A stretch of DNA of 64,000 bases from Bacilli bacterium. GTDB taxonomy: Bacteria > Bacillota_I > Bacilli_A > RF39 > UBA660. Within the stretch, counting starts at the first letter, position 1. Each line of letters starts with the position of its first letter. The DNA is taken from NCBI GenBank assembly GCA_017527675.1, contig JAFXPU010000024.1, positions 62,001 through 126,000 on the forward strand. The letters are read 5' to 3'. A model generated the notes under the pieces. That model made no database searches and was not told where the DNA came from. It saw nothing but the letters and a program-made list of their open reading frames with translations. Shown in pieces: positions 1 through 64,000 of this stretch. The translations under genes were made by a program, and so were the position numbers.

Positions 1-95
1 ACAGATTTATAAGTACCTTCTAGAATGTTAGTTGTTTTTTTAGTTGAGAATATAGAAATATTGGCTTTTATTTTATTTATATAATTTAGTTTCAT
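1..95 (-). CDS. DUF58-family protein, N-terminal part (runs off the window)
   Basis: The minus-strand frame starts at the ATG at 95-93 and stays open to the window edge, giving 31 residues. The end of this fragment, LEGTYKS, is the segment that normally precedes the conserved GRGxxFDDLR region of DUF58 proteins. The start overlaps the stop of the moxR gene as ATGA, which implies translational coupling. A moxR-DUF58 pair is the common arrangement of this family. DUF58 proteins are thought to work with MoxR ATPases on secreted or membrane-bound partners. Only the N-terminus is seen, so the call rests mainly on context. Confidence 0.7.
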   Translation of the reverse strand, partial: MKLNYINKIKANISIFSTKKTTNILEGTYKS

Positions 96-1081
96 GGAGT
101 AGGTATAGCTCCAAATATAGCATCAATTATTTTTTCAACACTTATATCATCAGCAACTGCAGCAAAGTTTAAAGAAATTCTATGTCTTAATACTACGTAA
201 CGTAAATCCTTAATATCTTCAGGAATAACGTAATTACGTCCACTAATTAAGGCTAAGGCTTTAGCACATTGCATAAAGGCAATAGCACCTCTAGTAGATG
301 ATCCTAAATTAACATATTCAGCTAATTTTTTATCAATATAATGAGCTGGGAATCTTGTTGCTTCAATTATTTGAATAATATATTTTTTAACAGCTTCATC
401 CATATATACTTTTTCTGTTAGTCCTTGTAAAAATTTAATATCATCTAAAGAAAGAACTGCTTTAGAATTACTAAATACTTTATCCTCTAATCTTTTTAGG
501 ATTTCAATCTCCTCATCTTCTGTTGGATAGTTTAATTTTTCTTTAAGTAAGAATCTATCCAATTGAGCTTCTGCCAAAAGATATGTACCTTCTTGTTCAA
601 TTGGGTTTTGTGTTGCTATAACTATAAATATATCTGGTAATTTATATTTTTTATTATCGATAGTTATTTGTCTTTCTTGCATTGCTTCCAAAGTAGCACT
701 TTGAGTTTTAGCACTAGAACGGTTAACCTCATCTAATAAAACAAAGTTAGCATAGATTGGACCAATCTTTGTTTCAAAACTATTATCAGCATAGTTAAAT
801 ATCTGAGTACCAATAATATCACTAGGTAATAAATCTGGTGTACATTGGATACGTGAAAATTTACCATTAACTGCTTCTGTTAGAACTTTAGCAGCAGTTG
901 TTTTAGCAAGACCTGGTACAGATTCTAGAAGGATATGTCCGTTTGCTAATAAAGATATTAGTAATGATTTTTGTAAACTTTTTTGACCTACTATACGTTC
1001 GGAATAGTATTTAGCAATAGTTCCAATTATTTCATTACTACGATTTAATTCATCTTGAGTTATTTCAATATTTTGATTCAT
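92..1081 (-). CDS. MoxR-type AAA+ ATPase
   Basis: This 329-residue protein is the usual length for the MoxR/RavA class. The Walker A region reads ESVPGLAKTT near residue 55, and Walker B reads FVLLDEVNRS near residue 115, followed by the QSATLEAMQERQ helix typical of MoxR. The sensor segment VIATQNPIEQEGTY and the C-terminal lid with SSTRGAIAFMQ are also present. MoxR proteins act as ATP-driven chaperones for maturation of metal-cofactor or surface complexes. The gene reads into a DUF58 gene with a 4-base overlap. An AAGG-containing site lies ahead of the ATG. Confidence 0.93.
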   Translation of the reverse strand: MNQNIEITQDELNRSNEIIGTIAKYYSERIVGQKSLQKSLLISLLANGHILLESVPGLAKTTAAKVLTEAVNGKFSRIQCTPDLLPSDIIGTQIFNYADNSFETKIGPIYANFVLLDEVNRSSAKTQSATLEAMQERQITIDNKKYKLPDIFIVIATQNPIEQEGTYLLAEAQLDRFLLKEKLNYPTEDEEIEILKRLEDKVFSNSKAVLSLDDIKFLQGLTEKVYMDEAVKKYIIQIIEATRFPAHYIDKKLAEYVNLGSSTRGAIAFMQCAKALALISGRNYVIPEDIKDLRYVVLRHRISLNFAAVADDISVEKIIDAIFGAIPTP

Positions 1082-1244
1082 TTTTACACCTTACTTCCTT
1101 ACTATTATGTATAATATAATTTTACTTTATTTTTTAAAAAATAACAACTTTTTGTAAATTAAATTATTTTTTTATAGATAATAAATAAATAATTTAATCG
1201 TTGTGATATAATGATATTAATAGATATTATAAGGAGATAATAAT

Positions 1245-2816
1245 ATGACTGTTTATGATGATATGATTATAACTGATAATTATGATGAAGTTGCAAAAAT
1301 TCATAGTGACCCAAAATATATTAATTGGAGATATGAAGTTAAAGAAAATGAATATAGATTTTATTCACCTGATTATGGTAAAAATAAAGATTTTTTTCAA
1401 AACATTAATAAATTAGAAGATAATAATGTAATAAGTAATCAGGATGGTGTGTTAGTTGTAAATGACAGTAATATTCCCTTAAACATTGTTAATATGCCTT
1501 TAGAAAATGAAATAATTTTAGTTCATAGCACGGATTTTTTTCCTGCTAATAAAACAATTTTATCAAATGCGGATGGAAATAAAAAAGTGTCTTTTGAATA
1601 TGAAGTTGATGATGATATATATGTGGAAAAACATGCTATTAATCCCCGTCAAACAGTTCATTTTTGTATAAATGGTAGAGTTAAAGATACTCCTGATGGT
1701 AGAGGATCTTGGAATAATCAAAAATATATAATATTGGAACCATATTTTAATCACAAAGAGGAGTTTGTAAGTGGTCCAATACATGGTGGTGATAATTATA
1801 CTAATAATTCAGTTAAATTATCAGATAAAGCAATTTTAATGGTTAGAGAAGATGCTTACGATTTACTAACTGATGAACAAAAAAAGATGTATCATATTGT
1901 TAAATATTCTGGCGATGCTATTAAATGTGTAGATAATTTATTAACTGCTATTGGAGTGCCTATTGTTGAAAATGTGGCAAGTGATGCAGGTCATAATTTT
2001 TCAGATTATATTGCTCAAGAAAAATTATTGGAAACAAGAGCCAAAGAAGTAAAGTTAATTAAAAATATTGATTTAACAAATTCTGAAAGACACTATTTTT
2101 TTACGACTGAGGAGATTGCTTTATTATATAAAAGATCATCAATTTTAAACAATTTAGATGTTAATGTTGTTAAAAAAATAAATGAAGAATTAGGATTAAA
2201 TGAAGAACTATTTGATAATAATAGTAATTGGTTTAAGAAGTCATTAGCTAATTTTATAATTAGTCATGGAGTGTTAAAAGTTGATGCAAATCATTACTGC
2301 TTGTTATCAGTAAATGAAATTGAAAAACATTATAATAATCCCGATTTTTATATTGAGGCAGTAAGAAGAAGTGGCACAGGATTAAGTGAGTTATTAAATT
2401 TGACTAAAAATATTAGTTTGGAATCATATCAAAATGAACATGTTAAACTGCATAGAACAGAAGATTTAAAAAATATATATGTTGGTGAATTACAAACATA
2501 TCAGGGATTTGATACTCTAAAAAAATTAAAAGAAGTTCTATCAATTGAAGATAATAAGGTATTAATATTAAGAGAAGATGGACTTTATTTGAGTGAAAAG
2601 AAAAAAAATGCAGGTGCCAAAACACAATATGGAGAAAAAGATGAATCTGAATTATTATTAGGTTCAAATGATAAAACACTATTAGAGGTTGTTTATAATT
2701 ATCAAAATTATATGGTATCTAAAAATAATATTAATCAAAATGATGTTGAATCTATATCCTATAATAATGATATAATTACGGAAGAAGAAACTATAGAAAC
2801 TCACATGTTAAGATAG
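1245..2816 (+). CDS. Uncharacterised 523-residue protein
   Basis: I do not recognise this family. The start is well set by AAGGAG about 7 bases upstream of the ATG. There is no signal peptide or membrane segment, so it should be cytosolic. The N-terminal half holds HSTDFFPANK near residue 94 and a block with VHFCINGRV, DGRGSWNN and YIILEP near residues 138-165. These His/Asp/Arg-rich patches could be catalytic, but I cannot assign them. The C-terminal 250 residues are charged and probably helical. It stands alone with its own promoter-like TATAAT at about 1205 and a terminator directly after the stop. Confidence 0.6.
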   Translation: MTVYDDMIITDNYDEVAKIHSDPKYINWRYEVKENEYRFYSPDYGKNKDFFQNINKLEDNNVISNQDGVLVVNDSNIPLNIVNMPLENEIILVHSTDFFPANKTILSNADGNKKVSFEYEVDDDIYVEKHAINPRQTVHFCINGRVKDTPDGRGSWNNQKYIILEPYFNHKEEFVSGPIHGGDNYTNNSVKLSDKAILMVREDAYDLLTDEQKKMYHIVKYSGDAIKCVDNLLTAIGVPIVENVASDAGHNFSDYIAQEKLLETRAKEVKLIKNIDLTNSERHYFFTTEEIALLYKRSSILNNLDVNVVKKINEELGLNEELFDNNSNWFKKSLANFIISHGVLKVDANHYCLLSVNEIEKHYNNPDFYIEAVRRSGTGLSELLNLTKNISLESYQNEHVKLHRTEDLKNIYVGELQTYQGFDTLKKLKEVLSIEDNKVLILREDGLYLSEKKKNAGAKTQYGEKDESELLLGSNDKTLLEVVYNYQNYMVSKNNINQNDVESISYNNDIITEEETIETHMLR

Positions 2817-2846
2817 AAATCTAAGAATTATTTTCTTAGATTTTTT
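2817..2846 (+). terminator. Intrinsic terminator after the 1245-2816 gene
   Basis: An 11-bp stem (AAATCTAAGAA paired with TTCTTAGATTT, loop of 5) starts at the base after the stop and is followed by a T-run. Confidence 0.85.
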
Positions 2847-2888
2847 CATATTTAAATTAGCATTTTAATATAATTATTAGGTGATTAT

Positions 2889-3959
2889 ATGTTTTTTAAA
2901 TCTATTCATAAACGTCTTAAAATAATTGGTATTATAATTACATTTTTATTTTTATTAATTATTTTTAAAGTATTTTATATTCAGTTTTTTTCTTATAAAA
3001 AATTAAATAAATTAGCTTCTAGTTTATGGAATAGAAATTTACCAATTGAAGCTAATAGAGGAAATATTTATGATAGAAATGGTAATGTTTTAGCAGGCAA
3101 TATTACAACTACATCTTTAGTTTTAATTCCAAATCAAATAAAGAATAAAGAATTAACTGCTCAAAAATTAGCTGAAATATTAAATGTATCATATGACGAA
3201 ATGCTAAAACATGTATCAAAGAAGACATCTATTGAACGTGTTCATCCTGAAGGTCGAAGATTATCTTATGAAGTTGCCGATCAAATAAAAGAATTAAATT
3301 TAGATGGTGTTTATTTAGTTAAAGAAGCTAAAAGAGACTATCCAAATCAAGAATTACTTGCTCACACATTAGGTTTTGTTGGTATTGATAATCAAGGTTT
3401 AGCTGGTCTAGAACTTATTTATGATAAATATCTTACAGGTTCAAATGGAGCTATTAAGTATTATGCTGATGCTAAAGGGAATAATTTAGCTTATGCATCT
3501 AAATATGTTAAACCACAAGATGGTATGAATATTACTCTAACAATTGATTTAGATATTCAAAAGTCCTTAGAAAGAGAATTAGATAATGCTATTACTAAAT
3601 ATAATCCTGATGGTGCTTGGGGAATAGTAATGGATCCTAATAATGGAGAAATTTTGGCAATGGCTTCACGTCCTTCTTTTAATCCAACTAATTATCAAGA
3701 ATATGATAAAGAAAGCATTAATAGAAATGTACCTATTTGGATGACCTATGAACCGGGTTCGACTTTTAAAATCATTACTCTTGCAGCTTCCTTAGAAGAA
3801 AAGACAATTGATTTAAATGATCATTTTTTTGATTCAGGTTCAATTAAAGTTGGAGGAGCAACATTGCATTGCTGGCGTCATGGTGGTCATGGCGAGGAAA
3901 CATATTTAGAAGTTGTTGAAAATTCTTGTAACCTAGGTATCAGGCGAGAGATACAATAA
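2889..3959 (+). CDS. SpoVD/FtsI-type penicillin-binding protein, 5' part, interrupted by the element
   Basis: This is the N-terminal part of a class B PBP, the septal or spore peptidoglycan transpeptidase. It has a membrane anchor at about residues 12-32 and the RGNIYDRNG dimerisation-domain motif at 57-65. The catalytic SxxK motif is STFK at 291-294 and the SxN motif is SCN at 346-348. True PBP sequence ends at Asn348. The last eight residues, up to the stop at 3957-3959, are read from the inserted element. The KTG box and the PASTA domain lie 13.7 kb away at 17659-18519. As it stands the product lacks the KTG motif and should not be an active transpeptidase. An AGGTG site precedes the ATG. 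Position near mraY and ftsW marks it as part of a division cluster. Confidence 0.9.
   Translation: MFFKSIHKRLKIIGIIITFLFLLIIFKVFYIQFFSYKKLNKLASSLWNRNLPIEANRGNIYDRNGNVLAGNITTTSLVLIPNQIKNKELTAQKLAEILNVSYDEMLKHVSKKTSIERVHPEGRRLSYEVADQIKELNLDGVYLVKEAKRDYPNQELLAHTLGFVGIDNQGLAGLELIYDKYLTGSNGAIKYYADAKGNNLAYASKYVKPQDGMNITLTIDLDIQKSLERELDNAITKYNPDGAWGIVMDPNNGEILAMASRPSFNPTNYQEYDKESINRNVPIWMTYEPGSTFKIITLAASLEEKTIDLNDHFFDSGSIKVGGATLHCWRHGGHGEETYLEVVENSCNLGIRREIQ
3930..3938 (+). other. Left attachment-site core (attL)
   Basis: AACCTAGGT is matched by AACCCAGGT at the right end, with one central mismatch. In the PBP frame the right copy gives Asn-Pro-Gly, which fits the family's usual SCNPGF. The left copy gives Asn-Leu-Gly. 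The chromosome therefore probably supplied AACCC and the crossover dinucleotide lies left of the mismatch, in AACC. This position is inference. Confidence 0.75.
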
Positions 3960-4198
3960 ACCCATTGAAAAATAAGGGTAAAACGACTATTTGCCAGTTA
4001 TATCAACCTAGAGTTTTGGCAAGAGATACTATAAAATTCAAAAATGTGTATGAACATCAAATGTGGAATGTTGATTATACTTATGAAGTAGAATTAGTAT
4101 CATTAAATGATTTAGTTGGAGAACATTCAGTTGTCCATACAAAAGAGTTTAAAGAGTTTGCAAAAGAAAAATTAGTAAAGAAAGTAGATATGGAATAA
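3935..4198 (+). other. Reading frame predicted to be the recombinase C-terminus in the excised circle
   Basis: An 88-codon open frame runs from the attL core to the stop at 4196-4198. It has no ribosome-binding site and no convincing start (only a TTG at 3965). When the element ends are joined at the core, the serine recombinase frame (CAA CCY AGG) continues in register into this frame. That adds about 87 residues after Gln-Gln-Pro, including ICQLYQPRVLARDT and a charged helical end with KEFKEFAKEKL. I do not recognise the domain. The alternative is a decayed gene that happens to be in frame. Confidence 0.55.
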
Positions 4199-4749
4199 GC
4201 TCAATACTTAAAGAATTACAAGATTATCATTATTTGAAAATTAAAAAAGTAAGAGGTAGTAAAGGATATTTTGAATATAATTATTTGATTTATGAATTGC
4301 CAAATTGTATTAATCTTGAAAATGAGAGTTTCAATCCAGATAAGTTAAATCCATATCTGGATGGTCCAAATGTGGAAGTAGCTACCCAAATAAATACTAA
4401 TGTAATAAATACTAATAAACAAATAGATAAAGACGATAAAACAAAAATATCGCCTTTTTTTATGCCTGAGGAACATAATATTTTAACTTTGGAGTTAGTT
4501 AATAGGGGATATATAAATGAAAATGATGCTCAAATCTTTTATTATGACAGCCTATTTAAACAATTGTTAGAAGAGGGTAATACATATAAAGGTTTGTTAC
4601 AAATAATTCATTATATTATTCCAAGAGTGTTAAGTAGATATTTTAAAGATGAAGACAATAACTATATAACTAATAAATTTGGATATTTTAAAAGTTCAAT
4701 TATTAGCAATATTGATAGATTAAATATTGATATAGATGAATTATGGTAA
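4153..4749 (+). pseudogene. Fragment of a replication-type winged-helix protein
   Basis: An open frame without a proper start encodes ISSILKELQDYHYLK followed by a basic, aromatic strand region. This resembles the end of the winged-helix domain in phage or plasmid replication initiators (RepA_N or DnaD-like). The C-terminal part, from about 4486, is helical and lacks any motif I can name. The 5' end of the domain is missing. The region may be the remnant of the element's former replication module. The family assignment is tentative. Confidence 0.4.
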
Positions 4750-4788
4750 AAAAATGTCGGGAATATACCTAAAATGTGTTATAATTTT
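4747..4788 (+). repeat. 42-bp direct repeat, left copy (promoter-like)
   Basis: It matches 15194-15235 with a single mismatch (A4762 against T15209). It contains a TATAAT at 4780-4785. The right copy contains the perfect palindrome GGTATATACC, which looks like an operator. Here the promoter would read into a gene-free stretch and the 3' side of the tyrosine recombinase gene. Confidence 0.85.
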
Positions 4789-4812
4789 ATTATGCAAGAG
4801 AATGAAAAAAAT

Positions 4813-4833
4813 CGTAAAGTAATTTACTTTATG
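4813..4833 (+). repeat. Left recombination-type inverted repeat
   Basis: The layout is CGTAAAG, a 7-bp spacer TAATTTA, then CTTTATG. Its spacer is the reverse complement of the spacer in the partner site at 6183-6203, so the two sites face each other. This is the layout of tyrosine-recombinase core sites positioned for inversion. Confidence 0.65.
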
Positions 4834-4836
4834 AAA

Positions 4837-4857
4837 AATAATGATTTTATCGTTATT
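4837..4857 (-). terminator. Terminator of the tyrosine recombinase gene
   Basis: A 9-bp hairpin with one G-U pair is followed, on the minus strand, by a short T-run at 4834-4838. It lies about 40 bases beyond the recombinase stop and inside the possible invertible segment. Confidence 0.55.
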
Positions 4858-4876
4858 TAATAAAGCTTTTTTTAAT

Positions 4877-4903
4877 TTGACCATAATTAAGTTGACTATA
4901 ATT
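4877..4903 (+). repeat. Arm-type direct repeats, left pair
   Basis: Two copies of TTGACYATAATT lie 15 bases apart (4877-4888 and 4892-4903). The second copy is identical to 6018-6029. Pairs of short direct repeats near both core-type sites resemble the arm sites bound by the N-terminal domain of Tn916-type integrases. Confidence 0.5.
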
Positions 4904-5990
4904 TATTAATAAAACTTCTCTTGCTATTTATTGTTGGATGAACATAAATATTCATTGTTGTAGTTATATTTGAATGTCCTAATAATTCCATTAATGTTTT
5001 ATAATCGATACCTATATCGATACAATCAGTTGCAAATGTATGTCGCAAATCATGATAAGTGTAATTCAAATTTAATTGGTTTGTAAATCTTTTGTAATGA
5101 TTATAAAATGTTCGAGGATCCATAAACTTATTTTTACCTGTAAGTAAATAATTATCATCATTATAATTATTTTTTATTTTACATAAATCATTATATAATT
5201 TATCGGGAATTGGTAAAATTCTTATACTCTTTTCGGTTTTTGGTGTTGATAGTATTAATTTAGTTTTATTTCTTGTATTAAAAGATTTTACTCTTGATAC
5301 AATTCGGTTAATATATATTACTTTATTATTAATGTCTATATCCGAAATCCTTATTCCACAAACTTCTGATTCACGAATACCTAATAATAGAGATAACATT
5401 ATTCCTATAGTTATGGAGGAATCAGTTTTATTAAGACTTTTAACGAGTCGTTTTTTTTCATCAGCATATAAACTTTTACCTGTACCAATTTTTTTACTAA
5501 TTTTAATCATTTCAATTTTAATATTATTTTCATTAAATACTTGCTTTAATATATTACAAATATCATAAATAGTGTTTTTTGATAATCCACCAGATTTATC
5601 AAGCTTTCCACTATCAAGTTTTGACTGAAGATATTTATTTACAATTTCATCATTTAATTTGGATACTTTTACCATCCCAATATCATTTTTTATATGTTGA
5701 TTTATTAGATTAAAATAGCGTGTGTATGAAGATAACTTTATATTTTCTTTGCTCTCTAACCATTTAACGACAAGATCATTTAATGTTTTAATACCTTTAA
5801 TTCTTCTAGTTGTTTTAGGTTTTTCAATATGTAGATTACTCAAATATAAATTTCTTTTTTTCTTGCATTCACTATAAGTTCTACCATAGACATAACCATA
5901 AACTGCTTTTCCATCCTTATATTCTTTTATATATCTTCCTTCATATCTACCATCTTTTCTTTTAAAAATACTTTCTCCTTTTCGAGCCAT
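4896..5990 (-). CDS. Tyrosine recombinase (phage integrase family)
   Basis: A 364-residue enzyme with the usual three-part layout. A basic N-terminal arm-binding region (about 1-60) has GRYEGRYIKEYKDGK. A SAM-like core-binding domain spans about 70-170. The catalytic domain spans about 180-360. The catalytic residues are visible: Arg in LLLGIRESEVCG, HxxR in YHDLRHTFAT, His in LLGHSNITT and the nucleophile in MNIYVHP. I chose the ATG at 5990 because AAGGAGG lies 8 bases upstream; the longer GTG start falls inside that site. The gene lies between the two inverted core-type sites and diverges from the surface operon. It could be an inversion enzyme for that operon or the integrase of a nested element. 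Confidence 0.93.
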   Translation of the reverse strand: MARKGESIFKRKDGRYEGRYIKEYKDGKAVYGYVYGRTYSECKKKRNLYLSNLHIEKPKTTRRIKGIKTLNDLVVKWLESKENIKLSSYTRYFNLINQHIKNDIGMVKVSKLNDEIVNKYLQSKLDSGKLDKSGGLSKNTIYDICNILKQVFNENNIKIEMIKISKKIGTGKSLYADEKKRLVKSLNKTDSSITIGIMLSLLLGIRESEVCGIRISDIDINNKVIYINRIVSRVKSFNTRNKTKLILSTPKTEKSIRILPIPDKLYNDLCKIKNNYNDDNYLLTGKNKFMDPRTFYNHYKRFTNQLNLNYTYHDLRHTFATDCIDIGIDYKTLMELLGHSNITTTMNIYVHPTINSKRSFINKL

Positions 5991-6017
5991 AATTTTCACC
6001 TCCTTAGTATTAATTTT

Positions 6018-6041
6018 TTGACTATAATTTTGACTATTAAT
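6018..6041 (+). repeat. Arm-type direct repeats, right pair
   Basis: TTGACTATAATT at 6018-6029 is an exact copy of 4892-4903. It is followed at once by TTGACTATTAAT. It lies just upstream of the recombinase start and may bind the recombinase for both recombination and autoregulation. Confidence 0.5.
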
Positions 6042-6106
6042 TATAAAGGTTAATAAAATATTTGGTCACAATTTTGCGATTTTTTCGACAAATTTCGACT
6101 AAATTC

Positions 6107-6135
6107 TTGAAATAAATTTTTATTAATGCTACAAT
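6107..6135 (+). promoter_or_regulatory. Promoter of the surface-fibre operon
   Basis: TTGAAA, a 17-base spacer, and TACAAT form a good housekeeping promoter pointing at the operon. It lies inside the possible invertible segment, 48 bases before its right boundary. Transcription would begin near 6142 and give a leader of about 140 bases that includes the 6180-6206 palindrome. Confidence 0.75.
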
Positions 6136-6179
6136 GATATTGTAAAAATAGAGAGATGTATCCATATCTTGTAGCAGTT

Positions 6180-6206
6180 TTTCGTAAAGTAAATTACTTT
6201 ACGAAA
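6180..6206 (+). repeat. Right recombination-type inverted repeat
   Basis: A perfect 13-bp inverted repeat (TTTCGTAAAGTAA) is centred on one A. Read as a core site it is CGTAAAG, spacer TAAATTA, CTTTACG. It has no T-run after it, so it is not an obvious terminator. In the mRNA it would form a stable hairpin about 80 bases ahead of the first start codon. Confidence 0.7.
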
Positions 6207-6283
6207 TAGTAGTGCTTGTTTTTACACAAAATTTGAAGATACATAACATAGATTATGCATCTTGTAGTATTGGAGGTGAAACA

Positions 6284-6871
6284 ATGAAAAAGAAGAAAGT
6301 TTTAGCAGTATTAGTAGCATTATTATTAGTAGTAGGTGCAGGAGTTTATACTTATGCAAGATATACATTCTCTAGAACTGGTAGAGGCGAAGTTTCAGTT
6401 GCTAAATGGGCTGTAGTTTTAAATCAAGATAGTACAGCAGTTAGTAATGACTTTAATTTAGCTTTAACTTTATCAGAAAATAATAATGTTATTAATGGTA
6501 AAATTGCACCAGATAGAAGTGCTACTGCAACATTAGAACTAGATTTAACTGGTACTGAAGTTGCTACTGATATTTCAGTTGACTTAAGTAGTGTAACTGG
6601 TCTTCCAACTGGAATGACTATCTCAGGTGTAACTGCAAATGGAACAGCAATGACAAATACTTCTGGAGTTTACTCTACAACTATTGGATTAAATGCTGGA
6701 AAAACTGCTATTTCATCTGACACTGTAACATTAGTTATTACTGCAACTTGGGATAACGCTAGTGATGCAAACAATGATAATGACACAGGATACGGAGATG
6801 GAACACTTGATGCAGATTGGACTTTACAAATTCCTGTAAAAGTTACTGCTCAACAACATATCGGAGCTTAA
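6284..6871 (+). CDS. TasA/camelysin-like secreted fibre protein
   Basis: A 195-residue protein with a lysine-rich start, one hydrophobic segment and a cleavage region ending ARYTFSRTG. This is typical of SipW-dependent signal peptides. The mature part is rich in Thr, Ser, Ala and Gly, with beta-strand patterns (GKIAPDRSATATLEL near residue 80) as in TasA and CalY proteins. GGAGG sits 7 bases before the ATG at 6284. It is the first gene of an operon with a SipW-type peptidase, so it is likely the main subunit of a surface fibre. It has Trp-Asp-Asn and Asp-rich runs near 160-180 that may bind metal. The family call comes from motif appearance, not alignment. Confidence 0.75.
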   Translation: MKKKKVLAVLVALLLVVGAGVYTYARYTFSRTGRGEVSVAKWAVVLNQDSTAVSNDFNLALTLSENNNVINGKIAPDRSATATLELDLTGTEVATDISVDLSSVTGLPTGMTISGVTANGTAMTNTSGVYSTTIGLNAGKTAISSDTVTLVITATWDNASDANNDNDTGYGDGTLDADWTLQIPVKVTAQQHIGA

Positions 6872-6964
6872 TGATTTTTTAGGAAGTAATATTACTTCCT
6901 TTAAAGCCTATGAAATAATTTTGTAGGTTTTAACGAAGGTAATATTGATTTATGGAGTGATTTT

Positions 6965-7711
6965 ATGGAAAAAAAAGAGGATAGACCTATCAATAAAATA
7001 TTACTTTTTATTGTGGTTATATTAATTATAGTAATTATATTACTTTTATTAAGAGGATGTAGTAAGAAAGATGAAGGAACAAACAATAAAGGTAATATAA
7101 ATGTATTTGAATTAAAATGTGATACAAATTGTGATTGCACGGATGACAAAAAAGACGATAACAAGAAAGAAGACAATCCTAACACTTCAGGTAATAATAA
7201 TTCAAATTCAAATAGCAGTACTAAAAAAGATAACACTAAAGAAGTATATAAAGAAGTTGATGATAATAATACTGGTGAAGAAAATGAAGTTACTATAGAA
7301 GTACTTGATAATGATAAAACATGGAAAGAAAATACTGATATAAAATTATTTGAAGATTCTGCTAATGTAGTAAAAGGAAAGATTGCACCTGAATCAAGTG
7401 GAACATATCAATTTGTCATTAAAAACTCTACATCATTCAATGTTAAATATAATATAGAATTTGATGAAACTAATGACTATAACATAAATATGAAGTACAA
7501 ATTAAAAAAGAATAATGACTATGTTATTTCTGATTGGGTTACTTATTCTTCTCTTAAACAAGAGGCGATTAGACTAAATTCTAAATCAAGTGATACTTAT
7601 TATTTAGAATGGAAATGGTTTGAAGGTTCAAATGATAACTCAATTGGAAGTAATCCAAGTTCTAAATATGGCTTATCAATTGATATAAGTGCGGTGCAGG
7701 TAAATGATTAA
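6965..7711 (+). CDS. Membrane-anchored camelysin-like protein with Asn-rich linker
   Basis: 248 residues. One membrane segment spans about 13-30 and is followed by RGCSKK and a Cys-rich patch (ELKCDTNCDCTDDKK). A low-complexity Asn/Ser/Lys/Asp linker spans about 60-110. The C-terminal domain, about 115-248, repeats features of the neighbouring TasA-like protein: VVKGKIAPESSGTYQF and a closing LSIDISAVQ strand. It may anchor the fibre to the membrane. The gene ends inside the start of the signal peptidase gene with an 8-base overlap. Confidence 0.65.
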   Translation: MEKKEDRPINKILLFIVVILIIVIILLLLRGCSKKDEGTNNKGNINVFELKCDTNCDCTDDKKDDNKKEDNPNTSGNNNSNSNSSTKKDNTKEVYKEVDDNNTGEENEVTIEVLDNDKTWKENTDIKLFEDSANVVKGKIAPESSGTYQFVIKNSTSFNVKYNIEFDETNDYNINMKYKLKKNNDYVISDWVTYSSLKQEAIRLNSKSSDTYYLEWKWFEGSNDNSIGSNPSSKYGLSIDISAVQVND

Positions 7712-8279
7712 AAAATTAAATAAAACCCCAATTAAAATAATTGTTGATATTTTAACCTATGCATTAATTGTAATAGTAGGTTTATATTTATTATTCTCAA
7801 TTTATAATAAATTTATTACAAAAGATAAAGTAGTGTTAATTGGAAAATATTACATTTTTCAAATAGCAACAGGAAGCATGGAACATGAATTAGTTCCTGG
7901 AGATTATATTGTAGTTGAAAAAACAAATGATTATAAAGTAGGAGATATAGTTACTTATTTAGAAGATGGATATTATATTACCCATAGAATAAATAAAATA
8001 GATGAAAATTCAATAACTACAAAGGGTGATGCAAATACTGCATTAGATAATCCAATTAGTAAAGATAAAATAATTGGAAAATACTTATTTAAAGAAAAAA
8101 TTTTAACTTTTTTAACAAAATATAAAGTTCTTGTTATCGCTATATTATTGGCTTTGATTATTTTAGAAAGTGCATTTAAAGAAGATAACAAGGCTGATGA
8201 TAAAAATAAAAGTAAAAAAGAAAAAAGTAAAGATGAAGAAATAGAAAAGATTATTGATGAGGATATGGAAATTATATAA
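7704..8279 (+). CDS. sipW: SipW-type signal peptidase I
   Basis: 191 residues of the SipW/ER-like signal peptidase class. An N-terminal membrane segment spans about 10-32. The catalytic Ser is in ATGSMEHELVPGDYIVVEK, the conserved strand is KVGDIVTYLE, and HRI carries the catalytic His that replaces the Lys of ordinary bacterial SPase I. The TKGDAN box is also present. A second membrane segment lies near 140-157, then a charged tail. SipW enzymes process TasA-type fibre proteins, and the genes on both sides carry SipW-like signals. It overlaps the preceding gene by 8 bases. Confidence 0.92.
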   Translation: MIKKLNKTPIKIIVDILTYALIVIVGLYLLFSIYNKFITKDKVVLIGKYYIFQIATGSMEHELVPGDYIVVEKTNDYKVGDIVTYLEDGYYITHRINKIDENSITTKGDANTALDNPISKDKIIGKYLFKEKILTFLTKYKVLVIAILLALIILESAFKEDNKADDKNKSKKEKSKDEEIEKIIDEDMEII

Positions 8280-8317
8280 ATAATTAGAAAAAGTAGTAAA
8301 GATGGGAAGTGATGAAA

Positions 8318-8872
8318 ATGAAAAAGTTTAATGCTAAAATAGTAATATTGGCTATTTTATTAGTTAGTTTTACTTTAGTTATTTTCGATGTCCCACAAAG
8401 TATAAGTAGATATGTATCTGGGAAAAATGGATCAAAAAATCTTGATGTTGCTAAATTTCAACCAAAATTAAATGGAAGTACAAATCTTTCTCAATCAATT
8501 GATTTAGCAGATACAATAACAACTAATAATTATTCTGATGACCTTGTGGCACCTGGAACAAATGGAGATATTGTATTAACTTTAGATTTTTCTGATGTTG
8601 ATGTATCTACTGATTATGTAATAAGTGTTGGTACAACTGATTTACCAACTAATTTGAGTTTATATTCTGATTCATCATACACAACGGCATTTTCAACAAT
8701 AAATGGAACATATACAATCGGAAGTTCTACAACACATACACAACATATTTATTGGAAATGGGATTATTTAACTGATTCAGCAAGTAATACAAATGATAAT
8801 CTCTATATGAATCATAATTTGTCAGTACCTGTTAATGTTACTGCATCACAGAAAGTAGGTGCAGGTAATTAA
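8318..8872 (+). CDS. SipW-dependent secreted protein, TasA-like
   Basis: A 184-residue protein with a hydrophobic segment at about 7-24 and the sequence SISRYVSGKNG at the expected cleavage region. The mature part is Thr/Ser/Asn/Asp-rich, with a Trp-Lys-Trp motif near 150 and a closing NLSVPVNVTASQKVGAG strand. That end closely parallels the end of the first operon gene. I chose the third ATG, 8 bases after GGGAAG. The stop overlaps the next ATG as TAATG. It is probably a minor fibre subunit. Confidence 0.7.
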   Translation: MKKFNAKIVILAILLVSFTLVIFDVPQSISRYVSGKNGSKNLDVAKFQPKLNGSTNLSQSIDLADTITTNNYSDDLVAPGTNGDIVLTLDFSDVDVSTDYVISVGTTDLPTNLSLYSDSSYTTAFSTINGTYTIGSSTTHTQHIYWKWDYLTDSASNTNDNLYMNHNLSVPVNVTASQKVGAGN

Positions 8873-9354
8873 TGAAAAAAATTAAAATATTTGTTTTAAG
8901 TTTTATTTTGGTAGCATTTGTATTTATAAGTTATATTCCAGATAAAACTTTTTCTAGGTATACAAAGAATGGTAGTGTTAATATAACTACTACCTCAGCT
9001 GATATGATATGTGATGCAACAATTGATAATCCAGGTACTTATATATCAAATGATGGATGGGCTTATTTTAAAGTTACTATTAAAAATTATAATACAAGCG
9101 GAGATATAACCGAAGTACCTATTCAATATAATCTAACTGTGTCAAATCAAACTGGTTCTTCTGCCGTATATAGATATTTGGATGCCTCTGGTAATTCAAA
9201 TAACTTTGAAAGCACTTTTACTACAAGAAATTATGCATTCACAACTGGAACTCAGCAAAGCCAAGTAATTAATGTTGAAGTAAAGACTGATTCAATGACA
9301 AGTGAAAATGTCGACTTTAAAGTAGACTTGAATTGCTTTCAGGTACAAAAGTAG
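8872..9354 (+). CDS. Small secreted protein with SipW-type signal
   Basis: 160 residues. A signal-anchor segment spans about 5-21, then FSRYTKNGS. A beta-rich mature domain has Cys near residues 46 and 155, which could form one disulfide. It resembles the other operon products at the signal but has a different core. It starts inside the stop of the preceding gene, so translation is coupled. It may be a pilin-like or assembly subunit. The exact role is unknown. Confidence 0.6.
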   Translation: MKKIKIFVLSFILVAFVFISYIPDKTFSRYTKNGSVNITTTSADMICDATIDNPGTYISNDGWAYFKVTIKNYNTSGDITEVPIQYNLTVSNQTGSSAVYRYLDASGNSNNFESTFTTRNYAFTTGTQQSQVINVEVKTDSMTSENVDFKVDLNCFQVQK

Positions 9355-9365
9355 GGGTGATTTAA

Positions 9366-11519
9366 ATGAAAAAGAAAAAGAAAATTTTAATTCTCGTTAT
9401 AATGTTAAGTTTATTATCACTTACTGCTATAACTACATATTCAAGATATGCAAAGACAGTTACTAAAACTGGAACTATTGCAACTGCTGATGTTGGATAT
9501 TGCCAAATTAATGGAATAACATCTTTTAAGGAATGTCTGATAAGAAATGATAGTCAACAATCACTTTCTTTAGCTTTAAATACAATTGATACAAGAACCA
9601 GTTTACTTAATTTGAATAACATAGAACCAGTTAATGCTTATGTTCCTAAAACAACATATACTAATGTAACAAACAAAACAAATACAACTGCTATGACTTA
9701 TACTAATGCTAATAGATTTACATATGTTGTTGAAAATAAATTAATTACTGAATTTGATGTTGATGATGCAGATATAACTAAAATAACATTTAATCCAACA
9801 ACTGGTTATTATACATATACAGGTTCTACAACAGGTAGTATGAATGACCTTATAACTACTGCTACTGACATGGAGAATGGTATATATAAATATACTTGTT
9901 TAAATACAACTACAAATGGTAATTGTACTTCTTTATTCTTGTTTACTGAAGAACCATATTTAATATCAGGCTATTATAGATTTAAACAAGGTTATACTTA
10001 TTCATTTACGGTTACTGGTACATCTACTTCTAATGCAGGTCTTTATAAAGGAGAAGACGATTATACAGTTGACTCAAATACATATACATATTTTTATCGT
10101 GGAGATGTAAATAATAACTGGGTTAAATTCGGTAATTATTTATGGAGAGTTGTTAGAATAAATGGTGATGGTTCAATAAGAATGATTTACTCTGGTCTTG
10201 CTAGTGGTTCTAGTCATACTGGAAGTAATGCTCAAATTAAAACTTCTGCATATGGAGATACTCAGTCATTTACTGCAACAACTACTGATTTATATGATTC
10301 AAGTCAAACTATTACAACGACTTATTCAAATGGTAGATATGGAAATACAAATGTTGGTTATATGTATAATCCTGCTAAAATAATTAGTGTTTATCCAAAT
10401 AAAACACCTGATAATACAACAGTTAATAGATTAAATTATTTTCCAACTTTTATAAACATATCAAATACAACTAACTATTATTTCTTCAAAAATTTTGATC
10501 CAAGTACAGATTGTTTTACAGGAAGTGATTCTGATGAGTCTGGTGCATGTACATTAAAATGTAGAAGCAAAGGAAATGATGGAGATAGTGGTATAGATTG
10601 CATTCAAAGTAATTGGAATACACTTGCTACTACATCAGGTAATTATAGTGATTCTGCTGCAGGTATTTATCCAGCATCAAATCCATCTCAATACATTTAT
10701 ACAAGTGATTATAAATATACTTGTTGGAGTTATGGAACTCCTGTTACAAAATCCAATGGAGATGGAACAACAAGTGTTTATATAACTTGTCCAGTTGTAT
10801 CTGAAATAGTTGGTACAGTAAAAAATCAACCTACTCAAGCTAAAGTAAAATATCATGGACTATTTTCAGCAGATGCAACAACTGCAAATACAAATGTAAA
10901 AGATAGTAAGATTAAATCTGAGGTTGATTCGTGGTATGCAACAAATATATTAAATGCTAATGATGGAAATGGAAATGCTTTAGAAGATTATTTATCTGAT
11001 GAAATATTCTGCAATGATAGATCCTCAACAAGTACAGATTTCCCATTAGTTAATGGTGGTTCTTATTTATATGGTCCATATAGTAGAAATACTGCTGCAA
11101 ATAGAGTTCCAAGTTTTCGATGTCCAAATAAGAGTAATGATGCATTTACTTTAAAAACTTCAGGAGGAGTAAGTAGTGTAACTGCAAGTGGAGATGGTAA
11201 TAATAAACTTACTTATCCAGTTGGTTTAATTACAATAGATGAAGCAGCTTATGCAGGTGGTAAAAATGGTTCTATGAACTATAAATATTACCTTTATACT
11301 GGGGCTTATTACTGGACAATGTCGCCGTCTCACTTCAATTCGAATCCTGCGAACGCGATCGTCTGGATCGTCCATTCCGCTGGCAACCTGTCTAATACTA
11401 ATTCGGCGACTGCGTACGGTGTCCGCCCAGTTGTCAATCTGAACTCTGATGTTCTGTATTCTGGTGGAACTGGAACGGAGTCGGATCCATATATAATTAC
11501 ACTACCTAATGGATCGTGA
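9366..11519 (+). CDS. DGR variable protein: large secreted protein with C-terminal C-type-lectin-like domain
   Basis: 717 residues. A SipW-type signal ends near TYSRYAKT (about residue 30). A Thr/Asn-rich region of about 200 residues follows. Then comes a long domain starting near WVKFGNYLWRVVRINGDGS (about 245) and ending GVRPVVNL, the closing strand of the formylglycine-generating-enzyme or C-type-lectin fold used by DGR targets. Residues 652-688 are encoded by the variable repeat. Eleven codons there differ from the template, and all are amino acid changes. The last 30 residues (GGTGTESDPYIITLPNG) complete the fold. Its place at the end of a SipW/TasA operon suggests display on the fibre as a binding tip. 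Confidence 0.93.
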   Translation: MKKKKKILILVIMLSLLSLTAITTYSRYAKTVTKTGTIATADVGYCQINGITSFKECLIRNDSQQSLSLALNTIDTRTSLLNLNNIEPVNAYVPKTTYTNVTNKTNTTAMTYTNANRFTYVVENKLITEFDVDDADITKITFNPTTGYYTYTGSTTGSMNDLITTATDMENGIYKYTCLNTTTNGNCTSLFLFTEEPYLISGYYRFKQGYTYSFTVTGTSTSNAGLYKGEDDYTVDSNTYTYFYRGDVNNNWVKFGNYLWRVVRINGDGSIRMIYSGLASGSSHTGSNAQIKTSAYGDTQSFTATTTDLYDSSQTITTTYSNGRYGNTNVGYMYNPAKIISVYPNKTPDNTTVNRLNYFPTFINISNTTNYYFFKNFDPSTDCFTGSDSDESGACTLKCRSKGNDGDSGIDCIQSNWNTLATTSGNYSDSAAGIYPASNPSQYIYTSDYKYTCWSYGTPVTKSNGDGTTSVYITCPVVSEIVGTVKNQPTQAKVKYHGLFSADATTANTNVKDSKIKSEVDSWYATNILNANDGNGNALEDYLSDEIFCNDRSSTSTDFPLVNGGSYLYGPYSRNTAANRVPSFRCPNKSNDAFTLKTSGGVSSVTASGDGNNKLTYPVGLITIDEAAYAGGKNGSMNYKYYLYTGAYYWTMSPSHFNSNPANAIVWIVHSAGNLSNTNSATAYGVRPVVNLNSDVLYSGGTGTESDPYIITLPNGS
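11320..11430 (+). repeat. DGR variable repeat (VR)
   Basis: 111 bp within the 3' end of the 717-residue gene, aligned without gaps to 11622-11732. The two differ at 13 positions. At each of them the template has A and this copy has C, T or G. No other base differs. It ends in the GC-rich stretch GTGTCCGCCCAG, the place where the initiation-of-homing sequence is expected. Confidence 0.97.
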
Positions 11520-11523
11520 TAAT

Positions 11524-11553
11524 CGTGTGGTAATGACTCTTCATTACCACACG
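11524..11553 (+). promoter_or_regulatory. Perfect 13-bp hairpin downstream of the VR
   Basis: CGTGTGGTAATGA pairs with TCATTACCACACG around the 4-base loop CTCT, five bases after the target-gene stop. There is no T-run, so it is a weak terminator candidate. In the Bordetella phage DGR a hairpin or cruciform just downstream of VR is needed for retrohoming. This one lies 93 bases from the VR end and may have the same role. Confidence 0.6.
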
Positions 11554-11621
11554 CAAAATTAATTTTGGGATATATAAGATATATATCTTGGTTGATCTGA
11601 TATAAATTGCAGTGTGCCGTG

Positions 11622-11732
11622 TGTCGCCGTATAACTTCAATTCGAATAATGCGAACGCGAACGTCTGGAACGTCAATTCCACTGGCAACCTGAATAATAA
11701 TAATTCGGCGAATGCGAACGGTGTCCGCCCAG
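11622..11732 (+). repeat. DGR template repeat (TR)
   Basis: 111 bp, same orientation as VR. Read in the target frame it is rich in AAY codons at the variable positions, and one further A-containing codon, TAT, is changed too. AAY codons let adenine mutagenesis reach many amino acids without stops. About 33 of 111 bases are A and 13 of these are changed in the present VR. It is GC-rich compared with the DNA around it. Confidence 0.97.
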
Positions 11733-11951
11733 ATTCCTACTACAAATTAGTAATATAGTACTAACTAACCGAGATTTATAGGGCTAAGGCTCGTAAACAG
11801 AGGAAGTAATAATACTTTTAGCAGGTATTATGGTCTATAGATTGATAGATTGGAAACAAGATTGACCATGAAATAATTTTATTTCTAAATATATAATACT
11901 AGACGAAGTTAGACAATAAAGAAATATTTTTTAACTTCTATTGCTGTATTG

Positions 11952-11985
11952 AGCAGGAGAAGAAATTCTCCTGCTATATTTTTGT
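11952..11985 (+). terminator. Hairpin with GAAA tetraloop at the end of the template RNA
   Basis: AGCAGGAGAA pairs perfectly with TTCTCCTGCT around GAAA and is followed by ATATTTTTG. It could end the template RNA or limit read-through into the accessory genes, whose ribosome-binding site follows directly. Confidence 0.7.
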
Positions 11986-11998
11986 AAAGGAGGAGATT

Positions 11999-12400
11999 AT
12001 GAAAGAAAAATATGAAATACAAAAAAATGAAAATTTGCAAAGTATTATATTAATTAAATCTGGTAATTTCTATGCCACGATTAATGATGATTCATTTATT
12101 ATGAAGAAATTATTTAACTATCAAATTATCAAAGGGAAGGTGGGATTTCCATTAAATGCTATTGATAAAGTTAAAAGTAGGTTGAATGATTTAAGGGTAA
12201 ATTATCTAATCTATAATAGTGAAGATGATATTGATAAACAAGTATTTGATGATAACACCTACAATGCAATATTAAATGAATATAAAAAGCAAGAATATAA
12301 AGATAATATGAAAAAATTATTGTTTGATAGAATAGAGTACTTGATAAATGATAATTCAGATAATTATGATAAGATAAGGAAGTTTGTGGATGAACTCTAA
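11999..12400 (+). CDS. MutS domain I-like DGR accessory protein (MSL-type)
   Basis: 133 residues. The first 80 follow the pattern of the mismatch-recognition domain I of MutS: IKSGNFYATINDDSF matches the GxFYexFxxDA segment. VGFPLNAIDKVKSRLNDL matches the GVPxxxxxxyxxxL segment. The Glu of the MutS Phe-x-Glu motif is replaced by Ala, so base-mismatch reading as in MutS is unlikely to be intact. The C-terminal 50 residues are charged and helical. Small MutS-like genes are known near some DGR reverse transcriptases. It has a strong AAAGGAGG site and overlaps the next gene by 11 bases. Confidence 0.72.
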   Translation: MKEKYEIQKNENLQSIILIKSGNFYATINDDSFIMKKLFNYQIIKGKVGFPLNAIDKVKSRLNDLRVNYLIYNSEDDIDKQVFDDNTYNAILNEYKKQEYKDNMKKLLFDRIEYLINDNSDNYDKIRKFVDEL

Positions 12401-12740
12401 TTTTTTCTTACTAAATAAATGTTATCAAACAATAGAATATTATAATAAAAGACTTATTAATTATCCAAAGCGTGAAATGTTATTAAAGCAAAATATTGAA
12501 AAGACTTATTATGAAATGATAGAGTGCTTATTTTCTTTTAATATAAATAATAGTGAAAGAATTAAACAAAAATATTTAAAGGATTTTTTAGTTAAAGTAT
12601 CTATGCTTGATTTTTATACAAGAATTAGTAATTTAAAAAAAGTTATTAGTAAAAGACAGTTTGAAGTCATTGGAAATAGAATTACTGAACTTCGTAAAAT
12701 GGCTTATGGATTAATCAAAAATGAAAAAGTCGAGGATTAA
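12390..12740 (+). CDS. avd: Avd-type DGR accessory protein (four-helix bundle)
   Basis: 116 residues, all helical by pattern and basic, the size of the Bordetella Avd. The C-terminal helix reads ITELRKMAYGLIKN, similar to the RxxxxGW-type end of four-helix Avd proteins. Avd forms a pentameric barrel that binds the reverse transcriptase and the template RNA. The ATG at 12390 follows AAGGAAG at good spacing. It lies between the MutS-like gene (11-base overlap) and the reverse transcriptase (20-base overlap). This is the expected place for avd. Confidence 0.82.
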   Translation: MNSNFFLLNKCYQTIEYYNKRLINYPKREMLLKQNIEKTYYEMIECLFSFNINNSERIKQKYLKDFLVKVSMLDFYTRISNLKKVISKRQFEVIGNRITELRKMAYGLIKNEKVED

Positions 12741-13854
12741 CTTATTCAATTATGATAATTTATTAGATATTTATAAATTACTAGATATCTATAATAGAAT
12801 TAAAAGTAATTGTAAGCATAAAGATAAAATATTTAAGTTTGAAATGTTTCAATCATCCTATATAACTGAAGTGCTTGGTGTATTAAGAAGTAGGAAATAT
12901 AACCATGGTAAATATAACATTTTTATAATATTAGAACCAAAAAGTAGAATAATAATGAGTGAAAATATGGGAGATAAAATAATTAATCACTTATTAAGTC
13001 ATTATGTTTTGTTTCCATTAATCGAACCTATGTTAATTGATGCTAATGTGGCAACTAGAACTGATAAGGGAACAAAAGCGGGTATTTATTACATGAAAAA
13101 GTATATTAATTCAATGAAACAAAAACATAATAAATTTTATGTCTTGAAATGTGATGTATCAAAATTTTTTTATCAAATAGACCATGAAATATTATTAGAA
13201 AAATTGAAAGGTATCATAGTAGATGAAGATATATATAATTTAACTGAAGAAATTATAAATAGTACAAATTATTCATATTTAGGAGAAACTATAAAAGATT
13301 TGATTTCAAAAAGAAAAGAATATATTAGTAAGTTAAAAATATCGGAAAATGAAAAAAAGCTAAAATATGAAGAGTTAGATAGAATACCTCTATATGATTT
13401 TAATAAAGGATTACCGATTGGAAATATGTCCTCACAAATATTTGCAATTTTTTATTTAAATGACTTGGATCATTATATAAAAGAAAAACTGAAAATAAAG
13501 TGTTACATAAGGTATATGGATGATCTAATTTTAATACATGAAGATAAAGAGTATTTAAAATATTGTTTAGAAGAAATTGATAAGAAAATTGAAGAAGTTA
13601 GATTATCATTAAATTCTAAAACACAAATAACCGAAATACATGATGGTGTTAGTTTTTTAGGATATAAATTTATTTTAAAAAATAATAGATTAAATATGCT
13701 AATTAGTTCTAAGGCTAAAAGAAGGATGAATAGAAAACTAAAAACAATAAAAAGAAAAGAGAGAACGGAGTTCTTAAGAAGAAGATATAATGGTTATTTA
13801 GCTTATGGAGATACTAGAGGATTTATGCATAGTAAATCTTGGAAAAAATTTTAG
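12721..13854 (+). CDS. DGR reverse transcriptase
   Basis: 377 residues. Motif A is VLKCDVSKFFYQIDHEIL. The group-specific box GLPIGNMSSQIFAIFYLNDLD has the GLPIGNxxSQ form of DGR enzymes. The catalytic YMDD box is IRYMDDLILI. The thumb-side segment GVSFLGYKFILKNNRLN is also present. There is no maturase or endonuclease domain, as is normal for DGR enzymes. It copies the template RNA with adenine misincorporation and feeds the cDNA into the variable repeat. It starts within the end of avd without a clear ribosome-binding site, so translation is probably coupled. Confidence 0.97.
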   Translation: MKKSRINLFNYDNLLDIYKLLDIYNRIKSNCKHKDKIFKFEMFQSSYITEVLGVLRSRKYNHGKYNIFIILEPKSRIIMSENMGDKIINHLLSHYVLFPLIEPMLIDANVATRTDKGTKAGIYYMKKYINSMKQKHNKFYVLKCDVSKFFYQIDHEILLEKLKGIIVDEDIYNLTEEIINSTNYSYLGETIKDLISKRKEYISKLKISENEKKLKYEELDRIPLYDFNKGLPIGNMSSQIFAIFYLNDLDHYIKEKLKIKCYIRYMDDLILIHEDKEYLKYCLEEIDKKIEEVRLSLNSKTQITEIHDGVSFLGYKFILKNNRLNMLISSKAKRRMNRKLKTIKRKERTEFLRRRYNGYLAYGDTRGFMHSKSWKKF

Positions 13855-13884
13855 AATAAGAAATATTCTATTTTATTTAATATT

Positions 13885-13917
13885 TTTGCCCCACAATACC
13901 GATATTTGTGATATAAT
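13885..13917 (+). promoter_or_regulatory. Operator and promoter-like sequence downstream of the reverse transcriptase
   Basis: TTTGCCCCACAATACC (13885-13900) is repeated with one mismatch at 14452-14467, upstream of the regulator gene. A TATAAT lies at 13912-13917. A transcript from here would run into the 3' end of the regulator gene with no open frame of note. It may be a left-over from a lost gene or a site for the regulator. Confidence 0.45.
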
Positions 13918-13956
13918 AATTTTGGAGATTATATAAAGAAGGTGTTTAATATAAAA

Positions 13957-13979
13957 AAAGACTTAATTAATAAGTCTTT
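13957..13979 (-). terminator. Terminator of the first HTH regulator gene
   Basis: A 9-bp stem (AAAGACTTA with TAAGTCTTT) is followed on the minus strand by seven T. It overlaps the regulator stop codon. Confidence 0.75.
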
Positions 13980-14403
13980 ATGAAAGTAACGTATCAGCGG
14001 AAATATTATACTTGTTACATAATTGTAATAAGAAAGAAGTTTGTATTAATGTAATTCCATTTTCATATTCGGAAATGACTGATTGTGTGCATTGTAAGAA
14101 ATCAGCAATTTCTTCTTGTGATTCATTATTTTTAATACGTAGTTTCTTAAGTTTGTTACCAATTAATTGGCTATCAATCTTTAATTTGTTATTTGTTATT
14201 GATCTGTCATTATTTAAACCTAAAACGTAATCTAAAGAACGATTAGATAAATTACATAAATCTACTAAATGCGTTAAGGGAATAATTTTTTCACCAGTTT
14301 CCCATCTTGCATAAGTAGACTTAGAAATTTGTAATTCTTCCGCCAGTTCACGTTGTGACAGATTAAGCATTTCTCTAATGAGAGTTATTCTTTCATTTAT
14401 CAT
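13978..14403 (-). CDS. Tandem-HTH XRE-family regulator 1
   Basis: 141 residues with two XRE-type helix-turn-helix domains. The first (about 1-58) has LSQRELAEELQISKSTYARWE. The second (about 75-138) has ESQEEIADFLQCTQSVISEYE. Two HTH domains in one chain could bind an inverted repeat as a single protein. AGGTGG precedes the ATG at 14403. It is paralogous to the protein at 14697-15149. A copy of the TTTGCCCCACA repeat lies 50 bases upstream, which suggests autoregulation. It is probably the element's repressor for surface or DGR genes, by inference. Confidence 0.8.
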   Translation of the reverse strand: MINERITLIREMLNLSQRELAEELQISKSTYARWETGEKIIPLTHLVDLCNLSNRSLDYVLGLNNDRSITNNKLKIDSQLIGNKLKKLRIKNNESQEEIADFLQCTQSVISEYENGITLIQTSFLLQLCNKYNISADTLLS

Positions 14404-14451
14404 ATATTCCACCTAATTATATTATCTCAAAAAAACAAGTTTTTTTGTCTA

Positions 14452-14467
14452 TTTGCCCCACATTACC
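14452..14467 (+). promoter_or_regulatory. Putative operator upstream of regulator 1
   Basis: TTTGCCCCACATTACC is a near copy of 13885-13900 in the same orientation. The two sites bracket the regulator gene. Confidence 0.45.
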
Positions 14468-14561
14468 AATAAATAGCTATAAATAAATGGGTACATCTCG
14501 CAATATTAAATATAATACTAAATTTTAATAAAATAATCTATTTGGTGTAATAGGGTAAACA

Positions 14562-14650
14562 CAAAAAAATCGTCCCTGTACAAGCAGACGATTCTACTAC
14601 TCAACCAAGATACTGTTATGGTTGAATCAATTGATGCATTATCAACTGGC
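14562..14650 (-). ncRNA. Candidate small RNA between the two regulators
   Basis: The 293 bases between the two regulator genes hold a near-consensus promoter on the minus strand (14657-14685). About 55-80 bases later comes a 7-bp hairpin (AATCGTC with GACGATT) followed by seven T. A second hairpin (TCAACCA with TGGTTGA) lies between. The transcript would be about 90 bases with no start codon of note. It could regulate an element gene by pairing. It could also be only the 3' trailer of regulator 2. Confidence 0.45.
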
Positions 14651-14656
14651 AATTTA

Positions 14657-14685
14657 ATGATATCAGGATTGTCGAGAAATGTCAA
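14657..14685 (-). promoter_or_regulatory. Near-consensus promoter for the candidate small RNA
   Basis: On the minus strand TTGACA, exactly 17 bases, then TATCAT. This is the best -35 box in the element. It starts only a few bases after the stop of regulator 2. Confidence 0.65.
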
Positions 14686-14696
14686 TATTTGTTTGC

Positions 14697-15149
14697 TTAT
14701 TTTATCTTTGGATTAGTTTCAATCTTTCCACAGAGCCAATCCATTGATACGTTATAGTGCTTTGCAAATTCAACTAAAGGATAAGTACGAATTATAATTT
14801 TTCCATGTTCATACTTTGAATAATTAGATTGATCTACATTTATTGCGTTTGCTACGGCATTCTGAGTATCATTATTATTAATTCTAACTTCACGCATTCT
14901 TTCACCAATTTGTGTTAGATTAATTTCATTTTTCATATTCTTATAATTTGTAACTTCAGATATATCACATATATAATCTAAACTTATATTAAAGTGGTTA
15001 CAAAATTCATTTAATTTTTGAATAGATATTGGGTCAATTCCATTTTCCCAACCTGCATAGTTGGATCGACTTGTTTTTAAAATATCTGCCATTTGTTTTT
15101 GAGTAATTAAATAGTATGTTCTAATTTCCTTCATTTTTTCATATATCAT
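14697..15149 (-). CDS. Tandem-HTH XRE-family regulator 2
   Basis: 150 residues with two XRE HTH domains: ITQKQMADILKTSRSNYAGWE near residue 15 and DTQNAVANAINVDQSNYSKYE near residue 90. The layout is the same as in regulator 1, so the pair arose by duplication or repeated acquisition. The ATG at 15149 follows GAGGTG. The gene diverges from the promoter and palindromic operator at 15194-15235, which leads to the recombinase operon. It is therefore a good candidate repressor of excision and integration. Confidence 0.8.
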   Translation of the reverse strand: MIYEKMKEIRTYYLITQKQMADILKTSRSNYAGWENGIDPISIQKLNEFCNHFNISLDYICDISEVTNYKNMKNEINLTQIGERMREVRINNNDTQNAVANAINVDQSNYSKYEHGKIIIRTYPLVEFAKHYNVSMDWLCGKIETNPKIK

Positions 15150-15193
15150 GGTACACCTCACTAATATAATTTTCTCAAAAAATCTATAAATAT

Positions 15194-15235
15194 TAAAAAA
15201 ATGTCGGGTATATACCTAAAATGTGTTATAATTTT
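15194..15235 (+). repeat. 42-bp direct repeat, right copy: promoter of the recombinase operon
   Basis: It is a near-identical copy of 4747-4788. It contains the perfect palindrome GGTATATACC (15207-15216) and TATAAT at 15227-15232. There is no good -35 box, so it may depend on an activator. It is divergent from regulator 2, a classic position for an operator. Confidence 0.8.
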
Positions 15236-15289
15236 TAAAAGGAGGTCAATATACATAATTTTAATTTAAAACATTGTTTACACATACTA

Positions 15290-15565
15290 ATGAAGAGTGT
15301 TATAATAACAGCACTTATAAGTCCAATTTTATTGTTGATTTTTTATTTAGTTAAAATGGATTTCCGTTTTGCTACTTATGTTTGTAAAATTTGTAATATA
15401 CTTGAAGATTTAGCAATAACTGTTATGAGTCCGGGATTTGCAAATAATATAATTATTTTAAGTTTGGTTTTTGAGTTTGGTTTAGGATGTTGGTTAATAA
15501 CTAAATTAACTAAAACTAAACTATTTAATAATATTAAAAATTTTATTGAAAACTTAATATTTTAA
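15290..15565 (+). CDS. Small membrane protein of the recombinase operon
   Basis: 91 residues from the ATG at 15290, with two membrane segments (about 4-20 and 58-75) and a loop with two Cys. I do not recognise the family. The only good ribosome-binding site, AAGGAGG at 15239-15245, lies 6 bases before an in-frame ATA at 15251. The real start may therefore be that ATA, adding 13 residues, or the gene may have lost its start codon. It is the first gene after the 42-bp promoter repeat. A role in the element, for example as a holin-like or exclusion protein, is only a guess. Confidence 0.5.
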   Translation: MKSVIITALISPILLLIFYLVKMDFRFATYVCKICNILEDLAITVMSPGFANNIIILSLVFEFGLGCWLITKLTKTKLFNNIKNFIENLIF

Positions 15566-15577
15566 ATAATGATTTAT

Positions 15578-15688
15578 AAGGGGGTACTCTTTCTCATTAA
15601 GAAAATATTGGGTTTCAAATATATCGAAAAAAGTTGGAACTCAATATTTGAGTTCTTTTTTTCGTAAGAACTTAATAAGCTTAATGAG
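15578..15688 (+). promoter_or_regulatory. Transcription attenuator before the recombinase genes
   Basis: A strong terminator (GAACTCAA, 3-base loop, TTGAGTTC, then seven T; 15637-15662) lies between the membrane-protein gene and the recombinase genes. The segment 15603-15618 can pair over 16 positions, two of them G-U, with 15634-15649. This would consume the left arm of the terminator and act as an antiterminator. CTCATTAAG (15593-15601) also pairs with CTTAATGAG (15680-15688), which sits against the ribosome-binding site of the next gene. A leader frame of 23 codons from an ATT at 15596, after AAGGGGG, runs through the whole structure. Translation of it may set the fold. Confidence 0.65.
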
Positions 15689-15700
15689 AGGAGGGATATT

Positions 15701-15895
15701 TTGGAATTTGCAGAAGAATTAGAAACTTATACAAATACAAAAGAATTACCGAAAGAGTACCTCATATTAAAATTAAGAATATCTTTAAATAAAGATTTAT
15801 ACGAAAGTAAAGTTATTACATATGATATATATAATATAATGCAACAACTATTATTTAAAAAGATGGATAAAATGATTTTAGAACATAAAAAATAG
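15701..15895 (+). CDS. Small protein preceding the serine recombinase
   Basis: 64 residues from a TTG that follows GAGGAGGG by 5 bases. The product is charged and helical, with no membrane segment. Small helical proteins directly ahead of large serine recombinases often serve as partners or directionality factors, but nothing in the sequence proves that here. It lies 22 bases before the recombinase start and is controlled by the attenuator. Confidence 0.55.
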   Translation: MEFAEELETYTNTKELPKEYLILKLRISLNKDLYESKVITYDIYNIMQQLLFKKMDKMILEHKK

Positions 15896-15917
15896 TATTA
15901 AAGAAAGGAGCAAATTT

Positions 15918-17675
15918 ATGAATATAATAAAAGTTAGGCAAGAACTAGCAATGGGTAAAAACATATATGATATGCCATTACGAGTTGTTGATTATGGTAG
16001 AGTATCTACTGATAAAGATGAACAATTAAACTCATTAACTAATCAAGCTAATTATTTTAATGATATGATAGATGGAATAAAGAATTGGAATCATGTTGGA
16101 TCTTATGCAGATGAAGGTATAAGTGGAACACAGGTATATAAAAGAGAAGATTTTTTAAGAATGATAGAAGATGCAAGACTTGGTAAGTTTGATATGATTG
16201 TTACAAAAGAAATATCTAGATTTGCTCGTAATACTATTGATAGTATTAAATATACTCAATTACTTTTAAGTTATGGAGTAATAGTATTTTTTATATCAGA
16301 TAATATTAATACCATAAATCCAGATAGCGAATTTAGATTAACATTAATGGCAAGTATGGCACAAGATGAAGTAAGAAAACTTTCTGAAAGAGTTAAGTTT
16401 GGTATTAGAAGAAGTATAAAAGATGGAAAACTTGGCGGTGGCAATCTTTATGGTTATAACAAAAAAGATTGTGTATTAACTATAAATGAAGATGAAGCAA
16501 AAGTTGTAAAAAAGATATTTGAACTTTATGCATCAGGAGAATATGGATTTACTAAAATTGGAGAAATGTTAGCAAATGAAGGACATTATACTAGAGCAGG
16601 TAAAGTATTTAGTATGCCAACATTAAAGAAAATGATAAGAAATCCAAGATATAAAGGTTGGTTTACTGCTAATTTAAGTGAAGTGGAAGATTATAAAACG
16701 CATAAAAAAATAAATAAACCAAGAGAAGAATGGATTATGTATAAAGATGAAAGTGGTAGAGTTCCTGCAATAATAGATGAAGAATTGTGGGATAAAGCAA
16801 ATCAAGTTCATAATGAACGAATGAGTAAGTGGAACAAAAATGTTTTAAATAAAGAGTTTTATTTAGAAAATAGAAACTATACATCAAAGATATTTTGTAT
16901 GGAACATAATACAACTTTTATTCGTTCGGCATCTTGTAAAAGAAAAGAAAATCCAGTATGGCAATGTAATGAATTTTTAAGACATGGTATTAAAGGTTGT
17001 GCTACTCCAAGATTATTTGAAAAACACCTTGATGAAATATTTGCAACAATGCTTGAAAAAATAGTAGATAACCGTGATGAAATATTAAATAGTATAACTA
17101 ATGATTATGTTAGTTTAATTAAAGAAAGTAATAATAGTTATGATGTAGATAATTTAAAAGCAAAATTAAGAGAACAACAAACATTAAAAGATAGACTATT
17201 AGATATGTCATTAAGAAATATGATTAATGATAATGAATTTATGGAAAAGAATAAATCTATAAGTGATGAGATAGCATCATTAAATAAACAAATATTAGTA
17301 ATAGAAAGTAATAAAGAATCAACTGCATATTATGATAAAATAGTTGAACAAATAAGAAATGAATTAAAACCTAAATTAGATATAAGAAAGAATATTGGAA
17401 AATATTTTAATCTATTTATAGATAAAGTTTTTGTAAGTAAGATAGATAATGATAGAAAACATATTAAATTACAAATGATTTTTAACTTTAAAAGAGAAGA
17501 TGAAGAAATAGAAATTCACCAAAGGAACAATTCTAATGGAACAGGATCGGATAATTCAAAAAATGAAAAAACCCTTATAAATCAAAGAGATTACAATGTT
17601 AGAGTATCGTTTGATACTAATTATTTACGACAAAAGTATCTCTTGCTTAATGCCCAGCAACCCAGGTTTTGTTAA
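15918..17675 (+). CDS. Large serine recombinase (site-specific integrase/excisionase)
   Basis: 585 residues. The resolvase domain has the catalytic Ser30 in YGRVSTDKDEQ and the Arg-rich KEISRFARNT segment. The recombinase domain follows at about 170-270 (GGGNLYGYNKK to RNPRYKGWF). A zinc ribbon at about 325-365 uses Cys residues in KIFCMEH, ASCKRKE, WQCNE and KGCATP. A long coiled coil spans about 395-455. This is the expected architecture for integrases of this class. The reading frame runs through the right att core and stops 8 bases inside PBP sequence. The last residues (RFC) are therefore encoded by the host gene. In the circular form the frame would continue for about 87 more residues. 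Confidence 0.96.
   Translation: MNIIKVRQELAMGKNIYDMPLRVVDYGRVSTDKDEQLNSLTNQANYFNDMIDGIKNWNHVGSYADEGISGTQVYKREDFLRMIEDARLGKFDMIVTKEISRFARNTIDSIKYTQLLLSYGVIVFFISDNINTINPDSEFRLTLMASMAQDEVRKLSERVKFGIRRSIKDGKLGGGNLYGYNKKDCVLTINEDEAKVVKKIFELYASGEYGFTKIGEMLANEGHYTRAGKVFSMPTLKKMIRNPRYKGWFTANLSEVEDYKTHKKINKPREEWIMYKDESGRVPAIIDEELWDKANQVHNERMSKWNKNVLNKEFYLENRNYTSKIFCMEHNTTFIRSASCKRKENPVWQCNEFLRHGIKGCATPRLFEKHLDEIFATMLEKIVDNRDEILNSITNDYVSLIKESNNSYDVDNLKAKLREQQTLKDRLLDMSLRNMINDNEFMEKNKSISDEIASLNKQILVIESNKESTAYYDKIVEQIRNELKPKLDIRKNIGKYFNLFIDKVFVSKIDNDRKHIKLQMIFNFKREDEEIEIHQRNNSNGTGSDNSKNEKTLINQRDYNVRVSFDTNYLRQKYLLLNAQQPRFC
17659..17667 (+). other. Right attachment-site core (attR)
   Basis: AACCCAGGT is the partner of 3930-3938. 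PBP coding sequence resumes here in the frame that continues the 5' part. The recombinase frame also crosses the site, in a different register. Confidence 0.75.
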
Positions 17676-18519
17676 TATGGGTTTAAAATTAGGGAAAGAA
17701 ACTTTATTTAAATATATTGATAATTTTGGTTTTGGTCATAAGACCGGCGTTGAATTAAATGGCGAAGAAAATGGTATTATATTTGATATTAATAAAATAG
17801 GGGATTTAGAACTAGCTACAACGGCTTTTGGTCAAGGTGTATCTGTTACTCCAATACAGCAAATAACAGCTGTATCAGCAGCTATTAATGGGGGAATATT
17901 ATATCAACCGCATATTGTTAAAAGTATTAATGAACCAGAATTAAATAATGTAATATTAGATACGGAAATAAAAAAAATAAGACAAGTTATTAGCCCAGAA
18001 ACGAGTAAGCAAGTTAGATATGTTTTAGAAAGTGTTGTTGCTAAAGGTACAGGTCATAATGCCTATATTCCTAACTATCGGGTTGGTGGTAAGACAGGTA
18101 CTGCTCAAAAGGTTAATAATGGTGCTTATATGACTGGTAATTATATAACTTCTTTTATTGGTTTTATGCCAGCTGATGATCCTAAAATAGTTGTTTATAT
18201 TGCTGTTGATAATGCTAAAGGAGTAACTCAATATGGTGGAACTATAGCTGCTCCTATTGCTAAAAATGTTTTACTCGATTCTATAAATATTTTAAATATT
18301 GAACCAAGAGATAATGAAATAGAAAAAGAATATGTTTATTTAGATAAAGTTTATAGTGATATACCTAATGTTATTGGTATGAATTATGATGAAGCTAAAA
18401 ATAGTTTAAAAAATTTTAAAGTATTAAAAATTGGAGAGGGAACTGTTAAATATCAGAGTCCTAAAGCAGGTATTAAAATTGAAACTGGAACCGAAGTAAG
18501 GCTTTTTTTATCAAGTTAA
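17659..18519 (+). CDS. SpoVD/FtsI-type penicillin-binding protein, 3' part
   Basis: It encodes the rest of the transpeptidase domain from Asn348 on, with the KTG motif in VGGKTGTAQKVN. A single PASTA domain follows at the C-terminus (IPNVIGMNYDEAKNSL to GTEVRLFL). PASTA domains bind peptidoglycan and are found in SpoVD and Pbp2x-type proteins. An in-frame ATG lies 9 bases ahead, but there is no ribosome-binding site. A separate product is thus unlikely while the element is in place. Joined to 2889-3929 it gives 633 residues, close to the normal family length. Confidence 0.92.
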   Translation, partial: NPGFVNMGLKLGKETLFKYIDNFGFGHKTGVELNGEENGIIFDINKIGDLELATTAFGQGVSVTPIQQITAVSAAINGGILYQPHIVKSINEPELNNVILDTEIKKIRQVISPETSKQVRYVLESVVAKGTGHNAYIPNYRVGGKTGTAQKVNNGAYMTGNYITSFIGFMPADDPKIVVYIAVDNAKGVTQYGGTIAAPIAKNVLLDSINILNIEPRDNEIEKEYVYLDKVYSDIPNVIGMNYDEAKNSLKNFKVLKIGEGTVKYQSPKAGIKIETGTEVRLFLSS

Positions 18520-18546
18520 TTGTGATATAATTTAGACGTGATGATT

Positions 18547-19302
18547 ATGGAAGAATTAAAAAAAGTATTTGATGAATATGTAGAAAAATTTGAACAAACT
18601 AGTAAAGTTAAACTTAAATATGAACATACTTTAAGAGTAGCAAATAATTGTTTTAAAATAGCTGAATTTTTAAACCTAAGTGAAATGGATAAAAAAATAG
18701 CTTATTTAATGGGTTTATCACATGATTTAGGACGTTTTAAACAACTAGCTTTAACAGATTCTTTTTCTGATAATAAAACTAATATAGATCATGCTTCCTT
18801 AAGTGTGGATATTCTCTTTAAAGAAGGTTTAATCAATAAATTTATGGATACTATGGATTATGATGATATTATTAAATATGCTATTTTATCTCATAATAAA
18901 GATAGTATAGATAAGAACTTAGGAGAACGTACCAAAATGTTTGCATCTATTCTTCGTGATGCAGATAAATTAGATATTTTAAATATTCTTACTTTTGAAA
19001 AAAAAGAAAATATCTTTTGGTTTAATGAATATCACGCATTAGAAATAAATGATAAGGTTTTAAATGATCATTTAAATGGTAAATTAATAGATTATAATGA
19101 TATTGATACTAACTTTGATTTAGCCATAGCTTATTATAATTATGCTTTAGACATTAATTACAAATGGACTAAAGAAGAAATCCTAAAAAACAAATATTAC
19201 GAAAAGATAACTGAAAGATTTAAAACTTGGTTTTTAAAAGATCATATATTAGAAACTATAGAAAAAAAATCATTAGAATATTTAAAAAAAGATAATTATT
19301 AA
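18547..19302 (+). CDS. HD-domain phosphohydrolase
   Basis: 251 residues. The metal-binding HD signature is visible as YEHTLRVANN, GLSHDLGRFKQ, ILSHNKDS and RDADKLDIL, the H...HD...H...D set. Such proteins hydrolyse nucleotides or other phosphate esters in the cytosol; the substrate is unknown. The start is uncertain between ATGs at 18541 and 18547. I prefer the second because GTGATG then sits at the spacing used elsewhere in this genome. It follows the PBP gene by 27 bases and has its own TATAAT. Confidence 0.85.
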   Translation: MEELKKVFDEYVEKFEQTSKVKLKYEHTLRVANNCFKIAEFLNLSEMDKKIAYLMGLSHDLGRFKQLALTDSFSDNKTNIDHASLSVDILFKEGLINKFMDTMDYDDIIKYAILSHNKDSIDKNLGERTKMFASILRDADKLDILNILTFEKKENIFWFNEYHALEINDKVLNDHLNGKLIDYNDIDTNFDLAIAYYNYALDINYKWTKEEILKNKYYEKITERFKTWFLKDHILETIEKKSLEYLKKDNY

Positions 19303-19315
19303 CTAATTATCTTTT
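19287..19315. terminator. Bidirectional terminator between convergent genes
   Basis: AAAAGATAATTA pairs with TAATTATCTTTT, with A and T runs on the two sides. It overlaps the ends of both genes. Confidence 0.75.
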
Positions 19316-20181
19316 ATTTTTATTGGATTAACATGAATAACTGCCAAATATATTTCATCAACTTCCTTAACAATCTCTTTTTCTAATTTATCAGCTATCT
19401 CATGTGATTTAAATGTTGACAGGCTACCATCAACAAATATTGTTAAGGATATTTGATATTGATAACCAATTGGTGTGGAATTAAAATGATTAAATCTAAC
19501 TATTTCAGGATGTTTTTTTACAATATCATATACTTGTTTTTTAGCTTCATCACAGATACATTTATCCATTAAGACATCATAACTTTCAATAAATATTTTA
19601 ATATAAGAAATAATTATCCATATTGATATAATAATACCAACAATATCATCAACATAATAAATATGATATAAACTAAGTATACAAGCTATAAGGTTTAAAG
19701 AGGTAATCATACAATCATTTAAATGATCTTTTGAATTAGCTTTAATAAGTAGGTTATTATGTTTTTTAGCAATAGCATTAGTATATAAAAATAACATAAA
19801 CTTAACTAAGATAGTCACAATACAAACAATAACTAACCAAAAACTAAAATTATAGTTATTATCCTTAGTAATTAAAGTCATAAATGCTTCTTTAATAATT
19901 ATTAATGAGGTTAATATCATAATAACACTTATAAGCATAGAATAAATATATTCAGCTTTACCATGTCCTAAATTATGATCTTCATCTGGTTTTTTTGAAG
20001 CTATTTTATTACCTATAAAAGTCATTAAAGATGATAAAATATCACCAGCTGAATTAAAGGTATCCGCTATCATTGCTTGTGAACATGTTATAAAACCTAT
20101 AATACTTTTTATAATGAATAAAAAGATATTTCCAATAATACCTAAAATACTAGCAATTTTAACTTTCTTGAAACGTTCCAA
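19303..20181 (-). CDS. Cation diffusion facilitator (Zn/Mn/Fe efflux)
   Basis: A member of the CDF family with about 292 residues. It has four to six membrane segments, the metal-site motif ADTFNSAGD in the second segment, and DEDHNLGHGKAEY after the third. The cytosolic C-terminal domain (from about 205) carries the conserved HPEIVRFNHFN and VIHVNP strands. CDF proteins export divalent metals by proton exchange. I prefer the TTG at 20181, which sits five bases beyond AAGGTGAT; a GTG at 20190 is the longer alternative. Confidence 0.92.
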   Translation of the reverse strand: MERFKKVKIASILGIIGNIFLFIIKSIIGFITCSQAMIADTFNSAGDILSSLMTFIGNKIASKKPDEDHNLGHGKAEYIYSMLISVIMILTSLIIIKEAFMTLITKDNNYNFSFWLVIVCIVTILVKFMLFLYTNAIAKKHNNLLIKANSKDHLNDCMITSLNLIACILSLYHIYYVDDIVGIIISIWIIISYIKIFIESYDVLMDKCICDEAKKQVYDIVKKHPEIVRFNHFNSTPIGYQYQISLTIFVDGSLSTFKSHEIADKLEKEIVKEVDEIYLAVIHVNPIKIKDN

Positions 20182-20318
20182 TGTAATCACCTTAAAGAGA
20201 ATTATATCACTAAAAATATATTTTTTCTACTCCTTTTTTTCTTTAAAAATAAAGGAAATAGTTGCATTTTTAAAACAAATGTATTATAATAAATATAGAT
20301 AATAGGGAGGTGTTATGG

Positions 20319-20540
20319 ATGGACTTTTATGATTTAACTTTAGATGAACAAATCAGATGTATCGAGGTAATGCGCCAAAAAGATATTGAAAAAGTTTTAG
20401 ATAGTACTTACAATCCTATTCAAATTAGACTTAATAGAAAAGCTATTAATATGTATTATGATGGTTTAATTAAAGAATTAAAACAAAATAGTATAAAACC
20501 AAATGAAGTTGAAAAAGAAGAATTAAGTAAAGTTGCTTAA
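20319..20540 (+). CDS. Small conserved-looking helical protein
   Basis: 73 residues from the ATG at 20319, eight bases after AGGGAGG. It is helical and charged, with no membrane segment or motif I recognise. It sits 37 bases before mraY and probably shares its transcript, which hints at a role tied to envelope synthesis. The function is unknown. Confidence 0.6.
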   Translation: MDFYDLTLDEQIRCIEVMRQKDIEKVLDSTYNPIQIRLNRKAINMYYDGLIKELKQNSIKPNEVEKEELSKVA

Positions 20541-20577
20541 TTCTTTTTTTGTTGCATATAATTAGTAGGAGGTTATT

Positions 20578-21561
20578 ATGTTAAAAACCATAACTCTTAC
20601 TATTTTAATTGGTCTTATTTTTTCTTTTATGATTGCTTTAATATTAATTCCTGTATTAATTAAGATAGGGGCAGATCAAAGACTATCAGAATATTTAAAA
20701 GATGAACATAAAAAGAAAGCCCATACACCAACAATGGGCGGTCTAATCTTTATTTTACCACCATTGTTAGTAACCACTTTATTATTAATATTTCATAAAA
20801 TATCTTTTAGTTATAATTTATTAATTGTTATGATAACTTTTTTTCTTTATGCTTTAATAGGTTTTATAGATGATTATTTAATAATTAAGTATAACAATAA
20901 TAATGGTCTTAGCGAAAAAGCTAAATTTATTATGCAATTTATTGTTGCTTTAATATTTATGTTTCTTTTTTTACACGCTGGAAATGAACCACTTTTATGG
21001 TTACATAGTCTAAATTTAAAACTAGATATTGGTTTTAGTTATGGATTTTTTATTATAATAATCTTATTATCATCATCAAATGCTGTTAACATAACTGATG
21101 GTTTAGATGGTCTGGCTGGTGGTCTTTCTTTAATAGCTTTAATAACTTTTGTAATAATCATTTTATCTACTGGTTGGTTAGAAGGGTATTATGAAATTGC
21201 TATATTTATTTTAATTCTAATAGGCTCTTTAATAACTTTTTTATTCTTTAATATTTATCCAGCTAAAATATTTATGGGTGATACTGGCTCTTTAGCTTTA
21301 GGATCATTACTTGGAGTTTTAGCTATTCTAACTCGTCATGAAATATTATTAATACTTATTTGTATAGTTTTTGTTTTAGAAACTTTAAGTTGTGTAATTC
21401 AAAGAATATATTATAAAATTTTTAAAAGACGTATATTACCTATGACACCAATTCATCATACTTTTGAAAAAAAGTATCCTGAATTTGATGTTGTTAAAAT
21501 TTTTTGGTTAATAGGTTTAATAGCCTCGCTCATATCTTTAATATGTGGGGTGATATTATAA
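20578..21561 (+). CDS. mraY: Phospho-N-acetylmuramoyl-pentapeptide transferase
   Basis: 327 residues with about ten membrane segments. MraY makes lipid I from UDP-MurNAc-pentapeptide and undecaprenyl phosphate on the inner face of the membrane. Diagnostic motifs are all present: KAHTPTMGG, the DDYL pair, NAVNITDGLDGLAGG, MGDTGSLALG and the MTPIHHTFE loop. AGGAGG precedes the start. It is followed directly by ftsW and preceded, apart from a few genes, by the split PBP, so this is a piece of the division and cell-wall cluster. Confidence 0.97.
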   Translation: MLKTITLTILIGLIFSFMIALILIPVLIKIGADQRLSEYLKDEHKKKAHTPTMGGLIFILPPLLVTTLLLIFHKISFSYNLLIVMITFFLYALIGFIDDYLIIKYNNNNGLSEKAKFIMQFIVALIFMFLFLHAGNEPLLWLHSLNLKLDIGFSYGFFIIIILLSSSNAVNITDGLDGLAGGLSLIALITFVIIILSTGWLEGYYEIAIFILILIGSLITFLFFNIYPAKIFMGDTGSLALGSLLGVLAILTRHEILLILICIVFVLETLSCVIQRIYYKIFKRRILPMTPIHHTFEKKYPEFDVVKIFWLIGLIASLISLICGVIL

Positions 21562-22622
21562 AAAAAGAACGATTATTAATAACCTTAGGTGTTATTGTAA
21601 TAACCTTATTTGGTTTATTTATGATTTATTCATCATCTCGTATCTGGGCAGATTATAAATATCATGATGAATTTAAGTATTTTAAAAATCAATTAATTTT
21701 TTTTGTTATAGGACTTGTTTTAATGATTAATATAAGTAAAATAGATTATCATATCTATTATAAAAATTCTTCTAAAATAGTCTTAATATGCTTAATTTGT
21801 TTAATTTTAGTTTTAATACCTGGAATAGGATCTGTTAGAAATGGTTCTAGAAGTTGGTTTAGAATAGGCTCCTTTGGTATTCAACCATCGGAATTTACTA
21901 AACTTGGACTTATTATCTTTACATCAAAGTATTTAACAAAATATAAAAAAATGTTACCAATTTTACTCTTATTAGGATTAGTCTTTGGTCTTATTATGCT
22001 TCAACCTGATTTTGGAACAGGTATGGTACTGGTTATGTCCATCTTTGGAATTCTTTTTATTGGTGGTATGAGTATGTCTTTTATTTATAAAATATCTTTT
22101 TTAGGAGTTTTAGGTATTATAGGTCTTATTATAATTGCTCCATATCGTCTGGCTCGTATTTTATCTTTTTTAAACCCTTGGTCAGATCCACTGGGTAGTG
22201 GTTTTCAAATAATTCAAAGTTTATATGCAATTGGGCCAGGTGGTTTATTTGGCCAAGGTATTGGGAATTCTATTCAAAAATACTTTTATTTACCAGAACC
22301 TCAAACAGATTTTATCTTTGCTATCATATCTGAAGAATTAGGCTTTTTAGGAGTTTTAATAGTAGTTAGTTTGCTTGGATTAATCATTTATAATGGATTT
22401 AAAATTGCTTATAAAACAAACGATTTATTTGGTAAATATTTAGCCTTTGGTATTTCCTTTTCTCTAGCTTTTCAAGCTATTTTAAATTTAATGGTAGTAG
22501 TTGGTTTAATACCTGTAACTGGTGTTACTTTACCATTTTTATCATATGGTGGTTCATCCTTATTAATTAGTATGGTTTCGATAGGTATAGTTTTAAATGT
22601 TGCAAGGAATTCGACAAAATAG
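21543..22622 (+). CDS. ftsW: FtsW/RodA-family lipid II polymerase
   Basis: 359 residues with about ten membrane segments. The SEDS-family motifs are RSWFRIGSFGIQPSEF, LQPDFGTG, ISEELGFLG and LPFLSYGGSSLL. These enzymes polymerise lipid II together with a class B PBP, whose gene is the split one in this cluster. FtsW is favoured over RodA by the neighbourhood. The start is unclear. The ATG at 21543 overlaps mraY and lacks a ribosome-binding site. GGGGTG at 21547 sits ahead of ATT/ATA codons at 21555-21560, which may be the real start region. Confidence 0.92.
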   Translation: MWGDIIKKERLLITLGVIVITLFGLFMIYSSSRIWADYKYHDEFKYFKNQLIFFVIGLVLMINISKIDYHIYYKNSSKIVLICLICLILVLIPGIGSVRNGSRSWFRIGSFGIQPSEFTKLGLIIFTSKYLTKYKKMLPILLLLGLVFGLIMLQPDFGTGMVLVMSIFGILFIGGMSMSFIYKISFLGVLGIIGLIIIAPYRLARILSFLNPWSDPLGSGFQIIQSLYAIGPGGLFGQGIGNSIQKYFYLPEPQTDFIFAIISEELGFLGVLIVVSLLGLIIYNGFKIAYKTNDLFGKYLAFGISFSLAFQAILNLMVVVGLIPVTGVTLPFLSYGGSSLLISMVSIGIVLNVARNSTK

Positions 22623-22665
22623 TTTTTTTATTTATGTTATTATATCTATATTTAGGGGGAATAAT

Positions 22666-23562
22666 ATGAATGAAGTAATAGATAAAGATAATAAAACAAT
22701 CGAAGATATGATATATGAAATAAGAGGTAAGCAAGTTATGCTTGATTCTGATTTAGCAAAGTTATATTGTGTTGAAACAAAAAGAATAAATGAAGCTGTT
22801 AAAAATAATTTAGATAAGTTCCCGGTGAGATTTAGTTGGTTTTTAACAGATAATGAATGGGTTTTTTTAAGGTCGAAAATTTCGACCTTAGAAGGTAATC
22901 TATTAGGCAAAGGCCATCATAGAAAGTATTTGCCCAGAGTTTTTACAGAGCAGGGTATTGCAATGCTTGCAACAATTATAAAATCAAAAATCGCAATTCA
23001 AACAAGTATTAATATAATGGATGCATTTGTTGCTATGCGCCATTATATAGGAAATAGTGAACTAAGGATAACTAATTTAGAAACCAAGGTTATAGAACAT
23101 GATAGTAATATTAAATTGCTTCAGGAATCATTTGATAAATTAGAAGAAAATAAAGAAATTAATGAAATATATTTCAATGGTAAAATATATGATGCTTATT
23201 CTAAAGTGTTGGATATTTTTTCTAATGCCAAAAAAGAATTAATTATTATTGATAGATATGCTGATAAAACTATACTTGATATGATTAAGAAATTAAATTG
23301 TAAAATTATTTTAATAACTAGTAGAAATAGTAAATTAACTGATTTAGATATTAAAAAATATAATAGTAGTTATCATAATTTAACTATTTATTATGATGAT
23401 ACTTATCATGATCGATATTTTATTCTTGATAAAGAAATAATTTATCATTCAGGTAATTCCATAAATCATATAGGATATAGAAAATCATCTATTAATACTC
23501 TTAATGATATAAGTGTTAAAAAATCTATAATAGAAGATATTGATAAAATAATAAAAAGATAA
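22666..23562 (+). CDS. ORF6N-domain protein with C-terminal phospholipase D-like half
   Basis: 298 residues. The N-terminal 100 residues are an ORF6N domain (IRGKQVMLDSDLAKLY, NLDKFPVRFSWFLT, RVFTEQGIAMLATI), a DNA-binding module common in phage antirepressors and genomic islands. The C-terminal half (about 165-298) looks like a single PLD-type unit. It has LIIIDRYAD, then YHDRYFILDKEIIYHSGNS, which keeps the H-D-x-Y-x-I/L-x-D layout of PLD-like proteins in defence or repair. GGGGGA sits 5 bases before the ATG. It is a lone gene between ftsW and an unknown membrane protein. Confidence 0.8.
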   Translation: MNEVIDKDNKTIEDMIYEIRGKQVMLDSDLAKLYCVETKRINEAVKNNLDKFPVRFSWFLTDNEWVFLRSKISTLEGNLLGKGHHRKYLPRVFTEQGIAMLATIIKSKIAIQTSINIMDAFVAMRHYIGNSELRITNLETKVIEHDSNIKLLQESFDKLEENKEINEIYFNGKIYDAYSKVLDIFSNAKKELIIIDRYADKTILDMIKKLNCKIILITSRNSKLTDLDIKKYNSSYHNLTIYYDDTYHDRYFILDKEIIYHSGNSINHIGYRKSSINTLNDISVKKSIIEDIDKIIKR

Positions 23563-23583
23563 ATTAGATAATTTATCTTTTTT
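23555..23583 (+). terminator. Terminator after the ORF6N gene
   Basis: AAAGATAAATT pairs with AATTTATCTTT and is followed by T residues. Confidence 0.7.
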
Positions 23584-23612
23584 AATGTATAATGTAAATA
23601 AGGTTGGTGATT

Positions 23613-24662
23613 ATGGTGAATAATAAAGATAAAAAGATAATAGGATTTGACAGAGAAACAGGCTTTCCTATATATGGCGAAGTTGATGTCTCAATTGATG
23701 ATTCTATTAGGAATAATGAGAATAGGAAAACGAAATCAGAAAAGTGTTTTTTCGCGGGAACAATTTCATTTTTTATTTTTTTGCTTTTTCCTATAATTAC
23801 CAAATTAGTAGATGATTTACATTATATAATTGGTTTTTTATCAGACATTTTAATGCTATTTTGCTATTGTATTTTTTTAGCTTCAACTGTAATTTGTATT
23901 AAATATTTTTTTGAAGGAAAAAAGAATAGTATAGCATTTGTAGGCTTAATATCTATTTTGTATATTTTTGGTTTTTCTATAATTGAAATTCTTGGTTATA
24001 CTGATATTTATAATGATATGTTATTATTTATTAATTTAATTATTTATATTTTTATATCCATAATAACTGTTTTATTTTTAAAAAATAAATTAAGTAAAAA
24101 ATTAAAAAAAAGAATGTATATAATGTATGGAATAGTATTTATTCCAATTATTATCTTTTTTATATGCTATCTAATGGTGTATAAAAATGATTATAGTAAT
24201 TCAATATATGTAATAACTAGAAAAGAAGGTAGTTATGATATTTCTTATTATGAAGTAAATGATAGAAGAAATATTCGTAGGACAGACAAATTTGAACATA
24301 ATAGTGAGATAATATATTTGAAAGGATGTTTTAATTCGTATATAGATCATAAAAAAAATAAAGTATTAAATAAATATAATAAAATATGTCAAGTTGTTGA
24401 TAGTAATTATAATCATATAAAAAATAATAAAGATATAGATAGTATTATTAAATTAATGGCAAAATTAGAACATGATATGATTGAACCTAAAATAATAAAA
24501 ACTAAAAACAATTATTATGTGGTAGTTCCATTAAATATTAATTGGCATTCACCATATGATTTATATAAATATGAAAATAATAAATTAAAATTTATATATA
24601 CATTTGAATCTGAAGATATTATAGGAATAAAAGATGATAGTAGTAATTATTGTAAAAAGTAA
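23613..24662 (+). CDS. Uncharacterised membrane protein
   Basis: 349 residues. A polar N-terminus of about 45 residues includes GFDRETGFPIYG, then six hydrophobic segments between about 48 and 190, then a C-terminal extracytoplasmic-size domain of about 150 residues rich in Tyr, Asn and Lys. I do not recognise it. The base composition is even lower in GC than its neighbours, which hints at lineage-specific or acquired DNA. It ends 15 bases before tmk. Confidence 0.55.
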   Translation: MVNNKDKKIIGFDRETGFPIYGEVDVSIDDSIRNNENRKTKSEKCFFAGTISFFIFLLFPIITKLVDDLHYIIGFLSDILMLFCYCIFLASTVICIKYFFEGKKNSIAFVGLISILYIFGFSIIEILGYTDIYNDMLLFINLIIYIFISIITVLFLKNKLSKKLKKRMYIMYGIVFIPIIIFFICYLMVYKNDYSNSIYVITRKEGSYDISYYEVNDRRNIRRTDKFEHNSEIIYLKGCFNSYIDHKKNKVLNKYNKICQVVDSNYNHIKNNKDIDSIIKLMAKLEHDMIEPKIIKTKNNYYVVVPLNINWHSPYDLYKYENNKLKFIYTFESEDIIGIKDDSSNYCKK

Positions 24663-24677
24663 ATAGAAGGTGATAAT

Positions 24678-25331
24678 ATGGGAAAGTTAATTGTTATTGA
24701 AGGTGCTTGCGATGGTATTGGTAAAACTACACAGTATAATTTATTAAATGAGTATTTAAAAAGTAGTGGTTATGATATTGTTAATTATCATTTTCCATCA
24801 TATGGTAAATATCAAGGTAAACCAGTAGAAGAATATCTAGCAGGTAATTTAGGTAGTATTAAGGATTTAAATCCATATTTTATTAATAATTTGTATGCTA
24901 TAGATAGATTTATAACATGGGAAACTACATTAAAAAAAGAGTATGAGGCAGGTAAAACTTTAGTTTTTGATAGATATACAACATCAAGTATATTTTATCA
25001 ATCTGCCTTAATAGAGGATTTAGATAAAAGAAAAGAATTTATTGACTGGGTTCAAGATTATGAATATCATAAAGTAGGTATTAAAGAACCTGATCAAGTA
25101 ATATTTTTAACAGCTCCATTTGAACTTGTAAGTGAATTAAGAAAATCAAGACAGGATAATGAAGGTATTAAAAATGACATTCACGAAAAGAATATTGAAT
25201 TTATGAAAAAAGTTTATGATAATGCTTTATTTGTAGCTAAATACTTAAATTGGACTATTATTGATTGTAGTGATGGTAACAAAATGAAAAGTATTGAGCA
25301 AATTCATGAGGAAATAAAAAAAGTATTATAA
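24678..25331 (+). CDS. tmk: Thymidylate kinase
   Basis: 217 residues. dTMP kinase phosphorylates dTMP to dTDP for DNA synthesis. The P-loop is EGACDGIGKTTQ, a slight variant of the usual ExxDGxGKTT. The DRYTTSS segment carries the DRY/H motif, and LRKSRQDNEG occupies the lid. AAGGTGAT precedes the ATG. The thymidylate synthase gene lies 7 kb downstream. The sequence is rather divergent from standard bacterial Tmk, but the function seems safe. Confidence 0.88.
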   Translation: MGKLIVIEGACDGIGKTTQYNLLNEYLKSSGYDIVNYHFPSYGKYQGKPVEEYLAGNLGSIKDLNPYFINNLYAIDRFITWETTLKKEYEAGKTLVFDRYTTSSIFYQSALIEDLDKRKEFIDWVQDYEYHKVGIKEPDQVIFLTAPFELVSELRKSRQDNEGIKNDIHEKNIEFMKKVYDNALFVAKYLNWTIIDCSDGNKMKSIEQIHEEIKKVL

Positions 25332-25374
25332 CCAAAAAACAATCAATTACATATCTTATATAAGAGGGGATATT

Positions 25375-26169
25375 GTGGTTGATTTTTTTTTGAATCTTAA
25401 TTATTTATATCAAGCATTGTTAGCAGGAATGTTTACTTGGTTTATTACTTTATTAGGTGCATTACTAGTTTGTTTTTTTAAAAATGTTGAATCAAAAGTA
25501 ATGGATCTTATGTTAGGTTTATCAGCAGGGGTAATGATAGCAGCTTCATTTTGGTCTTTATTATTACCAGCATTAGAATTATCCAAAGAGATTAATAAAA
25601 TATCTTGGTTATTACCTTCTTTAGGTTTTTTATTTGGTAGTATATTTCTTTTTTTTAGTGACATAATATTTAAAAATATTTTAAAAAGAAAAAGCAATGC
25701 TAGTAGTATGCATAAAAATATTTTATTAATATTTTCTATTACCTTACATAATATTCCAGAAGGTATGGCCGTTGGTATCGCTTTTGGTTCTTTAAAATAT
25801 GGTTTAGAAGGAGCATCTATGACTGCTGCTTTAATGCTTGCTCTAGGTATTGGTATTCAAAATTTTCCAGAAGGAGCAGCTGTATCACTTCCTTTAAAAA
25901 GAAATGGTATGAAAACTAAGAATGCTTTTTTCTTAGGACAATTAAGTGGATTTGTAGAACCAATATTTGCTTTTTTAGGTGCCTTATTAGCTATTAAGTT
26001 AAGATTAATTTTACCATTTATTTTAACTTTTGCTGCTGGAGCGATGATTTATGTTGTGGTATCAGAATTAATTCCTGAAAGTCAAAGTGGTAAAAATAAA
26101 GATATGGTTTCTTTATTTACTTTAATAGGATTTTTAATTATGATGATTTTAGATGTCGCTTTTTCGTAA
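25375..26169 (+). CDS. ZIP-family metal transporter
   Basis: 264 residues with about eight membrane segments. The ZIP signature residues are in helices 4 and 5: HNIPEGMAVGIAFG and GIGIQNFPEGAAVSLPL, with the metal-binding His, Pro-Glu and Asn/Pro-Glu pairs. It should import zinc or similar metals. It starts with GTG after GAGGGG. The end shows the glycine-rich GAMIYVVVSELIPESQ helix typical of the ZupT/GufA group. Confidence 0.93.
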   Translation: MVDFFLNLNYLYQALLAGMFTWFITLLGALLVCFFKNVESKVMDLMLGLSAGVMIAASFWSLLLPALELSKEINKISWLLPSLGFLFGSIFLFFSDIIFKNILKRKSNASSMHKNILLIFSITLHNIPEGMAVGIAFGSLKYGLEGASMTAALMLALGIGIQNFPEGAAVSLPLKRNGMKTKNAFFLGQLSGFVEPIFAFLGALLAIKLRLILPFILTFAAGAMIYVVVSELIPESQSGKNKDMVSLFTLIGFLIMMILDVAFS

Positions 26170-26197
26170 TCTATGATATAATTAAGAAGGTGATAGA

Positions 26198-26614
26198 ATG
26201 AAGAAATATATAATTGTTTTTTTAATGTTAATATTAATGACTGGTTGCTCTAAAGGTAATAGTTTAAAATGTACATCAACTGAAGTAGTATCAGAAAATA
26301 CTTATAAAAATGAAATTAAATTTACTTTTAAAGATGATAAAGTATCTAAAGCCAAATTAACTATGGATGTAATTTTGGGTGAAGCAGGTATGAAAAACTA
26401 TGATCTTTATTATAATGCTTTTGAACAAACTTTTGCTGGATTGAATGATGAAGAAGGAGTGAAAGTGGAATTAAAGAAAAATGATAAAGGTTATAAAGTT
26501 ATCATTGATGCTGATTACAGTAAATATAAAGGACAATTAGATATGATTAATAGTTCTTTAAATAAAGATCAAACTAAAGTATATTATGAAAATATAAAAT
26601 ATGAATGTAAATAA
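26198..26614 (+). CDS. Small lipoprotein
   Basis: 138 residues. The signal peptide ends in a lipobox, LMTGC, so the protein should be lipid-anchored at Cys17. The mature domain has alternating strands (KFTFKDDKVSKAKLTMDV) that resemble the DUF1307/YehR group of lipoproteins; this is a weak match by eye. TATAAT lies about 17 bases ahead of the ATG. A terminator follows directly. Confidence 0.7.
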   Translation: MKKYIIVFLMLILMTGCSKGNSLKCTSTEVVSENTYKNEIKFTFKDDKVSKAKLTMDVILGEAGMKNYDLYYNAFEQTFAGLNDEEGVKVELKKNDKGYKVIIDADYSKYKGQLDMINSSLNKDQTKVYYENIKYECK

Positions 26615-26636
26615 AACCAGTCAAACTGGTTTTTTT
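26614..26636 (+). terminator. Terminator of the lipoprotein gene
   Basis: AAACCAGT, a CAA loop and ACTGGTTT lead into a T-run. Confidence 0.85.
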
Positions 26637-26645
26637 AGTACAAAA

Positions 26646-26666
26646 AAACGAACTTAAAGTTCGTTT
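26646..26666 (-). terminator. Terminator of the tRNA-Ile/Glu unit
   Basis: AAACGAACTT pairs with AAGTTCGTTT and is followed on the minus strand by T residues, just beyond tRNA-Glu. Confidence 0.75.
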
Positions 26667-26675
26667 ATTTTCAAA

Positions 26676-26752
26676 TGGTGACCCGTACGGGATTTGAACC
26701 CATGAATGCATGCGTGAAAGGCATGTGTGTTAAGCCACTTCACCAACGGGCC
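26676..26752 (-). tRNA. tRNA-Glu (TTC)
   Basis: A cloverleaf on the minus strand. The anticodon loop is CTTTCAC within the CATGC/GCATG stem, the T-loop reads TTCAAAT, and CCA is encoded. It is 5 bases from tRNA-Ile and should be co-transcribed. Confidence 0.95.
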
Positions 26753-26757
26753 ATAAA

Positions 26758-26834
<77 letters not shown>

Positions 26835-26865
26835 ATTTAAGCCGTCTTTTCTCAATGACTTTTTA

Positions 26866-26894
26866 ATTATATCTTATTTTTTTTATTATGGCAA
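26866..26894 (-). promoter_or_regulatory. Promoter of the tRNA-Ile/Glu unit
   Basis: On the minus strand TTGCCA, 17 bases, TATAAT. Confidence 0.75.
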
Positions 26895-26932
26895 TACTTT
26901 TTTGGAAAAAAAACATTTTTTTGACAAAAAAA

Positions 26933-26948
26933 ACTAGGTTTCCCTAGT
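26933..26948 (-). terminator. Terminator after tRNA-Lys
   Basis: On the minus strand ACTAGG, GAAA tetraloop, CCTAGT, then a run of T. It separates tRNA-Lys from the Ile/Glu unit. Confidence 0.85.
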
Positions 26949-26959
26949 ATTTTTCTAAA

Positions 26960-27035
26960 TGGTGTCCTCTTGGGGGCTCGAACCCCAGACCCACTGATTA
27001 AGAGTCAGTTGCTCTACCAACTGAGCTAAGAAGAC
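26960..27035 (-). tRNA. tRNA-Lys (CTT)
   Basis: The anticodon loop is CTCTTAA in a CTGA/TCAG stem. The T-loop is TTCGAGC and CCA is encoded. Confidence 0.95.
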
Positions 27036-27128
27036 GTCTTACGTATGTAATTATATCAAAAAAAAAATAAAATGTATACATAAATTTTAAATTTTTTATT
27101 TATATGTTATAATTAATAAGGTGATTAC

Positions 27129-27989
27129 ATGAAAAACTTAATGTTAACTATTAAAGGATTCTTTATGGGAATAGCTAATGTTATTCCAGGTGTATCTGGT
27201 GGTACAATAGCTTTAATTGTTGGTATTTATGAAGATTTTATTGAAGCAATTAGTCATTTTTTTACTAATTTCAAGAAAAATATTTCTTTTTTAATACCAG
27301 TATTTATTGGTATGGGATTATCTATTGTTTTATTAAGTAAAGTAGTAGATTATAGTTATAACCATTTTCCAATAGCAGTTACTTTATTCTTTATGGGATT
27401 AGTAGTTGGTGGTGTACCACTAATAAAGAAAAATATCGATGAAACCAAAGATAAAGATAAAGCTATTAATTATGTTTTAGCTATATTAACATTTTCCTTA
27501 GTTTTATTCTTTGCATTTGCCCCTGTATTATTTGATACTGATATGGAAGTTAGTTTTGAAAATATGACAGCAACTAAATATTTAATTGTTTTCTTAGTTG
27601 GTATTATAGCTTCAGCTACAATGGTTATTCCTGGCATATCGGGATCATTAGTTTTAATGCTTTTAGGTTACTATTATCCAATTATTGCTTGTGTTAAAGA
27701 TGTAACTAAATTTGAAATAAGTAATTTAATGATTTTAGGTGTTTTTGGTTTAGGTGTATTAATTGGTATAGTATTTATATCTAAAGTAATTGAATATCTA
27801 TTTAAGAATTTTAAAAAGAGTACTTATTATGCTGTATTAGGATTTATTATTGCATCAGTTATAGCAATTCCTGTATCAACAATTATTAATGTTGATGATA
27901 TATCTATTAATGTAATTGAAGTCATAATTGGTATAATATTACTTGGGGTTGGTATAGCTACTAGTTATTTTTTAGGAGATAAAGAGTAA
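27129..27989 (+). CDS. DUF368 membrane protein (PopT-type polyprenyl-phosphate transporter)
   Basis: 286 residues, about eight membrane segments. The DUF368 hallmarks are the two inverted, similar motifs: ANVIPGVSGGTIALI near residue 17 and ATMVIPGISGSLVLM near residue 162. Members of this family recycle undecaprenyl phosphate across the membrane for wall synthesis, as shown for PopT. AAGGTGAT precedes the ATG. A 27-residue membrane peptide and an ABC-2 exporter follow in the same direction. Confidence 0.93.
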   Translation: MKNLMLTIKGFFMGIANVIPGVSGGTIALIVGIYEDFIEAISHFFTNFKKNISFLIPVFIGMGLSIVLLSKVVDYSYNHFPIAVTLFFMGLVVGGVPLIKKNIDETKDKDKAINYVLAILTFSLVLFFAFAPVLFDTDMEVSFENMTATKYLIVFLVGIIASATMVIPGISGSLVLMLLGYYYPIIACVKDVTKFEISNLMILGVFGLGVLIGIVFISKVIEYLFKNFKKSTYYAVLGFIIASVIAIPVSTIINVDDISINVIEVIIGIILLGVGIATSYFLGDKE

Positions 27990-27990
27990 T

Positions 27991-28074
27991 ATGGAAAAAT
28001 TTGTTAGATATATTGTTGTTCCTTTTTTGGTAGCAGCTATTATTTATTTAGTAATTAAGCTAATTTTTGCATAG
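27991..28074 (+). CDS. 27-residue single-span membrane peptide
   Basis: An ATG two bases after the DUF368 stop opens a frame of 27 codons: a short basic start, one hydrophobic span from about residue 8 to 26 and no tail. AGGAG lies within the end of DUF368, though at long spacing. Its stop overlaps the ribosome-binding site of the ABC ATPase gene. It may be an accessory subunit of either neighbour. No family is recognised. Confidence 0.5.
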   Translation: MEKFVRYIVVPFLVAAIIYLVIKLIFA

Positions 28075-28083
28075 GAGGATAAC

Positions 28084-28836
28084 ATGTTAAAAGTTACAAA
28101 TATTTCAAAGAAATTTGAAACAGTTGATACGAATAAAAAGAAAAAAATCTTTTATGCAGATAATGATGTATCATTTACAGCAAATGATTCTGAAATTGTT
28201 GGTATATTAGGACCAAATGGTGCTGGTAAAACAACTTTACTTAGAATAGTTGCTGGCATCTTAACAGCTGATAATGGAACAATTAATTATGACAATTTGG
28301 ATCTTAAAAAGGATATTTTAAAAATAAAGAAGAATTTAGCATATTTATCAGGTAATACGAAGATATATAATTCTTTAACAACATATGAATTACTTTATAT
28401 GTGTGCTGAATTTTATGATGTTCCAAAAGATATAATTGATGAGCGTATTAATGAAGTAGCTGATATTTTAAATATTAAAGAATTTATTAATAAACGAATT
28501 GGGCATTTATCAACTGGTCAAACACAAAGAGTTAATATAGCTAGATGTTTAATTCATAATCCAAAATATTATATTTTAGATGAAGCAACATCTGGTCTTG
28601 ATATTATTTCAAGTCAAATTATTTTAGATTTTATTAAAAATGAAAAAGAAAATGGTAAAACTATATTATATTCAACACATTATATGGAAGAAGCAGAAAA
28701 CATCTGTGATAAGATTGTTATGTTAAATAAAGGTAAAGTTGTTTACACTGGTACACCAGATGAAATAAAGAAAAAAACTAAAACAACAAACTTAAGAGAT
28801 GCATTCTTTATGGTAATAGGTGATGATCATGAATAA
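28084..28836 (+). CDS. ABC transporter ATPase (NatA-like)
   Basis: 250 residues. Walker A is GPNGAGKTTL, the signature is LSTGQTQRVNIAR, Walker B is YYILDEATSGLD and the switch His is in YSTHYMEEAE. The sequence fits the DrrA/NatA group that works with ABC-2 permeases. GGAGG sits 5 bases before the ATG. The 3' end overlaps the permease gene. Confidence 0.93.
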   Translation: MLKVTNISKKFETVDTNKKKKIFYADNDVSFTANDSEIVGILGPNGAGKTTLLRIVAGILTADNGTINYDNLDLKKDILKIKKNLAYLSGNTKIYNSLTTYELLYMCAEFYDVPKDIIDERINEVADILNIKEFINKRIGHLSTGQTQRVNIARCLIHNPKYYILDEATSGLDIISSQIILDFIKNEKENGKTILYSTHYMEEAENICDKIVMLNKGKVVYTGTPDEIKKKTKTTNLRDAFFMVIGDDHE

Positions 28837-29968
28837 GATATTTGTTATGTTAAAAAAAGAGTTAAGAGAAACTCTAAGAGATAAAAAGTCATTATCTATG
28901 ATGTTTATTATACCTTTATTAATTCCAATTATTATTATTGGTATGTCAGCTTTATTTGATTATGAAGCTAATCGTGATGTTAAAGAATATAATAAAATAG
29001 GTTTTGCTTATGAATTATCTGATACAGAAACTAAACTTGCTAAAGATTATGAAATAGATTATCAAGTTGGTTCTAAAAAGGAATTAAAAAAATTATTTGA
29101 TGACGATAAATTAGATTTATATTTAACTAAAAAAGATAATATTTATACTATTCATGGTGATAGTTCAAATGATACATCATATGCAAGTAGCTTAGTTGAG
29201 AATTATTTAAATGCTTATAAGGCAACATTACAAGAAGATTATTTAAATAGTAATAATATTCCGGCTGATGATGTTTTAAATATCATTAGTGTTGATTATG
29301 ATATCAAATCAAAAGATGATTTTGTTACATCATATATGCTTAGTTATGCTTTTATGTTTTTAATAATGGCTATAACAGTATCTGCTACATATCCAGCAAC
29401 AGATGCAACTGCTGGTGAAAAAGAAAGAGGAACATTAGAAACATTATTAACATTTCCGGTAGATAATAAAGATATTATGATTGGTAAATATTTATCAATT
29501 AGTATATCTAGTATTGTTACAGGATTAATTAGTTTAATATTAACAGCTATTTCAATTCCTGTTGCTAATAATATGTTTAAAATCTATGATAAAAATCCAT
29601 TAGTTTTACCATTTGGTGGATTATTGTATATATTCTTAGTTGTAATATTATGTTCATTAATGGTATCTGGTTTATGCATTTTAGTAGCATCTAAATGTAA
29701 AACATTTAAAGAAGCTCAAAGTGCTTTAACACCAATTACATTTATATCTTTTTTTCCAGCGATGATAGCATCTATGACTGGCGTTTCTAATTCACTTATT
29801 AAATCAGCCATTCCATTTTTGAATTTTACAATGATTTATGAAGATGTTTTGGATGGGAAAAATTGTTTACTAAATATATTAATAATGGTTATTTCTAGTT
29901 TAGTGATTATTTATTTATTAGTTAAAACTAATATTAAAAAATACAAATCAGAAAAAGTTTTGTTTTAA
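28829..29968 (+). CDS. ABC-2 type permease (NatB-like)
   Basis: 379 residues with one N-terminal membrane segment (about 21-40), a long outer domain of about 130 residues, and five or six segments in the C-terminal half. The loop ATAGEKERGTLETLLTFPV is the typical ABC-2/NatB coupling region. The ATG at 28829 overlaps the ATPase gene by 8 bases. With that gene it forms an exporter, for Na+, a peptide or a drug; the substrate is not evident. Confidence 0.9.
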   Translation: MNKIFVMLKKELRETLRDKKSLSMMFIIPLLIPIIIIGMSALFDYEANRDVKEYNKIGFAYELSDTETKLAKDYEIDYQVGSKKELKKLFDDDKLDLYLTKKDNIYTIHGDSSNDTSYASSLVENYLNAYKATLQEDYLNSNNIPADDVLNIISVDYDIKSKDDFVTSYMLSYAFMFLIMAITVSATYPATDATAGEKERGTLETLLTFPVDNKDIMIGKYLSISISSIVTGLISLILTAISIPVANNMFKIYDKNPLVLPFGGLLYIFLVVILCSLMVSGLCILVASKCKTFKEAQSALTPITFISFFPAMIASMTGVSNSLIKSAIPFLNFTMIYEDVLDGKNCLLNILIMVISSLVIIYLLVKTNIKKYKSEKVLF

Positions 29969-29990
29969 AATGTAGTTTAAACTACATTTT
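29967..29990 (+). terminator. Terminator of the ABC-2 exporter operon
   Basis: AAAATGTAGTTT pairs with AAACTACATTTT and T residues follow. Confidence 0.85.
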
Positions 29991-30016
29991 TTTGTTATAA
30001 TTTTATTGGTGATAAT

Positions 30017-31123
30017 ATGATAGTAAGAAATGATTACAATGAGTGTTTAACAAATTTAGCATGTTCAATTAGAAAGTATTTTGGCTTAGAATATAAACAT
30101 AACACTATATCATATATTGATGAAATGCTTGAAAATAATAAACCGGAGAACGTTATTTTAATGTTATTTGATGGTATGGGTTCTAATATTTTAAATCGTG
30201 CTTTAGCTGAAGATTCATTTTTTAGATTAAATAGATTAAAAGATATTACAACAGTTTTTCCAGCAACTACCACAGCTGCAACAACATCTATTCAAACAGG
30301 TTTAAATCCAGCTGAACATGGATGGTTAGCTTGGAATACATATATAAAGCCACTTGATAAAATTATTACAATGTTTTTAAGCTCTGAAAAAGGAAATGAA
30401 GGTGAAGTTGTAGATGAATATTTGGAAATTAAAAAACATCAATTAAAAACAAAAACAATTGTATCAGATATTAAAGAAAAAGGAGTAGATAAAGCATATT
30501 CACTATTTCCATTTGGACCTGAGCATTATAAAAATTTAGATGACATGTTAGCTAAAATTGAAACAATTGTTTTTCAAGATGGTAAAAAATTTATCTATGC
30601 GTATGATGATGAACCTGATCATACTATGCATATAGTTGGAACAAATACTCCTGAGGCTATAAAGTTAATCAAAGAACGAAACGATAAAGTTGAAGAATTC
30701 TCATCAAGAATAAAAAATACTATGTTAATAATTGTAGCTGATCATGGTCATAAAAATATTGAAAATATTCATTTAAATGATTATCCAACTTTAAAAAATA
30801 TGCTAGAAAGATCAACATCTAATGAACCTCGCTCATGTATGTTTAAAGTAAAAGATGAATATTTAGATGCGTTTCCACTAGAATTTAATAGATATTTTGG
30901 TAATTATTTTAAATTATATACTAAACAAGATATTATAGATTCCAAATTATATGGTGATGGTGTTCCTAATCCTTTATTTGAAGGTGCCTTAGGTGATTAT
31001 ATTGCTATAGCTTATGATTCAAATAAAGCTATTTTAGATGATGGGGATGCTGAATTGAAGTCTACTCATGCTGGTTATTCAGATGATGAAATATATGTTC
31101 CAATAATTGTTGTGAATAAATAA
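30017..31123 (+). CDS. Alkaline-phosphatase-superfamily phosphodiesterase/pyrophosphatase
   Basis: 368 residues. The metal-binding and nucleophile region is VILMLFDGMGSN followed by TTVFPATTTAATTSIQTG, the Thr nucleophile pattern of nucleotide pyrophosphatases (NPP type). Later metal ligands are in DDEPDHTMH and VADHGHKN, with the last His in KSTHAGYS. There is no signal peptide, so it probably works in the cytosol. The substrate is unknown. Confidence 0.88.
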   Translation: MIVRNDYNECLTNLACSIRKYFGLEYKHNTISYIDEMLENNKPENVILMLFDGMGSNILNRALAEDSFFRLNRLKDITTVFPATTTAATTSIQTGLNPAEHGWLAWNTYIKPLDKIITMFLSSEKGNEGEVVDEYLEIKKHQLKTKTIVSDIKEKGVDKAYSLFPFGPEHYKNLDDMLAKIETIVFQDGKKFIYAYDDEPDHTMHIVGTNTPEAIKLIKERNDKVEEFSSRIKNTMLIIVADHGHKNIENIHLNDYPTLKNMLERSTSNEPRSCMFKVKDEYLDAFPLEFNRYFGNYFKLYTKQDIIDSKLYGDGVPNPLFEGALGDYIAIAYDSNKAILDDGDAELKSTHAGYSDDEIYVPIIVVNK

Positions 31124-31146
31124 AAAATATATTCATATAATTAATT

Positions 31147-31452
31147 ATGAATAAACGAGATCTATTAGTTAAATATTATGAAAAATTTAATGAAGATAAT
31201 GTAGTTGATTTTAGGGAATATTTAGCATACGTTAATTGTTATGAAGAAGATTTCTTCGATTTAATATTGGTATTTTACTTAGGTAAAATACCTTTTTATT
31301 ATTTAGAAAATTATTTTAGACAAGGTATTACTTTTATTAAAATGTATGAAGCTCACGAATATTTTTTAAATAAATCTATAAGTGAAACTACATATTTAAA
31401 AATAATAAATCAATTAGAAATTGATTTAAATTATAATAGTAAAAAATTATAA
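31147..31452 (+). CDS. Uncharacterised 101-residue protein
   Basis: A small, acidic, aromatic-rich, likely helical protein. It has no membrane segment and no motif I recognise. A TATAAT ends only about 5 bases before the ATG and there is no ribosome-binding site, so the mRNA may be leaderless. Confidence 0.5.
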   Translation: MNKRDLLVKYYEKFNEDNVVDFREYLAYVNCYEEDFFDLILVFYLGKIPFYYLENYFRQGITFIKMYEAHEYFLNKSISETTYLKIINQLEIDLNYNSKKL

Positions 31453-31491
31453 AGTATTTTTTTTAAAATAAAAAAATGATATAATTATAAT

Positions 31492-31530
31492 GTCAATTGG
31501 AGTGACACTCATAATAAAAATGTTATTGAC
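31492..31530 (+). promoter_or_regulatory. Folded leader of the hemolysin III gene
   Basis: Between a TATAAT at 31480-31485 and the GAGGAGGGG ribosome-binding site, GTCAAT (31492-31497) pairs with ATTGAC (31525-31530). GAGTG pairs with CACTC inside. No known riboswitch was recognised. Confidence 0.35.
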
Positions 31531-31557
31531 AATATTAATGAGGAGGGGAAGAAACCC

Positions 31558-32418
31558 ATGACAAAAAACGATAGTTTAACTATAAAACTCATTGATGAAA
31601 AAGGAATAGAAATTGGTTTTACTTATCCTAAAAGAGCAAAAGGATTAGTAAAATCTGGTAGGGCATCTTATATTGATGATAAGACTTTGCGCCTTACTGA
31701 TCCTAATTCAAAAGTGGAGGGAAAAGTTATGACTGAAAATAGTCAAACCAAACCTAAAGGATTAGGAAAAATATTAATACCTAAATATTCATTATCAGAA
31801 GAATTAATGAGTTCAATTTCTCATGGTGTTGGAGCATTATTTTCTTTATATGTTTTAATATCATGTGTTTATGTTTCACTTAAACATAATAATATGTATG
31901 GTCTTGCTGGATCAATTATTTATGGTTTAACATCATTTATGCTTTATATTGTTTCAACTTTATATCATGCATTAAAACCTAATAGAGCTAAAAAAGTATT
32001 TAGAATAATTGATCATTGTTCTATTTATCTACTTATAGCTGGTACATATGCACCATATTGTTTAGTAACCTTAAGGAATGTATCACCATTAGTTGGTTGG
32101 TTAGTATTAGTAGTTGTTTGGATTTGTGCTATTATTGGTATTACTTTTACAGCTATTAATATGAATACTTTTAAAAAAATGGGAATGGCTTTATATCTAA
32201 TAATGGGTTGGGTATGTATTTTTTCTTTTAAAACTTTAGTTGATGGTATTAACCAAACTGGACTTATATGTATGATAATTGGTGGTGTAGTTTATACTGT
32301 AGGAGCTATTTTATATGGAATAGGTAAAAAAGTAAAATATATGCATTCTATATTTCACTTCTTTGTTCTTGCTGCATCAATTATGTTTTATTTATCAATT
32401 ATTCAATATGTCCTTTAA
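31558..32418 (+). CDS. Hemolysin III / PAQR-family membrane protein with extra N-terminal domain
   Basis: 286 residues. The last 215 form a seven-span hemolysin III/TrhA protein with the SISHGVGALFS, STLYHAL, IDHCSIYLLIAGTYAPY and HSIFHFFVLAAS motifs that carry the zinc-binding His residues. The first 60 residues (YPKRAKGLVKSGRASYIDD) are a separate basic domain not normally part of this family. Homologues affect membrane lipid homeostasis. GAGGAGGGG lies ahead of the ATG. An internal ATG at 31730 could give a form without the extra domain. Confidence 0.88.
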   Translation: MTKNDSLTIKLIDEKGIEIGFTYPKRAKGLVKSGRASYIDDKTLRLTDPNSKVEGKVMTENSQTKPKGLGKILIPKYSLSEELMSSISHGVGALFSLYVLISCVYVSLKHNNMYGLAGSIIYGLTSFMLYIVSTLYHALKPNRAKKVFRIIDHCSIYLLIAGTYAPYCLVTLRNVSPLVGWLVLVVVWICAIIGITFTAINMNTFKKMGMALYLIMGWVCIFSFKTLVDGINQTGLICMIIGGVVYTVGAILYGIGKKVKYMHSIFHFFVLAASIMFYLSIIQYVL

Positions 32419-32444
32419 AAAAGCAATTTATATTGCTTTTTTTT
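32418..32444 (+). terminator. Terminator of the hemolysin III gene
   Basis: AAAAGCAAT pairs with ATTGCTTTT before a T-run. Confidence 0.8.
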
Positions 32445-32479
32445 ATTTAAGTATGTTAATATTTTAGTAGGGTGGTTAT

Positions 32480-33706
32480 ATGTTATTAATTAATGGAAAA
32501 GAATATAAAATTAATCGCAAAACAGCTAAAGTATCCGAATGGGATCATATTTATTGTGGACTTCTAAAACAAATAATTGAAGAAGGAGAAATATTTGAAA
32601 ATAGAACAGGTATTGATACATTAAGTATTGAAGGTTCATATTTTAAATTACATCCAGCTGAAAGTTTTCCAATTTTAGAAAGTAAAAAAGTAATTGTTAA
32701 AAATGCTATTTCTGAAATACAATGGATTCATCAAGCTCAATCTAATGATGTTAACTGGTTAAAGAAAAGAGGTAACAACATTTGGAATGAGTGGATGATA
32801 GATTCTGATGGTATTTATCGTATTTATGAACCTGCAACGGATAATTATGATCCAGATAAAGTTGTTCAAGTTAATAGTTTAAATGGCACACCAATAGCTG
32901 ATATGCAAGCTAAATCTTTAATACCAGGTAGAAATATTAAGGAAGCTAAATATTATAGTCGTGAATATGCTGGTACAATTGGTACAGCTTATGGTTGGAT
33001 AAATCATAAATTTAAAAGACCTCAATATGTTTTACAACAATTACATAATAATCCTCATGATCGTAGAATGATTATTAGTTTATGGCAAGATGAATATATT
33101 AAAACAGCTACTTTACCATCATGTGTATGGTCTACTGAATGGAAAGTAAATGGAGGAAAACTAAATTGTTTTGTTCACCAAAGAAGTTGTGATACACCAC
33201 TTGGTTTACCATTTAATGTAACTCAATATGCTGTATTACAAGCTATGTTTGCTAAAGATGCTGGACTTGATGTTGGATCTTTAAATTGGAGTATTATGGA
33301 TACTCATATTTATGTTAATCAATTAGAAGGTATTAAAAAACAATTAAATAGATATAAAATGATGTGTGAAATTGAACAATTAATAGCAAGTGGTTCTGAT
33401 GAGTATATTGAAAAATTATATAATGATTTAGCTAATCATGTAAGTTTAACAGAAAAATATGCTAATACAAATAATACTGCTTTATTAGAGGATATAGAAA
33501 AAGAAAAAGAGTATAAAATGTTACTTGAATTAATGATTACAAAAGATAAACCTGAACTTGTGTTAGCTGATAAAAAATTCTTTGATTTTTCAACTGAATA
33601 TACACAAGATAAAGAAGCTTTAAAAGAAAATCCTATTGGTAATCCAGATATTAAATTATTAAAATATAAATCAGCACCATTTATTAAAATGCCAATAGCT
33701 CAATAA
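32480..33706 (+). CDS. thyA: Thymidylate synthase, long form
   Basis: 408 residues, longer than the usual 264-320. It methylates dUMP to dTMP with methylene-tetrahydrofolate. The catalytic Cys is in LPSCVWS, where the usual Pro-Cys-His is altered. QRSCDTPLGLPFNVTQYA binds dUMP and DTHIYVNQL holds the final ligands. An N-terminal stretch of 25 residues and a C-terminal part of about 90 residues past the core are additional. The sequence is divergent but the core is complete. It is probably the functional partner of tmk upstream. Confidence 0.9.
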   Translation: MLLINGKEYKINRKTAKVSEWDHIYCGLLKQIIEEGEIFENRTGIDTLSIEGSYFKLHPAESFPILESKKVIVKNAISEIQWIHQAQSNDVNWLKKRGNNIWNEWMIDSDGIYRIYEPATDNYDPDKVVQVNSLNGTPIADMQAKSLIPGRNIKEAKYYSREYAGTIGTAYGWINHKFKRPQYVLQQLHNNPHDRRMIISLWQDEYIKTATLPSCVWSTEWKVNGGKLNCFVHQRSCDTPLGLPFNVTQYAVLQAMFAKDAGLDVGSLNWSIMDTHIYVNQLEGIKKQLNRYKMMCEIEQLIASGSDEYIEKLYNDLANHVSLTEKYANTNNTALLEDIEKEKEYKMLLELMITKDKPELVLADKKFFDFSTEYTQDKEALKENPIGNPDIKLLKYKSAPFIKMPIAQ

Positions 33707-33714
33707 TGTAAAGT

Positions 33715-33740
33715 AAAAAGCAAATTTGTTTGCTTTTTTT
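33715..33740 (+). terminator. Terminator of thyA
   Basis: AAAGCAAA pairs with TTTGCTTT, followed by T residues. Confidence 0.75.
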
Positions 33741-33790
33741 AATACCTTATAAAATATATGATATAATTTAATTGATAATAGGAGGAACGT

Positions 33791-34732
33791 ATGGATTTTA
33801 AAAATATAGTTGTTATTGGTGGGGGAGTTTTAGGTAGTCAAATAGCATTTCAAAGTGCATATTCAGGTTTTAATGTTATTATTTTAACAATAGATGAAAA
33901 ATCAAAAGAAGATATTAATAATAAGTTGAGAAAATTGGCTATAACTTATAAAAAAGAATTAGATAATATGGTTAATTTAAAAGATATAACTAAATGGCCA
34001 ATGGGTATTTCTTCTTATGATGGTTTTAACTATGAAAAATGTATGGATAAATTAAATACAGCTTTAAGTCGTATTACGCTTGAAACTAATCAAAAAGAGG
34101 CTTTAAAGAATGCTGACTTGGTTATTGAATCTATAACTGAAAATTTAAAAGCAAAACAAGAATTGTTTAAACAAATAGCTGAGTATTTACCAGAAAGAAC
34201 AGTTATTGTTACTAATTCATCAACTTTGTTACCATCTAAAATGGCTAAATTTACTAAACGTCCAGATAAATTCTTAGCTTTACATTTTGCTAATAATATT
34301 TGGAAAAATAATTTAACTGAGGTAATGGCTCAAGATAAAACAAATAAAAAATATTTTGAAGATATCTTAATCTTTGCTAGTAATATTCGTATGATTCCTG
34401 TACCAATTTATAAAGAAAAATCTGGTTATTTATTAAACTCTATGTTAGTACCATTTTTATTCTCGGCATTAGATTTACTTGTTAATGGTATATCTGATTG
34501 TGAATCAATTGATAAGGCTTGGACATTAGGTACAGGGGCACCTAATGGCCCATTTAGAATACTTGATACAGTTGGTTTGGAAACGGCATATAATATTGTT
34601 AAGATGTATGTAAAGGTTCCTAAGTTTATGGCACCATATAATTTTAAAGGAATGGCTAAATATCTAGAAAAAATGATAGGTGAAGGTAAAACTGGTAAAG
34701 CCGCAGGGGAAGGATTTTACAAATATGAATAA
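33791..34732 (+). CDS. 3-hydroxyacyl-CoA dehydrogenase-like protein
   Basis: 313 residues. The Rossmann NAD-binding site is VVIGGGVLGSQIA. ADLVIESITENLKAKQELF and TNSSTLLPS are the family's substrate-side motifs, with HFAN holding the catalytic His. The C-terminal helical domain is present (GAPNGPFRILDTVGLETAYNIV). It oxidises a 3-hydroxyacyl-CoA or a related hydroxy acid with NAD. No other beta-oxidation gene lies nearby. AGGAGG precedes the ATG. Confidence 0.9.
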   Translation: MDFKNIVVIGGGVLGSQIAFQSAYSGFNVIILTIDEKSKEDINNKLRKLAITYKKELDNMVNLKDITKWPMGISSYDGFNYEKCMDKLNTALSRITLETNQKEALKNADLVIESITENLKAKQELFKQIAEYLPERTVIVTNSSTLLPSKMAKFTKRPDKFLALHFANNIWKNNLTEVMAQDKTNKKYFEDILIFASNIRMIPVPIYKEKSGYLLNSMLVPFLFSALDLLVNGISDCESIDKAWTLGTGAPNGPFRILDTVGLETAYNIVKMYVKVPKFMAPYNFKGMAKYLEKMIGEGKTGKAAGEGFYKYE

Positions 34733-34759
34733 TTATTTAAAATAATTATTCTTTTTTTT
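34727..34759 (+). terminator. Terminator of the dehydrogenase gene
   Basis: A 12-bp AT-rich stem (GAATAATTATTT and its complement) precedes a T-run. Confidence 0.75.
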
Positions 34760-34801
34760 GTAGTGATATGATATACTTAAGATAATAATAAGGAGGATTT
34801 A

Positions 34802-36256
34802 ATGAAAAAACTATTGATTTTTTTAAGTATACTTTTAGTACTACCAATATGTGCATATGCAACAACTATTGATGAACAATTAGCCAATAAAAAATTGGAG
34901 ATAAAGTCTATACCAATTACTAATGCCGAAGATTTGTATTTTATCCTAGAAGAGTATTCTTATTATGGAGATGATGGTATGTATTGGTATGGTGTTGATG
35001 TTGAATCATGCAATGAAGAAGTTACAAAATGTAACTTTATGAAATCTTCATTAGATGAAAATAATCAATATCAACAAGATACTTTTAATGATGTGGAAAT
35101 ATCTTATGTTTATGATGCTGATGTCAAAAAAATTGTTGATGATATTTTAAAAGATTTTCCAGATGATGCTTCATTTGCTTTAACAGATATCGAATTTTTA
35201 AAATATTATGTTGATTTTATGGAATCAGATAATTATTTAAATATGGGTACTTATTCATCTGCTTTAAAAAAAGCTGTAGGTTATAAGAACTTTGAAATAG
35301 AACCGCGTCTTGGTGACGAAGGACCTCTTTACTGGGCTCAAGGAGGTAATGCCACATTTAAATATAATGGTACTATTTATGCTTCAAAACCACTTGTTAT
35401 GATAACAGGAAGACATATAGTTTATTTACCTAAAGGAACAACTGATATTAAAAAAGCACTTGAGGATAAATTAGGCAAATACTTTAAGGTTGAAGATGTA
35501 ACTAGTATTGGTTCTAAAGAAACATTCTTAAATGAAATGCGTGCAGGTGAAATAGAGTATTTTAATAATTATTATTATCAATATGCTCCCGCAGGTATGA
35601 CTGCTGAACAATTTGCTGATGATTTTATGAATGAATATTTTTATGGTGAAGATGCACCAATGAAAATTGTTTCTGATTGTGAAGATGAAATGTATAATGT
35701 AACATTAGATGGTTATGGATTAGATATATTAGTATTATTAACTGATGATGATACAAATCCAACATTTAATTCAAATGATATTTTATCTGATGTAACTATT
35801 GAAACTGATTCATATATTCCACTTGATACTTTAATTCAAGTTGCTAAATTAACTAGTGGTACTGAGTATGATAAAATAGTTAATGTTTTAAATTCAAGTA
35901 ATATTGATGTATTTGATTTAAAATTATTTGCTAAGTCAACAGGATCATATGTTACTAAATTAGATAATGGTACATTCCAAGTAAAATTACCAATTAAAGA
36001 AGAATTTAAAAATCAAGATATAAAATTATATTATATTAATGAAGCAGGTGAAAAAGAAGAAATTCCAGTAACTATTTCTGGTGATTATGCTGTTTTTGAA
36101 ACAAATCACTTTAGTACATATACACTAGTAGCTGAACCAAAAACAAGTAACAATCCACCAACAGGTGATAATTTTAATAAATATATTACTTTATTAATTA
36201 TTTCTTTAATGGGTACTTTAACAATTTTATATCAAACAAAAAAGAATCTAAATTAG
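34802..36256 (+). CDS. Secreted, sortase-anchored surface protein
   Basis: 484 residues. A signal peptide spans about 1-20 (cleavage near AYA-TTID). The large middle part is acidic and Tyr-rich and I do not recognise it. The C-terminus has the sorting motif NPPTGD, then a hydrophobic span and a KKNLN tail, so it should be linked to the wall by a sortase. The last 130 residues before the motif look like a beta-sandwich stalk. AAGGAGG precedes the ATG. Confidence 0.8.
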   Translation: MKKLLIFLSILLVLPICAYATTIDEQLANKKLEIKSIPITNAEDLYFILEEYSYYGDDGMYWYGVDVESCNEEVTKCNFMKSSLDENNQYQQDTFNDVEISYVYDADVKKIVDDILKDFPDDASFALTDIEFLKYYVDFMESDNYLNMGTYSSALKKAVGYKNFEIEPRLGDEGPLYWAQGGNATFKYNGTIYASKPLVMITGRHIVYLPKGTTDIKKALEDKLGKYFKVEDVTSIGSKETFLNEMRAGEIEYFNNYYYQYAPAGMTAEQFADDFMNEYFYGEDAPMKIVSDCEDEMYNVTLDGYGLDILVLLTDDDTNPTFNSNDILSDVTIETDSYIPLDTLIQVAKLTSGTEYDKIVNVLNSSNIDVFDLKLFAKSTGSYVTKLDNGTFQVKLPIKEEFKNQDIKLYYINEAGEKEEIPVTISGDYAVFETNHFSTYTLVAEPKTSNNPPTGDNFNKYITLLIISLMGTLTILYQTKKNLN

Positions 36257-36267
36257 ATTCTTTTTTT
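36241..36267. terminator. Terminator between the surface protein and hsp20
   Basis: AAAGAATCTAA pairs with TTAGATTCTTT and ends in seven T. It can serve both convergent genes. Confidence 0.85.
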
Positions 36268-36679
36268 ATTTAATTTCTATTTTTTTAGGTTCATTAAGTT
36301 TTTTCATTTCCTCTTGTTTTGGAACAGTTATTTTCAAAATTCCATTTTTAAATTCAGCATCGATATCTTCTTCTTTGATATCATCGCCTACATAAAAACT
36401 TCTTGAACATTCTCCATAAAATCTTTCTTGACGAATATACTTATCGTTATTTTCATCATTGTTATTTTCTGTTTTAGCAGAAATATTTAAATAACCATTT
36501 TCAAGTGATAAGTTGATATTTTCTTTAGAAAATCCTGGTAGATCAATATCAATGATATATTCGTTTTCTTTTTCTCGAATATCAGTTTTCATAAGATTTT
36601 TTTCCTTCTTAGTAAAAAAATCCTCATCAAAAAAATCATCAAATAAGCCAAAATTATTTCTTCTAGGTACTAACATCAT
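36266..36679 (-). CDS. Hsp20 small heat-shock protein
   Basis: 137 residues with an alpha-crystallin domain at about 32-125: IDIDLPGFSKENINLSLENGYL and the closing FKNGILKITVPK. The tail KKIEIK contains the I-x-I motif used for oligomer contacts. These chaperones hold unfolded proteins. Upstream lies a CIRCE-type operator on a consensus promoter, so HrcA control is likely. Confidence 0.95.
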   Translation of the reverse strand: MMLVPRRNNFGLFDDFFDEDFFTKKEKNLMKTDIREKENEYIIDIDLPGFSKENINLSLENGYLNISAKTENNNDENNDKYIRQERFYGECSRSFYVGDDIKEEDIDAEFKNGILKITVPKQEEMKKLNEPKKIEIK

Positions 36680-36750
36680 ATATAATCATCTTCCTTTCAA
36701 TAATATAATTTTAATACCATAATAAGCTATAACTTACTTATTACAAGAAC

Positions 36751-36779
36751 ATTGTAGTACAAAAATTAGCACTTGTCAA
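36751..36779 (-). promoter_or_regulatory. Promoter of hsp20
   Basis: On the minus strand TTGACA, 17 bases, TACAAT. The -35 box lies inside the CIRCE element. Confidence 0.85.
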
Positions 36780-36792
36780 GTTCAAGTGCTAA
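36766..36792. promoter_or_regulatory. CIRCE operator (HrcA site)
   Basis: TTAGCACTT, nine bases, AAGTGCTAA. The consensus is TTAGCACTC-N9-GAGTGCTAA, so it differs by one base in each half and remains perfectly symmetric. Its right end overlaps the stop codon of the gene at 36789-37661. Confidence 0.93.
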
Positions 36793-37661
36793 TATTTTTT
36801 TGTATATGTAAAATTTTGTCCTTCTTTGCATGGAAGACCGGTATTTAAGGATAGATCATTTTCAATAATATCAATATTTAAATTTTTATCATCATATAGA
36901 TAATGATTAATATTATCTATTGTTTCTAATGATAAGTCTAATGATTTATTCCATAAATCATCAAATGAATCACAAGATATTTTTCCTGTTTCTGGATTTA
37001 ACCATGGTTTATGTTTTAAGTTTAAATATTTCTTATTCTTATTATTTTTATGATAAGTAATATCTCCTATATTGAAAATAAAACAAATAATTGGAGTTAC
37101 TTTTAAAGCATTTCTTCTAGCTAAATTATCATAGACATTTATAGATTTAATTCCTAAGTCATACTTTAAAACCATTTTAGATTTTTGATATGCAAGCATA
37201 TAAATGTGATTAATTAAATTTCGAAGTTTAGGATCATTAACTTCCCATTTTTGATATACTTCATCTTGAATATTATATTTATTTTGTACATAATTATCTA
37301 TTTCATGTTCAACTAAGGCATGATTATCTAATATATGTTTTTTAGGCATATTTTCTGTCATATAGTAGATTAATGGATGAATAGTCATATCTAAAACAAA
37401 ATGGTCTATTTGACCATATAAATAAGCCATAGTTTCACTATTGTCTTGTAATCTATTTTGTTTAATACTTTTTAATAATGTTTCAAAATATAATTTGGTA
37501 TTTTCTTTATGTTGCTTTTCAAATAAAGCATAATCACTAAAGATTAAAGTATCAAAACCAAAACAATAAGTCTTTAAATCTTCTTTAGAAATAAATATTC
37601 TTTTATCTATTAAAGAAAATAATAATTCTCCATGAATAGAATGAGTTTTATAATTAGGCAT
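36789..37661 (-). CDS. Zinc-dependent phospholipase C-like protein
   Basis: 290 residues without a signal peptide. The His/Asp pattern fits the bacterial zinc-dependent PLC/S1-P1 nuclease-like family: THSIHGELLF at the start, GQIDHFVLDMTIHPLIYY near residue 120 and HALVEHEIDNYVQ near 160. Most Gram-positive members of this subfamily are uncharacterised cytosolic proteins. It precedes hsp20 in the same direction. Its own promoter is not clear. Confidence 0.8.
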   Translation of the reverse strand: MPNYKTHSIHGELLFSLIDKRIFISKEDLKTYCFGFDTLIFSDYALFEKQHKENTKLYFETLLKSIKQNRLQDNSETMAYLYGQIDHFVLDMTIHPLIYYMTENMPKKHILDNHALVEHEIDNYVQNKYNIQDEVYQKWEVNDPKLRNLINHIYMLAYQKSKMVLKYDLGIKSINVYDNLARRNALKVTPIICFIFNIGDITYHKNNKNKKYLNLKHKPWLNPETGKISCDSFDDLWNKSLDLSLETIDNINHYLYDDKNLNIDIIENDLSLNTGLPCKEGQNFTYTKKY

Positions 37662-37743
37662 TATCTCACCTCAACACATTTATAATTTTATAATAAATAT
37701 AAAAAAAGTACAATAATATTTTTTGTAGTATTATGTAATAAGT

Positions 37744-37772
37744 TTGTATTATTTAAAAAAATATAGTATACT
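37744..37772 (+). promoter_or_regulatory. Promoter of the ABC exporter transcript
   Basis: TTGTAT, 17 bases, TATACT. Transcription should begin near 37780 and give a leader of about 195 bases, far longer than is usual in this genome. Confidence 0.6.
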
Positions 37773-37778
37773 CTAGTT

Positions 37779-37974
37779 GTAGTAATTCAATTAGTCCATT
37801 CGCGTTTTACTACCATATAAACATATTTGTTTAAAGGAATAATGATGAGTCTTTAGAATCTCTTCATGAATGGCAAACTATGCACAATAAAAATTGTGAT
37901 GTTTTTGCTATTTGTGAAAGGAGGTTCTTTTTTATTTAAATCACAATATATGTGTAAAAATAGGAGGTAAGTCT
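37779..37974 (+). promoter_or_regulatory. Long leader of the ABC exporter gene
   Basis: The leader has pairing segments (GTAGTAA with TTACTAC at its start; CACAATAA with TTGTG further on) and two overlapping short frames. One runs from the ATG at 37866 to 37970 and encodes a 34-residue hydrophobic peptide ending 4 bases before the exporter ATG. It has no clear ribosome-binding site. The other, 37835-37939, has no start but looks coding. No known riboswitch motif was recognised. Confidence 0.4.
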
Positions 37975-39660
37975 ATGAGATTATTTAAAGAAGTAATAAA
38001 AAACAATTTAAAAATGATAATATTTTATGTATTAATAGGTATTATTATCAATTTTTTAGATTTATATAGTGTAACATATTATCAGAAAATATTGGATGCA
38101 TTTCAATTTAAAACTTTAACATTAACTCCATTAATAATATACGGTATTTTATTATTAATATCTACAATATTAGGTTATATTGAAAACTATCCTGAACAAC
38201 AAGTAAAAAATAAATTATATTTAGATTTTAAACTTCAATCTTTAAAGAAAATGAAGTCAATTGATTATTTAGAATATCAAAAAATCGGAACAGGAAGACT
38301 AATTCAAAAGGCTGAAGATGGGGCAACAGCATCAAGAGATATTTTGGTTAATTTTTGGTTAAAACTATTTAGATATTTATTACCAACAGCTATATTTAGT
38401 TTAATATTTATTTTTAGAGTAAAAAAAGAATATGTTTTCTTTGTTTTTTTAGGATATATTATTGTAGTAGTTATTTCCAATTTAATTTTAAAAAAATTAT
38501 ATAAATTAAAAGAGAAAATTTTATTAAATCAAGAATATTTAAATAAACATCTAGTAAGAGGATTTATGGAATTAGTTGTATTTAGAACTAACAAAAAATT
38601 TGATACAGAAATAAAAGTAACTAAAGATGGAATAAAAAATATAGTTGATGGAAAAACCAAAATTAAGTTGGTACATGAAATTTTCTTTACGACATTTGCT
38701 TTAATAGTAAATATTTTAAAAGTCGTAGTTTTAGGATATGCTGTTTTAAAGTCTAATTTATCAGTTGGTGCTGTTGTAACAGTTATTTCTTTACTTGGAA
38801 AAGCATATGAGCCAATTGCCATTTTTAATGTTGAATATGTTGATTATAAATTAAATAAAGTAACTGTTAATAAATATATTAGATTATTAGATTTAAAAGA
38901 TGATGAAGCCCTAAATAATGGATTAAAATTGAAAGAATCAAGTGGAAATATAGAGTTTAAAAATGTATATTATTCTTACACAAATGAAAAAAACATAATT
39001 AATAACTTGTCATTTAAAATAGACAATAATTCATCAGTTGCTTTAGTAGGAGAATCAGGTTCGGGAAAATCAACAATAATAAAATTAATCATGGGATTAA
39101 TTAAGTACAATTCCGGAAATATCTTAATTGATGATATAGAATTATCTGAACTTAATTTAGATGCTTTTTATGATAATGTAACTTATGTTTCCCAAGAAGC
39201 TCCAATATTTGATGGTACTTTAAGAGAAAATTTAATATTTGATAAAAAAATATCCGATGAAGAAATATTAAAAGTGTTAAATTTAGTTTGTTTAGACAAA
39301 TTTTATGAAAAACTTGAAAATGGTTTAGACACAGAATTAGGTGAAAAAGGTGTAAAAATGTCTGGCGGTGAAAGACAAAGGGTTGCACTAGCACGATTGT
39401 TTTTTGATGATTCTAAAATAATAATTTTAGATGAAGCAACAAGCGCAATGGACAATATTACTGAAAAACTTGTTATGGAAAATGTTGTTAAACAATTAGA
39501 TAACAAAACATTGATTGTAATTGCTCACAGATTAGAAACAATCAAAGATGTAGACAAAATATATGTTTTAGCTGATGGAATTATTCAAGAAGAAGGAAAA
39601 TATATTGAATTATTAAATAAGGATGGATATTTCAAAAAACTATATAAATCTGCAAAATAA
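37975..39660 (+). CDS. ABC exporter (fused membrane and ATPase domains)
   Basis: 561 residues. Six membrane segments in the first 300, then an ATPase domain. Walker A is ALVGESGSGKSTII, the Q-loop is YVSQEAPIF, the signature is KMSGGERQRVALARL, Walker B is IIILDEATSAMD and the switch is VIAHRLET. This is the half-size exporter type for peptides, lipids or drugs, with no N-terminal peptidase domain. It acts as a homodimer or with an unseen partner. AGGAGG precedes the ATG. Confidence 0.93.
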   Translation: MRLFKEVIKNNLKMIIFYVLIGIIINFLDLYSVTYYQKILDAFQFKTLTLTPLIIYGILLLISTILGYIENYPEQQVKNKLYLDFKLQSLKKMKSIDYLEYQKIGTGRLIQKAEDGATASRDILVNFWLKLFRYLLPTAIFSLIFIFRVKKEYVFFVFLGYIIVVVISNLILKKLYKLKEKILLNQEYLNKHLVRGFMELVVFRTNKKFDTEIKVTKDGIKNIVDGKTKIKLVHEIFFTTFALIVNILKVVVLGYAVLKSNLSVGAVVTVISLLGKAYEPIAIFNVEYVDYKLNKVTVNKYIRLLDLKDDEALNNGLKLKESSGNIEFKNVYYSYTNEKNIINNLSFKIDNNSSVALVGESGSGKSTIIKLIMGLIKYNSGNILIDDIELSELNLDAFYDNVTYVSQEAPIFDGTLRENLIFDKKISDEEILKVLNLVCLDKFYEKLENGLDTELGEKGVKMSGGERQRVALARLFFDDSKIIILDEATSAMDNITEKLVMENVVKQLDNKTLIVIAHRLETIKDVDKIYVLADGIIQEEGKYIELLNKDGYFKKLYKSAK

Positions 39661-39661
39661 T

Positions 39662-39814
39662 AATGCTGCAACATTCTATACTCCTGAAGAACATGAATTG
39701 CATCAACGCCTAGTAAATGCTATTGCTGGTCAAGTAGACAATGAAGCAATAAGACAAGAAGAAGTTAAAAAGTTAAGACTAGAAAGAAAATTAGAAAAAA
39801 GTAGAAATAGATAA
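39662..39814 (+). pseudogene. Coding-like fragment after the ABC exporter
   Basis: The frame encodes 50 residues with TFYTPEEHELHQRL and a basic coiled end. It has no start codon or ribosome-binding site after the exporter stop, so it is probably the 3' remnant of an older gene. It could also be made by frameshifting from the exporter. The family is not recognised. Confidence 0.35.
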
Positions 39815-39826
39815 CAATATTAAAAG

Positions 39827-39853
39827 AACGACTATAAATTATAGTCGTTTTTA
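39827..39853 (+). terminator. Terminator of the ABC exporter region
   Basis: AACGACTAT pairs with ATAGTCGTT, then T residues. Confidence 0.8.
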
Positions 39854-39915
39854 CTTTGTAATAATATAATTATATAAAAAAAGCCGAAATAAATTATTTC
39901 GACATTCATTTCAAG

Positions 39916-39990
39916 TGGAGCAAGTGACCAGAATCGAACTGGCATCCCAGCCTTGGCAAGGCCGTGTACTAACCATTGTACTACACCTGC
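39916..39990 (-). tRNA. tRNA-Gly (GCC)
   Basis: A cloverleaf on the minus strand with anticodon loop TTGCCAA, T-loop TTCGATT and encoded CCA. Confidence 0.95.
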
Positions 39991-40106
39991 ACGAGTAAAT
40001 TATATCATAAAATAAATTATAAAGTAAAGACTAAATTTGAAAAAAAACAAAAAAAATATTGCTTTAAAAAATCATTTGTTTTATACTTAATATAGAAGGT
40101 GATAAG

Positions 40107-40643
40107 ATGAAGAATAAAACAAACGATTTATGGCTAAACATCTATATTTTTTTGTTATTACCTTTTTGTATTTTAATAAATATTTGGAATTTATTTAAGT
40201 ATATTAAGCATTTTAATAGTCTAGATAATATGTTTTTAACAATACTTCAATTAATTTTATGTATTGTTTCAATTGCTTATTATGCTTATACTTTCTTTTA
40301 TGCTAAAGATCGAGTTAAAAAGGCATATTTATTAATCATTATAAGTATATTTTATAGTATATTTGTAGCAAGTTTTGATCAAACACTTGCAACATATTAT
40401 AATCAAGGTTTTAAAACATATTTAATGTTTGTTGTTTATATTGGCTTGTTTGTTATTTGGTGGGGATTACCAAATTATATATATTTTCAAAGAAGAAAAG
40501 ATATGTTTGAAATGAAAAGGGTAATGTCTAAAGCAGAACTTAAAAGTAAAATAAGTGAAGCTATTAAAGAAAATAACAAAAGTAAGAATGTTGATAAAAC
40601 AATAAGTACAGATAAAGATAACCAAAAGAAGAATATTAAGTAA
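40107..40643 (+). CDS. Uncharacterised four-span membrane protein
   Basis: 178 residues. Hydrophobic segments lie at about 10-29, 41-60, 72-90 and 105-125, followed by a charged cytosolic tail with many Lys and Asn. No family is recognised. AAGGTGAT precedes the ATG. The 148-residue gene follows after 13 bases, so they are likely co-transcribed. Confidence 0.55.
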   Translation: MKNKTNDLWLNIYIFLLLPFCILINIWNLFKYIKHFNSLDNMFLTILQLILCIVSIAYYAYTFFYAKDRVKKAYLLIIISIFYSIFVASFDQTLATYYNQGFKTYLMFVVYIGLFVIWWGLPNYIYFQRRKDMFEMKRVMSKAELKSKISEAIKENNKSKNVDKTISTDKDNQKKNIK

Positions 40644-40656
40644 AGGTGGGGTTTAG

Positions 40657-41103
40657 ATGGAAAAGATTGAAGAAGTAGAAAAAATTTTAGAGCGTACAGA
40701 TGATTTAAGAAATATTGCAAAGGAGATTAGTAAGCAAAAGGGTATTGCTTATGAGGATGCTTTTGCAGAGGCTAAAAATTTGAATGGTGTTACTGATATG
40801 TCAGATATTGCAGAAGTTAAAAAATATGGTCAACCATCGTATTATTATGCTGATGCTGTAACAACATTTGGTGAAGAAATAAATGGTGTACCTGTTTCAG
40901 AAATATCACCTGAAAAATTAGAGGAATTATTAACTGCTAATAAAATGGGTGCTGATACTATTGAATATAAAAAGGGTATGTCTAAAGATGACATTAAAAA
41001 AAGTGCTATTGAAAACAAGATTAGTAAAGAGAAAGTTAAAAAGAGAGACAAAATATTAATCTTAGAAAAACCAGAAAATAGAAAAGATGTAAATGCAGCA
41101 TAA
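40657..41103 (+). CDS. Uncharacterised 148-residue protein
   Basis: A soluble, charged protein with helical ends. The segment FGEEINGVPVSEISPEKLEELL near residue 70 and a Lys-rich C-terminus are the most notable parts. No family is recognised. It is followed by murC with a TATAAT in between. Confidence 0.5.
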   Translation: MEKIEEVEKILERTDDLRNIAKEISKQKGIAYEDAFAEAKNLNGVTDMSDIAEVKKYGQPSYYYADAVTTFGEEINGVPVSEISPEKLEELLTANKMGADTIEYKKGMSKDDIKKSAIENKISKEKVKKRDKILILEKPENRKDVNAA

Positions 41104-41179
41104 TTTATATCTTTTTTTTTTAGTTTTTGATATAATATAATTAACAAAAAAACATATTATTTATGGAAGGTGATATTAA

Positions 41180-42493
41180 ATGAAGTATTATTTAATAGGT
41201 ATCAAAGGAGCGGGTATGAGTGCTCTTGCTATGTTACTTTATGATTTAGGATATGAAGTAGCAGGTTATGATGATGCAAAGGAACATCGTTTTACAGAAG
41301 ATAAATTAATTGAAAAAGGTATTAAAATTTATACGGATCCAAATGACTACATGGATAAGGATACTATTGTTGTTAAATCAACAGCCATTTTTGCTGATCA
41401 TGCTGAACTTGCTAAAGCAGCTTCTTTAGGCGTTGATGTTTATGAATATCATGAAATGTTAGGTAAGTTAACTCAAAAATTAGATACAGTATGTATTTCT
41501 GGTTGTCATGGTAAAACAACTACAACAGCAATGCTTACTCACATTCTTCTTGATGAAGGTGATTGTAACTATATAATTGGTGATGGCCGTGGACATGGTA
41601 CTAAAGAATCAAAGAGATTTGTCTTAGAATCATGTGAATATAAAAGACATTTTCTTGCTTATACACCGGAATATGTAATTATTACTAATATTGATTTAGA
41701 TCATACTGATTATTATAAATCAATTGATGATATGATTTTAGCTTATCAAGAGTTTGCTAATAAAGCTACCAAGATGGCTATTGTATGTGGAGATGATCCA
41801 TATACTCATACATTAGAATTAAATCGTCCAATTTACTACTATGGTATTGAAGATGATAATGATATTCAAGCACGTAATATTGATTATCGTAATGATGGAA
41901 CATCTTTTGATGTCTTTATCGAAGATGAGTATTATGGCCATTTTGATTTACCTTTATTTGGTAAACATATGCTTTTAAATGCTTTAGCTGTTATAGGTGT
42001 ATGTTTCTATGAGAGAAAAGATGCTAAAGAAGTAGCTAAGTCTTTAAAAACATTTAAGGGTGCTGAAAGAAGATTTAAAGAAACATTTATTGGTAATAAT
42101 GTTATTATTGATGATTATGCTCATCATCCAGCTGAAGTTAGAGTTACTATTAAAGCTGCTCGTCAAAAATATCCAGATAAAAAAATAATAGCTATATTTA
42201 AAGCTCATACATTTTCTCGTGTTGTAGAATTTGCTGATGATTTCGCTAAAGCTTTAAATTTAGCGGATAAAGCTTACGTTATGGATATTAATTATGATAG
42301 GGAACATAAAGAAGATTTTCCTGGTGTAGATGCTTATACTATTATAAATAAACTAGATAATGGTGATTATATTGAACAAGGTATGGCTGATAAGTTGCTT
42401 CAATATGATAATGCTGTATTATTATTTATGAGTAGTAAAGAAATTTATATTTTACAGCAAGAATATATGGATTTACTAAAAAAAGAAAACTAG
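41180..42493 (+). CDS. murC: UDP-N-acetylmuramate--L-alanine ligase
   Basis: 437 residues, normal for MurC. It adds the first amino acid to the wall precursor in the cytosol. The N-terminal Rossmann part has YYLIGIKGAGMSALAMLL. The ATP site is ISGCHGKTTTTAM, the central domain has TNIDLDHTDYY, and IDDYAHHPAEV begins the C-terminal domain. GAAGGTGAT precedes the ATG. It is far from mraY/ftsW, so the wall genes are scattered. Confidence 0.95.
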   Translation: MKYYLIGIKGAGMSALAMLLYDLGYEVAGYDDAKEHRFTEDKLIEKGIKIYTDPNDYMDKDTIVVKSTAIFADHAELAKAASLGVDVYEYHEMLGKLTQKLDTVCISGCHGKTTTTAMLTHILLDEGDCNYIIGDGRGHGTKESKRFVLESCEYKRHFLAYTPEYVIITNIDLDHTDYYKSIDDMILAYQEFANKATKMAIVCGDDPYTHTLELNRPIYYYGIEDDNDIQARNIDYRNDGTSFDVFIEDEYYGHFDLPLFGKHMLLNALAVIGVCFYERKDAKEVAKSLKTFKGAERRFKETFIGNNVIIDDYAHHPAEVRVTIKAARQKYPDKKIIAIFKAHTFSRVVEFADDFAKALNLADKAYVMDINYDREHKEDFPGVDAYTIINKLDNGDYIEQGMADKLLQYDNAVLLFMSSKEIYILQQEYMDLLKKEN

Positions 42494-42543
42494 CCTTTTC
42501 TTTTTTTTTGGTTTTTGTTATAATTAATAATGAGGTTGATAAG

Positions 42544-44166
42544 ATGGATAGTAGGGAACATATTGAGTATGAGGAATATAAAGAAGAATTAGATGTTTTT
42601 ATTTCTCAAGCGAAAGAAAAAAGAACTTCTCTAGTTAATGAAGATAATAAAGAAGATAAGCTTACCTTAGATGATTCTGATACAATCGATGTTGATGATA
42701 TAATTATTACACATTTTGATAGCGATAAAGAAGAAAAAATGCCTATAAAAAAATTACCTATAAAAAAGATTAAACAAAAGAATACAGGTGATTTATTAAG
42801 CAAGAATAGTAGTATTAAACTTGCTTTAATAACATTACTATTTATACCTGGTTTATTTGTTCTATTTATGATAGGTAAACATAGTAGCTATTTAATTAGA
42901 GTACCATTTTTCTTTATTATTATCCTATTACTTGTAGGTTTAACTATATTATTTGGTTATAGTATATATTGTTATAAAAATAGTGATGGAGAACGCAAAA
43001 GATTATTTAAAAAATTTGTAAGATCATTATTAATTGCTTTTTATACATTATATATTCTAGGATGTATAGTTTTTACATTATTATTATATGGGCCAAATAA
43101 AAAGTTTAAGGACTGGTTTGTTACAACAGCTATGTCTTCAATGAATCATCAATATTTATGTAAATGGTTCTATGGAGAAAAGGATATTAAAGATGTTCAA
43201 AAACGTAATCACGTTGTAGAACCAAAAGGAAGTACTGATCCATCAAAAATTAATACTAAACCAAAAGAAGAGGAACCAGAAAAGGAACCTGAATATAATG
43301 AATATGAAAAGCAAATAATGATTCATGAAAAAGATGAACGTTATAAAATTGTTACTTTTGAAGTAAATGGAGCTACAGCATATTTAGCAGCTATTTATGA
43401 TCCTGCTGATATTTCTGTTGAGATAACTAAGGATTTATTCCAGACAGGTGAATATGCAACTAGTATGGCAGCTCGTACACCTGGTTCATATTTGGGTATA
43501 AATGCTGGCGGTTTTATTGATAATGGAACACGTCAAGGTTATGGTCAATTTCCAAATGGTATTGTTATTGTTGATAAACAAATAATAACTAATAATGAAT
43601 ATGGTGTAACAACATCCGAGGGTGGAATTATTGGTTTAACTGATGATAATGTTTTAGTACTACTTAAAGATAAAACAGCTGAGGAAGCTATTCAAATGGG
43701 TGTTCGTGATGCAGTATCATGGGGACCATTCTTAATTGTTAATGGAGAAAAAGCTGAAGTTTATGGAAATGGTGGCTGGGGCGGTGGAGCTCGTACAGCT
43801 ATTGGTCAAAGACAAGATGGAACAATTTTATTCTTGGTTGTTGACTCTGATCCATATCGTACTAAAGGTGCTCAAATGAATGATTTAGTTGAAATAATGG
43901 CAAATTATGGTGCCTATAATGCAACTAATCTTGATGGTGGTACATCTGCTGTTATGGTTGCTCCAAGGAATGTAGCTATTAATACATATGGACGTGATTG
44001 TCATGACTATTTTAGTGATTCATTCTGTTATATAAATGATCCAATTTCAGCCGAAGGATATCATCGTACAAGATATATTGCTACTACTTTTATAGCATCA
44101 TATATTCCTTCAAATGATAATGAAAAAGATACAAAGAAAGATACTAAAAAAGATGCAAAAAAATAA
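42544..44166 (+). CDS. Membrane-anchored phosphodiester glycosidase (NAGPA domain)
   Basis: 540 residues from the ATG at 42544, after GAGG. A charged cytosolic part of about 85 residues is followed by three membrane segments (about 95-190), a linker rich in Lys, Pro and Glu, and a C-terminal NAGPA domain. That domain shows GSYLGINAGGF, the FPNGIVI strand, SWGPFLIVNG, GGARTAIGQRQDG and the closing ATNLDGGTSAVMV. Family members cleave phosphodiester-linked sugars at the cell surface. A KDTKKDTKKDAKK repeat ends the protein. Confidence 0.88.
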   Translation: MDSREHIEYEEYKEELDVFISQAKEKRTSLVNEDNKEDKLTLDDSDTIDVDDIIITHFDSDKEEKMPIKKLPIKKIKQKNTGDLLSKNSSIKLALITLLFIPGLFVLFMIGKHSSYLIRVPFFFIIILLLVGLTILFGYSIYCYKNSDGERKRLFKKFVRSLLIAFYTLYILGCIVFTLLLYGPNKKFKDWFVTTAMSSMNHQYLCKWFYGEKDIKDVQKRNHVVEPKGSTDPSKINTKPKEEEPEKEPEYNEYEKQIMIHEKDERYKIVTFEVNGATAYLAAIYDPADISVEITKDLFQTGEYATSMAARTPGSYLGINAGGFIDNGTRQGYGQFPNGIVIVDKQIITNNEYGVTTSEGGIIGLTDDNVLVLLKDKTAEEAIQMGVRDAVSWGPFLIVNGEKAEVYGNGGWGGGARTAIGQRQDGTILFLVVDSDPYRTKGAQMNDLVEIMANYGAYNATNLDGGTSAVMVAPRNVAINTYGRDCHDYFSDSFCYINDPISAEGYHRTRYIATTFIASYIPSNDNEKDTKKDTKKDAKK

Positions 44167-44184
44167 AAGCCTTAAAGGCTTTTT
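44165..44184. terminator. Bidirectional terminator before rnhC
   Basis: AAAAGCCTT pairs with AAGGCTTTT between two convergent genes. Confidence 0.85.
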
Positions 44185-45127
44185 ATTTTTGGTTTAATAT
44201 TTTTTCAGTATTTTTAAAATTATATTTAGCTACATCTTTTAATTTATCTTTACCATATTTCTTAACGATTTCAATTCCAGCTTCATCAACTAAATTGGAA
44301 GCTCCCTTAGGTAAGAACATGTCTAGTTTTTCACCTAATTTATCAAACTCTTGAATAAATATATAACGGGCTATTAATGATGCACAAGCAACAGCTAGTG
44401 ATTTAGTTTCACCTTTAGTCATAAATGTTATATTTCTAACTACATTTGGACTATCTTTTAAATATGAATAATAAACATATGGTTTAGCAAATTCATCAAC
44501 AATGATATAATCATAATCTTTAACTTCGCTTCTTAAATTAAACAACACTTTATTATGTAAAATAGCTTTTAATTTATTCATATTAGTATTTTCATTATAA
44601 CGTTCATTATATTCTTTATTTGTTAATATTAAACTTTTATAATGAATCTTTTTAATAAATTGAGGTACAACTTTTATTATTTGATCATCAGTCATTTTTT
44701 TAGAATCTTTAACACCAATTCCTTCTAAATATGGAATATCTTCTTTTTTAACATAGGCTGCAGCAACTACAATAGGACCAAAGTAATCACCGGTACCAAC
44801 TTCATCAGAACCAATTGCTGATGAATGATATATTTTAGGATCTACATAAATATCATCCTTTTTAGTTTTTTCTTTATTTTCACTATTAGATACTTCAACC
44901 TTTTTAAGAGGATTTAAGTGTCTTTCACGTTCTATCCACATATTAGCGGATATATCTGCTGAAATACCTTGAAATACAGCTTTACCTGATTCATATAAAG
45001 TAACAACAGTATCAGCATCATCTGCTTGAAATACAGCATATGGTGGCGTTTTAGGACGTTTATAATCAGCAAAGAATTCTTCCATTTCTTTTTTAGTGTT
45101 TTCTGATACTTTTACGGTTATTGTCAT
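44183..45127 (-). CDS. rnhC: Ribonuclease HIII
   Basis: 314 residues. The enzyme degrades RNA in RNA-DNA hybrids. The N-terminal TBP-like domain of about 80 residues, typical of RNase HIII, is present. The catalytic domain has IGSDEVGTGDYFGP (DE pair), IVDEFAKPY and the last acidic site in SLAVACASLIARY. The start follows GGTGAT. Confidence 0.95.
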   Translation of the reverse strand: MTITVKVSENTKKEMEEFFADYKRPKTPPYAVFQADDADTVVTLYESGKAVFQGISADISANMWIERERHLNPLKKVEVSNSENKEKTKKDDIYVDPKIYHSSAIGSDEVGTGDYFGPIVVAAAYVKKEDIPYLEGIGVKDSKKMTDDQIIKVVPQFIKKIHYKSLILTNKEYNERYNENTNMNKLKAILHNKVLFNLRSEVKDYDYIIVDEFAKPYVYYSYLKDSPNVVRNITFMTKGETKSLAVACASLIARYIFIQEFDKLGEKLDMFLPKGASNLVDEAGIEIVKKYGKDKLKDVAKYNFKNTEKILNQK

Positions 45128-45206
45128 TTTATCACCTAAACTTATTTTATCATATTCTCGCTTTTTTTTATACTAGTTTTATGATATAATTTTTTTAGGT
45201 GATAAT

Positions 45207-45860
45207 ATGATAATAGATATTTTGATTATTTTGTTAATTATTAGTGGTGGTTGTATAGGAGCAGCTCGTGGTTTTACTAAACAAGCTGTTACTATGGTTG
45301 GATTTATTCTTGTTTTAGTTTTATCCTTCCTATTTAAAGATATGTTAGCAAATTTACTTTTAAACATTTGCCCATTCTTTAAATTTAAGGGATTAACTAG
45401 TTTAAATATTTTATTATATGAATCTTTAAGTTTATTAATTTTAGTGGCAATATTTAGTTCACTTTTAAATGTATTAATAAACCTAACATCAATATTTGAA
45501 AAGTTTTTAAATGCTACAGTTGTTTTAGGCGTTGCATCTAAATTACTAGGTTTTGTTTTAGGATGTATTGAATATATTGCTATTAGTTTTATTGTTTTAA
45601 CATTATTAACAATTAAAATTGATATTAGTGATGCTAAAGTATCTAATTATATTTTAAATCATACACCAGGTCTTTCTAATGTATGTAATAATACAATTAA
45701 AACAATTAATGATATTAATGATTTAAAGGAAAAATATAAAGATACTGAAAATGAACAAGCTCAATTAAATCGTGATATGTTAGAATTAATGATTAAAAAT
45801 AAAGTAATTAGTCAAGAAAAGGCTGACGAATTGGTTGATAAAAATAAATTAAAGATGTAG
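45207..45860 (+). CDS. CvpA-family membrane protein
   Basis: 217 residues with four membrane segments. The start IIDILIILLIISGGCIGAARGFTKQAV matches the CvpA pattern, including Arg-Gly-Phe after the first span. CvpA proteins have been linked to colicin V production and envelope stability; their biochemical role is unclear. The divergent rnhC gene lies upstream and rsmE follows 6 bases downstream. Confidence 0.85.
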   Translation: MIIDILIILLIISGGCIGAARGFTKQAVTMVGFILVLVLSFLFKDMLANLLLNICPFFKFKGLTSLNILLYESLSLLILVAIFSSLLNVLINLTSIFEKFLNATVVLGVASKLLGFVLGCIEYIAISFIVLTLLTIKIDISDAKVSNYILNHTPGLSNVCNNTIKTINDINDLKEKYKDTENEQAQLNRDMLELMIKNKVISQEKADELVDKNKLKM

Positions 45861-45866
45861 GTATTT

Positions 45867-46577
45867 ATGCAAAGATATTTCGCGAATGATAGAAAAGATA
45901 ACTTATTTATTTTAAATGATAGTGATTTATATCATATTAGGGTAGTTATGCGTATGAAAGAAAATGAACATGTTGAAGTTGTTTACAATGAACATGTTTA
46001 TTTATGCTGTATACATTTTGTAAATAATGATGTAAATATAGAGTTGGTTGAAGAATTAAAAATTGATTTAAATAGGGAACCATATGTAGTACTTATTATG
46101 CCATTTTTAAAAGAAACTAAGATGGATTTAATACTACAAAAAGCTACTGAATTGGGTGTTGATGAAATACTTTTAACTGAATTTGAAAGATCTATTGTTA
46201 AGATAGAGGAAAAGAAAAAAGAATCTAAGTTAGTACGTTGGAGTCGTATTATGAAAGAGGCTTCTGAACAGTCTATGCGTATTAATATTCCTAATATTAG
46301 TATAGTAAATAAAAAGGAAGTTTTAAAACTTGATGGTTTAAAGATTCTATGTAGTACAGAAGAAAAGCAAAATAACATTAAAAATGTTTTGAAAAATCAT
46401 CATAATTATGCTAAAATACTTATAGTAATTGGACCAGAGGGTGGCATCTCACCAAAAGAGGAAGAAGAGTATGCTGATAATGGTTTTATAAAAACAACTT
46501 TAGGTAATCAAATACTTCGTGTTGAAACTGTACCTTTATTTGTTTTAAGTAACATACGTTATGAAAATATGGAGTGA
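45867..46577 (+). CDS. rsmE: 16S rRNA m3U1498 methyltransferase
   Basis: 236 residues. RsmE methylates U1498 of 16S rRNA. The PUA-like N-terminus is followed by the knotted SPOUT domain. LQKATELGVDEILLTEFERS, RIMKEASEQSMR, VIGPEGGISPKE and LGNQILRVET are all standard RsmE motifs. It sits between cvpA and an unknown membrane gene in one transcription unit. Confidence 0.95.
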   Translation: MQRYFANDRKDNLFILNDSDLYHIRVVMRMKENEHVEVVYNEHVYLCCIHFVNNDVNIELVEELKIDLNREPYVVLIMPFLKETKMDLILQKATELGVDEILLTEFERSIVKIEEKKKESKLVRWSRIMKEASEQSMRINIPNISIVNKKEVLKLDGLKILCSTEEKQNNIKNVLKNHHNYAKILIVIGPEGGISPKEEEEYADNGFIKTTLGNQILRVETVPLFVLSNIRYENME

Positions 46578-46581
46578 TTTT

Positions 46582-47391
46582 ATGGAAGATATATATAATT
46601 ATATTTTAGATAATATTTATATTTTTTGTTTGCTTTTAATCTTAGTTTTTGTTCTTATTATTTTTATTATGTATTTAGTTAAATGCAGTAATGGTAGAAA
46701 AACGGATAAGGAGTTTATTGATCCAACTTTAAAATCTAAAGATGAGTTAGAAAAAATAAGTGACGAAGAAATTGAAAAAAGGGTAATAGAAGAATATAAA
46801 GAGGAAACTAGAGAATTAGACGAAAAATTAGACAAATTAAAAGAAAATTATAAAGATAATACATCTGTTGAAGAAATAATTGATTCTTTAAAAGATGCAA
46901 AAGAAAAAGTTGCTAGTGAAGAATTAAAAAAATTTGAAGATGAACAAGAAGAAAATGCTATTATTAGTTATAAACAATTAGTGGATGCTGTTAAAGGTAA
47001 TAACCAATCAGTTGACACAATTAAAGAGGAAAAAGAAACTAATGATACTAAAAATTTAATTGAAAAATATGAAAATTTAAACATGGAAATAGATGAAGAG
47101 CCAGTTGTTGAAAAAGATGAGAAAAAAGATTATTCATATAAGCCAAATGAATTTATTTCACCGGTATTTGGTCGTATGGATTCATCTCACGTTAAATATC
47201 GTGAAGGTTTATCTTATACGGATAAATTAAAAGAAGAACCTGTTAAAGAAACAAGAAGTTATTATGAAGAAGAGTATGAAGAACAAAAACCAACAAGAAC
47301 TCGTACTAATTATGATTCTTTTACTCGTACAACTAAGATGGATTCAGAAGAATTTTTAAAAAATTTAAAAGAGTTTAGAAGAAATTTATAA
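46582..47391 (+). CDS. Membrane-anchored coiled-coil protein
   Basis: 269 residues from the ATG at 46582, after GGAGTG. One membrane span at about 10-32 is followed by a very charged Glu/Lys-rich coiled region of about 150 residues. The tail is disordered and Arg/Thr/Tyr-rich with FISPVFGRMDSSHVKYREGL. Layout and composition resemble cytosolic scaffold or division proteins, but I cannot name it. Confidence 0.6.
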   Translation: MEDIYNYILDNIYIFCLLLILVFVLIIFIMYLVKCSNGRKTDKEFIDPTLKSKDELEKISDEEIEKRVIEEYKEETRELDEKLDKLKENYKDNTSVEEIIDSLKDAKEKVASEELKKFEDEQEENAIISYKQLVDAVKGNNQSVDTIKEEKETNDTKNLIEKYENLNMEIDEEPVVEKDEKKDYSYKPNEFISPVFGRMDSSHVKYREGLSYTDKLKEEPVKETRSYYEEEYEEQKPTRTRTNYDSFTRTTKMDSEEFLKNLKEFRRNL

Positions 47392-47412
47392 AAGACATTT
47401 ATGTCTTTTTTT
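47390..47412 (+). terminator. Hairpin before mtaB
   Basis: AAAAGACAT pairs with ATGTCTTTT and leads to T7. The mtaB ribosome-binding site comes directly after it. Confidence 0.75.
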
Positions 47413-47422
47413 GGAGGATTAA

Positions 47423-48688
47423 ATGAAGTTTTATATTGCTACATTAGGTTGTAAGGTTAATACTTATGAATCTAATTATATTAATGACGAATTAGTAAAT
47501 AATGGATACATAGCCGCATCAAAAATGGAAGATGCGGATATTTGCATTGTTAATACTTGTACAGTTACTAATACTTCAGATAATAAATCCTTAAAAGTTA
47601 TAAGACAAATAAGAAGAAATAATCCTAAATGTATTTTAATAGTTATGGGATGTATGATACAGGTATATAAAGATATTGAATCAATAGATGCTGATATTAT
47701 TATTGGTAATACTTATAAAAATAAAATAGTTGATTTAATAAACGAATTTAAAGAAAATAAAAAGAAGATAATTAGAATAAATGATTTATCTTCTTCAACT
47801 TTTGAAACAATGGTTTTAAATAATTTTTTACATGTGCGTGCTTTTGTTAAAATAGAAGATGGCTGTGAAAATTTTTGTTCTTATTGTATTATTCCTTATG
47901 CTAGAGGACCAGTTAGAAGTAAGGATAAGGATTTAATTATTGATGAAATCAAAACTTTAATAAAAAAGGGACATGAAGAAATTGTTTTAACAGGTATTCA
48001 TACAGGACATTATGGTTCTGATTTAAAAGATTATAATTTTGCTAAATTATTAAGTGAGATAGTTAAAATAGATGGTTTAAAAAGACTTAGAATATCATCT
48101 ATTGAGATAACAGAAATAACGGATGAAGTAATGGATATTATTAGGAATAATCCAGTTATTGTTGATCATATGCATATACCACTTCAATCCGGTTCTAATA
48201 CTATTTTGAAATTAATGAATAGAAAGTATGATAAAGAATACTTTATTGATAAAATTAATCAGCTAAGAGCAATTAGGCCAGATATTTCAATTACAACGGA
48301 TATTATTGTAGGTTTTCCAGGTGAAACTGATGAATTGTTTAAAGAGACTTTAGAAACTGTAGATAAAATTAAGTTTTCTAAAATACATGTTTTTCCATTT
48401 TCTTTAAGAAATGGTACTAAGGCTGAAGAATTACCAAATCACATAGATCAAGTAACTAAGAAAAATAGAGTACGCAAATTAATTGATATTAGTACTAATT
48501 TAGAAATAGAATATGCTAAGAAATTTATAGGTAAAAAAGTAACGTATATTCCAGAAACATATAAAGATGGTTATTTATATGGTCATACAGGTAATTATTT
48601 ATACATTAAAGAAAAAGGGGATAGATGTGATTTGTATACTGAAAAAGAAAAGATAATTGAAGATGTTGATTATCCTTATTGCATATAA
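47423..48688 (+). CDS. mtaB: tRNA t6A37 methylthiotransferase
   Basis: 421 residues. MtaB turns t6A into ms2t6A at position 37 of tRNAs that read ANN codons. The N-terminal MTTase domain has TLGCKVNTYES and IVNTCTVTNTSD with the cluster Cys residues. The radical SAM site is EDGCENFCSYCIIPYARGPVRS (Cys-x3-Cys-x2-Cys). HIPLQSGSNTIL and the C-terminal TRAM-like part follow. GGAGG precedes the ATG. Confidence 0.95.
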   Translation: MKFYIATLGCKVNTYESNYINDELVNNGYIAASKMEDADICIVNTCTVTNTSDNKSLKVIRQIRRNNPKCILIVMGCMIQVYKDIESIDADIIIGNTYKNKIVDLINEFKENKKKIIRINDLSSSTFETMVLNNFLHVRAFVKIEDGCENFCSYCIIPYARGPVRSKDKDLIIDEIKTLIKKGHEEIVLTGIHTGHYGSDLKDYNFAKLLSEIVKIDGLKRLRISSIEITEITDEVMDIIRNNPVIVDHMHIPLQSGSNTILKLMNRKYDKEYFIDKINQLRAIRPDISITTDIIVGFPGETDELFKETLETVDKIKFSKIHVFPFSLRNGTKAEELPNHIDQVTKKNRVRKLIDISTNLEIEYAKKFIGKKVTYIPETYKDGYLYGHTGNYLYIKEKGDRCDLYTEKEKIIEDVDYPYCI

Positions 48689-48714
48689 AAAAAGACTTTG
48701 AAAGTCTTTTTTTT
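48687..48714. terminator. Bidirectional terminator after mtaB
   Basis: AAAGACTTT and AAAGTCTTT form a stem with A and T runs on either side. Confidence 0.85.
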
Positions 48715-49195
48715 ATCCAGCTATCAAAAACCACTCGCCATCAAAATCACAATACCATAATTCTTCTATTTCACCATTATGTTCATTTTCTGACCCTTTA
48801 ACAGACATTGTTCCTTCAACTTGGTAACATTCTTTCATTTGTTTGTCTGTCTTATACACTCTTTTTAATGCATCATTGTTTTCTTTTAACCATTCATCAT
48901 CCATTTTTGTTTTACCCGTAACTTTAATTTCCATTTTTACGTTAGATCCGTAATATGATTTTTGTTCATTAATATCTTCTTTTGACATATGTTCATCAAT
49001 AACATCAAACATAAAATCAGGGAATATTTCTTTTAATAATTCAGGTTTTTCTTCATTATATGCTTTTTCATATAATTTAACTAAATCTTCTAAAGATTTT
49101 TTCTTATTCTCTTTTTTTCCTCCAAGAGAAATACTACATCCAGTTAATGACACAAGTATAATGGCAACAAATAAAACACTAAGTATTTTTTTCAT
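48713..49195 (-). CDS. Lipoprotein
   Basis: 160 residues. A signal peptide ends in the lipobox SLTGC (Cys20), so the mature part is anchored outside the membrane. The mature domain of about 130 residues has the helix-then-strands pattern of NTF2-like or DUF4878-like lipoproteins, an impression only. It stands alone with its own ribosome-binding site (AGGAGG). Confidence 0.7.
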   Translation of the reverse strand: MKKILSVLFVAIILVSLTGCSISLGGKKENKKKSLEDLVKLYEKAYNEEKPELLKEIFPDFMFDVIDEHMSKEDINEQKSYYGSNVKMEIKVTGKTKMDDEWLKENNDALKRVYKTDKQMKECYQVEGTMSVKGSENEHNGEIEELWYCDFDGEWFLIAG

Positions 49196-49281
49196 TTAAC
49201 TCCTCCTTATTATCTACAATATAACACATCTATATTTCTTAAACAATAAATTTTAAAAAAAAGAAAAACAAAGTGTAAACA

Positions 49282-49305
49282 AAAAAAGACTTAAAAGTCT
49301 TTTTA
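49282..49305 (-). terminator. Terminator of the DUF1846 gene
   Basis: AAAAAGACTT pairs with AAGTCTTTTT, and on the minus strand a T-run follows. Confidence 0.8.
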
Positions 49306-50775
49306 TTTAACAATATGATCATCATAGAAACATGGTTCACATGTTAAGTTAATTTTTAATTTTTTAAAGATTCTTAAATCTTCACCTTCAACAATATATG
49401 TTGCGTGAGCATTTAAATTAGATAAAGCACCTAATTTACTTAAGGCTTCTTCTGTAACTGGATTTGTAACTGAACAAATGGATAGAGCAATTAGTACTTC
49501 ATTTGCTGTTAAAACATTATGATCTTTTAAAGATGTATTTTTAAGTTTTAAAATTGGCTCTAAAACATTAGGTGAAAGTAATAATACTTTATCATCAATG
49601 TTTGATAATTCTTTTACAGCATTTAAAATTAATGAACTAGCAGGAGATAACAAATTAGTTTCTTTTCCAGTAATAGTTTTGCCATTTGGTAAAGTTAAAG
49701 CTATAACTCTTTTTTGTTCTTTTTCTTGTTTTTCTAAAGCAACTCTTCTTTCTTTAATATAATCTTCATCAATACCAAGTTCATTCATTAATAATTTAAT
49801 ACGTTCTGCAGCATCAGCATCAGAACCATTTAATTTATAATCAGTCATTGCTTGATAGTATCTACGCACTATTTCATGAGTTGCAGCTTCTTTAACAACA
49901 TCATCATCATAAATACATTTGCTAATTGAGTTAACACCCATATCAGTAGGTGACTTATAAATATCCTCACCAGTTATTTTATTCAAAATATTTTTTAGAA
50001 CAGGGAATATCTCTAAATCACGATTGTAGTTAACTGCTGATATGCCATAAGCATCCAAATGAAAATTATCTATCATATTAACATCTTTTAAATCAGCTGT
50101 AGCAGCTTCATAAGCCATATTAACCGGATGTTTAAGTGGTAATGACCAAACAGGGAATGTTTCAAATTTAGCATATCCTGCCTTAACACCACGTTTATGT
50201 TCATGATATAGTTGAGATAAACATGTTGCAAGTTTTCCTGAACATGGACCTGGAGCATTTACAACAACAAGTGGTTTAGTTGTTTCAATATATGGATTAG
50301 CTCCATATCCTTCTTCAGATACAATTGTATCTATATCAGTTGGATAACCTTTTGTTGGTCTATGAATATAAGTCTTAACATTCATATTTTTTAATTTTTC
50401 TTGGAATCTTTCAACGCTTGGTTGATCTTTATATAGAGTAATAACTACGCTATTAATACTTATTCCAAGATTAGTTAAAGATTTTATTAATCTTATAACT
50501 TCTATATCGTAACTGATACCATGATCAGCTCTTATCTTTTTTCTTTCAATATCAGCTGCATTTATACAAAATATTACTTCAGCTTGATCCTTTAATTCTT
50601 CAAGTAATCTTATTTTAGCATTTAGTTCAAAACCAGGTAAAACTCTAAGTGCATGATAGTCATCAAAAAGTTTACCTCCAAACTCTAAATATAACTTATC
50701 AAACATGGCAATTCTCTTTTTAATTGTCTCTGTTTGTAATTTAACATATAACTCATTATCAAACCCTTTTTTCAT
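49303..50775 (-). CDS. DUF1846-family protein
   Basis: 490 residues, the normal size for DUF1846. Typical features are the start KKGFDNELYVKLQTETIKKR, the HALRVLPGFE segment, the NAPGPCSGKLATCLSQLYHE stretch with a nucleotide-binding look, and the closing ATYIVEGEDLRIFKKL. The family is widespread in Bacillota and has no firm function. AGGAGG precedes the ATG. Confidence 0.9.
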   Translation of the reverse strand: MKKGFDNELYVKLQTETIKKRIAMFDKLYLEFGGKLFDDYHALRVLPGFELNAKIRLLEELKDQAEVIFCINAADIERKKIRADHGISYDIEVIRLIKSLTNLGISINSVVITLYKDQPSVERFQEKLKNMNVKTYIHRPTKGYPTDIDTIVSEEGYGANPYIETTKPLVVVNAPGPCSGKLATCLSQLYHEHKRGVKAGYAKFETFPVWSLPLKHPVNMAYEAATADLKDVNMIDNFHLDAYGISAVNYNRDLEIFPVLKNILNKITGEDIYKSPTDMGVNSISKCIYDDDVVKEAATHEIVRRYYQAMTDYKLNGSDADAAERIKLLMNELGIDEDYIKERRVALEKQEKEQKRVIALTLPNGKTITGKETNLLSPASSLILNAVKELSNIDDKVLLLSPNVLEPILKLKNTSLKDHNVLTANEVLIALSICSVTNPVTEEALSKLGALSNLNAHATYIVEGEDLRIFKKLKINLTCEPCFYDDHIVK

Positions 50776-50886
50776 ACAATCCTCCTACAAAAATAATTAT
50801 AATATTATTGTTTTTTTGAGTCAATAATTATTTGACATTTAGCCTAAATAATAATATAATTATTAGTAGTTATGGAGGTTTTGCTC

Positions 50887-51861
50887 ATGGATAAATATAA
50901 TTCAGAAGGATTCATCTCTGAAAATGGTCAATATTATAAAATAGAAGGCAAATTAGTTCCAATTGCAGAATATGAGGCTAAGAATAAAGGACCAGAAGTT
51001 GCTAAAACTGATGAGAAAAAAGAAGGCGAGCCAGAAAAAAAATGCAAAAAGAAATTACATCCAATGAAGGTTGCTTTAATCGTTGTTGGAGGTGCAGCAA
51101 CAATGACTGCTATATTGGCTGGAACAATAAAAATTGCAATTAGTAGTAAGGAAAAAGCATACGATAAGTTATTAAATAGTGAACGTATTAGAACTACTAG
51201 TATTTATGGTTTAGTTGATCAAAATAGAACGTCTGTTGATGAATTATTAGATCAAGATAGATATGAGTATGAATCATTTGAAAAATTAAGACAACTTTTA
51301 AATGCTAAGAGAAGAATGATTGATCCAAAAGTTGAAACATTGCATGCTGTTAGTTCATATACAATTGATTATAATGATATTGATTTTGATCGTATTAATG
51401 CATTAGATTGTGATTATTATGCTTATTATGAAGAAATGTGTAATTATCAAAATACTGATAAAGAAAAATATAATGAAGCATTAGCAAACTTTAATAGAGT
51501 TTGTGCAGAATTAAAATCAATTGGTAAGGCAATTGATAAATATGAAAAAGATCATGGTAGTCAAATATTTGAAACAATAGCTAATGATGTTTTGGTTTCA
51601 AAAGTTGTTGATGCTGAAGGATTAAATTATCGCGATGTATCAAATATTAAGGGTATATATAATAGTAATGGTAAATTAAAAGTTATATTTGAGTATAATG
51701 GTGAAATATATACCACTACATTTAATAATGAGAAAGATGCTCATGCCAAAAGCATTGCTAAGGATTATGCAAGTGATAATTTATTAGATGCTATGCATGA
51801 GGTTAAAATTTTGGCTGCAGATCAAGATTATGATAATATGAAAACAAAAAAGACGAAATAA
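50887..51861 (+). CDS. Uncharacterised single-span membrane protein
   Basis: 324 residues from the ATG at 50887, after GGAGG. A polar start with QYYKIEGKLVPIAEYE, a Lys/Glu-rich stretch, one membrane span at about 62-85, then a charged helical domain of about 240 residues. No family is recognised. A terminator shared with gmk follows. Confidence 0.55.
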   Translation: MDKYNSEGFISENGQYYKIEGKLVPIAEYEAKNKGPEVAKTDEKKEGEPEKKCKKKLHPMKVALIVVGGAATMTAILAGTIKIAISSKEKAYDKLLNSERIRTTSIYGLVDQNRTSVDELLDQDRYEYESFEKLRQLLNAKRRMIDPKVETLHAVSSYTIDYNDIDFDRINALDCDYYAYYEEMCNYQNTDKEKYNEALANFNRVCAELKSIGKAIDKYEKDHGSQIFETIANDVLVSKVVDAEGLNYRDVSNIKGIYNSNGKLKVIFEYNGEIYTTTFNNEKDAHAKSIAKDYASDNLLDAMHEVKILAADQDYDNMKTKKTK

Positions 51862-51874
51862 ATCGTCTTTTTTT
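51846..51874. terminator. Bidirectional terminator before gmk
   Basis: AAAAAGACGA pairs with TCGTCTTTTT. Confidence 0.85.
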
Positions 51875-52538
51875 ATTCATTAATAAATTCCTTATTCATT
51901 AATTCTTCATGTAATTTTTCCTCAGGGTTATTTAAGAATACTTCTTCAATACGATCAACACGACATTTTTCAGCTAGTATAATACCTTCAACTTTTTTAG
52001 TAGCATTTTTAACTAAATCATTAACAACAACATAGTTATACTTAGTAACCTCATTTATCTCATTATAAGCTGTTTTAAATCTTTCTAATATTTTATCTTT
52101 TGATTCCGTATGACGATTAATTAATCTAGTTTTTAACTCATCCATAGAAGGTGGCATAATAAATATACAAATTGCTTCGGCAATTTTTTCTTTTATCTTT
52201 AAAGCACCTTGAATATCAATTTCTAAAATAACATCATAACCTTTATTTAATTTTTCTTCAATTTTATCTTTTGGAGTACCATAATATTGATTGTTGTGAA
52301 CAATAGCATATTCTAGAAATTTATCATCTTTTATTCTTTGTTCAAATTCTTCTTTAGTTACAAAAAAATACTCTTTACCATTTTTTTCTTGTCCACGTGG
52401 TTCACGAGTAGTCATTGATGTTGATATCCATATATTTTTATTTTTTCTAAGTTGTTCGCATATAGTACCTTTTCCAGCTCCAGATGGACCTGATATAACT
52501 ATTAATAAACCTTGTTCTTTTGTTTTTAAAATATTCAT
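51873..52538 (-). CDS. gmk: Guanylate kinase
   Basis: 221 residues. Gmk turns GMP into GDP. The P-loop is VISGPSGAGKGTI, the GMP-binding motif is STSMTTREPRGQEKNGKEYFFV, and DVILEIDIQGALKIK follows. The start at 52538 is set by AGGAGGG four bases upstream; a longer frame adds eight residues without support. There is no rpoZ gene next to it, unlike in many Bacillota. Confidence 0.96.
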   Translation of the reverse strand: MNILKTKEQGLLIVISGPSGAGKGTICEQLRKNKNIWISTSMTTREPRGQEKNGKEYFFVTKEEFEQRIKDDKFLEYAIVHNNQYYGTPKDKIEEKLNKGYDVILEIDIQGALKIKEKIAEAICIFIMPPSMDELKTRLINRHTESKDKILERFKTAYNEINEVTKYNYVVVNDLVKNATKKVEGIILAEKCRVDRIEEVFLNNPEEKLHEELMNKEFINE

Positions 52539-52636
52539 AAATCCCTCCTTATATATAATCATATTATATCTTATTTTTGATAAATAGCAATATTGAAAAA
52601 TAAAAATAATTTTGCTATAATTATCTAGGTGGTTGT

Positions 52637-53110
52637 ATGAAAAGATACGTAATTGTTTTATTACTTCTATTATTTGTAGTAGTAGGATGTAATAATAATA
52701 CTAAAAAAGAGAATAATAACAATAATAATAAGCATACACCAACGCCAACTCCAGCTGAGGAAAGTTTTGTTGTTATAAATCTATTTCATTGGTCAGAATG
52801 CTCTCATTGTCAAGAAGAAATAGAATGGTTAAAAGAAGTTGAAAAAAGAAATGATAAAATAAAGGTTAATTATTATGAGGTAACTGAATATGAGGATTTA
52901 GTTGATCAAGTTAGAACTGAATTAGGTATTATGGGAGAAGGTGTTCCTTTAACAGTTATTGGTTCAGATTATATTTTAGGTTTTAGTGATTCAATGAAAG
53001 CTAGAATAATGAATCTAGTTGATAAATATCAAGAAAAAGATTATTGTGATATAGTACCTTTAATTGAAAATAGTGAAGATACAACTAATTGTTACTTACA
53101 AAATTCTTAA
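52637..53110 (+). CDS. Thioredoxin-like lipoprotein
   Basis: 157 residues. A lipobox VVGC (Cys18) is followed by an Asn/Lys and Thr-Pro linker, then a small thioredoxin-fold domain. The redox motif is Cys-Ser-His-Cys in WSECSHCQEEIEWL and the cis-Pro loop is GEGVPLTVI. It should act as an extracytoplasmic thiol oxidoreductase. Two further Cys lie in the tail. A second protein of this kind is encoded at 60428-61111. Confidence 0.85.
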   Translation: MKRYVIVLLLLLFVVVGCNNNTKKENNNNNNKHTPTPTPAEESFVVINLFHWSECSHCQEEIEWLKEVEKRNDKIKVNYYEVTEYEDLVDQVRTELGIMGEGVPLTVIGSDYILGFSDSMKARIMNLVDKYQEKDYCDIVPLIENSEDTTNCYLQNS

Positions 53111-53172
53111 AAATAATAAAAAAGTATTGAAAAAGGCAAGTTAATTTGTTATAATTAATTTGCTTGTTAAAT

Positions 53173-53249
53173 GGCGATGTAGCTCAGTTGGCTAGAGCAC
53201 ATGGTTCATACCCATGGTGTCGAGAGTTCGAATCTCCCCGTCGCTACCA
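53173..53249 (+). tRNA. tRNA-Met (CAT)
   Basis: A cloverleaf with anticodon loop TTCATAC, T-loop TTCGAAT and encoded CCA. Elongator Met and a lysidine-modified Ile-CAT cannot be told apart with certainty by eye. The acceptor pair G1-T72 is weak. Confidence 0.92.
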
Positions 53250-53257
53250 AAGAGTAT

Positions 53258-53284
53258 AACTCGAACTAATAGTTCGAGTTTTTA
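53258..53284 (+). terminator. Terminator after tRNA-Met
   Basis: AACTCGAACT, AAT loop, AGTTCGAGTT, then T. Confidence 0.85.
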
Positions 53285-53332
53285 TTTTTATAAAATATGA
53301 TATAATTATATAAGAATTGTAAGGTGATAAAA

Positions 53333-53554
53333 ATGATGAGTCCAGAAACATTTATAACAGGTTTAGAAGATAAAAGTTATGCAGAATTATTAATAGAAAG
53401 AGAAAAACTATTAGAGAAGATAAAAGAATTTGAAAATAGTCCTCACCAACAACCTATATTTGATATACAACCATCACTAGATACTAGATATAAGTGTAAT
53501 TTATTATATTTAGCTAAATTATGTGAATTAATTGAGAAAAAATATAAGGGGTAA
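53333..53554 (+). CDS. Uncharacterised 73-residue protein
   Basis: A small helical protein with an acidic coiled stretch and a Pro/Gln loop. I chose the ATG at 53333 because AAGGTGA then has normal spacing. It ends 2 bases before the TfoX-like gene and is likely co-translated with it. No family is recognised. Confidence 0.55.
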   Translation: MMSPETFITGLEDKSYAELLIEREKLLEKIKEFENSPHQQPIFDIQPSLDTRYKCNLLYLAKLCELIEKKYKG

Positions 53555-53556
53555 TT

Positions 53557-53853
53557 ATGGCATCAACAAAAAGTTATAGAGATTTTATATTAGAACAATT
53601 AAGATTATTAGATAATATTAATTGCAAATCAATGATGGGGGAATATCTTCTTTATTATAATGGAATATTATTTGGTGGTATTTATGATGATCGATTATTA
53701 GTTAAAAAAGTTAATGGTAATCAAAAATATAATATGCAAGAAGCAATTCCTTATGATTGTGCTAAAGCAATGTATTTAGTTAGTGATGTAGATAGTCCTG
53801 AATTATTAAAAGAAATTGTTTTAGATACATGTAAAGATTTAAAAAAAATATGA
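53557..53853 (+). CDS. TfoX N-terminal-domain protein
   Basis: 98 residues. The segment KSMMGEYLLYYNGILFGGIYDDRLLVK is the core of the TfoX N-terminal domain. In proteobacteria TfoX controls competence; the stand-alone domain in Bacillota is of unknown role. AAGGGG precedes the ATG. Confidence 0.88.
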   Translation: MASTKSYRDFILEQLRLLDNINCKSMMGEYLLYYNGILFGGIYDDRLLVKKVNGNQKYNMQEAIPYDCAKAMYLVSDVDSPELLKEIVLDTCKDLKKI

Positions 53854-53990
53854 TATAATAATGCATATGATTATGATTAATTATTATAATTTTAATAAAT
53901 GTTAAGATACTTTGACAAACTTCCAAAGAACTTTGGTAGATTTGTTAATTGGACTTCTTATATAATTGTTAGTGAAAGAAGGGATGATAT

Positions 53991-54398
53991 ATGGCATTAG
54001 GTCAAAATATTTTAGAATTTAGAAAGAAAAATGGTCTTTCACAAGAACAATTAGGAGAAAAAGTAAATGTAACAAGACAAACTATTTCTAACTGGGAACT
54101 TGGAGAAACTACTCCAAATCCAGAACAATTAAAATTATTATCAAAGACTTTAAATGTAAGTGTCGATGAGTTAGTTGATAATGATTTAGAAAATGTTGTT
54201 TTATCTAAAGTTAAATTAACAGAGAAACATACAAGAACAATTAAAAGAATTCTTAAATGGTTATTTGCAGGATTTATTACTTTTTTAGTAATTGATATTG
54301 TGGCATTTATAATTTGTTTCTTTGGTAAGTTAGGACCATTTGAAAAAACTAAATCTGAAAGTAAATTACCTTATGTAATTGAAAGTAGAATTGATTAA
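53991..54398 (+). CDS. XRE regulator with a membrane segment
   Basis: 135 residues. An HTH domain at about 5-60 (LSQEQLGEKVNVTRQTISNWE) is followed by a linker and one membrane span at about 88-108. Such membrane-tethered XRE proteins are common in Bacillota. Upstream at 53919-53945 there is an inverted repeat (CTTCCAAAG and CTTTGGTAG) that may be its operator. Confidence 0.88.
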   Translation: MALGQNILEFRKKNGLSQEQLGEKVNVTRQTISNWELGETTPNPEQLKLLSKTLNVSVDELVDNDLENVVLSKVKLTEKHTRTIKRILKWLFAGFITFLVIDIVAFIICFFGKLGPFEKTKSESKLPYVIESRID

Positions 54399-54426
54399 AA
54401 AAAATAGTCATAAGACTATTTTTTTA
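54398..54426. terminator. Bidirectional terminator
   Basis: AAAAATAGTC, ATAA loop, GACTATTTTT, between two convergent genes. Confidence 0.85.
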
Positions 54427-55059
54427 GTATTCAGTAAAATAATAATGTACTGTTATTTTTTTAATTTTATCATTTTCTATTTCCGTTTTATATCCTGCAC
54501 CATTACGGTAAAAAGGAAAGTTAACATCATTTTTGCAATCAACAATGACTTCATTTTCAACTCTTTTTTTATGCTCTTCATAACTATCACCAAGGATATC
54601 TTTAAATAAGTTTTCAAATCTTGTATCTTTCTTTTTAGGCTTACTCACTTGTCTAATTAATTCTTCTTTAACAAGTGCTGCAGTAACACTACCTAAAACT
54701 CTAGCATTCAATACTTCTATATAATTTTTCTTTTTACATACAATAAATAAACAAGGATCAAAAACATATTCAATATTATTATATTTAAAACAAATCCATG
54801 AATGGTAGTAATTAGTAGTATTTTCATTTAAATCAAGGTAACCACGTTCAATATAATCATCATCCTTAAAAAAGACGATAGCTGATTCTGTGGTTTCCCA
54901 ACACCATCCTTCAAGAATATCTTTGCTTGCTAAATCAAATATGTTACCACTATAGAATTGATTATTTCTTTTACCATAGGTTTCAATATTTAGATTATTT
55001 AATATATCTAATAAATAAATTAATACATCTTTATTGTTAGTTGTTAATTTAGGATTCAT
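54424..55059 (-). CDS. Uncharacterised protein with a transglutaminase-like Cys-His-Asp pattern
   Basis: 211 residues. GWCWETTESAIVFF supplies a Cys at a helix start. YYHSWICFKYNNIEYVFDP supplies His and Asp at the spacing seen in papain-like and transglutaminase-like folds. There is no signal peptide. The match is by pattern only. AGGAGG lies ahead of the ATG. Confidence 0.55.
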   Translation of the reverse strand: MNPKLTTNNKDVLIYLLDILNNLNIETYGKRNNQFYSGNIFDLASKDILEGWCWETTESAIVFFKDDDYIERGYLDLNENTTNYYHSWICFKYNNIEYVFDPCLFIVCKKKNYIEVLNARVLGSVTAALVKEELIRQVSKPKKKDTRFENLFKDILGDSYEEHKKRVENEVIVDCKNDVNFPFYRNGAGYKTEIENDKIKKITVHYYFTEY

Positions 55060-55161
55060 ATTATTCCTCCATTTGAATAGTTTATATTATATATTATTTT
55101 ATTTAATATTGCAATTTAAATCTTTTATGATAAAATAATGGGTGATGAAGGGAGTGTTATA

Positions 55162-55902
55162 ATGTATAAGTATTATCCAGAGTTAAATACTATATGGAAG
55201 ATTAAAATATATACTCCAATAACCAAGATTGCAAAAGATTATACAATTCCACCTTGTTATTATATAAATCCTAATGGTGATTTATGTAATGGTTTTGGTG
55301 ATAATCATAAAAAAGCTAATGTACTTGGTACATATAAATTAGTTAAAGATGCTTTTTTTAATCGTCAAGTAAATATTAATAATGAAATAAAATATGTATC
55401 ATTAAAAGAAATATATATTCATGATTTAGAAAGATTAAAAAAAATTTGCCAGACAAATAAAATAGATGTTATAGATTCACTTGAATATTTAAATAATTTA
55501 TGTTGTGATTTAGATGATCCTAAGATTGTTGCTTTAACAATTGGAAATATAAAATCAAGAATAATCTTTTTAGAAAAATTTATTAAATTAGAAGAAACAT
55601 CTAAAGATAAAAAAGCCGATTTGCAAAAAATAATTGCTGCTACTCATGATGATATAAATGATATTTTAGTTAGATATTGTAATTTTAATAAGATAGAACC
55701 AAATTTAAATAATGTTATTACAACAGCATCTTTAAATTTTTCAGATTTTGAAAATTATCTTGTTAGAAATTGGACAATTGATATAGTTCCTAAATTGGAT
55801 TTAGAAAATGCAAATAATGATGATACATATACAACAATGGTTTTAAATAATTATTTAGATAAGAATCCCGAATTTGCAGATAAAATTAAAATAATAAAAT
55901 AA
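55162..55902 (+). CDS. Uncharacterised 246-residue protein
   Basis: A soluble protein starting at the ATG at 55162, after GGGAG. The first 60 residues are aromatic and Pro-rich (IPPCYYINPNGDLCNGFGDNH); the rest is helical. No family is recognised. Confidence 0.5.
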   Translation: MYKYYPELNTIWKIKIYTPITKIAKDYTIPPCYYINPNGDLCNGFGDNHKKANVLGTYKLVKDAFFNRQVNINNEIKYVSLKEIYIHDLERLKKICQTNKIDVIDSLEYLNNLCCDLDDPKIVALTIGNIKSRIIFLEKFIKLEETSKDKKADLQKIIAATHDDINDILVRYCNFNKIEPNLNNVITTASLNFSDFENYLVRNWTIDIVPKLDLENANNDDTYTTMVLNNYLDKNPEFADKIKIIK

Positions 55903-55929
55903 AAAAGACATTATTTAATGTCTTTTTTT
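55901..55929. terminator. Bidirectional terminator
   Basis: AAAAGACATT and AATGTCTTTT form the stem between convergent genes. Confidence 0.85.
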
Positions 55930-56345
55930 AATACTTTTCCACTTATAACTTTATTCATTGCTTGTTCTTTAAAACTAGGTAATATATTCTCATCGTAATA
56001 AAAATCATAATTACTTATTGTTTCGTTTTGAATTGTTTCATAAATATCTTGATTTAATAAAATATCAGTACCATTTAACTTAATTATTTGACTATCTGAA
56101 AATGCTAAATCATTTATTTCATTATTAAATTGTTTTATTTTCTTGCTACAAGCAGGACAGAAGAATAAATCAATTTCCCCAATCTTATGTGGTCTTATAT
56201 CAGGTATTTTAAAAACTATAGAATGATTACAAGCATTTTGTAATTCTTCTTCCTGTTTTTCTAATGTTCTAAGTTTTAAATATAAATATAATTTACTTTC
56301 GTTTATTTTATTTTTTAATGTATATATTTCTTTTTCGTTTTTCAT
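55911..56345 (-). CDS. Uncharacterised coiled-coil protein with possible zinc site
   Basis: 144 residues. An N-terminal coiled coil is followed by CNHS and FCPACSKK, a possible Cys/His zinc site. The C-terminal half is acidic. No family is recognised. The gene is divergent from the YitT-like gene. Confidence 0.5.
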   Translation of the reverse strand: MKNEKEIYTLKNKINESKLYLYLKLRTLEKQEEELQNACNHSIVFKIPDIRPHKIGEIDLFFCPACSKKIKQFNNEINDLAFSDSQIIKLNGTDILLNQDIYETIQNETISNYDFYYDENILPSFKEQAMNKVISGKVLKKDIK

Positions 56346-56437
56346 ATAATCTCTCCAAGTACAAGTATAATTATAAAAAAATATTAATATTTAGTCAAGA
56401 TGTTTTAATATATGTTATAATTATAATAGGTGAGAGT

Positions 56438-57283
56438 GTGAAAAAGATATTATTTAAAGATATAACAGATTATATGATTATATTAATTGGTGCAGCTTTA
56501 GCTGCCTTTGCTTTAGTAAATGTCCTTGTACCTAATTCTATTTTAGATGGTGGTGTTAATGGTATAAGTATTATCATTAATAATTTAACTAATTTTAGAT
56601 TAAGTATATTAGTATTAGGAATTAATATTCCATTTATCTATCTTGGATATCGTAATTTAGGAAAAGATTTTTTAATTAAAACTATTTTTAGTATAGCTAG
56701 TTTTTCTTTATTTTTGGAATTATTTAGTCATCTTGATTATGTATTAACTGATGATCATATTTTAGCCACAGTTTATGGTAGTGTTATTTTAGGTTTAGGT
56801 GTCGGTTTAATTATTAAAAATGGTGGATGTTTAGATGGTACTGAATCAGTTGGTATCGTTATATCTAAAAAGACAAATCTAACAGTTGGTCAATTTGTTT
56901 TAATTTGTAATATTATTATATTTTCTATAGCAGGTTTTATTTATGGGGTAGATAGATCTTTATTTTCGATGTTAGCTTATTTTATTACATCTCGTGTAGT
57001 TGATATGTTATCTAGTGAACTTGCTTCATCTAAAGCAGCATTAATTATTTGTGATAATGGTTCAGAAATGTCATCAAAGATATTTAATAAAATAGGTCGT
57101 ACTTGCACTATTTTAGAAGGTAATGGACTTTTAAGTGGTAAAAAAGATATTTTATATTGTGTACTTACACGTATTGAAATATTTGAACTTAAAAAGATAG
57201 TTTTAAAACAAGACCAAAGAGCATTTATTACAATTACAGATGTATCTGAAATAATTGGTAATAATATAAAAACAACAAAATAG
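56438..57283 (+). CDS. YitT-family membrane protein
   Basis: 281 residues from a GTG that follows ATAGGTGAG. Five or six membrane spans with VPNSILDGGVNGISIII and LIIKNGGCLDGTESVGI, the two internal repeats of YitT (DUF161). A C-terminal DUF2179 domain has ILEGNGLLSGKKDILYCVLTR. The role is unknown. Genes of this family are frequent in Bacillota. Confidence 0.92.
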   Translation: MKKILFKDITDYMIILIGAALAAFALVNVLVPNSILDGGVNGISIIINNLTNFRLSILVLGINIPFIYLGYRNLGKDFLIKTIFSIASFSLFLELFSHLDYVLTDDHILATVYGSVILGLGVGLIIKNGGCLDGTESVGIVISKKTNLTVGQFVLICNIIIFSIAGFIYGVDRSLFSMLAYFITSRVVDMLSSELASSKAALIICDNGSEMSSKIFNKIGRTCTILEGNGLLSGKKDILYCVLTRIEIFELKKIVLKQDQRAFITITDVSEIIGNNIKTTK

Positions 57284-57343
57284 AATAAAAAGGGTTTTAA
57301 ATTGGTAAAAGTGTGATATAATTTATTATACCGGAGGGTTTAT

Positions 57344-58924
57344 ATGAAAGATAATGATTATGAAACACGAAGACATAAATTGGTTTTAGAGAGAATATCA
57401 AATGCTAGAAATATTAAAGAATTACCTAATATTACTTTATCAAGTTTAGCTAAGTTTTTAGCAGATAATGTATATTTTGATAAACGCCATATTCAAGCAA
57501 AAGAGTTTAAACCATTTATCATTAAAATGATTGATAATGGTTATGATATTGGTGGTGCTGTTAAAGATTGTTTTATAGATATATTAGTTAAAAATTATCC
57601 TAATCATAGTGAAGAGGAATTTAATGAGATGTATCAAAAAATTATTGGCACAGGACGTATTAATAATATGTTTATTGAGATGTCTTTAAGAGGACAAAAA
57701 ATTCAAGATATGCAAGATGAATTAGATTTAGAAAAACATAAAGAAAATCTTGAAAGTATTAAAAATGCAAGTACTGTAAAAGAAATAGATGGTATTCAAA
57801 CTTATGATTTAGAATCTTTAATTGTTAAGGATACAAAAAATGAAATTGTTGAAATTAATAAAAATAAGTTAACTAATTTAATTTATGTAATTTATAATAA
57901 AAAAGATTATCAAGAAATTGATAATGAAATAGCTAATATTTGTAAATCATATAATTTATCAAGTGAGGATTATTATATAATGTATAATCAAGTATTATCT
58001 GGTATTATGTTAGATAAAAAAATTGGTTATGTTGTTGAGGAATTAAGATTTAAAGAAAAACAAATAAAAAGTATTTATAAAAATGAACACTTACTTGTTA
58101 TGGAAAAAATAAATGGAGCAATGGATTTAAATCAACTACCTCATTATCCTCATACCTATGCTTTATGTCAGTATTTATCTGCTAATTCTAAAGTTGATAA
58201 TTCAAAAATAATTCCCGCTGAAAAATTTGCTAATTTAGTAGAAATATTAATATCTGGAAAAAGTATTAATAGTAGGGTAGCTAAAGATGAATTAAAGAAA
58301 ATTATTGATAATAACAAGATTAAAACTAATTTTGATTTATTACATGATAAATTAAGTTCACTTCCAAGACTTAATTATTTGATAGAAGAAATAATTTTAA
58401 TTAGAAAAAGAGAAAAAGAATTTACTAATGATGAATTTATTGATATTGAATTATATATTGTACCAACACCTAATTCGCCAGAACATGGTGGAGTGCATTA
58501 TACTTTATTTAAAAATGAAGTTAGTAATTTAGATTTAAAAGCTCTTGTTCCAAATTACAGTTCTTTAGATGAATTAGAAGAAAAGGTAAGGGAAGTATCT
58601 CCATCATTCAAAAAAATAGGTGGTATTATTCTAAAACAAAATGAACGTATTTCTTTACCAACTGGTTCTAATCTTAAGTTTTATCGTGGTAAAGTAGGGG
58701 AAGAATCAATAGCTTCTGCTGAAAGTGATCGTTTAGCTAAGATAGAAGAATTAGCTGCTAAACAAAATAGACTATTAGAATTACAAGCTCAAAAAAGAGC
58801 TGAGTTTGATGAACAACAAAAAGTAACATCTGAACAATTAAAAGAAATTCAAAAAGAATTAATTAAATTAACAACCAATGACGAAGATACATCATATAAG
58901 AAAAAGGGATTAAAAAATGAATAA
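57344..58924 (+). CDS. Uncharacterised protein with internal repeats and coiled-coil tail
   Basis: 526 residues. Segments beginning near residues 10, 135 and 250 resemble each other (ERISNARNIKELP, ESIKNASTVKEID, EKINGAMDLNQLP). That gives three helical units of about 120 residues. A small domain with a GGIILKQNERISLP strand and a long Glu/Gln-rich coiled coil end the protein. There is no signal peptide. It overlaps the DUF1292 gene by 8 bases. Confidence 0.55.
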   Translation: MKDNDYETRRHKLVLERISNARNIKELPNITLSSLAKFLADNVYFDKRHIQAKEFKPFIIKMIDNGYDIGGAVKDCFIDILVKNYPNHSEEEFNEMYQKIIGTGRINNMFIEMSLRGQKIQDMQDELDLEKHKENLESIKNASTVKEIDGIQTYDLESLIVKDTKNEIVEINKNKLTNLIYVIYNKKDYQEIDNEIANICKSYNLSSEDYYIMYNQVLSGIMLDKKIGYVVEELRFKEKQIKSIYKNEHLLVMEKINGAMDLNQLPHYPHTYALCQYLSANSKVDNSKIIPAEKFANLVEILISGKSINSRVAKDELKKIIDNNKIKTNFDLLHDKLSSLPRLNYLIEEIILIRKREKEFTNDEFIDIELYIVPTPNSPEHGGVHYTLFKNEVSNLDLKALVPNYSSLDELEEKVREVSPSFKKIGGIILKQNERISLPTGSNLKFYRGKVGEESIASAESDRLAKIEELAAKQNRLLELQAQKRAEFDEQQKVTSEQLKEIQKELIKLTTNDEDTSYKKKGLKNE

Positions 58925-59162
58925 TAAGATCTTTACTATATTAGAAAATGGTGTAAAAATATCTTATGATGTTATCTTAACTTTTAAAAGTGAAAAAACG
59001 CATAAGAACTATGTTGTATATACAGATAATAGTTTAGATGAAGATAATAAATTAAAGATATATGCAGCTATTTATAATCCTGATACATTTGAATTTATAG
59101 CTACTGTTGATACTACTGAAGAATGGATAGAGATAAATAAAATATTAGAAAAAGTATTATAA
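58917..59162 (+). CDS. DUF1292-family protein
   Basis: 81 residues with the pattern of DUF1292 (YVVYTDNSLDEDNKLKIYAAIY). The family is small, cytosolic and widespread in Bacillota, with no known role. It overlaps the preceding gene and is likely coupled to it. Confidence 0.8.
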   Translation: MNNKIFTILENGVKISYDVILTFKSEKTHKNYVVYTDNSLDEDNKLKIYAAIYNPDTFEFIATVDTTEEWIEINKILEKVL

Positions 59163-59187
59163 AAAACAGATATATATCTGTTTTTTT
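59161..59187 (+). terminator. Terminator after the DUF1292 gene
   Basis: AAAAAACAGATA and TATCTGTTTTTT form the stem. Confidence 0.8.
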
Positions 59188-59210
59188 GGTATAATAATAA
59201 TGGTGATAAT

Positions 59211-60401
59211 ATGGATGAAAAATATATTAAACTACTTGTAGATAAGTGTTTATGGTTTAATAACAAGAGTTTATTAATTAGTTATAATAAATTAAATAAA
59301 GATTTTGTTAATAAATTAGTTAATTATGCTAAGACTAAAGGTACTGATGATGTCTTCTTAGAAGAAATAGATTATAATTATAAGCATGATTTACTTAAAG
59401 AAAGTACAATTGATGAGATTAAAGAAAATGATTATTTTAAGGCTATAAATTGGAATGAATATGCTAAAAAGGATGCAACTTTTTTATTCATTGAATCTGA
59501 AATGCCTGGTTTAATGGATGATATTGAACCTGAAAAATTAGCTTTAGAATCATATATAAGAAGATCTACTAAACCAGTTTATAATGAAAAAAGAGATAAA
59601 GGTTTAATATCTTGGTGTATTGCTGCCTATCCTAATGAAGTATGGGCACATGATTTATTTGCTACAGATGATGCTTATGATAAACTATATGATTATATTA
59701 TGAAAATGTGTATGATAGATACTAATAATCCTCTTGTTAGTTGGGATAATCAATTAACATTTGCAGATAATATGGTTAATAAACTAAATAATTTGAAAAT
59801 AAAAAAATTACATTACACTAATTCTTTAGGTACTGATTTATATTTAACTTTACCAGATAACTATTTATATGCCTCTGCTAAAGATGAAAAGGGTATTGTT
59901 AATATGCCATCATATGAAGTATTTACTTCACCTGATTATAGATGTACTGAAGGAATTGTATATTCAGCCTTACCATTAATTCATAATGGAGCCTTTATTG
60001 ATGAATTTTGGATTAAATTTGAAAAGGGTAAAGCGATTGATTGTGATGCCAAAAAGGGTAAAGAAGTACTTGAAGGTATAATTAATAGTGATCCTAATGC
60101 ATGTTATTTAGGTGAAGCTGCTTTAGTTAATAATGATTCACCAATATCTAATACAGGTTTAGTATTCAAAACTACTTTATTTGATGAAAATGCTTCCTGT
60201 CATTTAGCTTTAGGTGCTGGTTTTAATGAATGTTTAAAATATGGTTTAAAGATGAATGAAAAAGAATTATTAAGTTGTGGTATTAATCAATCTAAAAATC
60301 ACGTTGATTTTATGATTGGAACACCTGATCTTAATATTGAAGCAACTTTAGAAAATGGAGATAAAATACTAATATTTAAAGATGGTAATTTTTGTATATA
60401 A
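59211..60401 (+). CDS. M29-family aminopeptidase
   Basis: 396 residues, close to AmpS/AmpT-type enzymes. Metal ligands and the conserved environment are visible in VFTSPDYRCTEGIVYSALPL (Glu), YLGEAALV (Glu), ASCHLALGAGF (His) and NQSKNHVDFMIGTPDLNI (His, Asp). The enzyme removes N-terminal residues from peptides in the cytosol. GGTGAT precedes the ATG. Confidence 0.92.
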   Translation: MDEKYIKLLVDKCLWFNNKSLLISYNKLNKDFVNKLVNYAKTKGTDDVFLEEIDYNYKHDLLKESTIDEIKENDYFKAINWNEYAKKDATFLFIESEMPGLMDDIEPEKLALESYIRRSTKPVYNEKRDKGLISWCIAAYPNEVWAHDLFATDDAYDKLYDYIMKMCMIDTNNPLVSWDNQLTFADNMVNKLNNLKIKKLHYTNSLGTDLYLTLPDNYLYASAKDEKGIVNMPSYEVFTSPDYRCTEGIVYSALPLIHNGAFIDEFWIKFEKGKAIDCDAKKGKEVLEGIINSDPNACYLGEAALVNNDSPISNTGLVFKTTLFDENASCHLALGAGFNECLKYGLKMNEKELLSCGINQSKNHVDFMIGTPDLNIEATLENGDKILIFKDGNFCI

Positions 60402-60430
60402 AAAAAAGGATTTTTAAATCCTTTTTTTTA
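60400..60430. terminator. Bidirectional terminator
   Basis: AAAAAAAGGATTT and AAATCCTTTTTTT form the stem between convergent genes. Confidence 0.85.
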
Positions 60431-61111
60431 ATATCCTAAACCTTTTAAGTATGAGATAAATGCATCATATTCAGAATATCCAACCCAACCTTGACCATCG
60501 TTGTTAGCAGATAAGATTTGACCATTTTGAACAACAATTACCATTGGTGTGTATCCAAAGTTTTCAGCCATGAAATCATTTAAACCAGTAATTGCTGCAT
60601 AGTCAGCATCTGTAACATTAGAAATATCATAGTAATAAGTTTTATATCCTAATTCTTCTTGAGCTTGTTGTAATGTTGGTAAGAAAGCAACACAGTAACC
60701 ACAAGTTGGTCTACCAATATAAATTAATGCTTTTTCTTCACCATTATATAAGTTAATTAATTGTTCAGCAGTAATTTCTTCAAACATTGAAACATCATAT
60801 TCTTGTTCATCAGTTCCAGTGTTTGAACCACCATTTCCACTATTTTCACTTGTTGAAGTATTATTATTTTTATTTTTACCATTATTGTGATAATCAACAG
60901 CTAAGATAATAGTGAATACTGCACTGATTGCAGCAAATACTAAAATGCAAATTAATGTATAGAAAATACTTTTTAATAAACATTCATTTGAACTGCATTT
61001 GCAATCATTACAAGTGCAACCACATTTATCTTCAACTACTGCTTCAACTATTTCTTCCTTGTTTACAACTTTTTTAGCTTTTGTATTTGTAGCTTTTTTT
61101 GTAGTAGCCAT
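60428..61111 (-). CDS. Membrane-anchored thioredoxin-like protein with Cys-rich N-terminus
   Basis: 227 residues from the ATG at 61111, 8 bases after GGAGG. The cytosolic N-terminus has a Lys-rich part and a cluster of six Cys (KCGCTCNDCKCSSNECL) that could bind metal. One membrane span at about 52-75 follows, then an Asn/Gly/Ser linker. The outer thioredoxin domain has the redox site RPTCGYCVAF and cis-Pro in GYTPMVIV. It should act in thiol chemistry outside the membrane. Confidence 0.88.
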   Translation of the reverse strand: MATTKKATNTKAKKVVNKEEIVEAVVEDKCGCTCNDCKCSSNECLLKSIFYTLICILVFAAISAVFTIILAVDYHNNGKNKNNNTSTSENSGNGGSNTGTDEQEYDVSMFEEITAEQLINLYNGEEKALIYIGRPTCGYCVAFLPTLQQAQEELGYKTYYYDISNVTDADYAAITGLNDFMAENFGYTPMVIVVQNGQILSANNDGQGWVGYSEYDAFISYLKGLGY

Positions 61112-61222
61112 ACCTAATTCCTCCTTCTTCAATCATTTCTAATTATATTATAATTTAACATTTAAGTCAAATGATTTGTCAAAAAAGTGCTTAATTTACA
61201 TAGATTATAATAGGTGATTTTA

Positions 61223-62101
61223 ATGTTTATAGGTTCAGGAGTTGCTTTAGTTACTCCTTTTAAAAAAACTGGAGAAATAGATTATGTTACTTTAAAAAAC
61301 TTAGTTGATTTTCATATTGAGCATAAAACAGATGCTATAATTGTTTGTGGAACAACAGGGGAGGCACCAACTTTATCATGTAAAGAACATTTAAGTTGTA
61401 TTGAGGCGTGCATCTCTTTTGCTGATGGTAAAATACCTATCATAGCAGGTACTGGTTCTAATAATACTAAAACGGCTATTGCCAATTCAGTGGAGGCTCA
61501 AAAATTAGGTGCAGATGGTCTTTTGCTTGTAACACCATATTATAATAAAACAACTCAAGAAGGTTTAATCAATCATTATAAAGCAATTTCAAATAAAGTA
61601 GATTTGCCAATTATTCTATATAATGTACCATCTCGTACGGGTTTAAATATTGAACCAGAGACATTTCGTCAATTATTTTATGAATGTGATAATATAATTG
61701 GTATTAAGGAAGCATCTGGTAACATATCTCAAGTAGCTCATATGTTGGATTTAACTCAAGGTGACGCTTGGGTCTATTCGGGTAATGATGATCAAGTAGT
61801 ACCGGTTTTATCATTAGGTGGAGTAGGTGTTATTTCGGTGGTTGCTAATATTATGCCAGATATTATGCATGAGATGGTATATGATTATTTAGAAGGTAGA
61901 ACTGATGATTCTAAAGAAAAACAATTAAAAATCCTAAAACTTGCTAAAAATTTATTTAGTGAAACTAATCCCATACCCATTAAAAAGGCTATGGAATTAA
62001 TGGGAATGATAAATGGTACACTTCGTCAACCATTATGTGATATGAGTCCTAAAAATACTGTCGAATTAAAAAGTGAAATGATTAAGCAAAAAATCTTGTA
62101 A
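61223..62101 (+). CDS. dapA: 4-hydroxy-tetrahydrodipicolinate synthase
   Basis: 292 residues. DapA starts lysine/diaminopimelate synthesis from pyruvate and aspartate semialdehyde. The GTTGEAPTLS loop, YNVPSRTG (catalytic Tyr), GIKEASGNI (Schiff-base Lys) and GNDDQVVPVLSLGG are all present. AGGTG precedes the ATG at 61223. It supplies the wall cross-link residue. The rest of the dap pathway is not in this window. Confidence 0.95.
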   Translation: MFIGSGVALVTPFKKTGEIDYVTLKNLVDFHIEHKTDAIIVCGTTGEAPTLSCKEHLSCIEACISFADGKIPIIAGTGSNNTKTAIANSVEAQKLGADGLLLVTPYYNKTTQEGLINHYKAISNKVDLPIILYNVPSRTGLNIEPETFRQLFYECDNIIGIKEASGNISQVAHMLDLTQGDAWVYSGNDDQVVPVLSLGGVGVISVVANIMPDIMHEMVYDYLEGRTDDSKEKQLKILKLAKNLFSETNPIPIKKAMELMGMINGTLRQPLCDMSPKNTVELKSEMIKQKIL

Positions 62102-62154
62102 TCTTTATTTAAAAGTGATAAGATATTACATGTTTTGAAAAAAAGGGTGATTAA

Positions 62155-63144
62155 ATGTCAAAAGCAGATGTATTAAAAAAATTTGAAGATGAGTTTGTAA
62201 TGCTTTCATTATTTGATGAAAAATTACATGAAGCAGAAAAGTATTATGAAGAAAAACTTAGAACAAAAAAAGTATTTAGATTAACTAAAGATGAAAAACA
62301 AAATGTTATAGTATATTATGATCTTCTAGTAGATTATAATCAAAAAGTTGAGAAATTTTTAGGTAATCAAAAATATGCTGACTTAGTTAAAGAAACTAAT
62401 GATGATAGTTTAATTAATGCTATTAATGTAATTAAAAGTAATTTAATTAAAAATGGTTTAATGATTGAAAAATATTTAAGGGTAATTAAATCTCAACCAT
62501 CTTTATTTATGCATTATTTTGATGGTAAAATTCAAAAACGTGGTACTTATGATAGAGATATTACTAATCAATATCGTAAATCAATGGGGTATACAGCATT
62601 AGAAAATTATTCTATATCTGAATTCTATCATTGGGTTACAAGTCAAAAAATTATTGGTGAAGATTTTATTCAACAATTGAGTGATATTGAAAAGAATTAT
62701 AATTTAAAATTTGGTGAATTAAATAAAGGTTTATATGATTCATTATTTATAGGTCATAAAAATTGGAAATTAATTACTCCAAATAGTTATACATTTGATG
62801 CTTTAGATCAAAGTAATGTTATTAAAGGATCACTTGTATATGAATGTGGAACTGCTATAAAAGATAATTATAAGACTATGAATGTTCCTTCTACTATTGA
62901 TACAATTGTTTTACATAATCCATATAATAAAAAAGAATGTGATACTTTATCATTAGTTTCTGATGAGATGAATGTTATTTTATCTTTCTTTGGTTATGTA
63001 ACTGATAAAGATTATGCAGAAAAATTAGAATTATATAATAAGTATTTAGCTGCATTTGCTAATAATAAAAATGGAGATGTAATTCAATTATCTCAAGAAA
63101 AAAATAAACAATATGTTAAGACAGTTGTAAGTTTAAAAAAATAA
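62155..63144 (+). CDS. Uncharacterised 329-residue protein
   Basis: A soluble protein, helical in the first 150 residues with many Lys/Glu, then a mixed domain with SLFIGHKNWKLITPNSYTF and MNVPSTIDTIVLHNPYN. I do not recognise it. GGGTGAT precedes the ATG and a strong terminator follows. Confidence 0.5.
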   Translation: MSKADVLKKFEDEFVMLSLFDEKLHEAEKYYEEKLRTKKVFRLTKDEKQNVIVYYDLLVDYNQKVEKFLGNQKYADLVKETNDDSLINAINVIKSNLIKNGLMIEKYLRVIKSQPSLFMHYFDGKIQKRGTYDRDITNQYRKSMGYTALENYSISEFYHWVTSQKIIGEDFIQQLSDIEKNYNLKFGELNKGLYDSLFIGHKNWKLITPNSYTFDALDQSNVIKGSLVYECGTAIKDNYKTMNVPSTIDTIVLHNPYNKKECDTLSLVSDEMNVILSFFGYVTDKDYAEKLELYNKYLAAFANNKNGDVIQLSQEKNKQYVKTVVSLKK

Positions 63145-63177
63145 TTTTAACAAAATCTTGTTAAAATTATTTTTTTT
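63139..63177 (+). terminator. Terminator of the 329-residue gene
   Basis: AATAATTTTAACAA, AATC loop, TTGTTAAAATTATT, then T residues. Confidence 0.85.
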
Positions 63178-63200
63178 ATGTTATAATTAAATAGTCATAT

Positions 63201-63277
63201 GGCCTGTTGGTGAAGTGGTTTAACACATAGCCCTCTCAAGGCTACATTCATGGGTCCGAATCCCATACAGGTCACCA
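63201..63277 (+). tRNA. tRNA-Glu (CTC) with unusual T-loop
   Basis: A cloverleaf with anticodon loop CTCTCAA in an AGCC/GGCT stem and encoded CCA. The T-loop reads TCCGAAT, where nearly all tRNAs have TTC, so U55 is replaced by C. Expression may still be normal, but Psi55 cannot form. Confidence 0.85.
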
Positions 63278-63286
63278 TTTAAAAAT

Positions 63287-63311
63287 AACTAGGTATATCC
63301 TAGTTTTTTTA
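63287..63311 (+). terminator. Terminator after tRNA-Glu (CTC)
   Basis: AACTAGG and CCTAGTT form a stem followed by seven T. Confidence 0.8.
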
Positions 63312-63326
63312 ATTTATAATATAAGT

Positions 63327-63830
63327 ATGAATATAATAATAGCTAATATATTTGGTTTTATATCCTTACTTATAAGTATATATATGTATCAGGCAAATAC
63401 TAAAAAAGATTTATTATTAAGACAAATATTCTATACTATTTTTATACTTATAGAATTTATCTTTTTAAATGCTTATGTAGCTTTTTTAGTTAGTTTAATT
63501 TCTCTTATTAGAACCTTGATATATTATTACTGCCAAAAGACAAATAGAAAGATACCAATACTATATTTAGTATTAATTGTCGTTTTGTTTTTATTATCTT
63601 TATTATTTAATTATCAAAATATTTTTAGTTTTATTCCGGTTATTATTGGAATATCTTATACAATTACTTTACTTATAAAAAATGTAAACAAAATAAAAAT
63701 AATATGTATTATTTTAGCTATACTATGGATTATTTATTATTTAGTTATTCATGCTTATGTTTCTATAATTACTAGAATAATTGATATTATATCTATTTTA
63801 TATTCTATAAAAAAAGATTTTAAGAAATAA
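63327..63830 (+). CDS. YgjV-family inner-membrane protein
   Basis: 167 residues with about six hydrophobic segments and the start NIFGFISLLISIYMYQANTKKDLLLRQ seen in YgjV-type proteins. The role of the family is unknown. A TATAAT ends six bases before the ATG and there is no ribosome-binding site, so the mRNA may be leaderless. Its end overlaps the convergent gene by 11 bases. Confidence 0.75.
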   Translation: MNIIIANIFGFISLLISIYMYQANTKKDLLLRQIFYTIFILIEFIFLNAYVAFLVSLISLIRTLIYYYCQKTNRKIPILYLVLIVVLFLLSLLFNYQNIFSFIPVIIGISYTITLLIKNVNKIKIICIILAILWIIYYLVIHAYVSIITRIIDIISILYSIKKDFKK

Positions 63831-64000
63831 TTGTATGATTCCTAAAATCTTCTAAATAGTTATTATCTTCTAAAGCTAATGTATTAATTATCTTAGTATT
63901 AATATAAAGTAGGTTGTCTTTATCATTTGTATATGCTGTTATAATTGGTAAATTTATATCTTTTTTTATATTTTTAAAATATTTTTGTCCATTTTCTTTC
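63820..64000 (-). CDS. C-terminal part of an unknown protein (runs off the window)
   Basis: A minus-strand frame open from the window edge to the TAA at 63822-63820. The 60 residues include LPIITAYTNDKDNLLYINTK. It is charged and soluble-looking. Too little is seen to name it. Confidence 0.55.
   Translation of the reverse strand, partial: KENGQKYFKNIKKDINLPIITAYTNDKDNLLYINTKIINTLALEDNNYLEDFRNHTIIS

Follow-up and report, generated by a model that had tools for sequence, protein, structure and literature searches.

A complete diversity-generating retroelement carried by a putative nested integrative element in a gut Bacilli genome and its probable surface-protein target

What does a diversity-generating retroelement (DGR) diversify in a gut Bacilli genome, and on what kind of element is it carried? 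We addressed these questions at a locus in a 64,000-nucleotide stretch of DNA, referred to here as the window; its features lie on the forward (+) strand unless (-) is given. We are highly confident that the window holds a complete DGR, that this DGR is the cargo of an integrated element of ~10.4 kb, and that it diversifies the tip of a surface protein by the mechanism proposed below. DGRs of this kind are known, including those with an MSL gene. The novelty lies in a template RNA and a hairpin that covary within this clade, in targets of the surface-fibre and pilin types, in the placement within nested mobile elements, and in relatives with multi-template systems. The RNA, the hairpin, the nature of the target and the mobile context go beyond the initial annotation.

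Repeats, template RNA and target-site hairpin

The variable repeat (VR, 11320..11430) was delimited by ungapped repeat alignment and mismatch analysis, and the template repeat (TR, 11622..11732) by these and by a whole-genome copy search. The initial annotation had described two gapless repeats that differ only at template adenines, and realignment confirmed this. The repeats are 88% identical over 111 bp, and all 13 mismatches fall on the 33 TR adenines, with 0 of the 78 other positions differing (hypergeometric P = 1.9e-8). From TR to VR the substitutions are A to C (8), A to T (4) and A to G (1). Codon comparison bore out the further claim that 11 target codons are altered, all of them non-synonymously, and the TR codons at the varying positions are mostly Asn (AAY), as is usual for DGRs. 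Because the VR/TR differences are adenine-only, past mutagenic retrohoming into VR, as first proposed, is supported. The G+C content of TR and VR is 48-56%, compared with 26% for the surrounding genome region, and this offset is likewise present in relatives. The two repeats are the sole full copies in the 1.13-Mb assembly, a search of which returned no other VR and one additional 25-nt chance match. The first base pair past the repeats differs as well (TR A11733 vs VR T11431), and the same IMH/IMH* difference is found in most of the relatives that were examined.

Directly 3' of TR lies a spacer of ~217 nt (11734..11950) that is a structured, strongly covarying RNA, followed by an intrinsic-terminator-like hairpin (11952..11975, from a terminator search) that would end the TR transcript. 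The region folds more stably than expected (z -5.3 for 11733-11990), and the spacer contains motifs common to relatives and matches the covariance model with 150 bits. A five-helix structure built from 7 sequences scored 0.50, compared with 0.185 for shuffled alignments and at most 0.16 for slid controls. Searches with the covariance model place the RNA immediately 3' of TR in many relatives, some of them outside the model-building set. Among 28 matches, in an alignment fitted to the covariance model, 27 of 29 pairs show changes on both sides (score 0.563 vs 0.164). In one relative (L037) the RNA adjoins the 3' end of TR although TR lies downstream of the reverse transcriptase (RT) gene. A comparison of 11734-11950 with Rfam gave no match. 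In the Bordetella phage BPP-1 system RT-Avd is recruited by a folded spacer on the 3' side of TR (PMC12875486), and the RNA in the window is therefore most likely the equivalent of that template-RNA scaffold, binding RT and Avd.

A second structured element follows the stop codon of the target gene directly. This hairpin (11524..11553) has a 13-bp stem and a CTCT loop, lies ~93 bp from VR, and is a candidate IMH hairpin or cruciform, as judged by DNA folding (z -5.9) and conservation. Hairpins with a CTCT or CTCC loop occur ~80-120 bp after VR in the 8 closest-clade loci, including the window. Across these loci, where candidates were initially picked by complementarity, all 80 of 80 cells of the central 10 bp pair, and 6 pairs have changed on both sides. 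All of these pairs are Watson-Crick and none is G-U, which fits selection on the hairpin as DNA rather than RNA, like that on the BPP-1 hairpin/cruciform.

How might these parts work together? A short RNA consisting of TR and its ~217-nt 3' scaffold, with its own terminator, would be bound by RT and Avd. After priming, RT would copy this template RNA into cDNA with errors opposite adenines, and the cDNA would then take the place of VR, with the IMH boundary and the hairpin after the stop codon marking where this happens in the target gene. The complete set of RT, Avd, MSL, TR, VR and target-site hairpin is present and intact, and the DGR in the window is probably functional. It could instead be intact in sequence yet dormant, with VR the record of an old retrohoming that is no longer changing. 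A single MAG with one VR and one TR is what dormancy would also leave, but all the ORFs are open, the IMH hairpin is perfect, the RNA scaffold is intact, and VR and TR have not drifted at any non-A position. We consider dormancy unlikely, if a serious contender, and continue with the reading of a functional DGR.

Target protein and mobile setting

The target gene (9366..11519) encodes a protein of 717 aa with a SipW-like signal N-terminus and a DUF6273-like C-terminus that holds VR (DUF6273 match with E 5e-4, below the gathering score). The C-type-lectin-like fold of DUF6273 is taken from the literature, which describes DUF6273 DGR targets of this fold from gut phages (PMC10743442, PMC11792537); an AlphaFold model of the target C-terminus from 8 sequences reached pLDDT 32. 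The target gene closes a cluster that also encodes small TasA/camelysin-like secreted proteins and a SipW/archaeal-type signal peptidase I (7704..8279; 78.8 bits with TIGR02228, which exceeds the cut-off, and 40 bits with the SipW model, which does not). The other members, recognised as ORFs with homologue context, are a TasA/camelysin-like secreted protein (6287..6871), for which there was no profile match, a membrane-anchored protein kept in the fibre cluster (6965..7711), a small secreted protein (8309..8872), and a further one just upstream of the target (8872..9354). SipW-type signal models, including those of NCBIfam, gave no match on the target or the cluster proteins, and the target's putative SipW signal is assigned from the operon and the N-terminal pattern. 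The C-terminal tip would vary at the 11 codons. This SipW/TasA-like fibre system would display it, and it would most likely serve as an adhesin or a receptor-binding tip.

The receptor module does not seem to be bound to one carrier. The target of a related locus (L075) is 58% identical over the last 509 aa and has a type-IV-pilin-like N-terminus instead, and so we conclude from these sequences that a single variable receptor module is carried by more than one kind of surface protein. A pilin methylation motif starts several other DGR targets in relatives. If this is true, gut Bacilli with genomes of ~1 Mb fit hypervariable receptor tips to two types of surface protein that are unrelated, SipW/TasA-like and type-IV-pilin-like. 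A literature search found no published reports joining TasA, camelysin or SipW with a DGR.

The fibre cluster, the target and the DGR lie in an inner element of ~10.4 kb, together with a tyrosine integrase (4896..5999, -; Phage_integrase 2e-25) and two Xre-type regulators (13978..14412, -, by profile match; 14697..15161, -, an ORF that aligns with Xre-type loci in relatives). A repeat search placed 42-bp direct repeats at its ends (4747..4788, a putative att, and 15194..15235), identical at 41 of 42 positions. Outside these, a penicillin-binding-protein gene is interrupted by a 13.7-kb insertion. ORF and junction comparison places an AACC core at each junction; the 5' part of the gene (2889..3933) extends as far as the left core, and the 3' part (17659..18519) begins at the right one. 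The right end of the insertion holds a large serine recombinase (15918..17675; Resolvase 6e-28, Recombinase 4e-21). Intact penicillin-binding-protein genes in relatives represent the empty site of this outer element, and in other genomes this site is occupied by recombinases 65-68% identical. For the inner element, an empty site was not found. We read this arrangement as a tyrosine-integrase element nested inside a serine-recombinase element, with the DGR as the inner cargo.

Is this mobile location typical? Related integrases adjoin the same fibre genes at three other loci: TasA-like homologues in L204 and L205, where SipW is also present, and a homologue of the 8872..9354 protein in L201, next to a target-like gene. 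Neither the inner integrase nor the outer recombinase was found near any related DGR (0/40 RT loci). Linkage of these DGRs to mobile elements is therefore not general, and the location is a property of the copy in the window, not of the clade. If the nesting is as we read it, gut Bacilli move a hypervariable-receptor unit on integrative elements.

An integrase and Xre genes close by, and DUF6273 targets in gut phages (PMC10743442, PMC11792537), could also suggest a phage DGR in a prophage that diversifies a tail-fibre protein. However, no virion or phage structural genes were recognised among the ORFs between the element ends, and the genes neighbouring the target encode a signal peptidase and TasA-like secreted proteins. 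The RT shares 45-55% identity with chromosomal Bacilli loci, compared with at most 37% with viral contigs and ~30% with named phages. Its named relatives come from uncultured gut Bacilli/Tenericutes MAGs and Candidatus Onthousia, the viral relatives being more distant. A prophage origin is thus very improbable, and we favor a cellular surface protein as the target.

Reverse transcriptase and accessory genes

The RT gene (12721..13854) was identified as an ORF by its motifs and by a search for structural relatives, and its class was assigned from bit scores against solved structures and from motif. It has the catalytic motif YMDD and the sequence IGNMSSQ, which fits the DGR-type motif IGxxxSQ ([ILV]GxxxSQ). 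Among solved structures it is closest to the Bordetella phage DGR RT (8ub7), with 112 bits from the single sequence and 142 bits from a profile, ahead of group II intron RTs (67 bits) and retron RTs (58 bits) in the profile search. The initial annotation's call of a DGR-type enzyme with YMDD thus stands, and by motif and best solved relative we identify the protein as a DGR RT. A close RT was found in 81 of 291 family genomes. That the RT is instead a retron, group II intron or defence enzyme and the repeats a coincidental duplication is scarcely conceivable: generic RT models also match, but the DGR RT scores far higher than the other solved relatives, the IGNMSSQ motif is present, the operon includes Avd and MSL, the mismatches are adenine-only (P 2e-8), and the arrangement recurs in dozens of relatives.

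Two accessory genes lie between TR and the RT gene. Avd-like, MutS-like and RT genes had been reported to follow the repeats; all three are present, in the order MSL, Avd, RT and not the order first given. Avd (12390..12740, alternative TTG start 12384) is supported by three profile libraries (bAvd 3e-9, DivGenRetAVD 1e-11, phrog_3206 'Avd protein of DGR' 2e-13), although some curated cut-offs were missed, and its single sequence gave no useful match in the PDB. MSL (11999..12400) is a stand-alone MutS domain I protein: Pfam MutS_I was found in 12 of 12 homologues scanned, and all 26 of 26 PDB profile matches were MutS/MSH proteins. By our own count among 40 RT loci, MSL lies near RT in 29 and Avd in 34. 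Both are known DGR accessories, MSL (PF01624) according to PMC10053308, which cites an earlier survey.

Why encode a bare mismatch-recognition domain? F-x-E is the mismatch wedge motif of MutS. Its Phe is invariant in 58 of 58 MSL homologues and the Glu position varies. MSL probably binds the mismatched cDNA-VR joint and would help or shield integration, and its retention of the wedge Phe without the Glu yields a concrete mechanistic prediction. The host genome also encodes a full-length MutS, and a role of MSL against mismatch repair is therefore possible. In the reconstituted BPP-1 system, deletion of mutS was without effect on an insertion reporter (PMC12875486).

Multi-template relatives and known systems

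Dozens of relatives share the arrangement of repeats, RT and accessory genes. Related loci have A-biased TR/VR pairs, but the scan of relatives chose such pairs, and their pooled bias is therefore not independent evidence. Multi-template genomes, all of them MAGs, were found with the RNA model and the TR/VR pattern; a reversed control gave 0. One of them (G199) combines a single RT with seven VRs, four tandem TR-RNA units and at least two more such units; its TR4, TR1 and TR3 pair with different VRs in an A-biased manner (13A/1, 15A/7 and 5A/1). A second (G102) has one RT, 25 dispersed TR-type units (~22 with the RNA by the model) and more than 20 longer DUF6273-type ORFs. Clear A-biased TR-VR pairing was seen for only one TR unit among the G102 loci examined, and so we do not claim an active 25-template network there. 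A third (G040, 91% complete), in which no RT was found, contains 39 VR-type sequences alongside several TR-RNA units. One of these VRs lies in a full-length target with the hairpin, and the remaining 38 are cassettes of ~200 nt that are spread over many contigs and adjoin T-tracts; at the 5' side they all start 62 nt before the core, and their 3' ends are ragged.

In this clade the template (TR plus structured RNA) may be a unit separable from the RT, so that one RT serves many templates chromosome-wide, and G040 may hold dozens of dispersed silent VR-region cassettes that could feed back by recombination. We offer this proposal tentatively, as a plausible reading that is slightly more doubtful than secure. 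The RNA scaffold and the hairpin offer RT-independent, testable markers of DGR templates and targets. Searches for repeats in the neighbourhood of the RT, the approach of a large survey from 2021 (PMC8144416), would overlook the dispersed templates of these relatives.

How does the locus compare with known systems? It resembles the DGR of Bordetella phage BPP-1 (mtd, avd, brt) in its RT, Avd and TR/VR adenine mutagenesis, in the hairpin after VR and in the structured RNA 3' of TR (PMC3240598, PMC12875486). Unlike the BPP-1 DGR, it is not a phage system, and it has a surface target and an additional MSL gene; its TR precedes the accessory genes and has a terminator of its own. The IMH boundary and target hairpin are both present, but the 13-bp stem, CTCT loop and ~93-bp distance from VR differ from the phage consensus of 7-10 bp, GRNA and 4-34 bp (PMC3240598); in BPP-1, the stem sequence of the hairpin/cruciform is free and the loop is not (PMC3240598). 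With the MSL-carrying DGRs (PMC10053308), it has MSL (PF01624) in common; the window has MSL and Avd together, and our analysis adds that the wedge Phe is invariant and the Glu is not conserved. As in the gut-phage DUF6273 targets (tentaclins and those of Faecalibacterium prophages; PMC10743442, PMC11792537), VR lies in the DUF6273 domain. Unlike them, the target here is a secreted protein of the cell, encoded in a SipW/TasA-like operon, and relatives have type-IV-pilin-like proteins. Finally, several loci or TRs per genome are also found in the in-trans DGRs of Thiohalocapsa PB-PSB1 and in Lera/ct1yV3 crAss-like phages, where some loci are without their own RT or TR (PMC10907252, PMC12386605). 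The relatives of the window differ from these systems in having tandem or dispersed TR-plus-RNA units, identifiable by their RNA and numbering up to ~25 per genome.

Templates and reverse transcriptases in related genomes

The arrangement found in G199, a genome from the same family as the window genome, is a multi-template DGR (loci L034, L359 and L371). One Avd-RT is preceded upstream by four tandem units (L034, 384-1793), each a template repeat (TR) with the clade's covarying structured RNA directly 3' of it, and all four differ from each other. Two additional TR-plus-RNA units and seven variable repeats (VRs) are also present. A second relative, G102, has a single RT, >20 DUF6273-type genes and 25 TR-type units that are dispersed and carry divergent templates (L328-L337, L350, L361, L367, L370, L399-L406 and L040); some of its TR units lie just downstream of a target gene and are convergent with it. 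Five DGR-type RTs occur within the single ~1-Mb genome of G196 (L036, L044 and L054-L056).

Target genes and VR copies

In relatives, DGR target proteins carry a type IV pilin methylation motif at the N-terminus (L048, L051, L057, L058, L063, L067, L068, L075, L096 and L099). G040 carries only one full-length target gene, whereas its VR region is present as 38 dispersed copies. These copies, each ~200 nt long, have a constant 5' end, ragged 3' ends and adjoining T-tracts (L338-L342, L348, L352, L356, L369, L372 and L379-L398), and they look like an archive of VR copies.

Insertion sites and possible mobile islands

The penicillin-binding-protein gene that is split in the window (2889-3933 and 17659-18519) harbours serine-recombinase elements in several family genomes, which break it at several different positions (loci in relatives: L198, L220, L196, L222, L223, L225 and L226). 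In other genomes, tyrosine integrases related to that of the window adjoin SipW/TasA-like fibre clusters (L204, L205 and L201), and these loci possibly represent a family of mobile surface-fibre islands.

Follow-up and report, generated by a model that had tools for sequence, protein, structure and literature searches.

A covarying leader RNA with mutually exclusive folds, a candidate transcription attenuator, precedes serine recombinase genes in integrative elements of Bacilli

The window, the whole stretch of 64,000 nucleotides of Bacilli DNA analysed here, carries an element of ~13.7 kb inserted in a penicillin-binding protein (PBP) gene (transpeptidase/PASTA), which is split into 2889-3937 and 17659-18519 and holds a probable attachment core at either junction (Table 1). 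Relatives with this recombinase lie in the same PBP gene wherever both sides are visible, and because several related elements share it, excision would restore the gene. In locus L025, two distinct serine-recombinase elements seem to be inserted in the PBP gene, each at its own codon and one of them inverted. The cargo of the window's element includes a diversity-generating retroelement (9366-13854) with a bAvd-like gene at 12384, a reverse transcriptase gene at 12721 and a long gene, the putative target, whose product has a DUF6273-like C-terminus. The operon at the right end encodes a 64-aa accessory protein, whose AlphaFold model gave no significant PDB match, followed by the large serine recombinase. 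We rejected the leader upstream of this operon as a recombination (att) site, since the element ends in the PBP gene and relatives with the same recombinase sit in that gene as well.

A sequence-only reading of this DNA had placed an attenuator-like switch at 15578-15700, in front of the recombinase operon, and the structures it described were found. The strong intrinsic terminator T consists of a stem at 15637-15655 (GAACTCAA/TTGAGTTC) and a U-tract reaching 15662, and terminator-like sites in the region number 2, compared with 0.1 ± 0.3 in shuffled sequences. Its left arm is shared with the proposed alternative helix P2 (15603-15618/15634-15649), which comprises 16 pairs including two G-U pairs; the shared strand, C2, thus belongs to two helices that are both conserved with covariation. 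The outer pair, CTCATTAAG (15593-15601) with CTTAATGAG (15680-15688), does end beside the ribosome-binding site of the next gene, AGGAGG following directly after 15688, and in the minimum free energy fold it lengthens into this Shine-Dalgarno (SD) sequence (P1 in Table 1). Folding of the 161-nt region yields -39.1 kcal/mol, whereas 200 dinucleotide shuffles average -25.4 ± 3.2 kcal/mol and none of them is as good (z -4.3). That no known riboswitch motif is present was borne out by an Rfam search of the leader, in which nothing reached the gathering score and the lower-scoring matches were at chance level. The minus strand at 15637-15655 also has a U-run after the terminator stem, so T may work both ways. 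Two further candidate features were discarded. A pairing between the leader motif GGTACTCTTT and AAAGAGTACC, which lies in the 64-aa gene, is lost in L077, where the leader motif persists in front of another small ORF; the P1 extension accounts for the motif. A third repeat copy after the terminator (GAACTTAATA) is not conserved across subfamilies.

The competing strand is supplied by P0 and its loop C1 (15543-15569), which lie outside the segment first described. The order from 5′ to 3′ is P0 left arm, C1, P0 right arm, P1 left arm, A, C2, TR with the U-tract, and P1 right arm with the SD. C1 is complementary to A, the left arm of P2, at -11.5 kcal/mol in the window and at -12.0 kcal/mol on average in the set (-2.7 kcal/mol with a shuffled arm), and the C1:A duplex spans 11-17 bp in nearly all members and is coupled to T in the predicted ensemble. 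Besides the right arm of the terminator, C1 is the most conserved stretch, with a mean majority-base frequency of 0.94 compared with 0.79 for A and C2. The P0 duplex has a mean of -8.35 kcal/mol in the set, with 0/5000 permutations as good, and only -1.4 kcal/mol in the window, where it is broken because ORF104 runs into the leader in place of the conserved upstream gene.

Table 1. Features of the recombinase operon, its leader and the ends of the element (positions in the window).
Feature	Coordinates	Strand	Basis or remark
Probable left attachment core AACCTAGG in PBP gene	3930..3937	+	PBP gene split here; relatives' elements in same gene
Promoter/operator-like stretch TGTCGGGTATATACC...TGTTATAAT	15203..15233	+	common to ORF104 homologues (sequence comparison)
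ORF104, gene upstream of leader	15251..15565	+	homologues in 26/291 genomes; window Ile1 aligned on homologues' Met1
P0 hairpin	15543..15569	+	weak in window (5′ arm replaced); 11-15 bp in most relatives
C1, P0 loop GAAAACTTAATATTTT, complementary to A (anti-antiterminator strand)	15548..15563	+	duplex energy
Short frame of the sequence-only reading	15569..15667	+	not conserved; ATG 15569, ATT 15572, stop 15665-15667
P1 left arm	15586..15601	+	pairs with 15680-15695; arm swap 0/5000
A, left arm of antiterminator P2	15603..15618	+	pairing, arm swap, pair counts
C2, right arm of P2, overlapping left arm of T	15634..15649	+	pairing, arm swap, pair counts
T, intrinsic terminator with U-tract	15637..15662	+	96.6% of alignment cells paired; terminator-site scan
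P1 right arm, including SD AGGAGG	15680..15695	+	SD unpaired probability 0.12 in folded read-through transcript
64-aa helical accessory protein, first operon gene, TTG start	15701..15895	+	homologues found; AlphaFold pLDDT 82.6
Probable right attachment core AACCCAGG	17659..17666	+
Large serine recombinase	15918..17675	+	Pfam Resolvase, Recombinase, Zn_ribbon_recom

The stop codon of ORF104 (15563-15565) lies inside C1, its last codons, GAA AAC TTA ATA TTT TAA, being C1 itself. At 15251 the gene has ATA where its homologues have ATG, after a good SD, so that AUA may serve as the start codon or be a mutated one; translation of ORF104 is uncertain because the window offers no normal start codon. 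Its putative promoter is flanked by an XRE-type repressor gene, and a second promoter-like site, TTTACA-18-TATAAT, lies at 15277-15306. The fusion of ORF104 to the leader may be functional or an accident. Most relatives instead have a conserved gene of 141-183 aa directly upstream, absent at this place in the window, whose stop typically falls 23-26 nt before C1; its product matched nothing in Pfam, had no significant PDB match and gave no hint of RNA binding. A ribosome at the stop of this gene would just reach P0 and leave the predicted outcome unchanged. On the long IMG/VR contig L101 the genes before the conserved gene were read, from their sequence alone, as encoding an ATPase of the coupling-protein type, a helicase-like protein of 2129 aa and a protein of 103 aa, an order suggestive of the end of a conjugation operon. 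In L004 an 11-codon frame after GGAG has its end inside C1.

Protein and RNA-model searches recovered more than 25 further leaders, all of them on two IMG/VR contigs or in genomes of the Bacilli family to which the window belongs, and order- and class-level genome samples gave no leader match outside that genome family. The two contigs, L102 and L101, had been held out of the RNA model and scored 112 and 100 bits, respectively, compared with at most 24 bits for chance matches. The recombinase motif was found downstream in 30/33 loci tested; of the other three, L082 is cut off by the end of its contig, L104 matches in part, and in L023 tblastn detects the recombinase. Wherever enough DNA follows the leader, a small ORF and a large serine recombinase lie 3′ of it. 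These small ORFs fall into at least three unrelated families; conservation is thus stronger for the RNA than for the protein encoded just after it. The leader is degenerate in L018, L082 and L103, and the terminator region alone is kept in some relatives, for example L005, L020, L024 and L025, in which homology starts inside the leader, a repeated module boundary. In a second group of accessory ORF and recombinase (L059, L062 and L066), the small ORF is immediately preceded by a conserved terminator of another kind, AAGAACAATAATGTCTAGTTTTGACTTATTGTTCTTTTTTT. A description of this leader RNA was not found in the part of the literature covered; a screen of RNAs from the human microbiome (Genome Biology 2021) reports 28 candidates in the neighbourhood of integrase, sortase or phage domains, which stood outside the sequence comparison.

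Pairing was assessed with an alignment-free arm-swap test, in which native arm pairs are compared with permuted partners (5000 permutations over 20 sequences). The native energies of P0, P1, P2 and T beat 5000/5000 permutations, and in a set of 10 sequences below 80% identity, 0, 5, 1 and 162 of 20000 permutations, respectively, did as well. P2 is the helix whose lack of covariation was to count against the sequence-only reading; its own partners were better in 5000/5000 and 19999/20000 permutations. In a 24-sequence alignment, 83.8% of cells are paired compared with 77.9% after shuffling, and double-change cells number 87 compared with 43. By these comparisons the four helices covary. The C1:A swap test is weak because C1 hardly varies (210/5000 and 552/20000 permutations). 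In L103, held out of the model, a C-to-U change in C1 and a G-to-A change in A occur together, and C1:A is kept at -7.3 kcal/mol as P2 falls to -2.7 kcal/mol; this double change, a single case, argues that C1:A is selected for itself. Comparison and calculation thus give good support to an RNA family with these helices, mutually exclusive folds and a constant place before recombinase genes, and in this respect the attenuator-like switch first proposed here holds up.

In ensembles computed at equilibrium, which take no account of pseudoknots or of co-transcriptional kinetics, P0 occurs together with P2, and C1:A together with T. In most members a few kcal/mol at most separate these two sets, and the predicted default state varies between members. 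Blocking the 5′ arm of P0 is predicted to yield T in 22/22 non-degenerate members, and blocking C1 to raise mean P(P2) from 0.60 to 0.86, with P2 favoured in most members. For the window, placing a ribosome at the ORF104 stop shifts the predicted P(P2) from 0.001 to 0.997.

These predictions lead us to favour, with a probability of about 0.6, a cis-acting transcription attenuator that works by trp-type strand competition, with P0 as a lock and the ribosome on ORF104 as the trigger in the window. Pairing of C1 with A would free C2 to pair with TR, giving termination (off); pairing of A with C2 would prevent the terminator and give read-through (on); and an intact P0 would lock C1 in its loop, favouring read-through. 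In relatives, the leader would follow an upstream operon and precede the integration genes, and would there set the share of upstream transcription that continues into the recombinase. In the window, with P0 lost to the gene fusion, termination is the predicted default, and a ribosome finishing ORF104 would mask C1 and permit read-through, so that recombinase transcription would follow ORF104 translation. Regulation as such, its direction in cells and its trigger are what we infer from this structure. The sequence-only reading went on to excision or integration as the regulated outcome; the comparison shows a conserved structure in a position to control the recombinase operon, and control of excision or integration itself is a step that we infer. 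Of the triggers it named, ribosome position is the best candidate in the window, acting through ORF104 and its end in C1 and not through the short ATT frame.

The leader is not a simple on-switch, as P1 is predicted to hide the SD of the first gene while P2 turns transcription on. The unpaired probability of the small-ORF SD is 0.00-0.32 in all freely folded read-through transcripts, and the recombinase keeps its own ribosome-binding site; with its SD hidden by P1, the small ORF would therefore be withheld in the on-state, which would carry the recombinase frame, unless P1 is opened. That one RNA couples recombinase transcription to a loop-locked anti-antiterminator, withholds the adjacent small protein and so sets the ratio of recombinase to a possible directionality partner is a doubtful extension.

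In relatives outside the window, the best rival is a trans-acting factor, either an RNA-binding protein of the element or host or an antisense RNA, that reads the C1 loop and thereby chooses the fold. C1 is more conserved than pairing alone requires, because G-U pairs tolerate changes in A, and the 141-183-aa gene of most relatives usually stops just before the loop. Its product, however, gives no hint of RNA binding (see above), the window lacks it at this place, and antisense promoter-like sites occur at chance level only, so that we regard a trans-acting factor as a serious possibility that falls short of even odds. Rather unlikely is a fixed attenuator or insulator that lowers upstream read-through by a constant fraction, its alternative helices merely tuning the terminator. 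Terminator-only relatives exist and Tn916 terminators serve as insulators (PMC11658703), but diverse elements retain the competing strands, with covariation, and L103 changed C1 and A jointly (C-G to U-A), with C1:A kept and P2 lost. The terminator/antiterminator layout with a conserved loop would also suit a small-molecule riboswitch; such a switch is improbable, as beyond C1 there is no compact conserved aptamer core or Rfam match, and the conservation of C1 is largely explained by complementarity to A. The short frame (15569-15667) exists and spans the structure in the window as the sequence-only reading said, but ribosome sensing through it is very improbable, since its length, frame and sequence are not conserved (it ends after 2-44 codons in relatives) and no ribosome-binding site was seen for it. 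Chance inverted repeats, conceivable in AT-rich DNA (GC ~23%), are refuted by the z-score, the covariation and the held-out matches.

Outside a few models, little is understood of the way in which integrative elements hold recombinase expression at a low level but in readiness. The window offers a natural experiment: exchange of the upstream module has eliminated P0 and brought a stop codon into C1, the switch strand. Replication genes of pT181 and pIP501 are controlled by antisense-RNA attenuators, in which a 5′ stem-loop with an exposed loop lies upstream of a terminator. The leader shares the stem-loop, the exposed loop and the downstream terminator; it would control recombination rather than replication, and the antisense transcript is a feature of the pT181/pIP501 type. 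With the E. coli trp-type attenuator the leader shares four strands and the pairing order 1:2, 2:3, 3:4, and in the window also an upstream reading frame that ends in strand 1 (C1). It differs in its extra hairpin P0, which locks strand 1 in a loop, in that the upstream frame in the window is a whole gene instead of a short leader peptide with diagnostic codons, and in that its antitermination fold also hides the SD of the next gene. Upstream frames differ among the relatives and no conserved leader peptide with diagnostic codons was found in them, for which reason we do not file the leader as a trp-type member. Ribosome-mediated attenuation is known in Bacilli from bmrB-bmrCD of B. subtilis (PMC4191407).

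Control of mobile elements by termination and antitermination is itself known, from Tn916 and pLS20, by parts other than those of this leader. In pLS20-type conjugation operons, terminators inside the operons are likewise bypassed under control, by a bipartite antitermination system that needs an element-encoded protein and an RNA (PMC8955417), whereas no such pair was identified for the leader. In Tn916, termination and antitermination likewise control genes of an integrative element, but canT, a processive RNA of about 340-450 nt, exerts its effect on terminators far from it (PMC11658703); the antiterminator of the leader overlaps its own terminator, before the recombinase genes, a layout that argues against a canT-like processive antiterminator. 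The Tn916 study predicts termination and antitermination in other elements (PMC11658703), and the leader is a covarying RNA family of uncultured gut Bacilli at the predicted place, with a four-strand logic.

Follow-up and report, generated by a model that had tools for sequence, protein, structure and literature searches.

The integrase of Myxococcus phage Mx8, IntP, belongs to the tyrosine family. In Mx8, and also in Mx9, attP is located within the integrase coding sequence and integration supplies the gene with a new 3' end; the altered Mx8 integrase stays active, with changed behaviour (PMC6070905). Archaeal suicidal integrases, such as those of SSV1, pTN3, and pT26-2, also carry attP in the integrase gene, which is split by integration, and a 2021 review described recombinases that disrupt their own gene as exclusive to archaea (PMC8371274). 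In the integration-dependent immunity of the mycobacteriophages BPs and Brujita (PMC4557955, PMC6109161), attP is located in the coding sequence of the repressor, and integration removes C-terminal residues that form an ssrA-like degradation tag, marking the prophage. Large serine recombinases (LSRs) that insert elements at conserved sites in host genes have been catalogued, and a text search of that catalogue brought up nothing on C-terminal or DUF5655 features (PMC10083194).

The locus described here shares its layout with several of these systems. As in Mx8, the C-terminus of the recombinase is replaced by a short host-encoded tail (the 585-aa protein ends in RFC). However, Mx8 is a phage of another phylum with a tyrosine-family integrase, whereas the enzyme here is an LSR that targets a PBP gene and loses a conserved accessory domain, in most cases one with DUF5655. 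As in the archaeal suicidal integrases, attP is located in the recombinase gene, which is split on integration. Those enzymes are tyrosine recombinases whose catalytic domain ends up in Int(C) after the split, with inactive pieces as the result, whereas here a serine recombinase keeps its catalytic domain and LSR core in one piece. The first-pass annotation of this DNA named immunity switches as the nearest precedent, but Mx8 IntP and the archaeal suicidal integrases are closer. Unlike in BPs and Brujita, the affected gene encodes a recombinase, and what it loses is a conserved domain that looks folded and has no ssrA-like end. The enzyme resembles the catalogued LSRs in that its element goes into a conserved position within a host gene. 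Two other types of recombinase are known to have attP within their own gene, but we found no description of attP inside an LSR gene in the open-access literature.

The analyzed window is a stretch of 64,000 nucleotides (G000:C8:62001-126000) that forms part of a 1.13 Mb draft genome. An element of ~13.7 kb (~3934-17658) interrupts a SpoVD/PBP2-like gene and carries the gene of a large serine recombinase at its right end (Table 1). The insertion point falls at codons NSCN^PGF of the PBP gene, and the att cores are located exactly there. An uninterrupted PBP homologue (L028, 15555-17450) contains the same site, and many relatives carry the same element type at exactly the identical codon, NSCN^PGF. 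Joining the two ends rebuilt an attP with an imperfect inverted repeat, GTATCTCTTGC..AACC..GCGAGAGATAC. The arms of this repeat are in the 3' end of the recombinase gene and the 5' end of the extension, which places attP in mid-ORF once the ends are joined. As is typical of LSRs, attP and attB are unlike each other apart from the short AACC core, and attP is an inverted repeat; independent insertions occur at the same site. The element was inserted into the SpoVD/PBP2-like gene by its own LSR.

Table 1 Coordinates of the element, its insertion site, and the retroelement it carries (positions in the window).
Feature	Position	Strand	Remark
PBP gene 5' part (SpoVD/PBP2-like transpeptidase)	2889..3933	+	codons 1-348, to NSCN
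attL core AACC	3930..3933	+	
C-terminal extension	3935..4198	+	87 codons to 4195, stop 4196-4198
Left attP arm GCGAGAGATAC	3944..3954	+	inverted repeat of right arm
Inner second copy of left attP arm GCAAGAGATAC	4019..4029	+	
Retroelement variable repeat	11320-11430		inside ORF 9366-11519
Retroelement template repeat	11622-11732		
Retroelement Avd-like gene	12384-12740		
Retroelement reverse transcriptase	12721-13854		
Large serine recombinase, integrated form	15918..17675	+	585 aa; core in codon 582
Right attP arm GTATCTCTTGC	17637..17647	+	in recombinase 3' end, codes part of QKYLLL
PBP gene 3' part	17659..18519	+	NPGFVN... PASTA-like end
attR core AACC	17659..17662	+	

Several other features of this region were observed. 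The host genome contains four other transpeptidase-type PBP genes (G000:C15, C23, C11, and C8:30944-31789), so the interrupted PBP may be dispensable, or it may be restored only when the element exits. The repeated left attP arm is in frame, ~25-28 codons into the extension, in the window and in three relatives (G047, G055, and L025); in G185 and G377, this inner arm takes the junction position. A diversity-generating retroelement occupies 9366-13854, and all 13 differences between its template and variable repeats are at adenines. Near-identical direct repeats of 42 bp (4747-4788 and 15194-15235) flank this retroelement together with a tyrosine recombinase gene (4896-5999, minus strand), which suggests a second element nested within the first.

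The window enzyme has the resolvase catalytic domain (PF00239, 98.2 bits) and the Recombinase domain (PF07508, 75.7 bits) of large serine recombinases, each above the Pfam cut-off. The recombinase zinc ribbon (PF13408, E 3.2e-4) scored 21.4 bits, below its cut-off of 25.3, and the protein matched PHROG 95 (integrase) with an E value of 2.4e-102. The first-pass annotation had placed the att core inside the recombinase frame and had the integrated frame end after three host-encoded residues. Both claims were borne out: AACC falls in codon 582, and the protein of 585 aa ends in ...LLLNAQQ-P-RFC-stop. When the ends were joined at the core, the recombinase grew from 585 to 669 aa, in agreement with the ~87 further codons that had been predicted for the circle. 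The extension is in frame with 15918-17661 only in the circular form, and a first-order Markov model of the surrounding sequence gave ~5e-5 as the chance of so long a frame past the core. The extension had also been described as having no start of its own, which was right for ATG and GTG near the junction and overlooked an in-frame TTG at 3965.

We compared the window recombinase with its relatives, the close ones of which were found in uncultured Bacilli, including Candidatus Onthousia faecigallinarum. A total of 32 right ends were tabulated at the PBP-348 site. The frame was open through the core in 20 of them, all in phase 1. The core in these frames was at codons 557-614, so insertions and deletions in the linker had kept the frame. 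In G191, the frame passes through the core in a different phase, and 11 of the 32 stop 10-26 codons ahead of the core, with phases 0, 1, and 2 mixed. Recombinases that stop before the core are 527-546 aa long, which means that the integrated form of 585 aa keeps the whole LSR core and that integration removes the accessory domain rather than the enzyme. Some of the relatives stopping 10-26 codons before the core retain an intact recombinase ORF; either the extra domain is dispensable in some elements or these copies are stuck.

Joining the ends gave lengths of 769 (G185), 806 (G047), 835 (G055), 873 (G034), and 911 aa (G050 and G307) where the domain was intact. Other joined frames reached 706 aa (L025) and 804 aa (G204, where a contig end cuts the frame), and some were shorter or broken (609 in G384, 592 with a frameshift in G383, 618 in G276, and 585 in G372). 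For G047, G055, G185, G383, G050, G307, and G204, the left and right ends are on separate contigs and were paired by their att arms and the presence of a single element of that type. No natural unsplit copy came to light for the 348-site groups, whose long forms are rebuilt circles; the natural unsplit copy belongs to the 415 type described below. The extension is often broken in integrated copies (the window, L025, G384, G383, G230, G263, and G377) while the recombinase frame upstream stays open; at least 10 integrated extensions are intact.

The extensions fall into two related types. Type A (the window, L025, G047, G055, G185, and G383) spans 190-221 aa in its complete form. Type B, which G034 and others carry, is ~308 aa long (307-313); it begins at the first codon past the core in ~20 genomes and is complete in ~12. 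DUF5655 (PF18899) was detected above the Pfam gathering cut-off in five of eight extensions tested (G034, G418, G261, G307, and G047) and below it in G055, with no match in G185 and G383. We found no paper naming DUF5655 in the open-access literature, and comparison of the group B extension with solved structures gave no clear relative. The C-termini of the extensions (VDME, LQV, LYY, or LINI) are not ssrA-like. Conservation begins with the first codon after the core. The dN/dS of the extension was 0.09-0.15 among G307, G050, G344, and G204, 0.18-0.25 among G418, G277, and G161, and 0.16 between G353 and G261; in distant pairs it was 0.2-0.8, with synonymous sites near saturation, so that little can be said from those pairs. 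The low values, together with the 20 of 32 frames that run through the core in one phase, support conservation of the longer recombinase in homologous elements, a check that the first-pass annotation had proposed, and the circle frame is a real coding sequence. Homology between the window extension and the type A extensions of G047, G055, and G185 covers the first ~90 residues of the latter. A rep-like ORF takes over after these residues, and the DUF5655 half is missing, with no DUF5655 match in the Pfam search. The extension in the window is therefore probably a remnant, and the switch there is probably degenerate. G307, G050, G034, G047, and G185 are better suited than the window for studying it.

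In group C (G161, G418, G277, and G350), the extension is kept at attL and the recombinase ends before the core. The group C recombinases of L101, L102, L103, and L097 end 17-24 codons short of the core, although the group B extension facing them is intact; downstream of the one in L097 come an attP-like junction and the beginning of an extension of this kind. We considered whether the T-runs of group C allow programmed frameshifting or slippage, but frames and stops vary among its members. Fusion to the PBP frame was rejected, because in the tabulated left ends a stop codon closes the PBP frame within 8-18 codons of the core.

The recombinases at other sites in the PBP gene were also analyzed. 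At the site near residue 415, all 10 recombinases run into host sequence, and four of five joined left ends gave exactly 579 aa with a conserved tail of 35 aa; in the fifth (G220), the joined frame was broken at 554. At residue ~403, joining extended the recombinase of G301 from 564 to 607 aa. The recombinases examined at residue ~295 stop before the core, so these elements provide a natural control. Three natural copies of the 415-type attP turned up among the 386 genomes searched. In G218:C20, the recombinase is one uninterrupted ORF of 579 aa with attP inside, the length of the four rebuilt 415-site circles, and the DNA past attP matches the left end of G287 (205 bp at 83%). Here the first-pass annotation's central claim, that integration swaps the C-terminus of the recombinase, finds its counterpart in natural DNA. 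The G218 contig lacks a terminal overlap that would mark it as a circle. In the other two copies, the recombinase gene is broken by an IS21-like insertion (G217) or present only in part (G040). Among viral contigs, no circle was found; the recombinase query returned only two distant matches, and neither the extension queries nor the attP patterns had a match. No match was found in plasmids with the group A extension or in phages with the group B extension. In L095, L054, L096, and L030, a single PBP gene carries two or three recombinase elements together; the occupied residues (~295, 348, and 415) coincide with conserved PBP motifs or are close to them. In L030 (7380-8978) and L070 a recombinase of the family is reversed beside the PBP 5' half, as if inverted.

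The recombinase DNA of G050 and G307, from two genera, is 98.8% identical, compared with 61.9% for the adjoining PBP DNA; in L024 and L025, the values are 99.4% and 73.1%, respectively. This indicates that the elements are mobile and that the insertions are recent and independent. A tree built from 53 recombinases needed at least 8 changes to account for the swap state, compared with 14.8 in shuffles. The swap occurs in the 415 group and in both large 348 groups and was therefore read as ancestral to them, with several losses. Patterns that had been named in advance as evidence against a swap were found, namely stops before the core (L029, G049, G351, and G246) and a frameshift (G383), but on the tree they behave as losses among relatives of the swap type. 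The swap thus looks ancestral but repeatedly lost, and the direction of change is unproven.

We consider it probable that the LSR gene spans attP and that integration cuts it between a complete core and a C-terminal accessory domain. The gene structure, its conservation, and the mobility of the elements are observations, as is the unsplit gene in natural DNA in one group. In the free circle, the gene would read through attP into the accessory domain, which has 35 aa in one group and 190-310 aa, usually with DUF5655, in the others. Recombination of attP with attB in the PBP gene would then split the recombinase between the LSR core and this domain, leaving in the chromosome a shorter enzyme with a few host residues at its end and a 3' fragment that has no start. 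We infer that the full-length enzyme would be the integrating form, its extra domain aiding attP-attB recombination, and loss of the domain may yield a form poor at re-integration or at excision, stabilizing the inserted state. That the family uses its own integration as an active switch, in which the cut at attP removes a DUF5655-type domain from an enzyme that is otherwise complete, is tentative and, in our view, a little on the doubtful side. The same caution applies to what the switch would produce from one gene, namely an enzyme that integrates while the element is circular and, once the element is in the chromosome, another form that may be competent for excision or locked. The interpretation in the first-pass annotation was thus borne out in part, its division into integrase and excisionase forms being tentative.

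It is somewhat unlikely that the extension is instead a normal part of the enzyme needed only before integration, so that the swap plays no regulatory part and is a by-product of the position of attP within the gene, and the integrated copy is stranded and decays. The frequent breakage of integrated extensions behind an open recombinase frame would fit such decay, and archaeal suicidal integrases are left in a similar stranded state (PMC8371274). However, the short enzyme has every LSR core region, with its frame intact in nearly all copies, unlike that of a dead gene, and at least 10 of the integrated extensions are intact. Far less probable is that the extension is a separate gene abutting attP, with its own start and joined in frame by chance. 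The in-frame TTG in the window extension and the intact extensions of group C, where the recombinase stops before the core, could be read in this way. Yet the type B extensions share no start codon within their first 60 codons, with none at all in G261 and G282; conservation starts directly after the core, the phase is constant in 20 of 20 frames, and G218:C20 has a single ORF. We rejected the separate-gene explanation on the absence of a shared start, the conservation from the first codon, and the constant phase. We also regard as highly improbable a fused recombination directionality factor (RDF), under which the long form would tip the balance toward the circle and the short form toward insertion; that each state would then lock itself is just as improbable. 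A serine integrase to which an RDF was artificially fused is reported to reverse its direction (PMC5737554). However, an extension of this kind would work against the very integration it has to survive. No link between DUF5655 and RDFs is known, and searches with the extension gave nothing that resembles an RDF.

How serine integrases are kept working in one direction is a central issue in phage biology and in the use of these enzymes as genome tools. In this family, the enzyme itself records the state of the DNA, and there are matched long and short forms as well as several lineages that have lost the long form, in the setting of uncultured gut bacteria. Together with Mx8, this family shows that the layout is wider than archaea and arose in an unrelated recombinase family.
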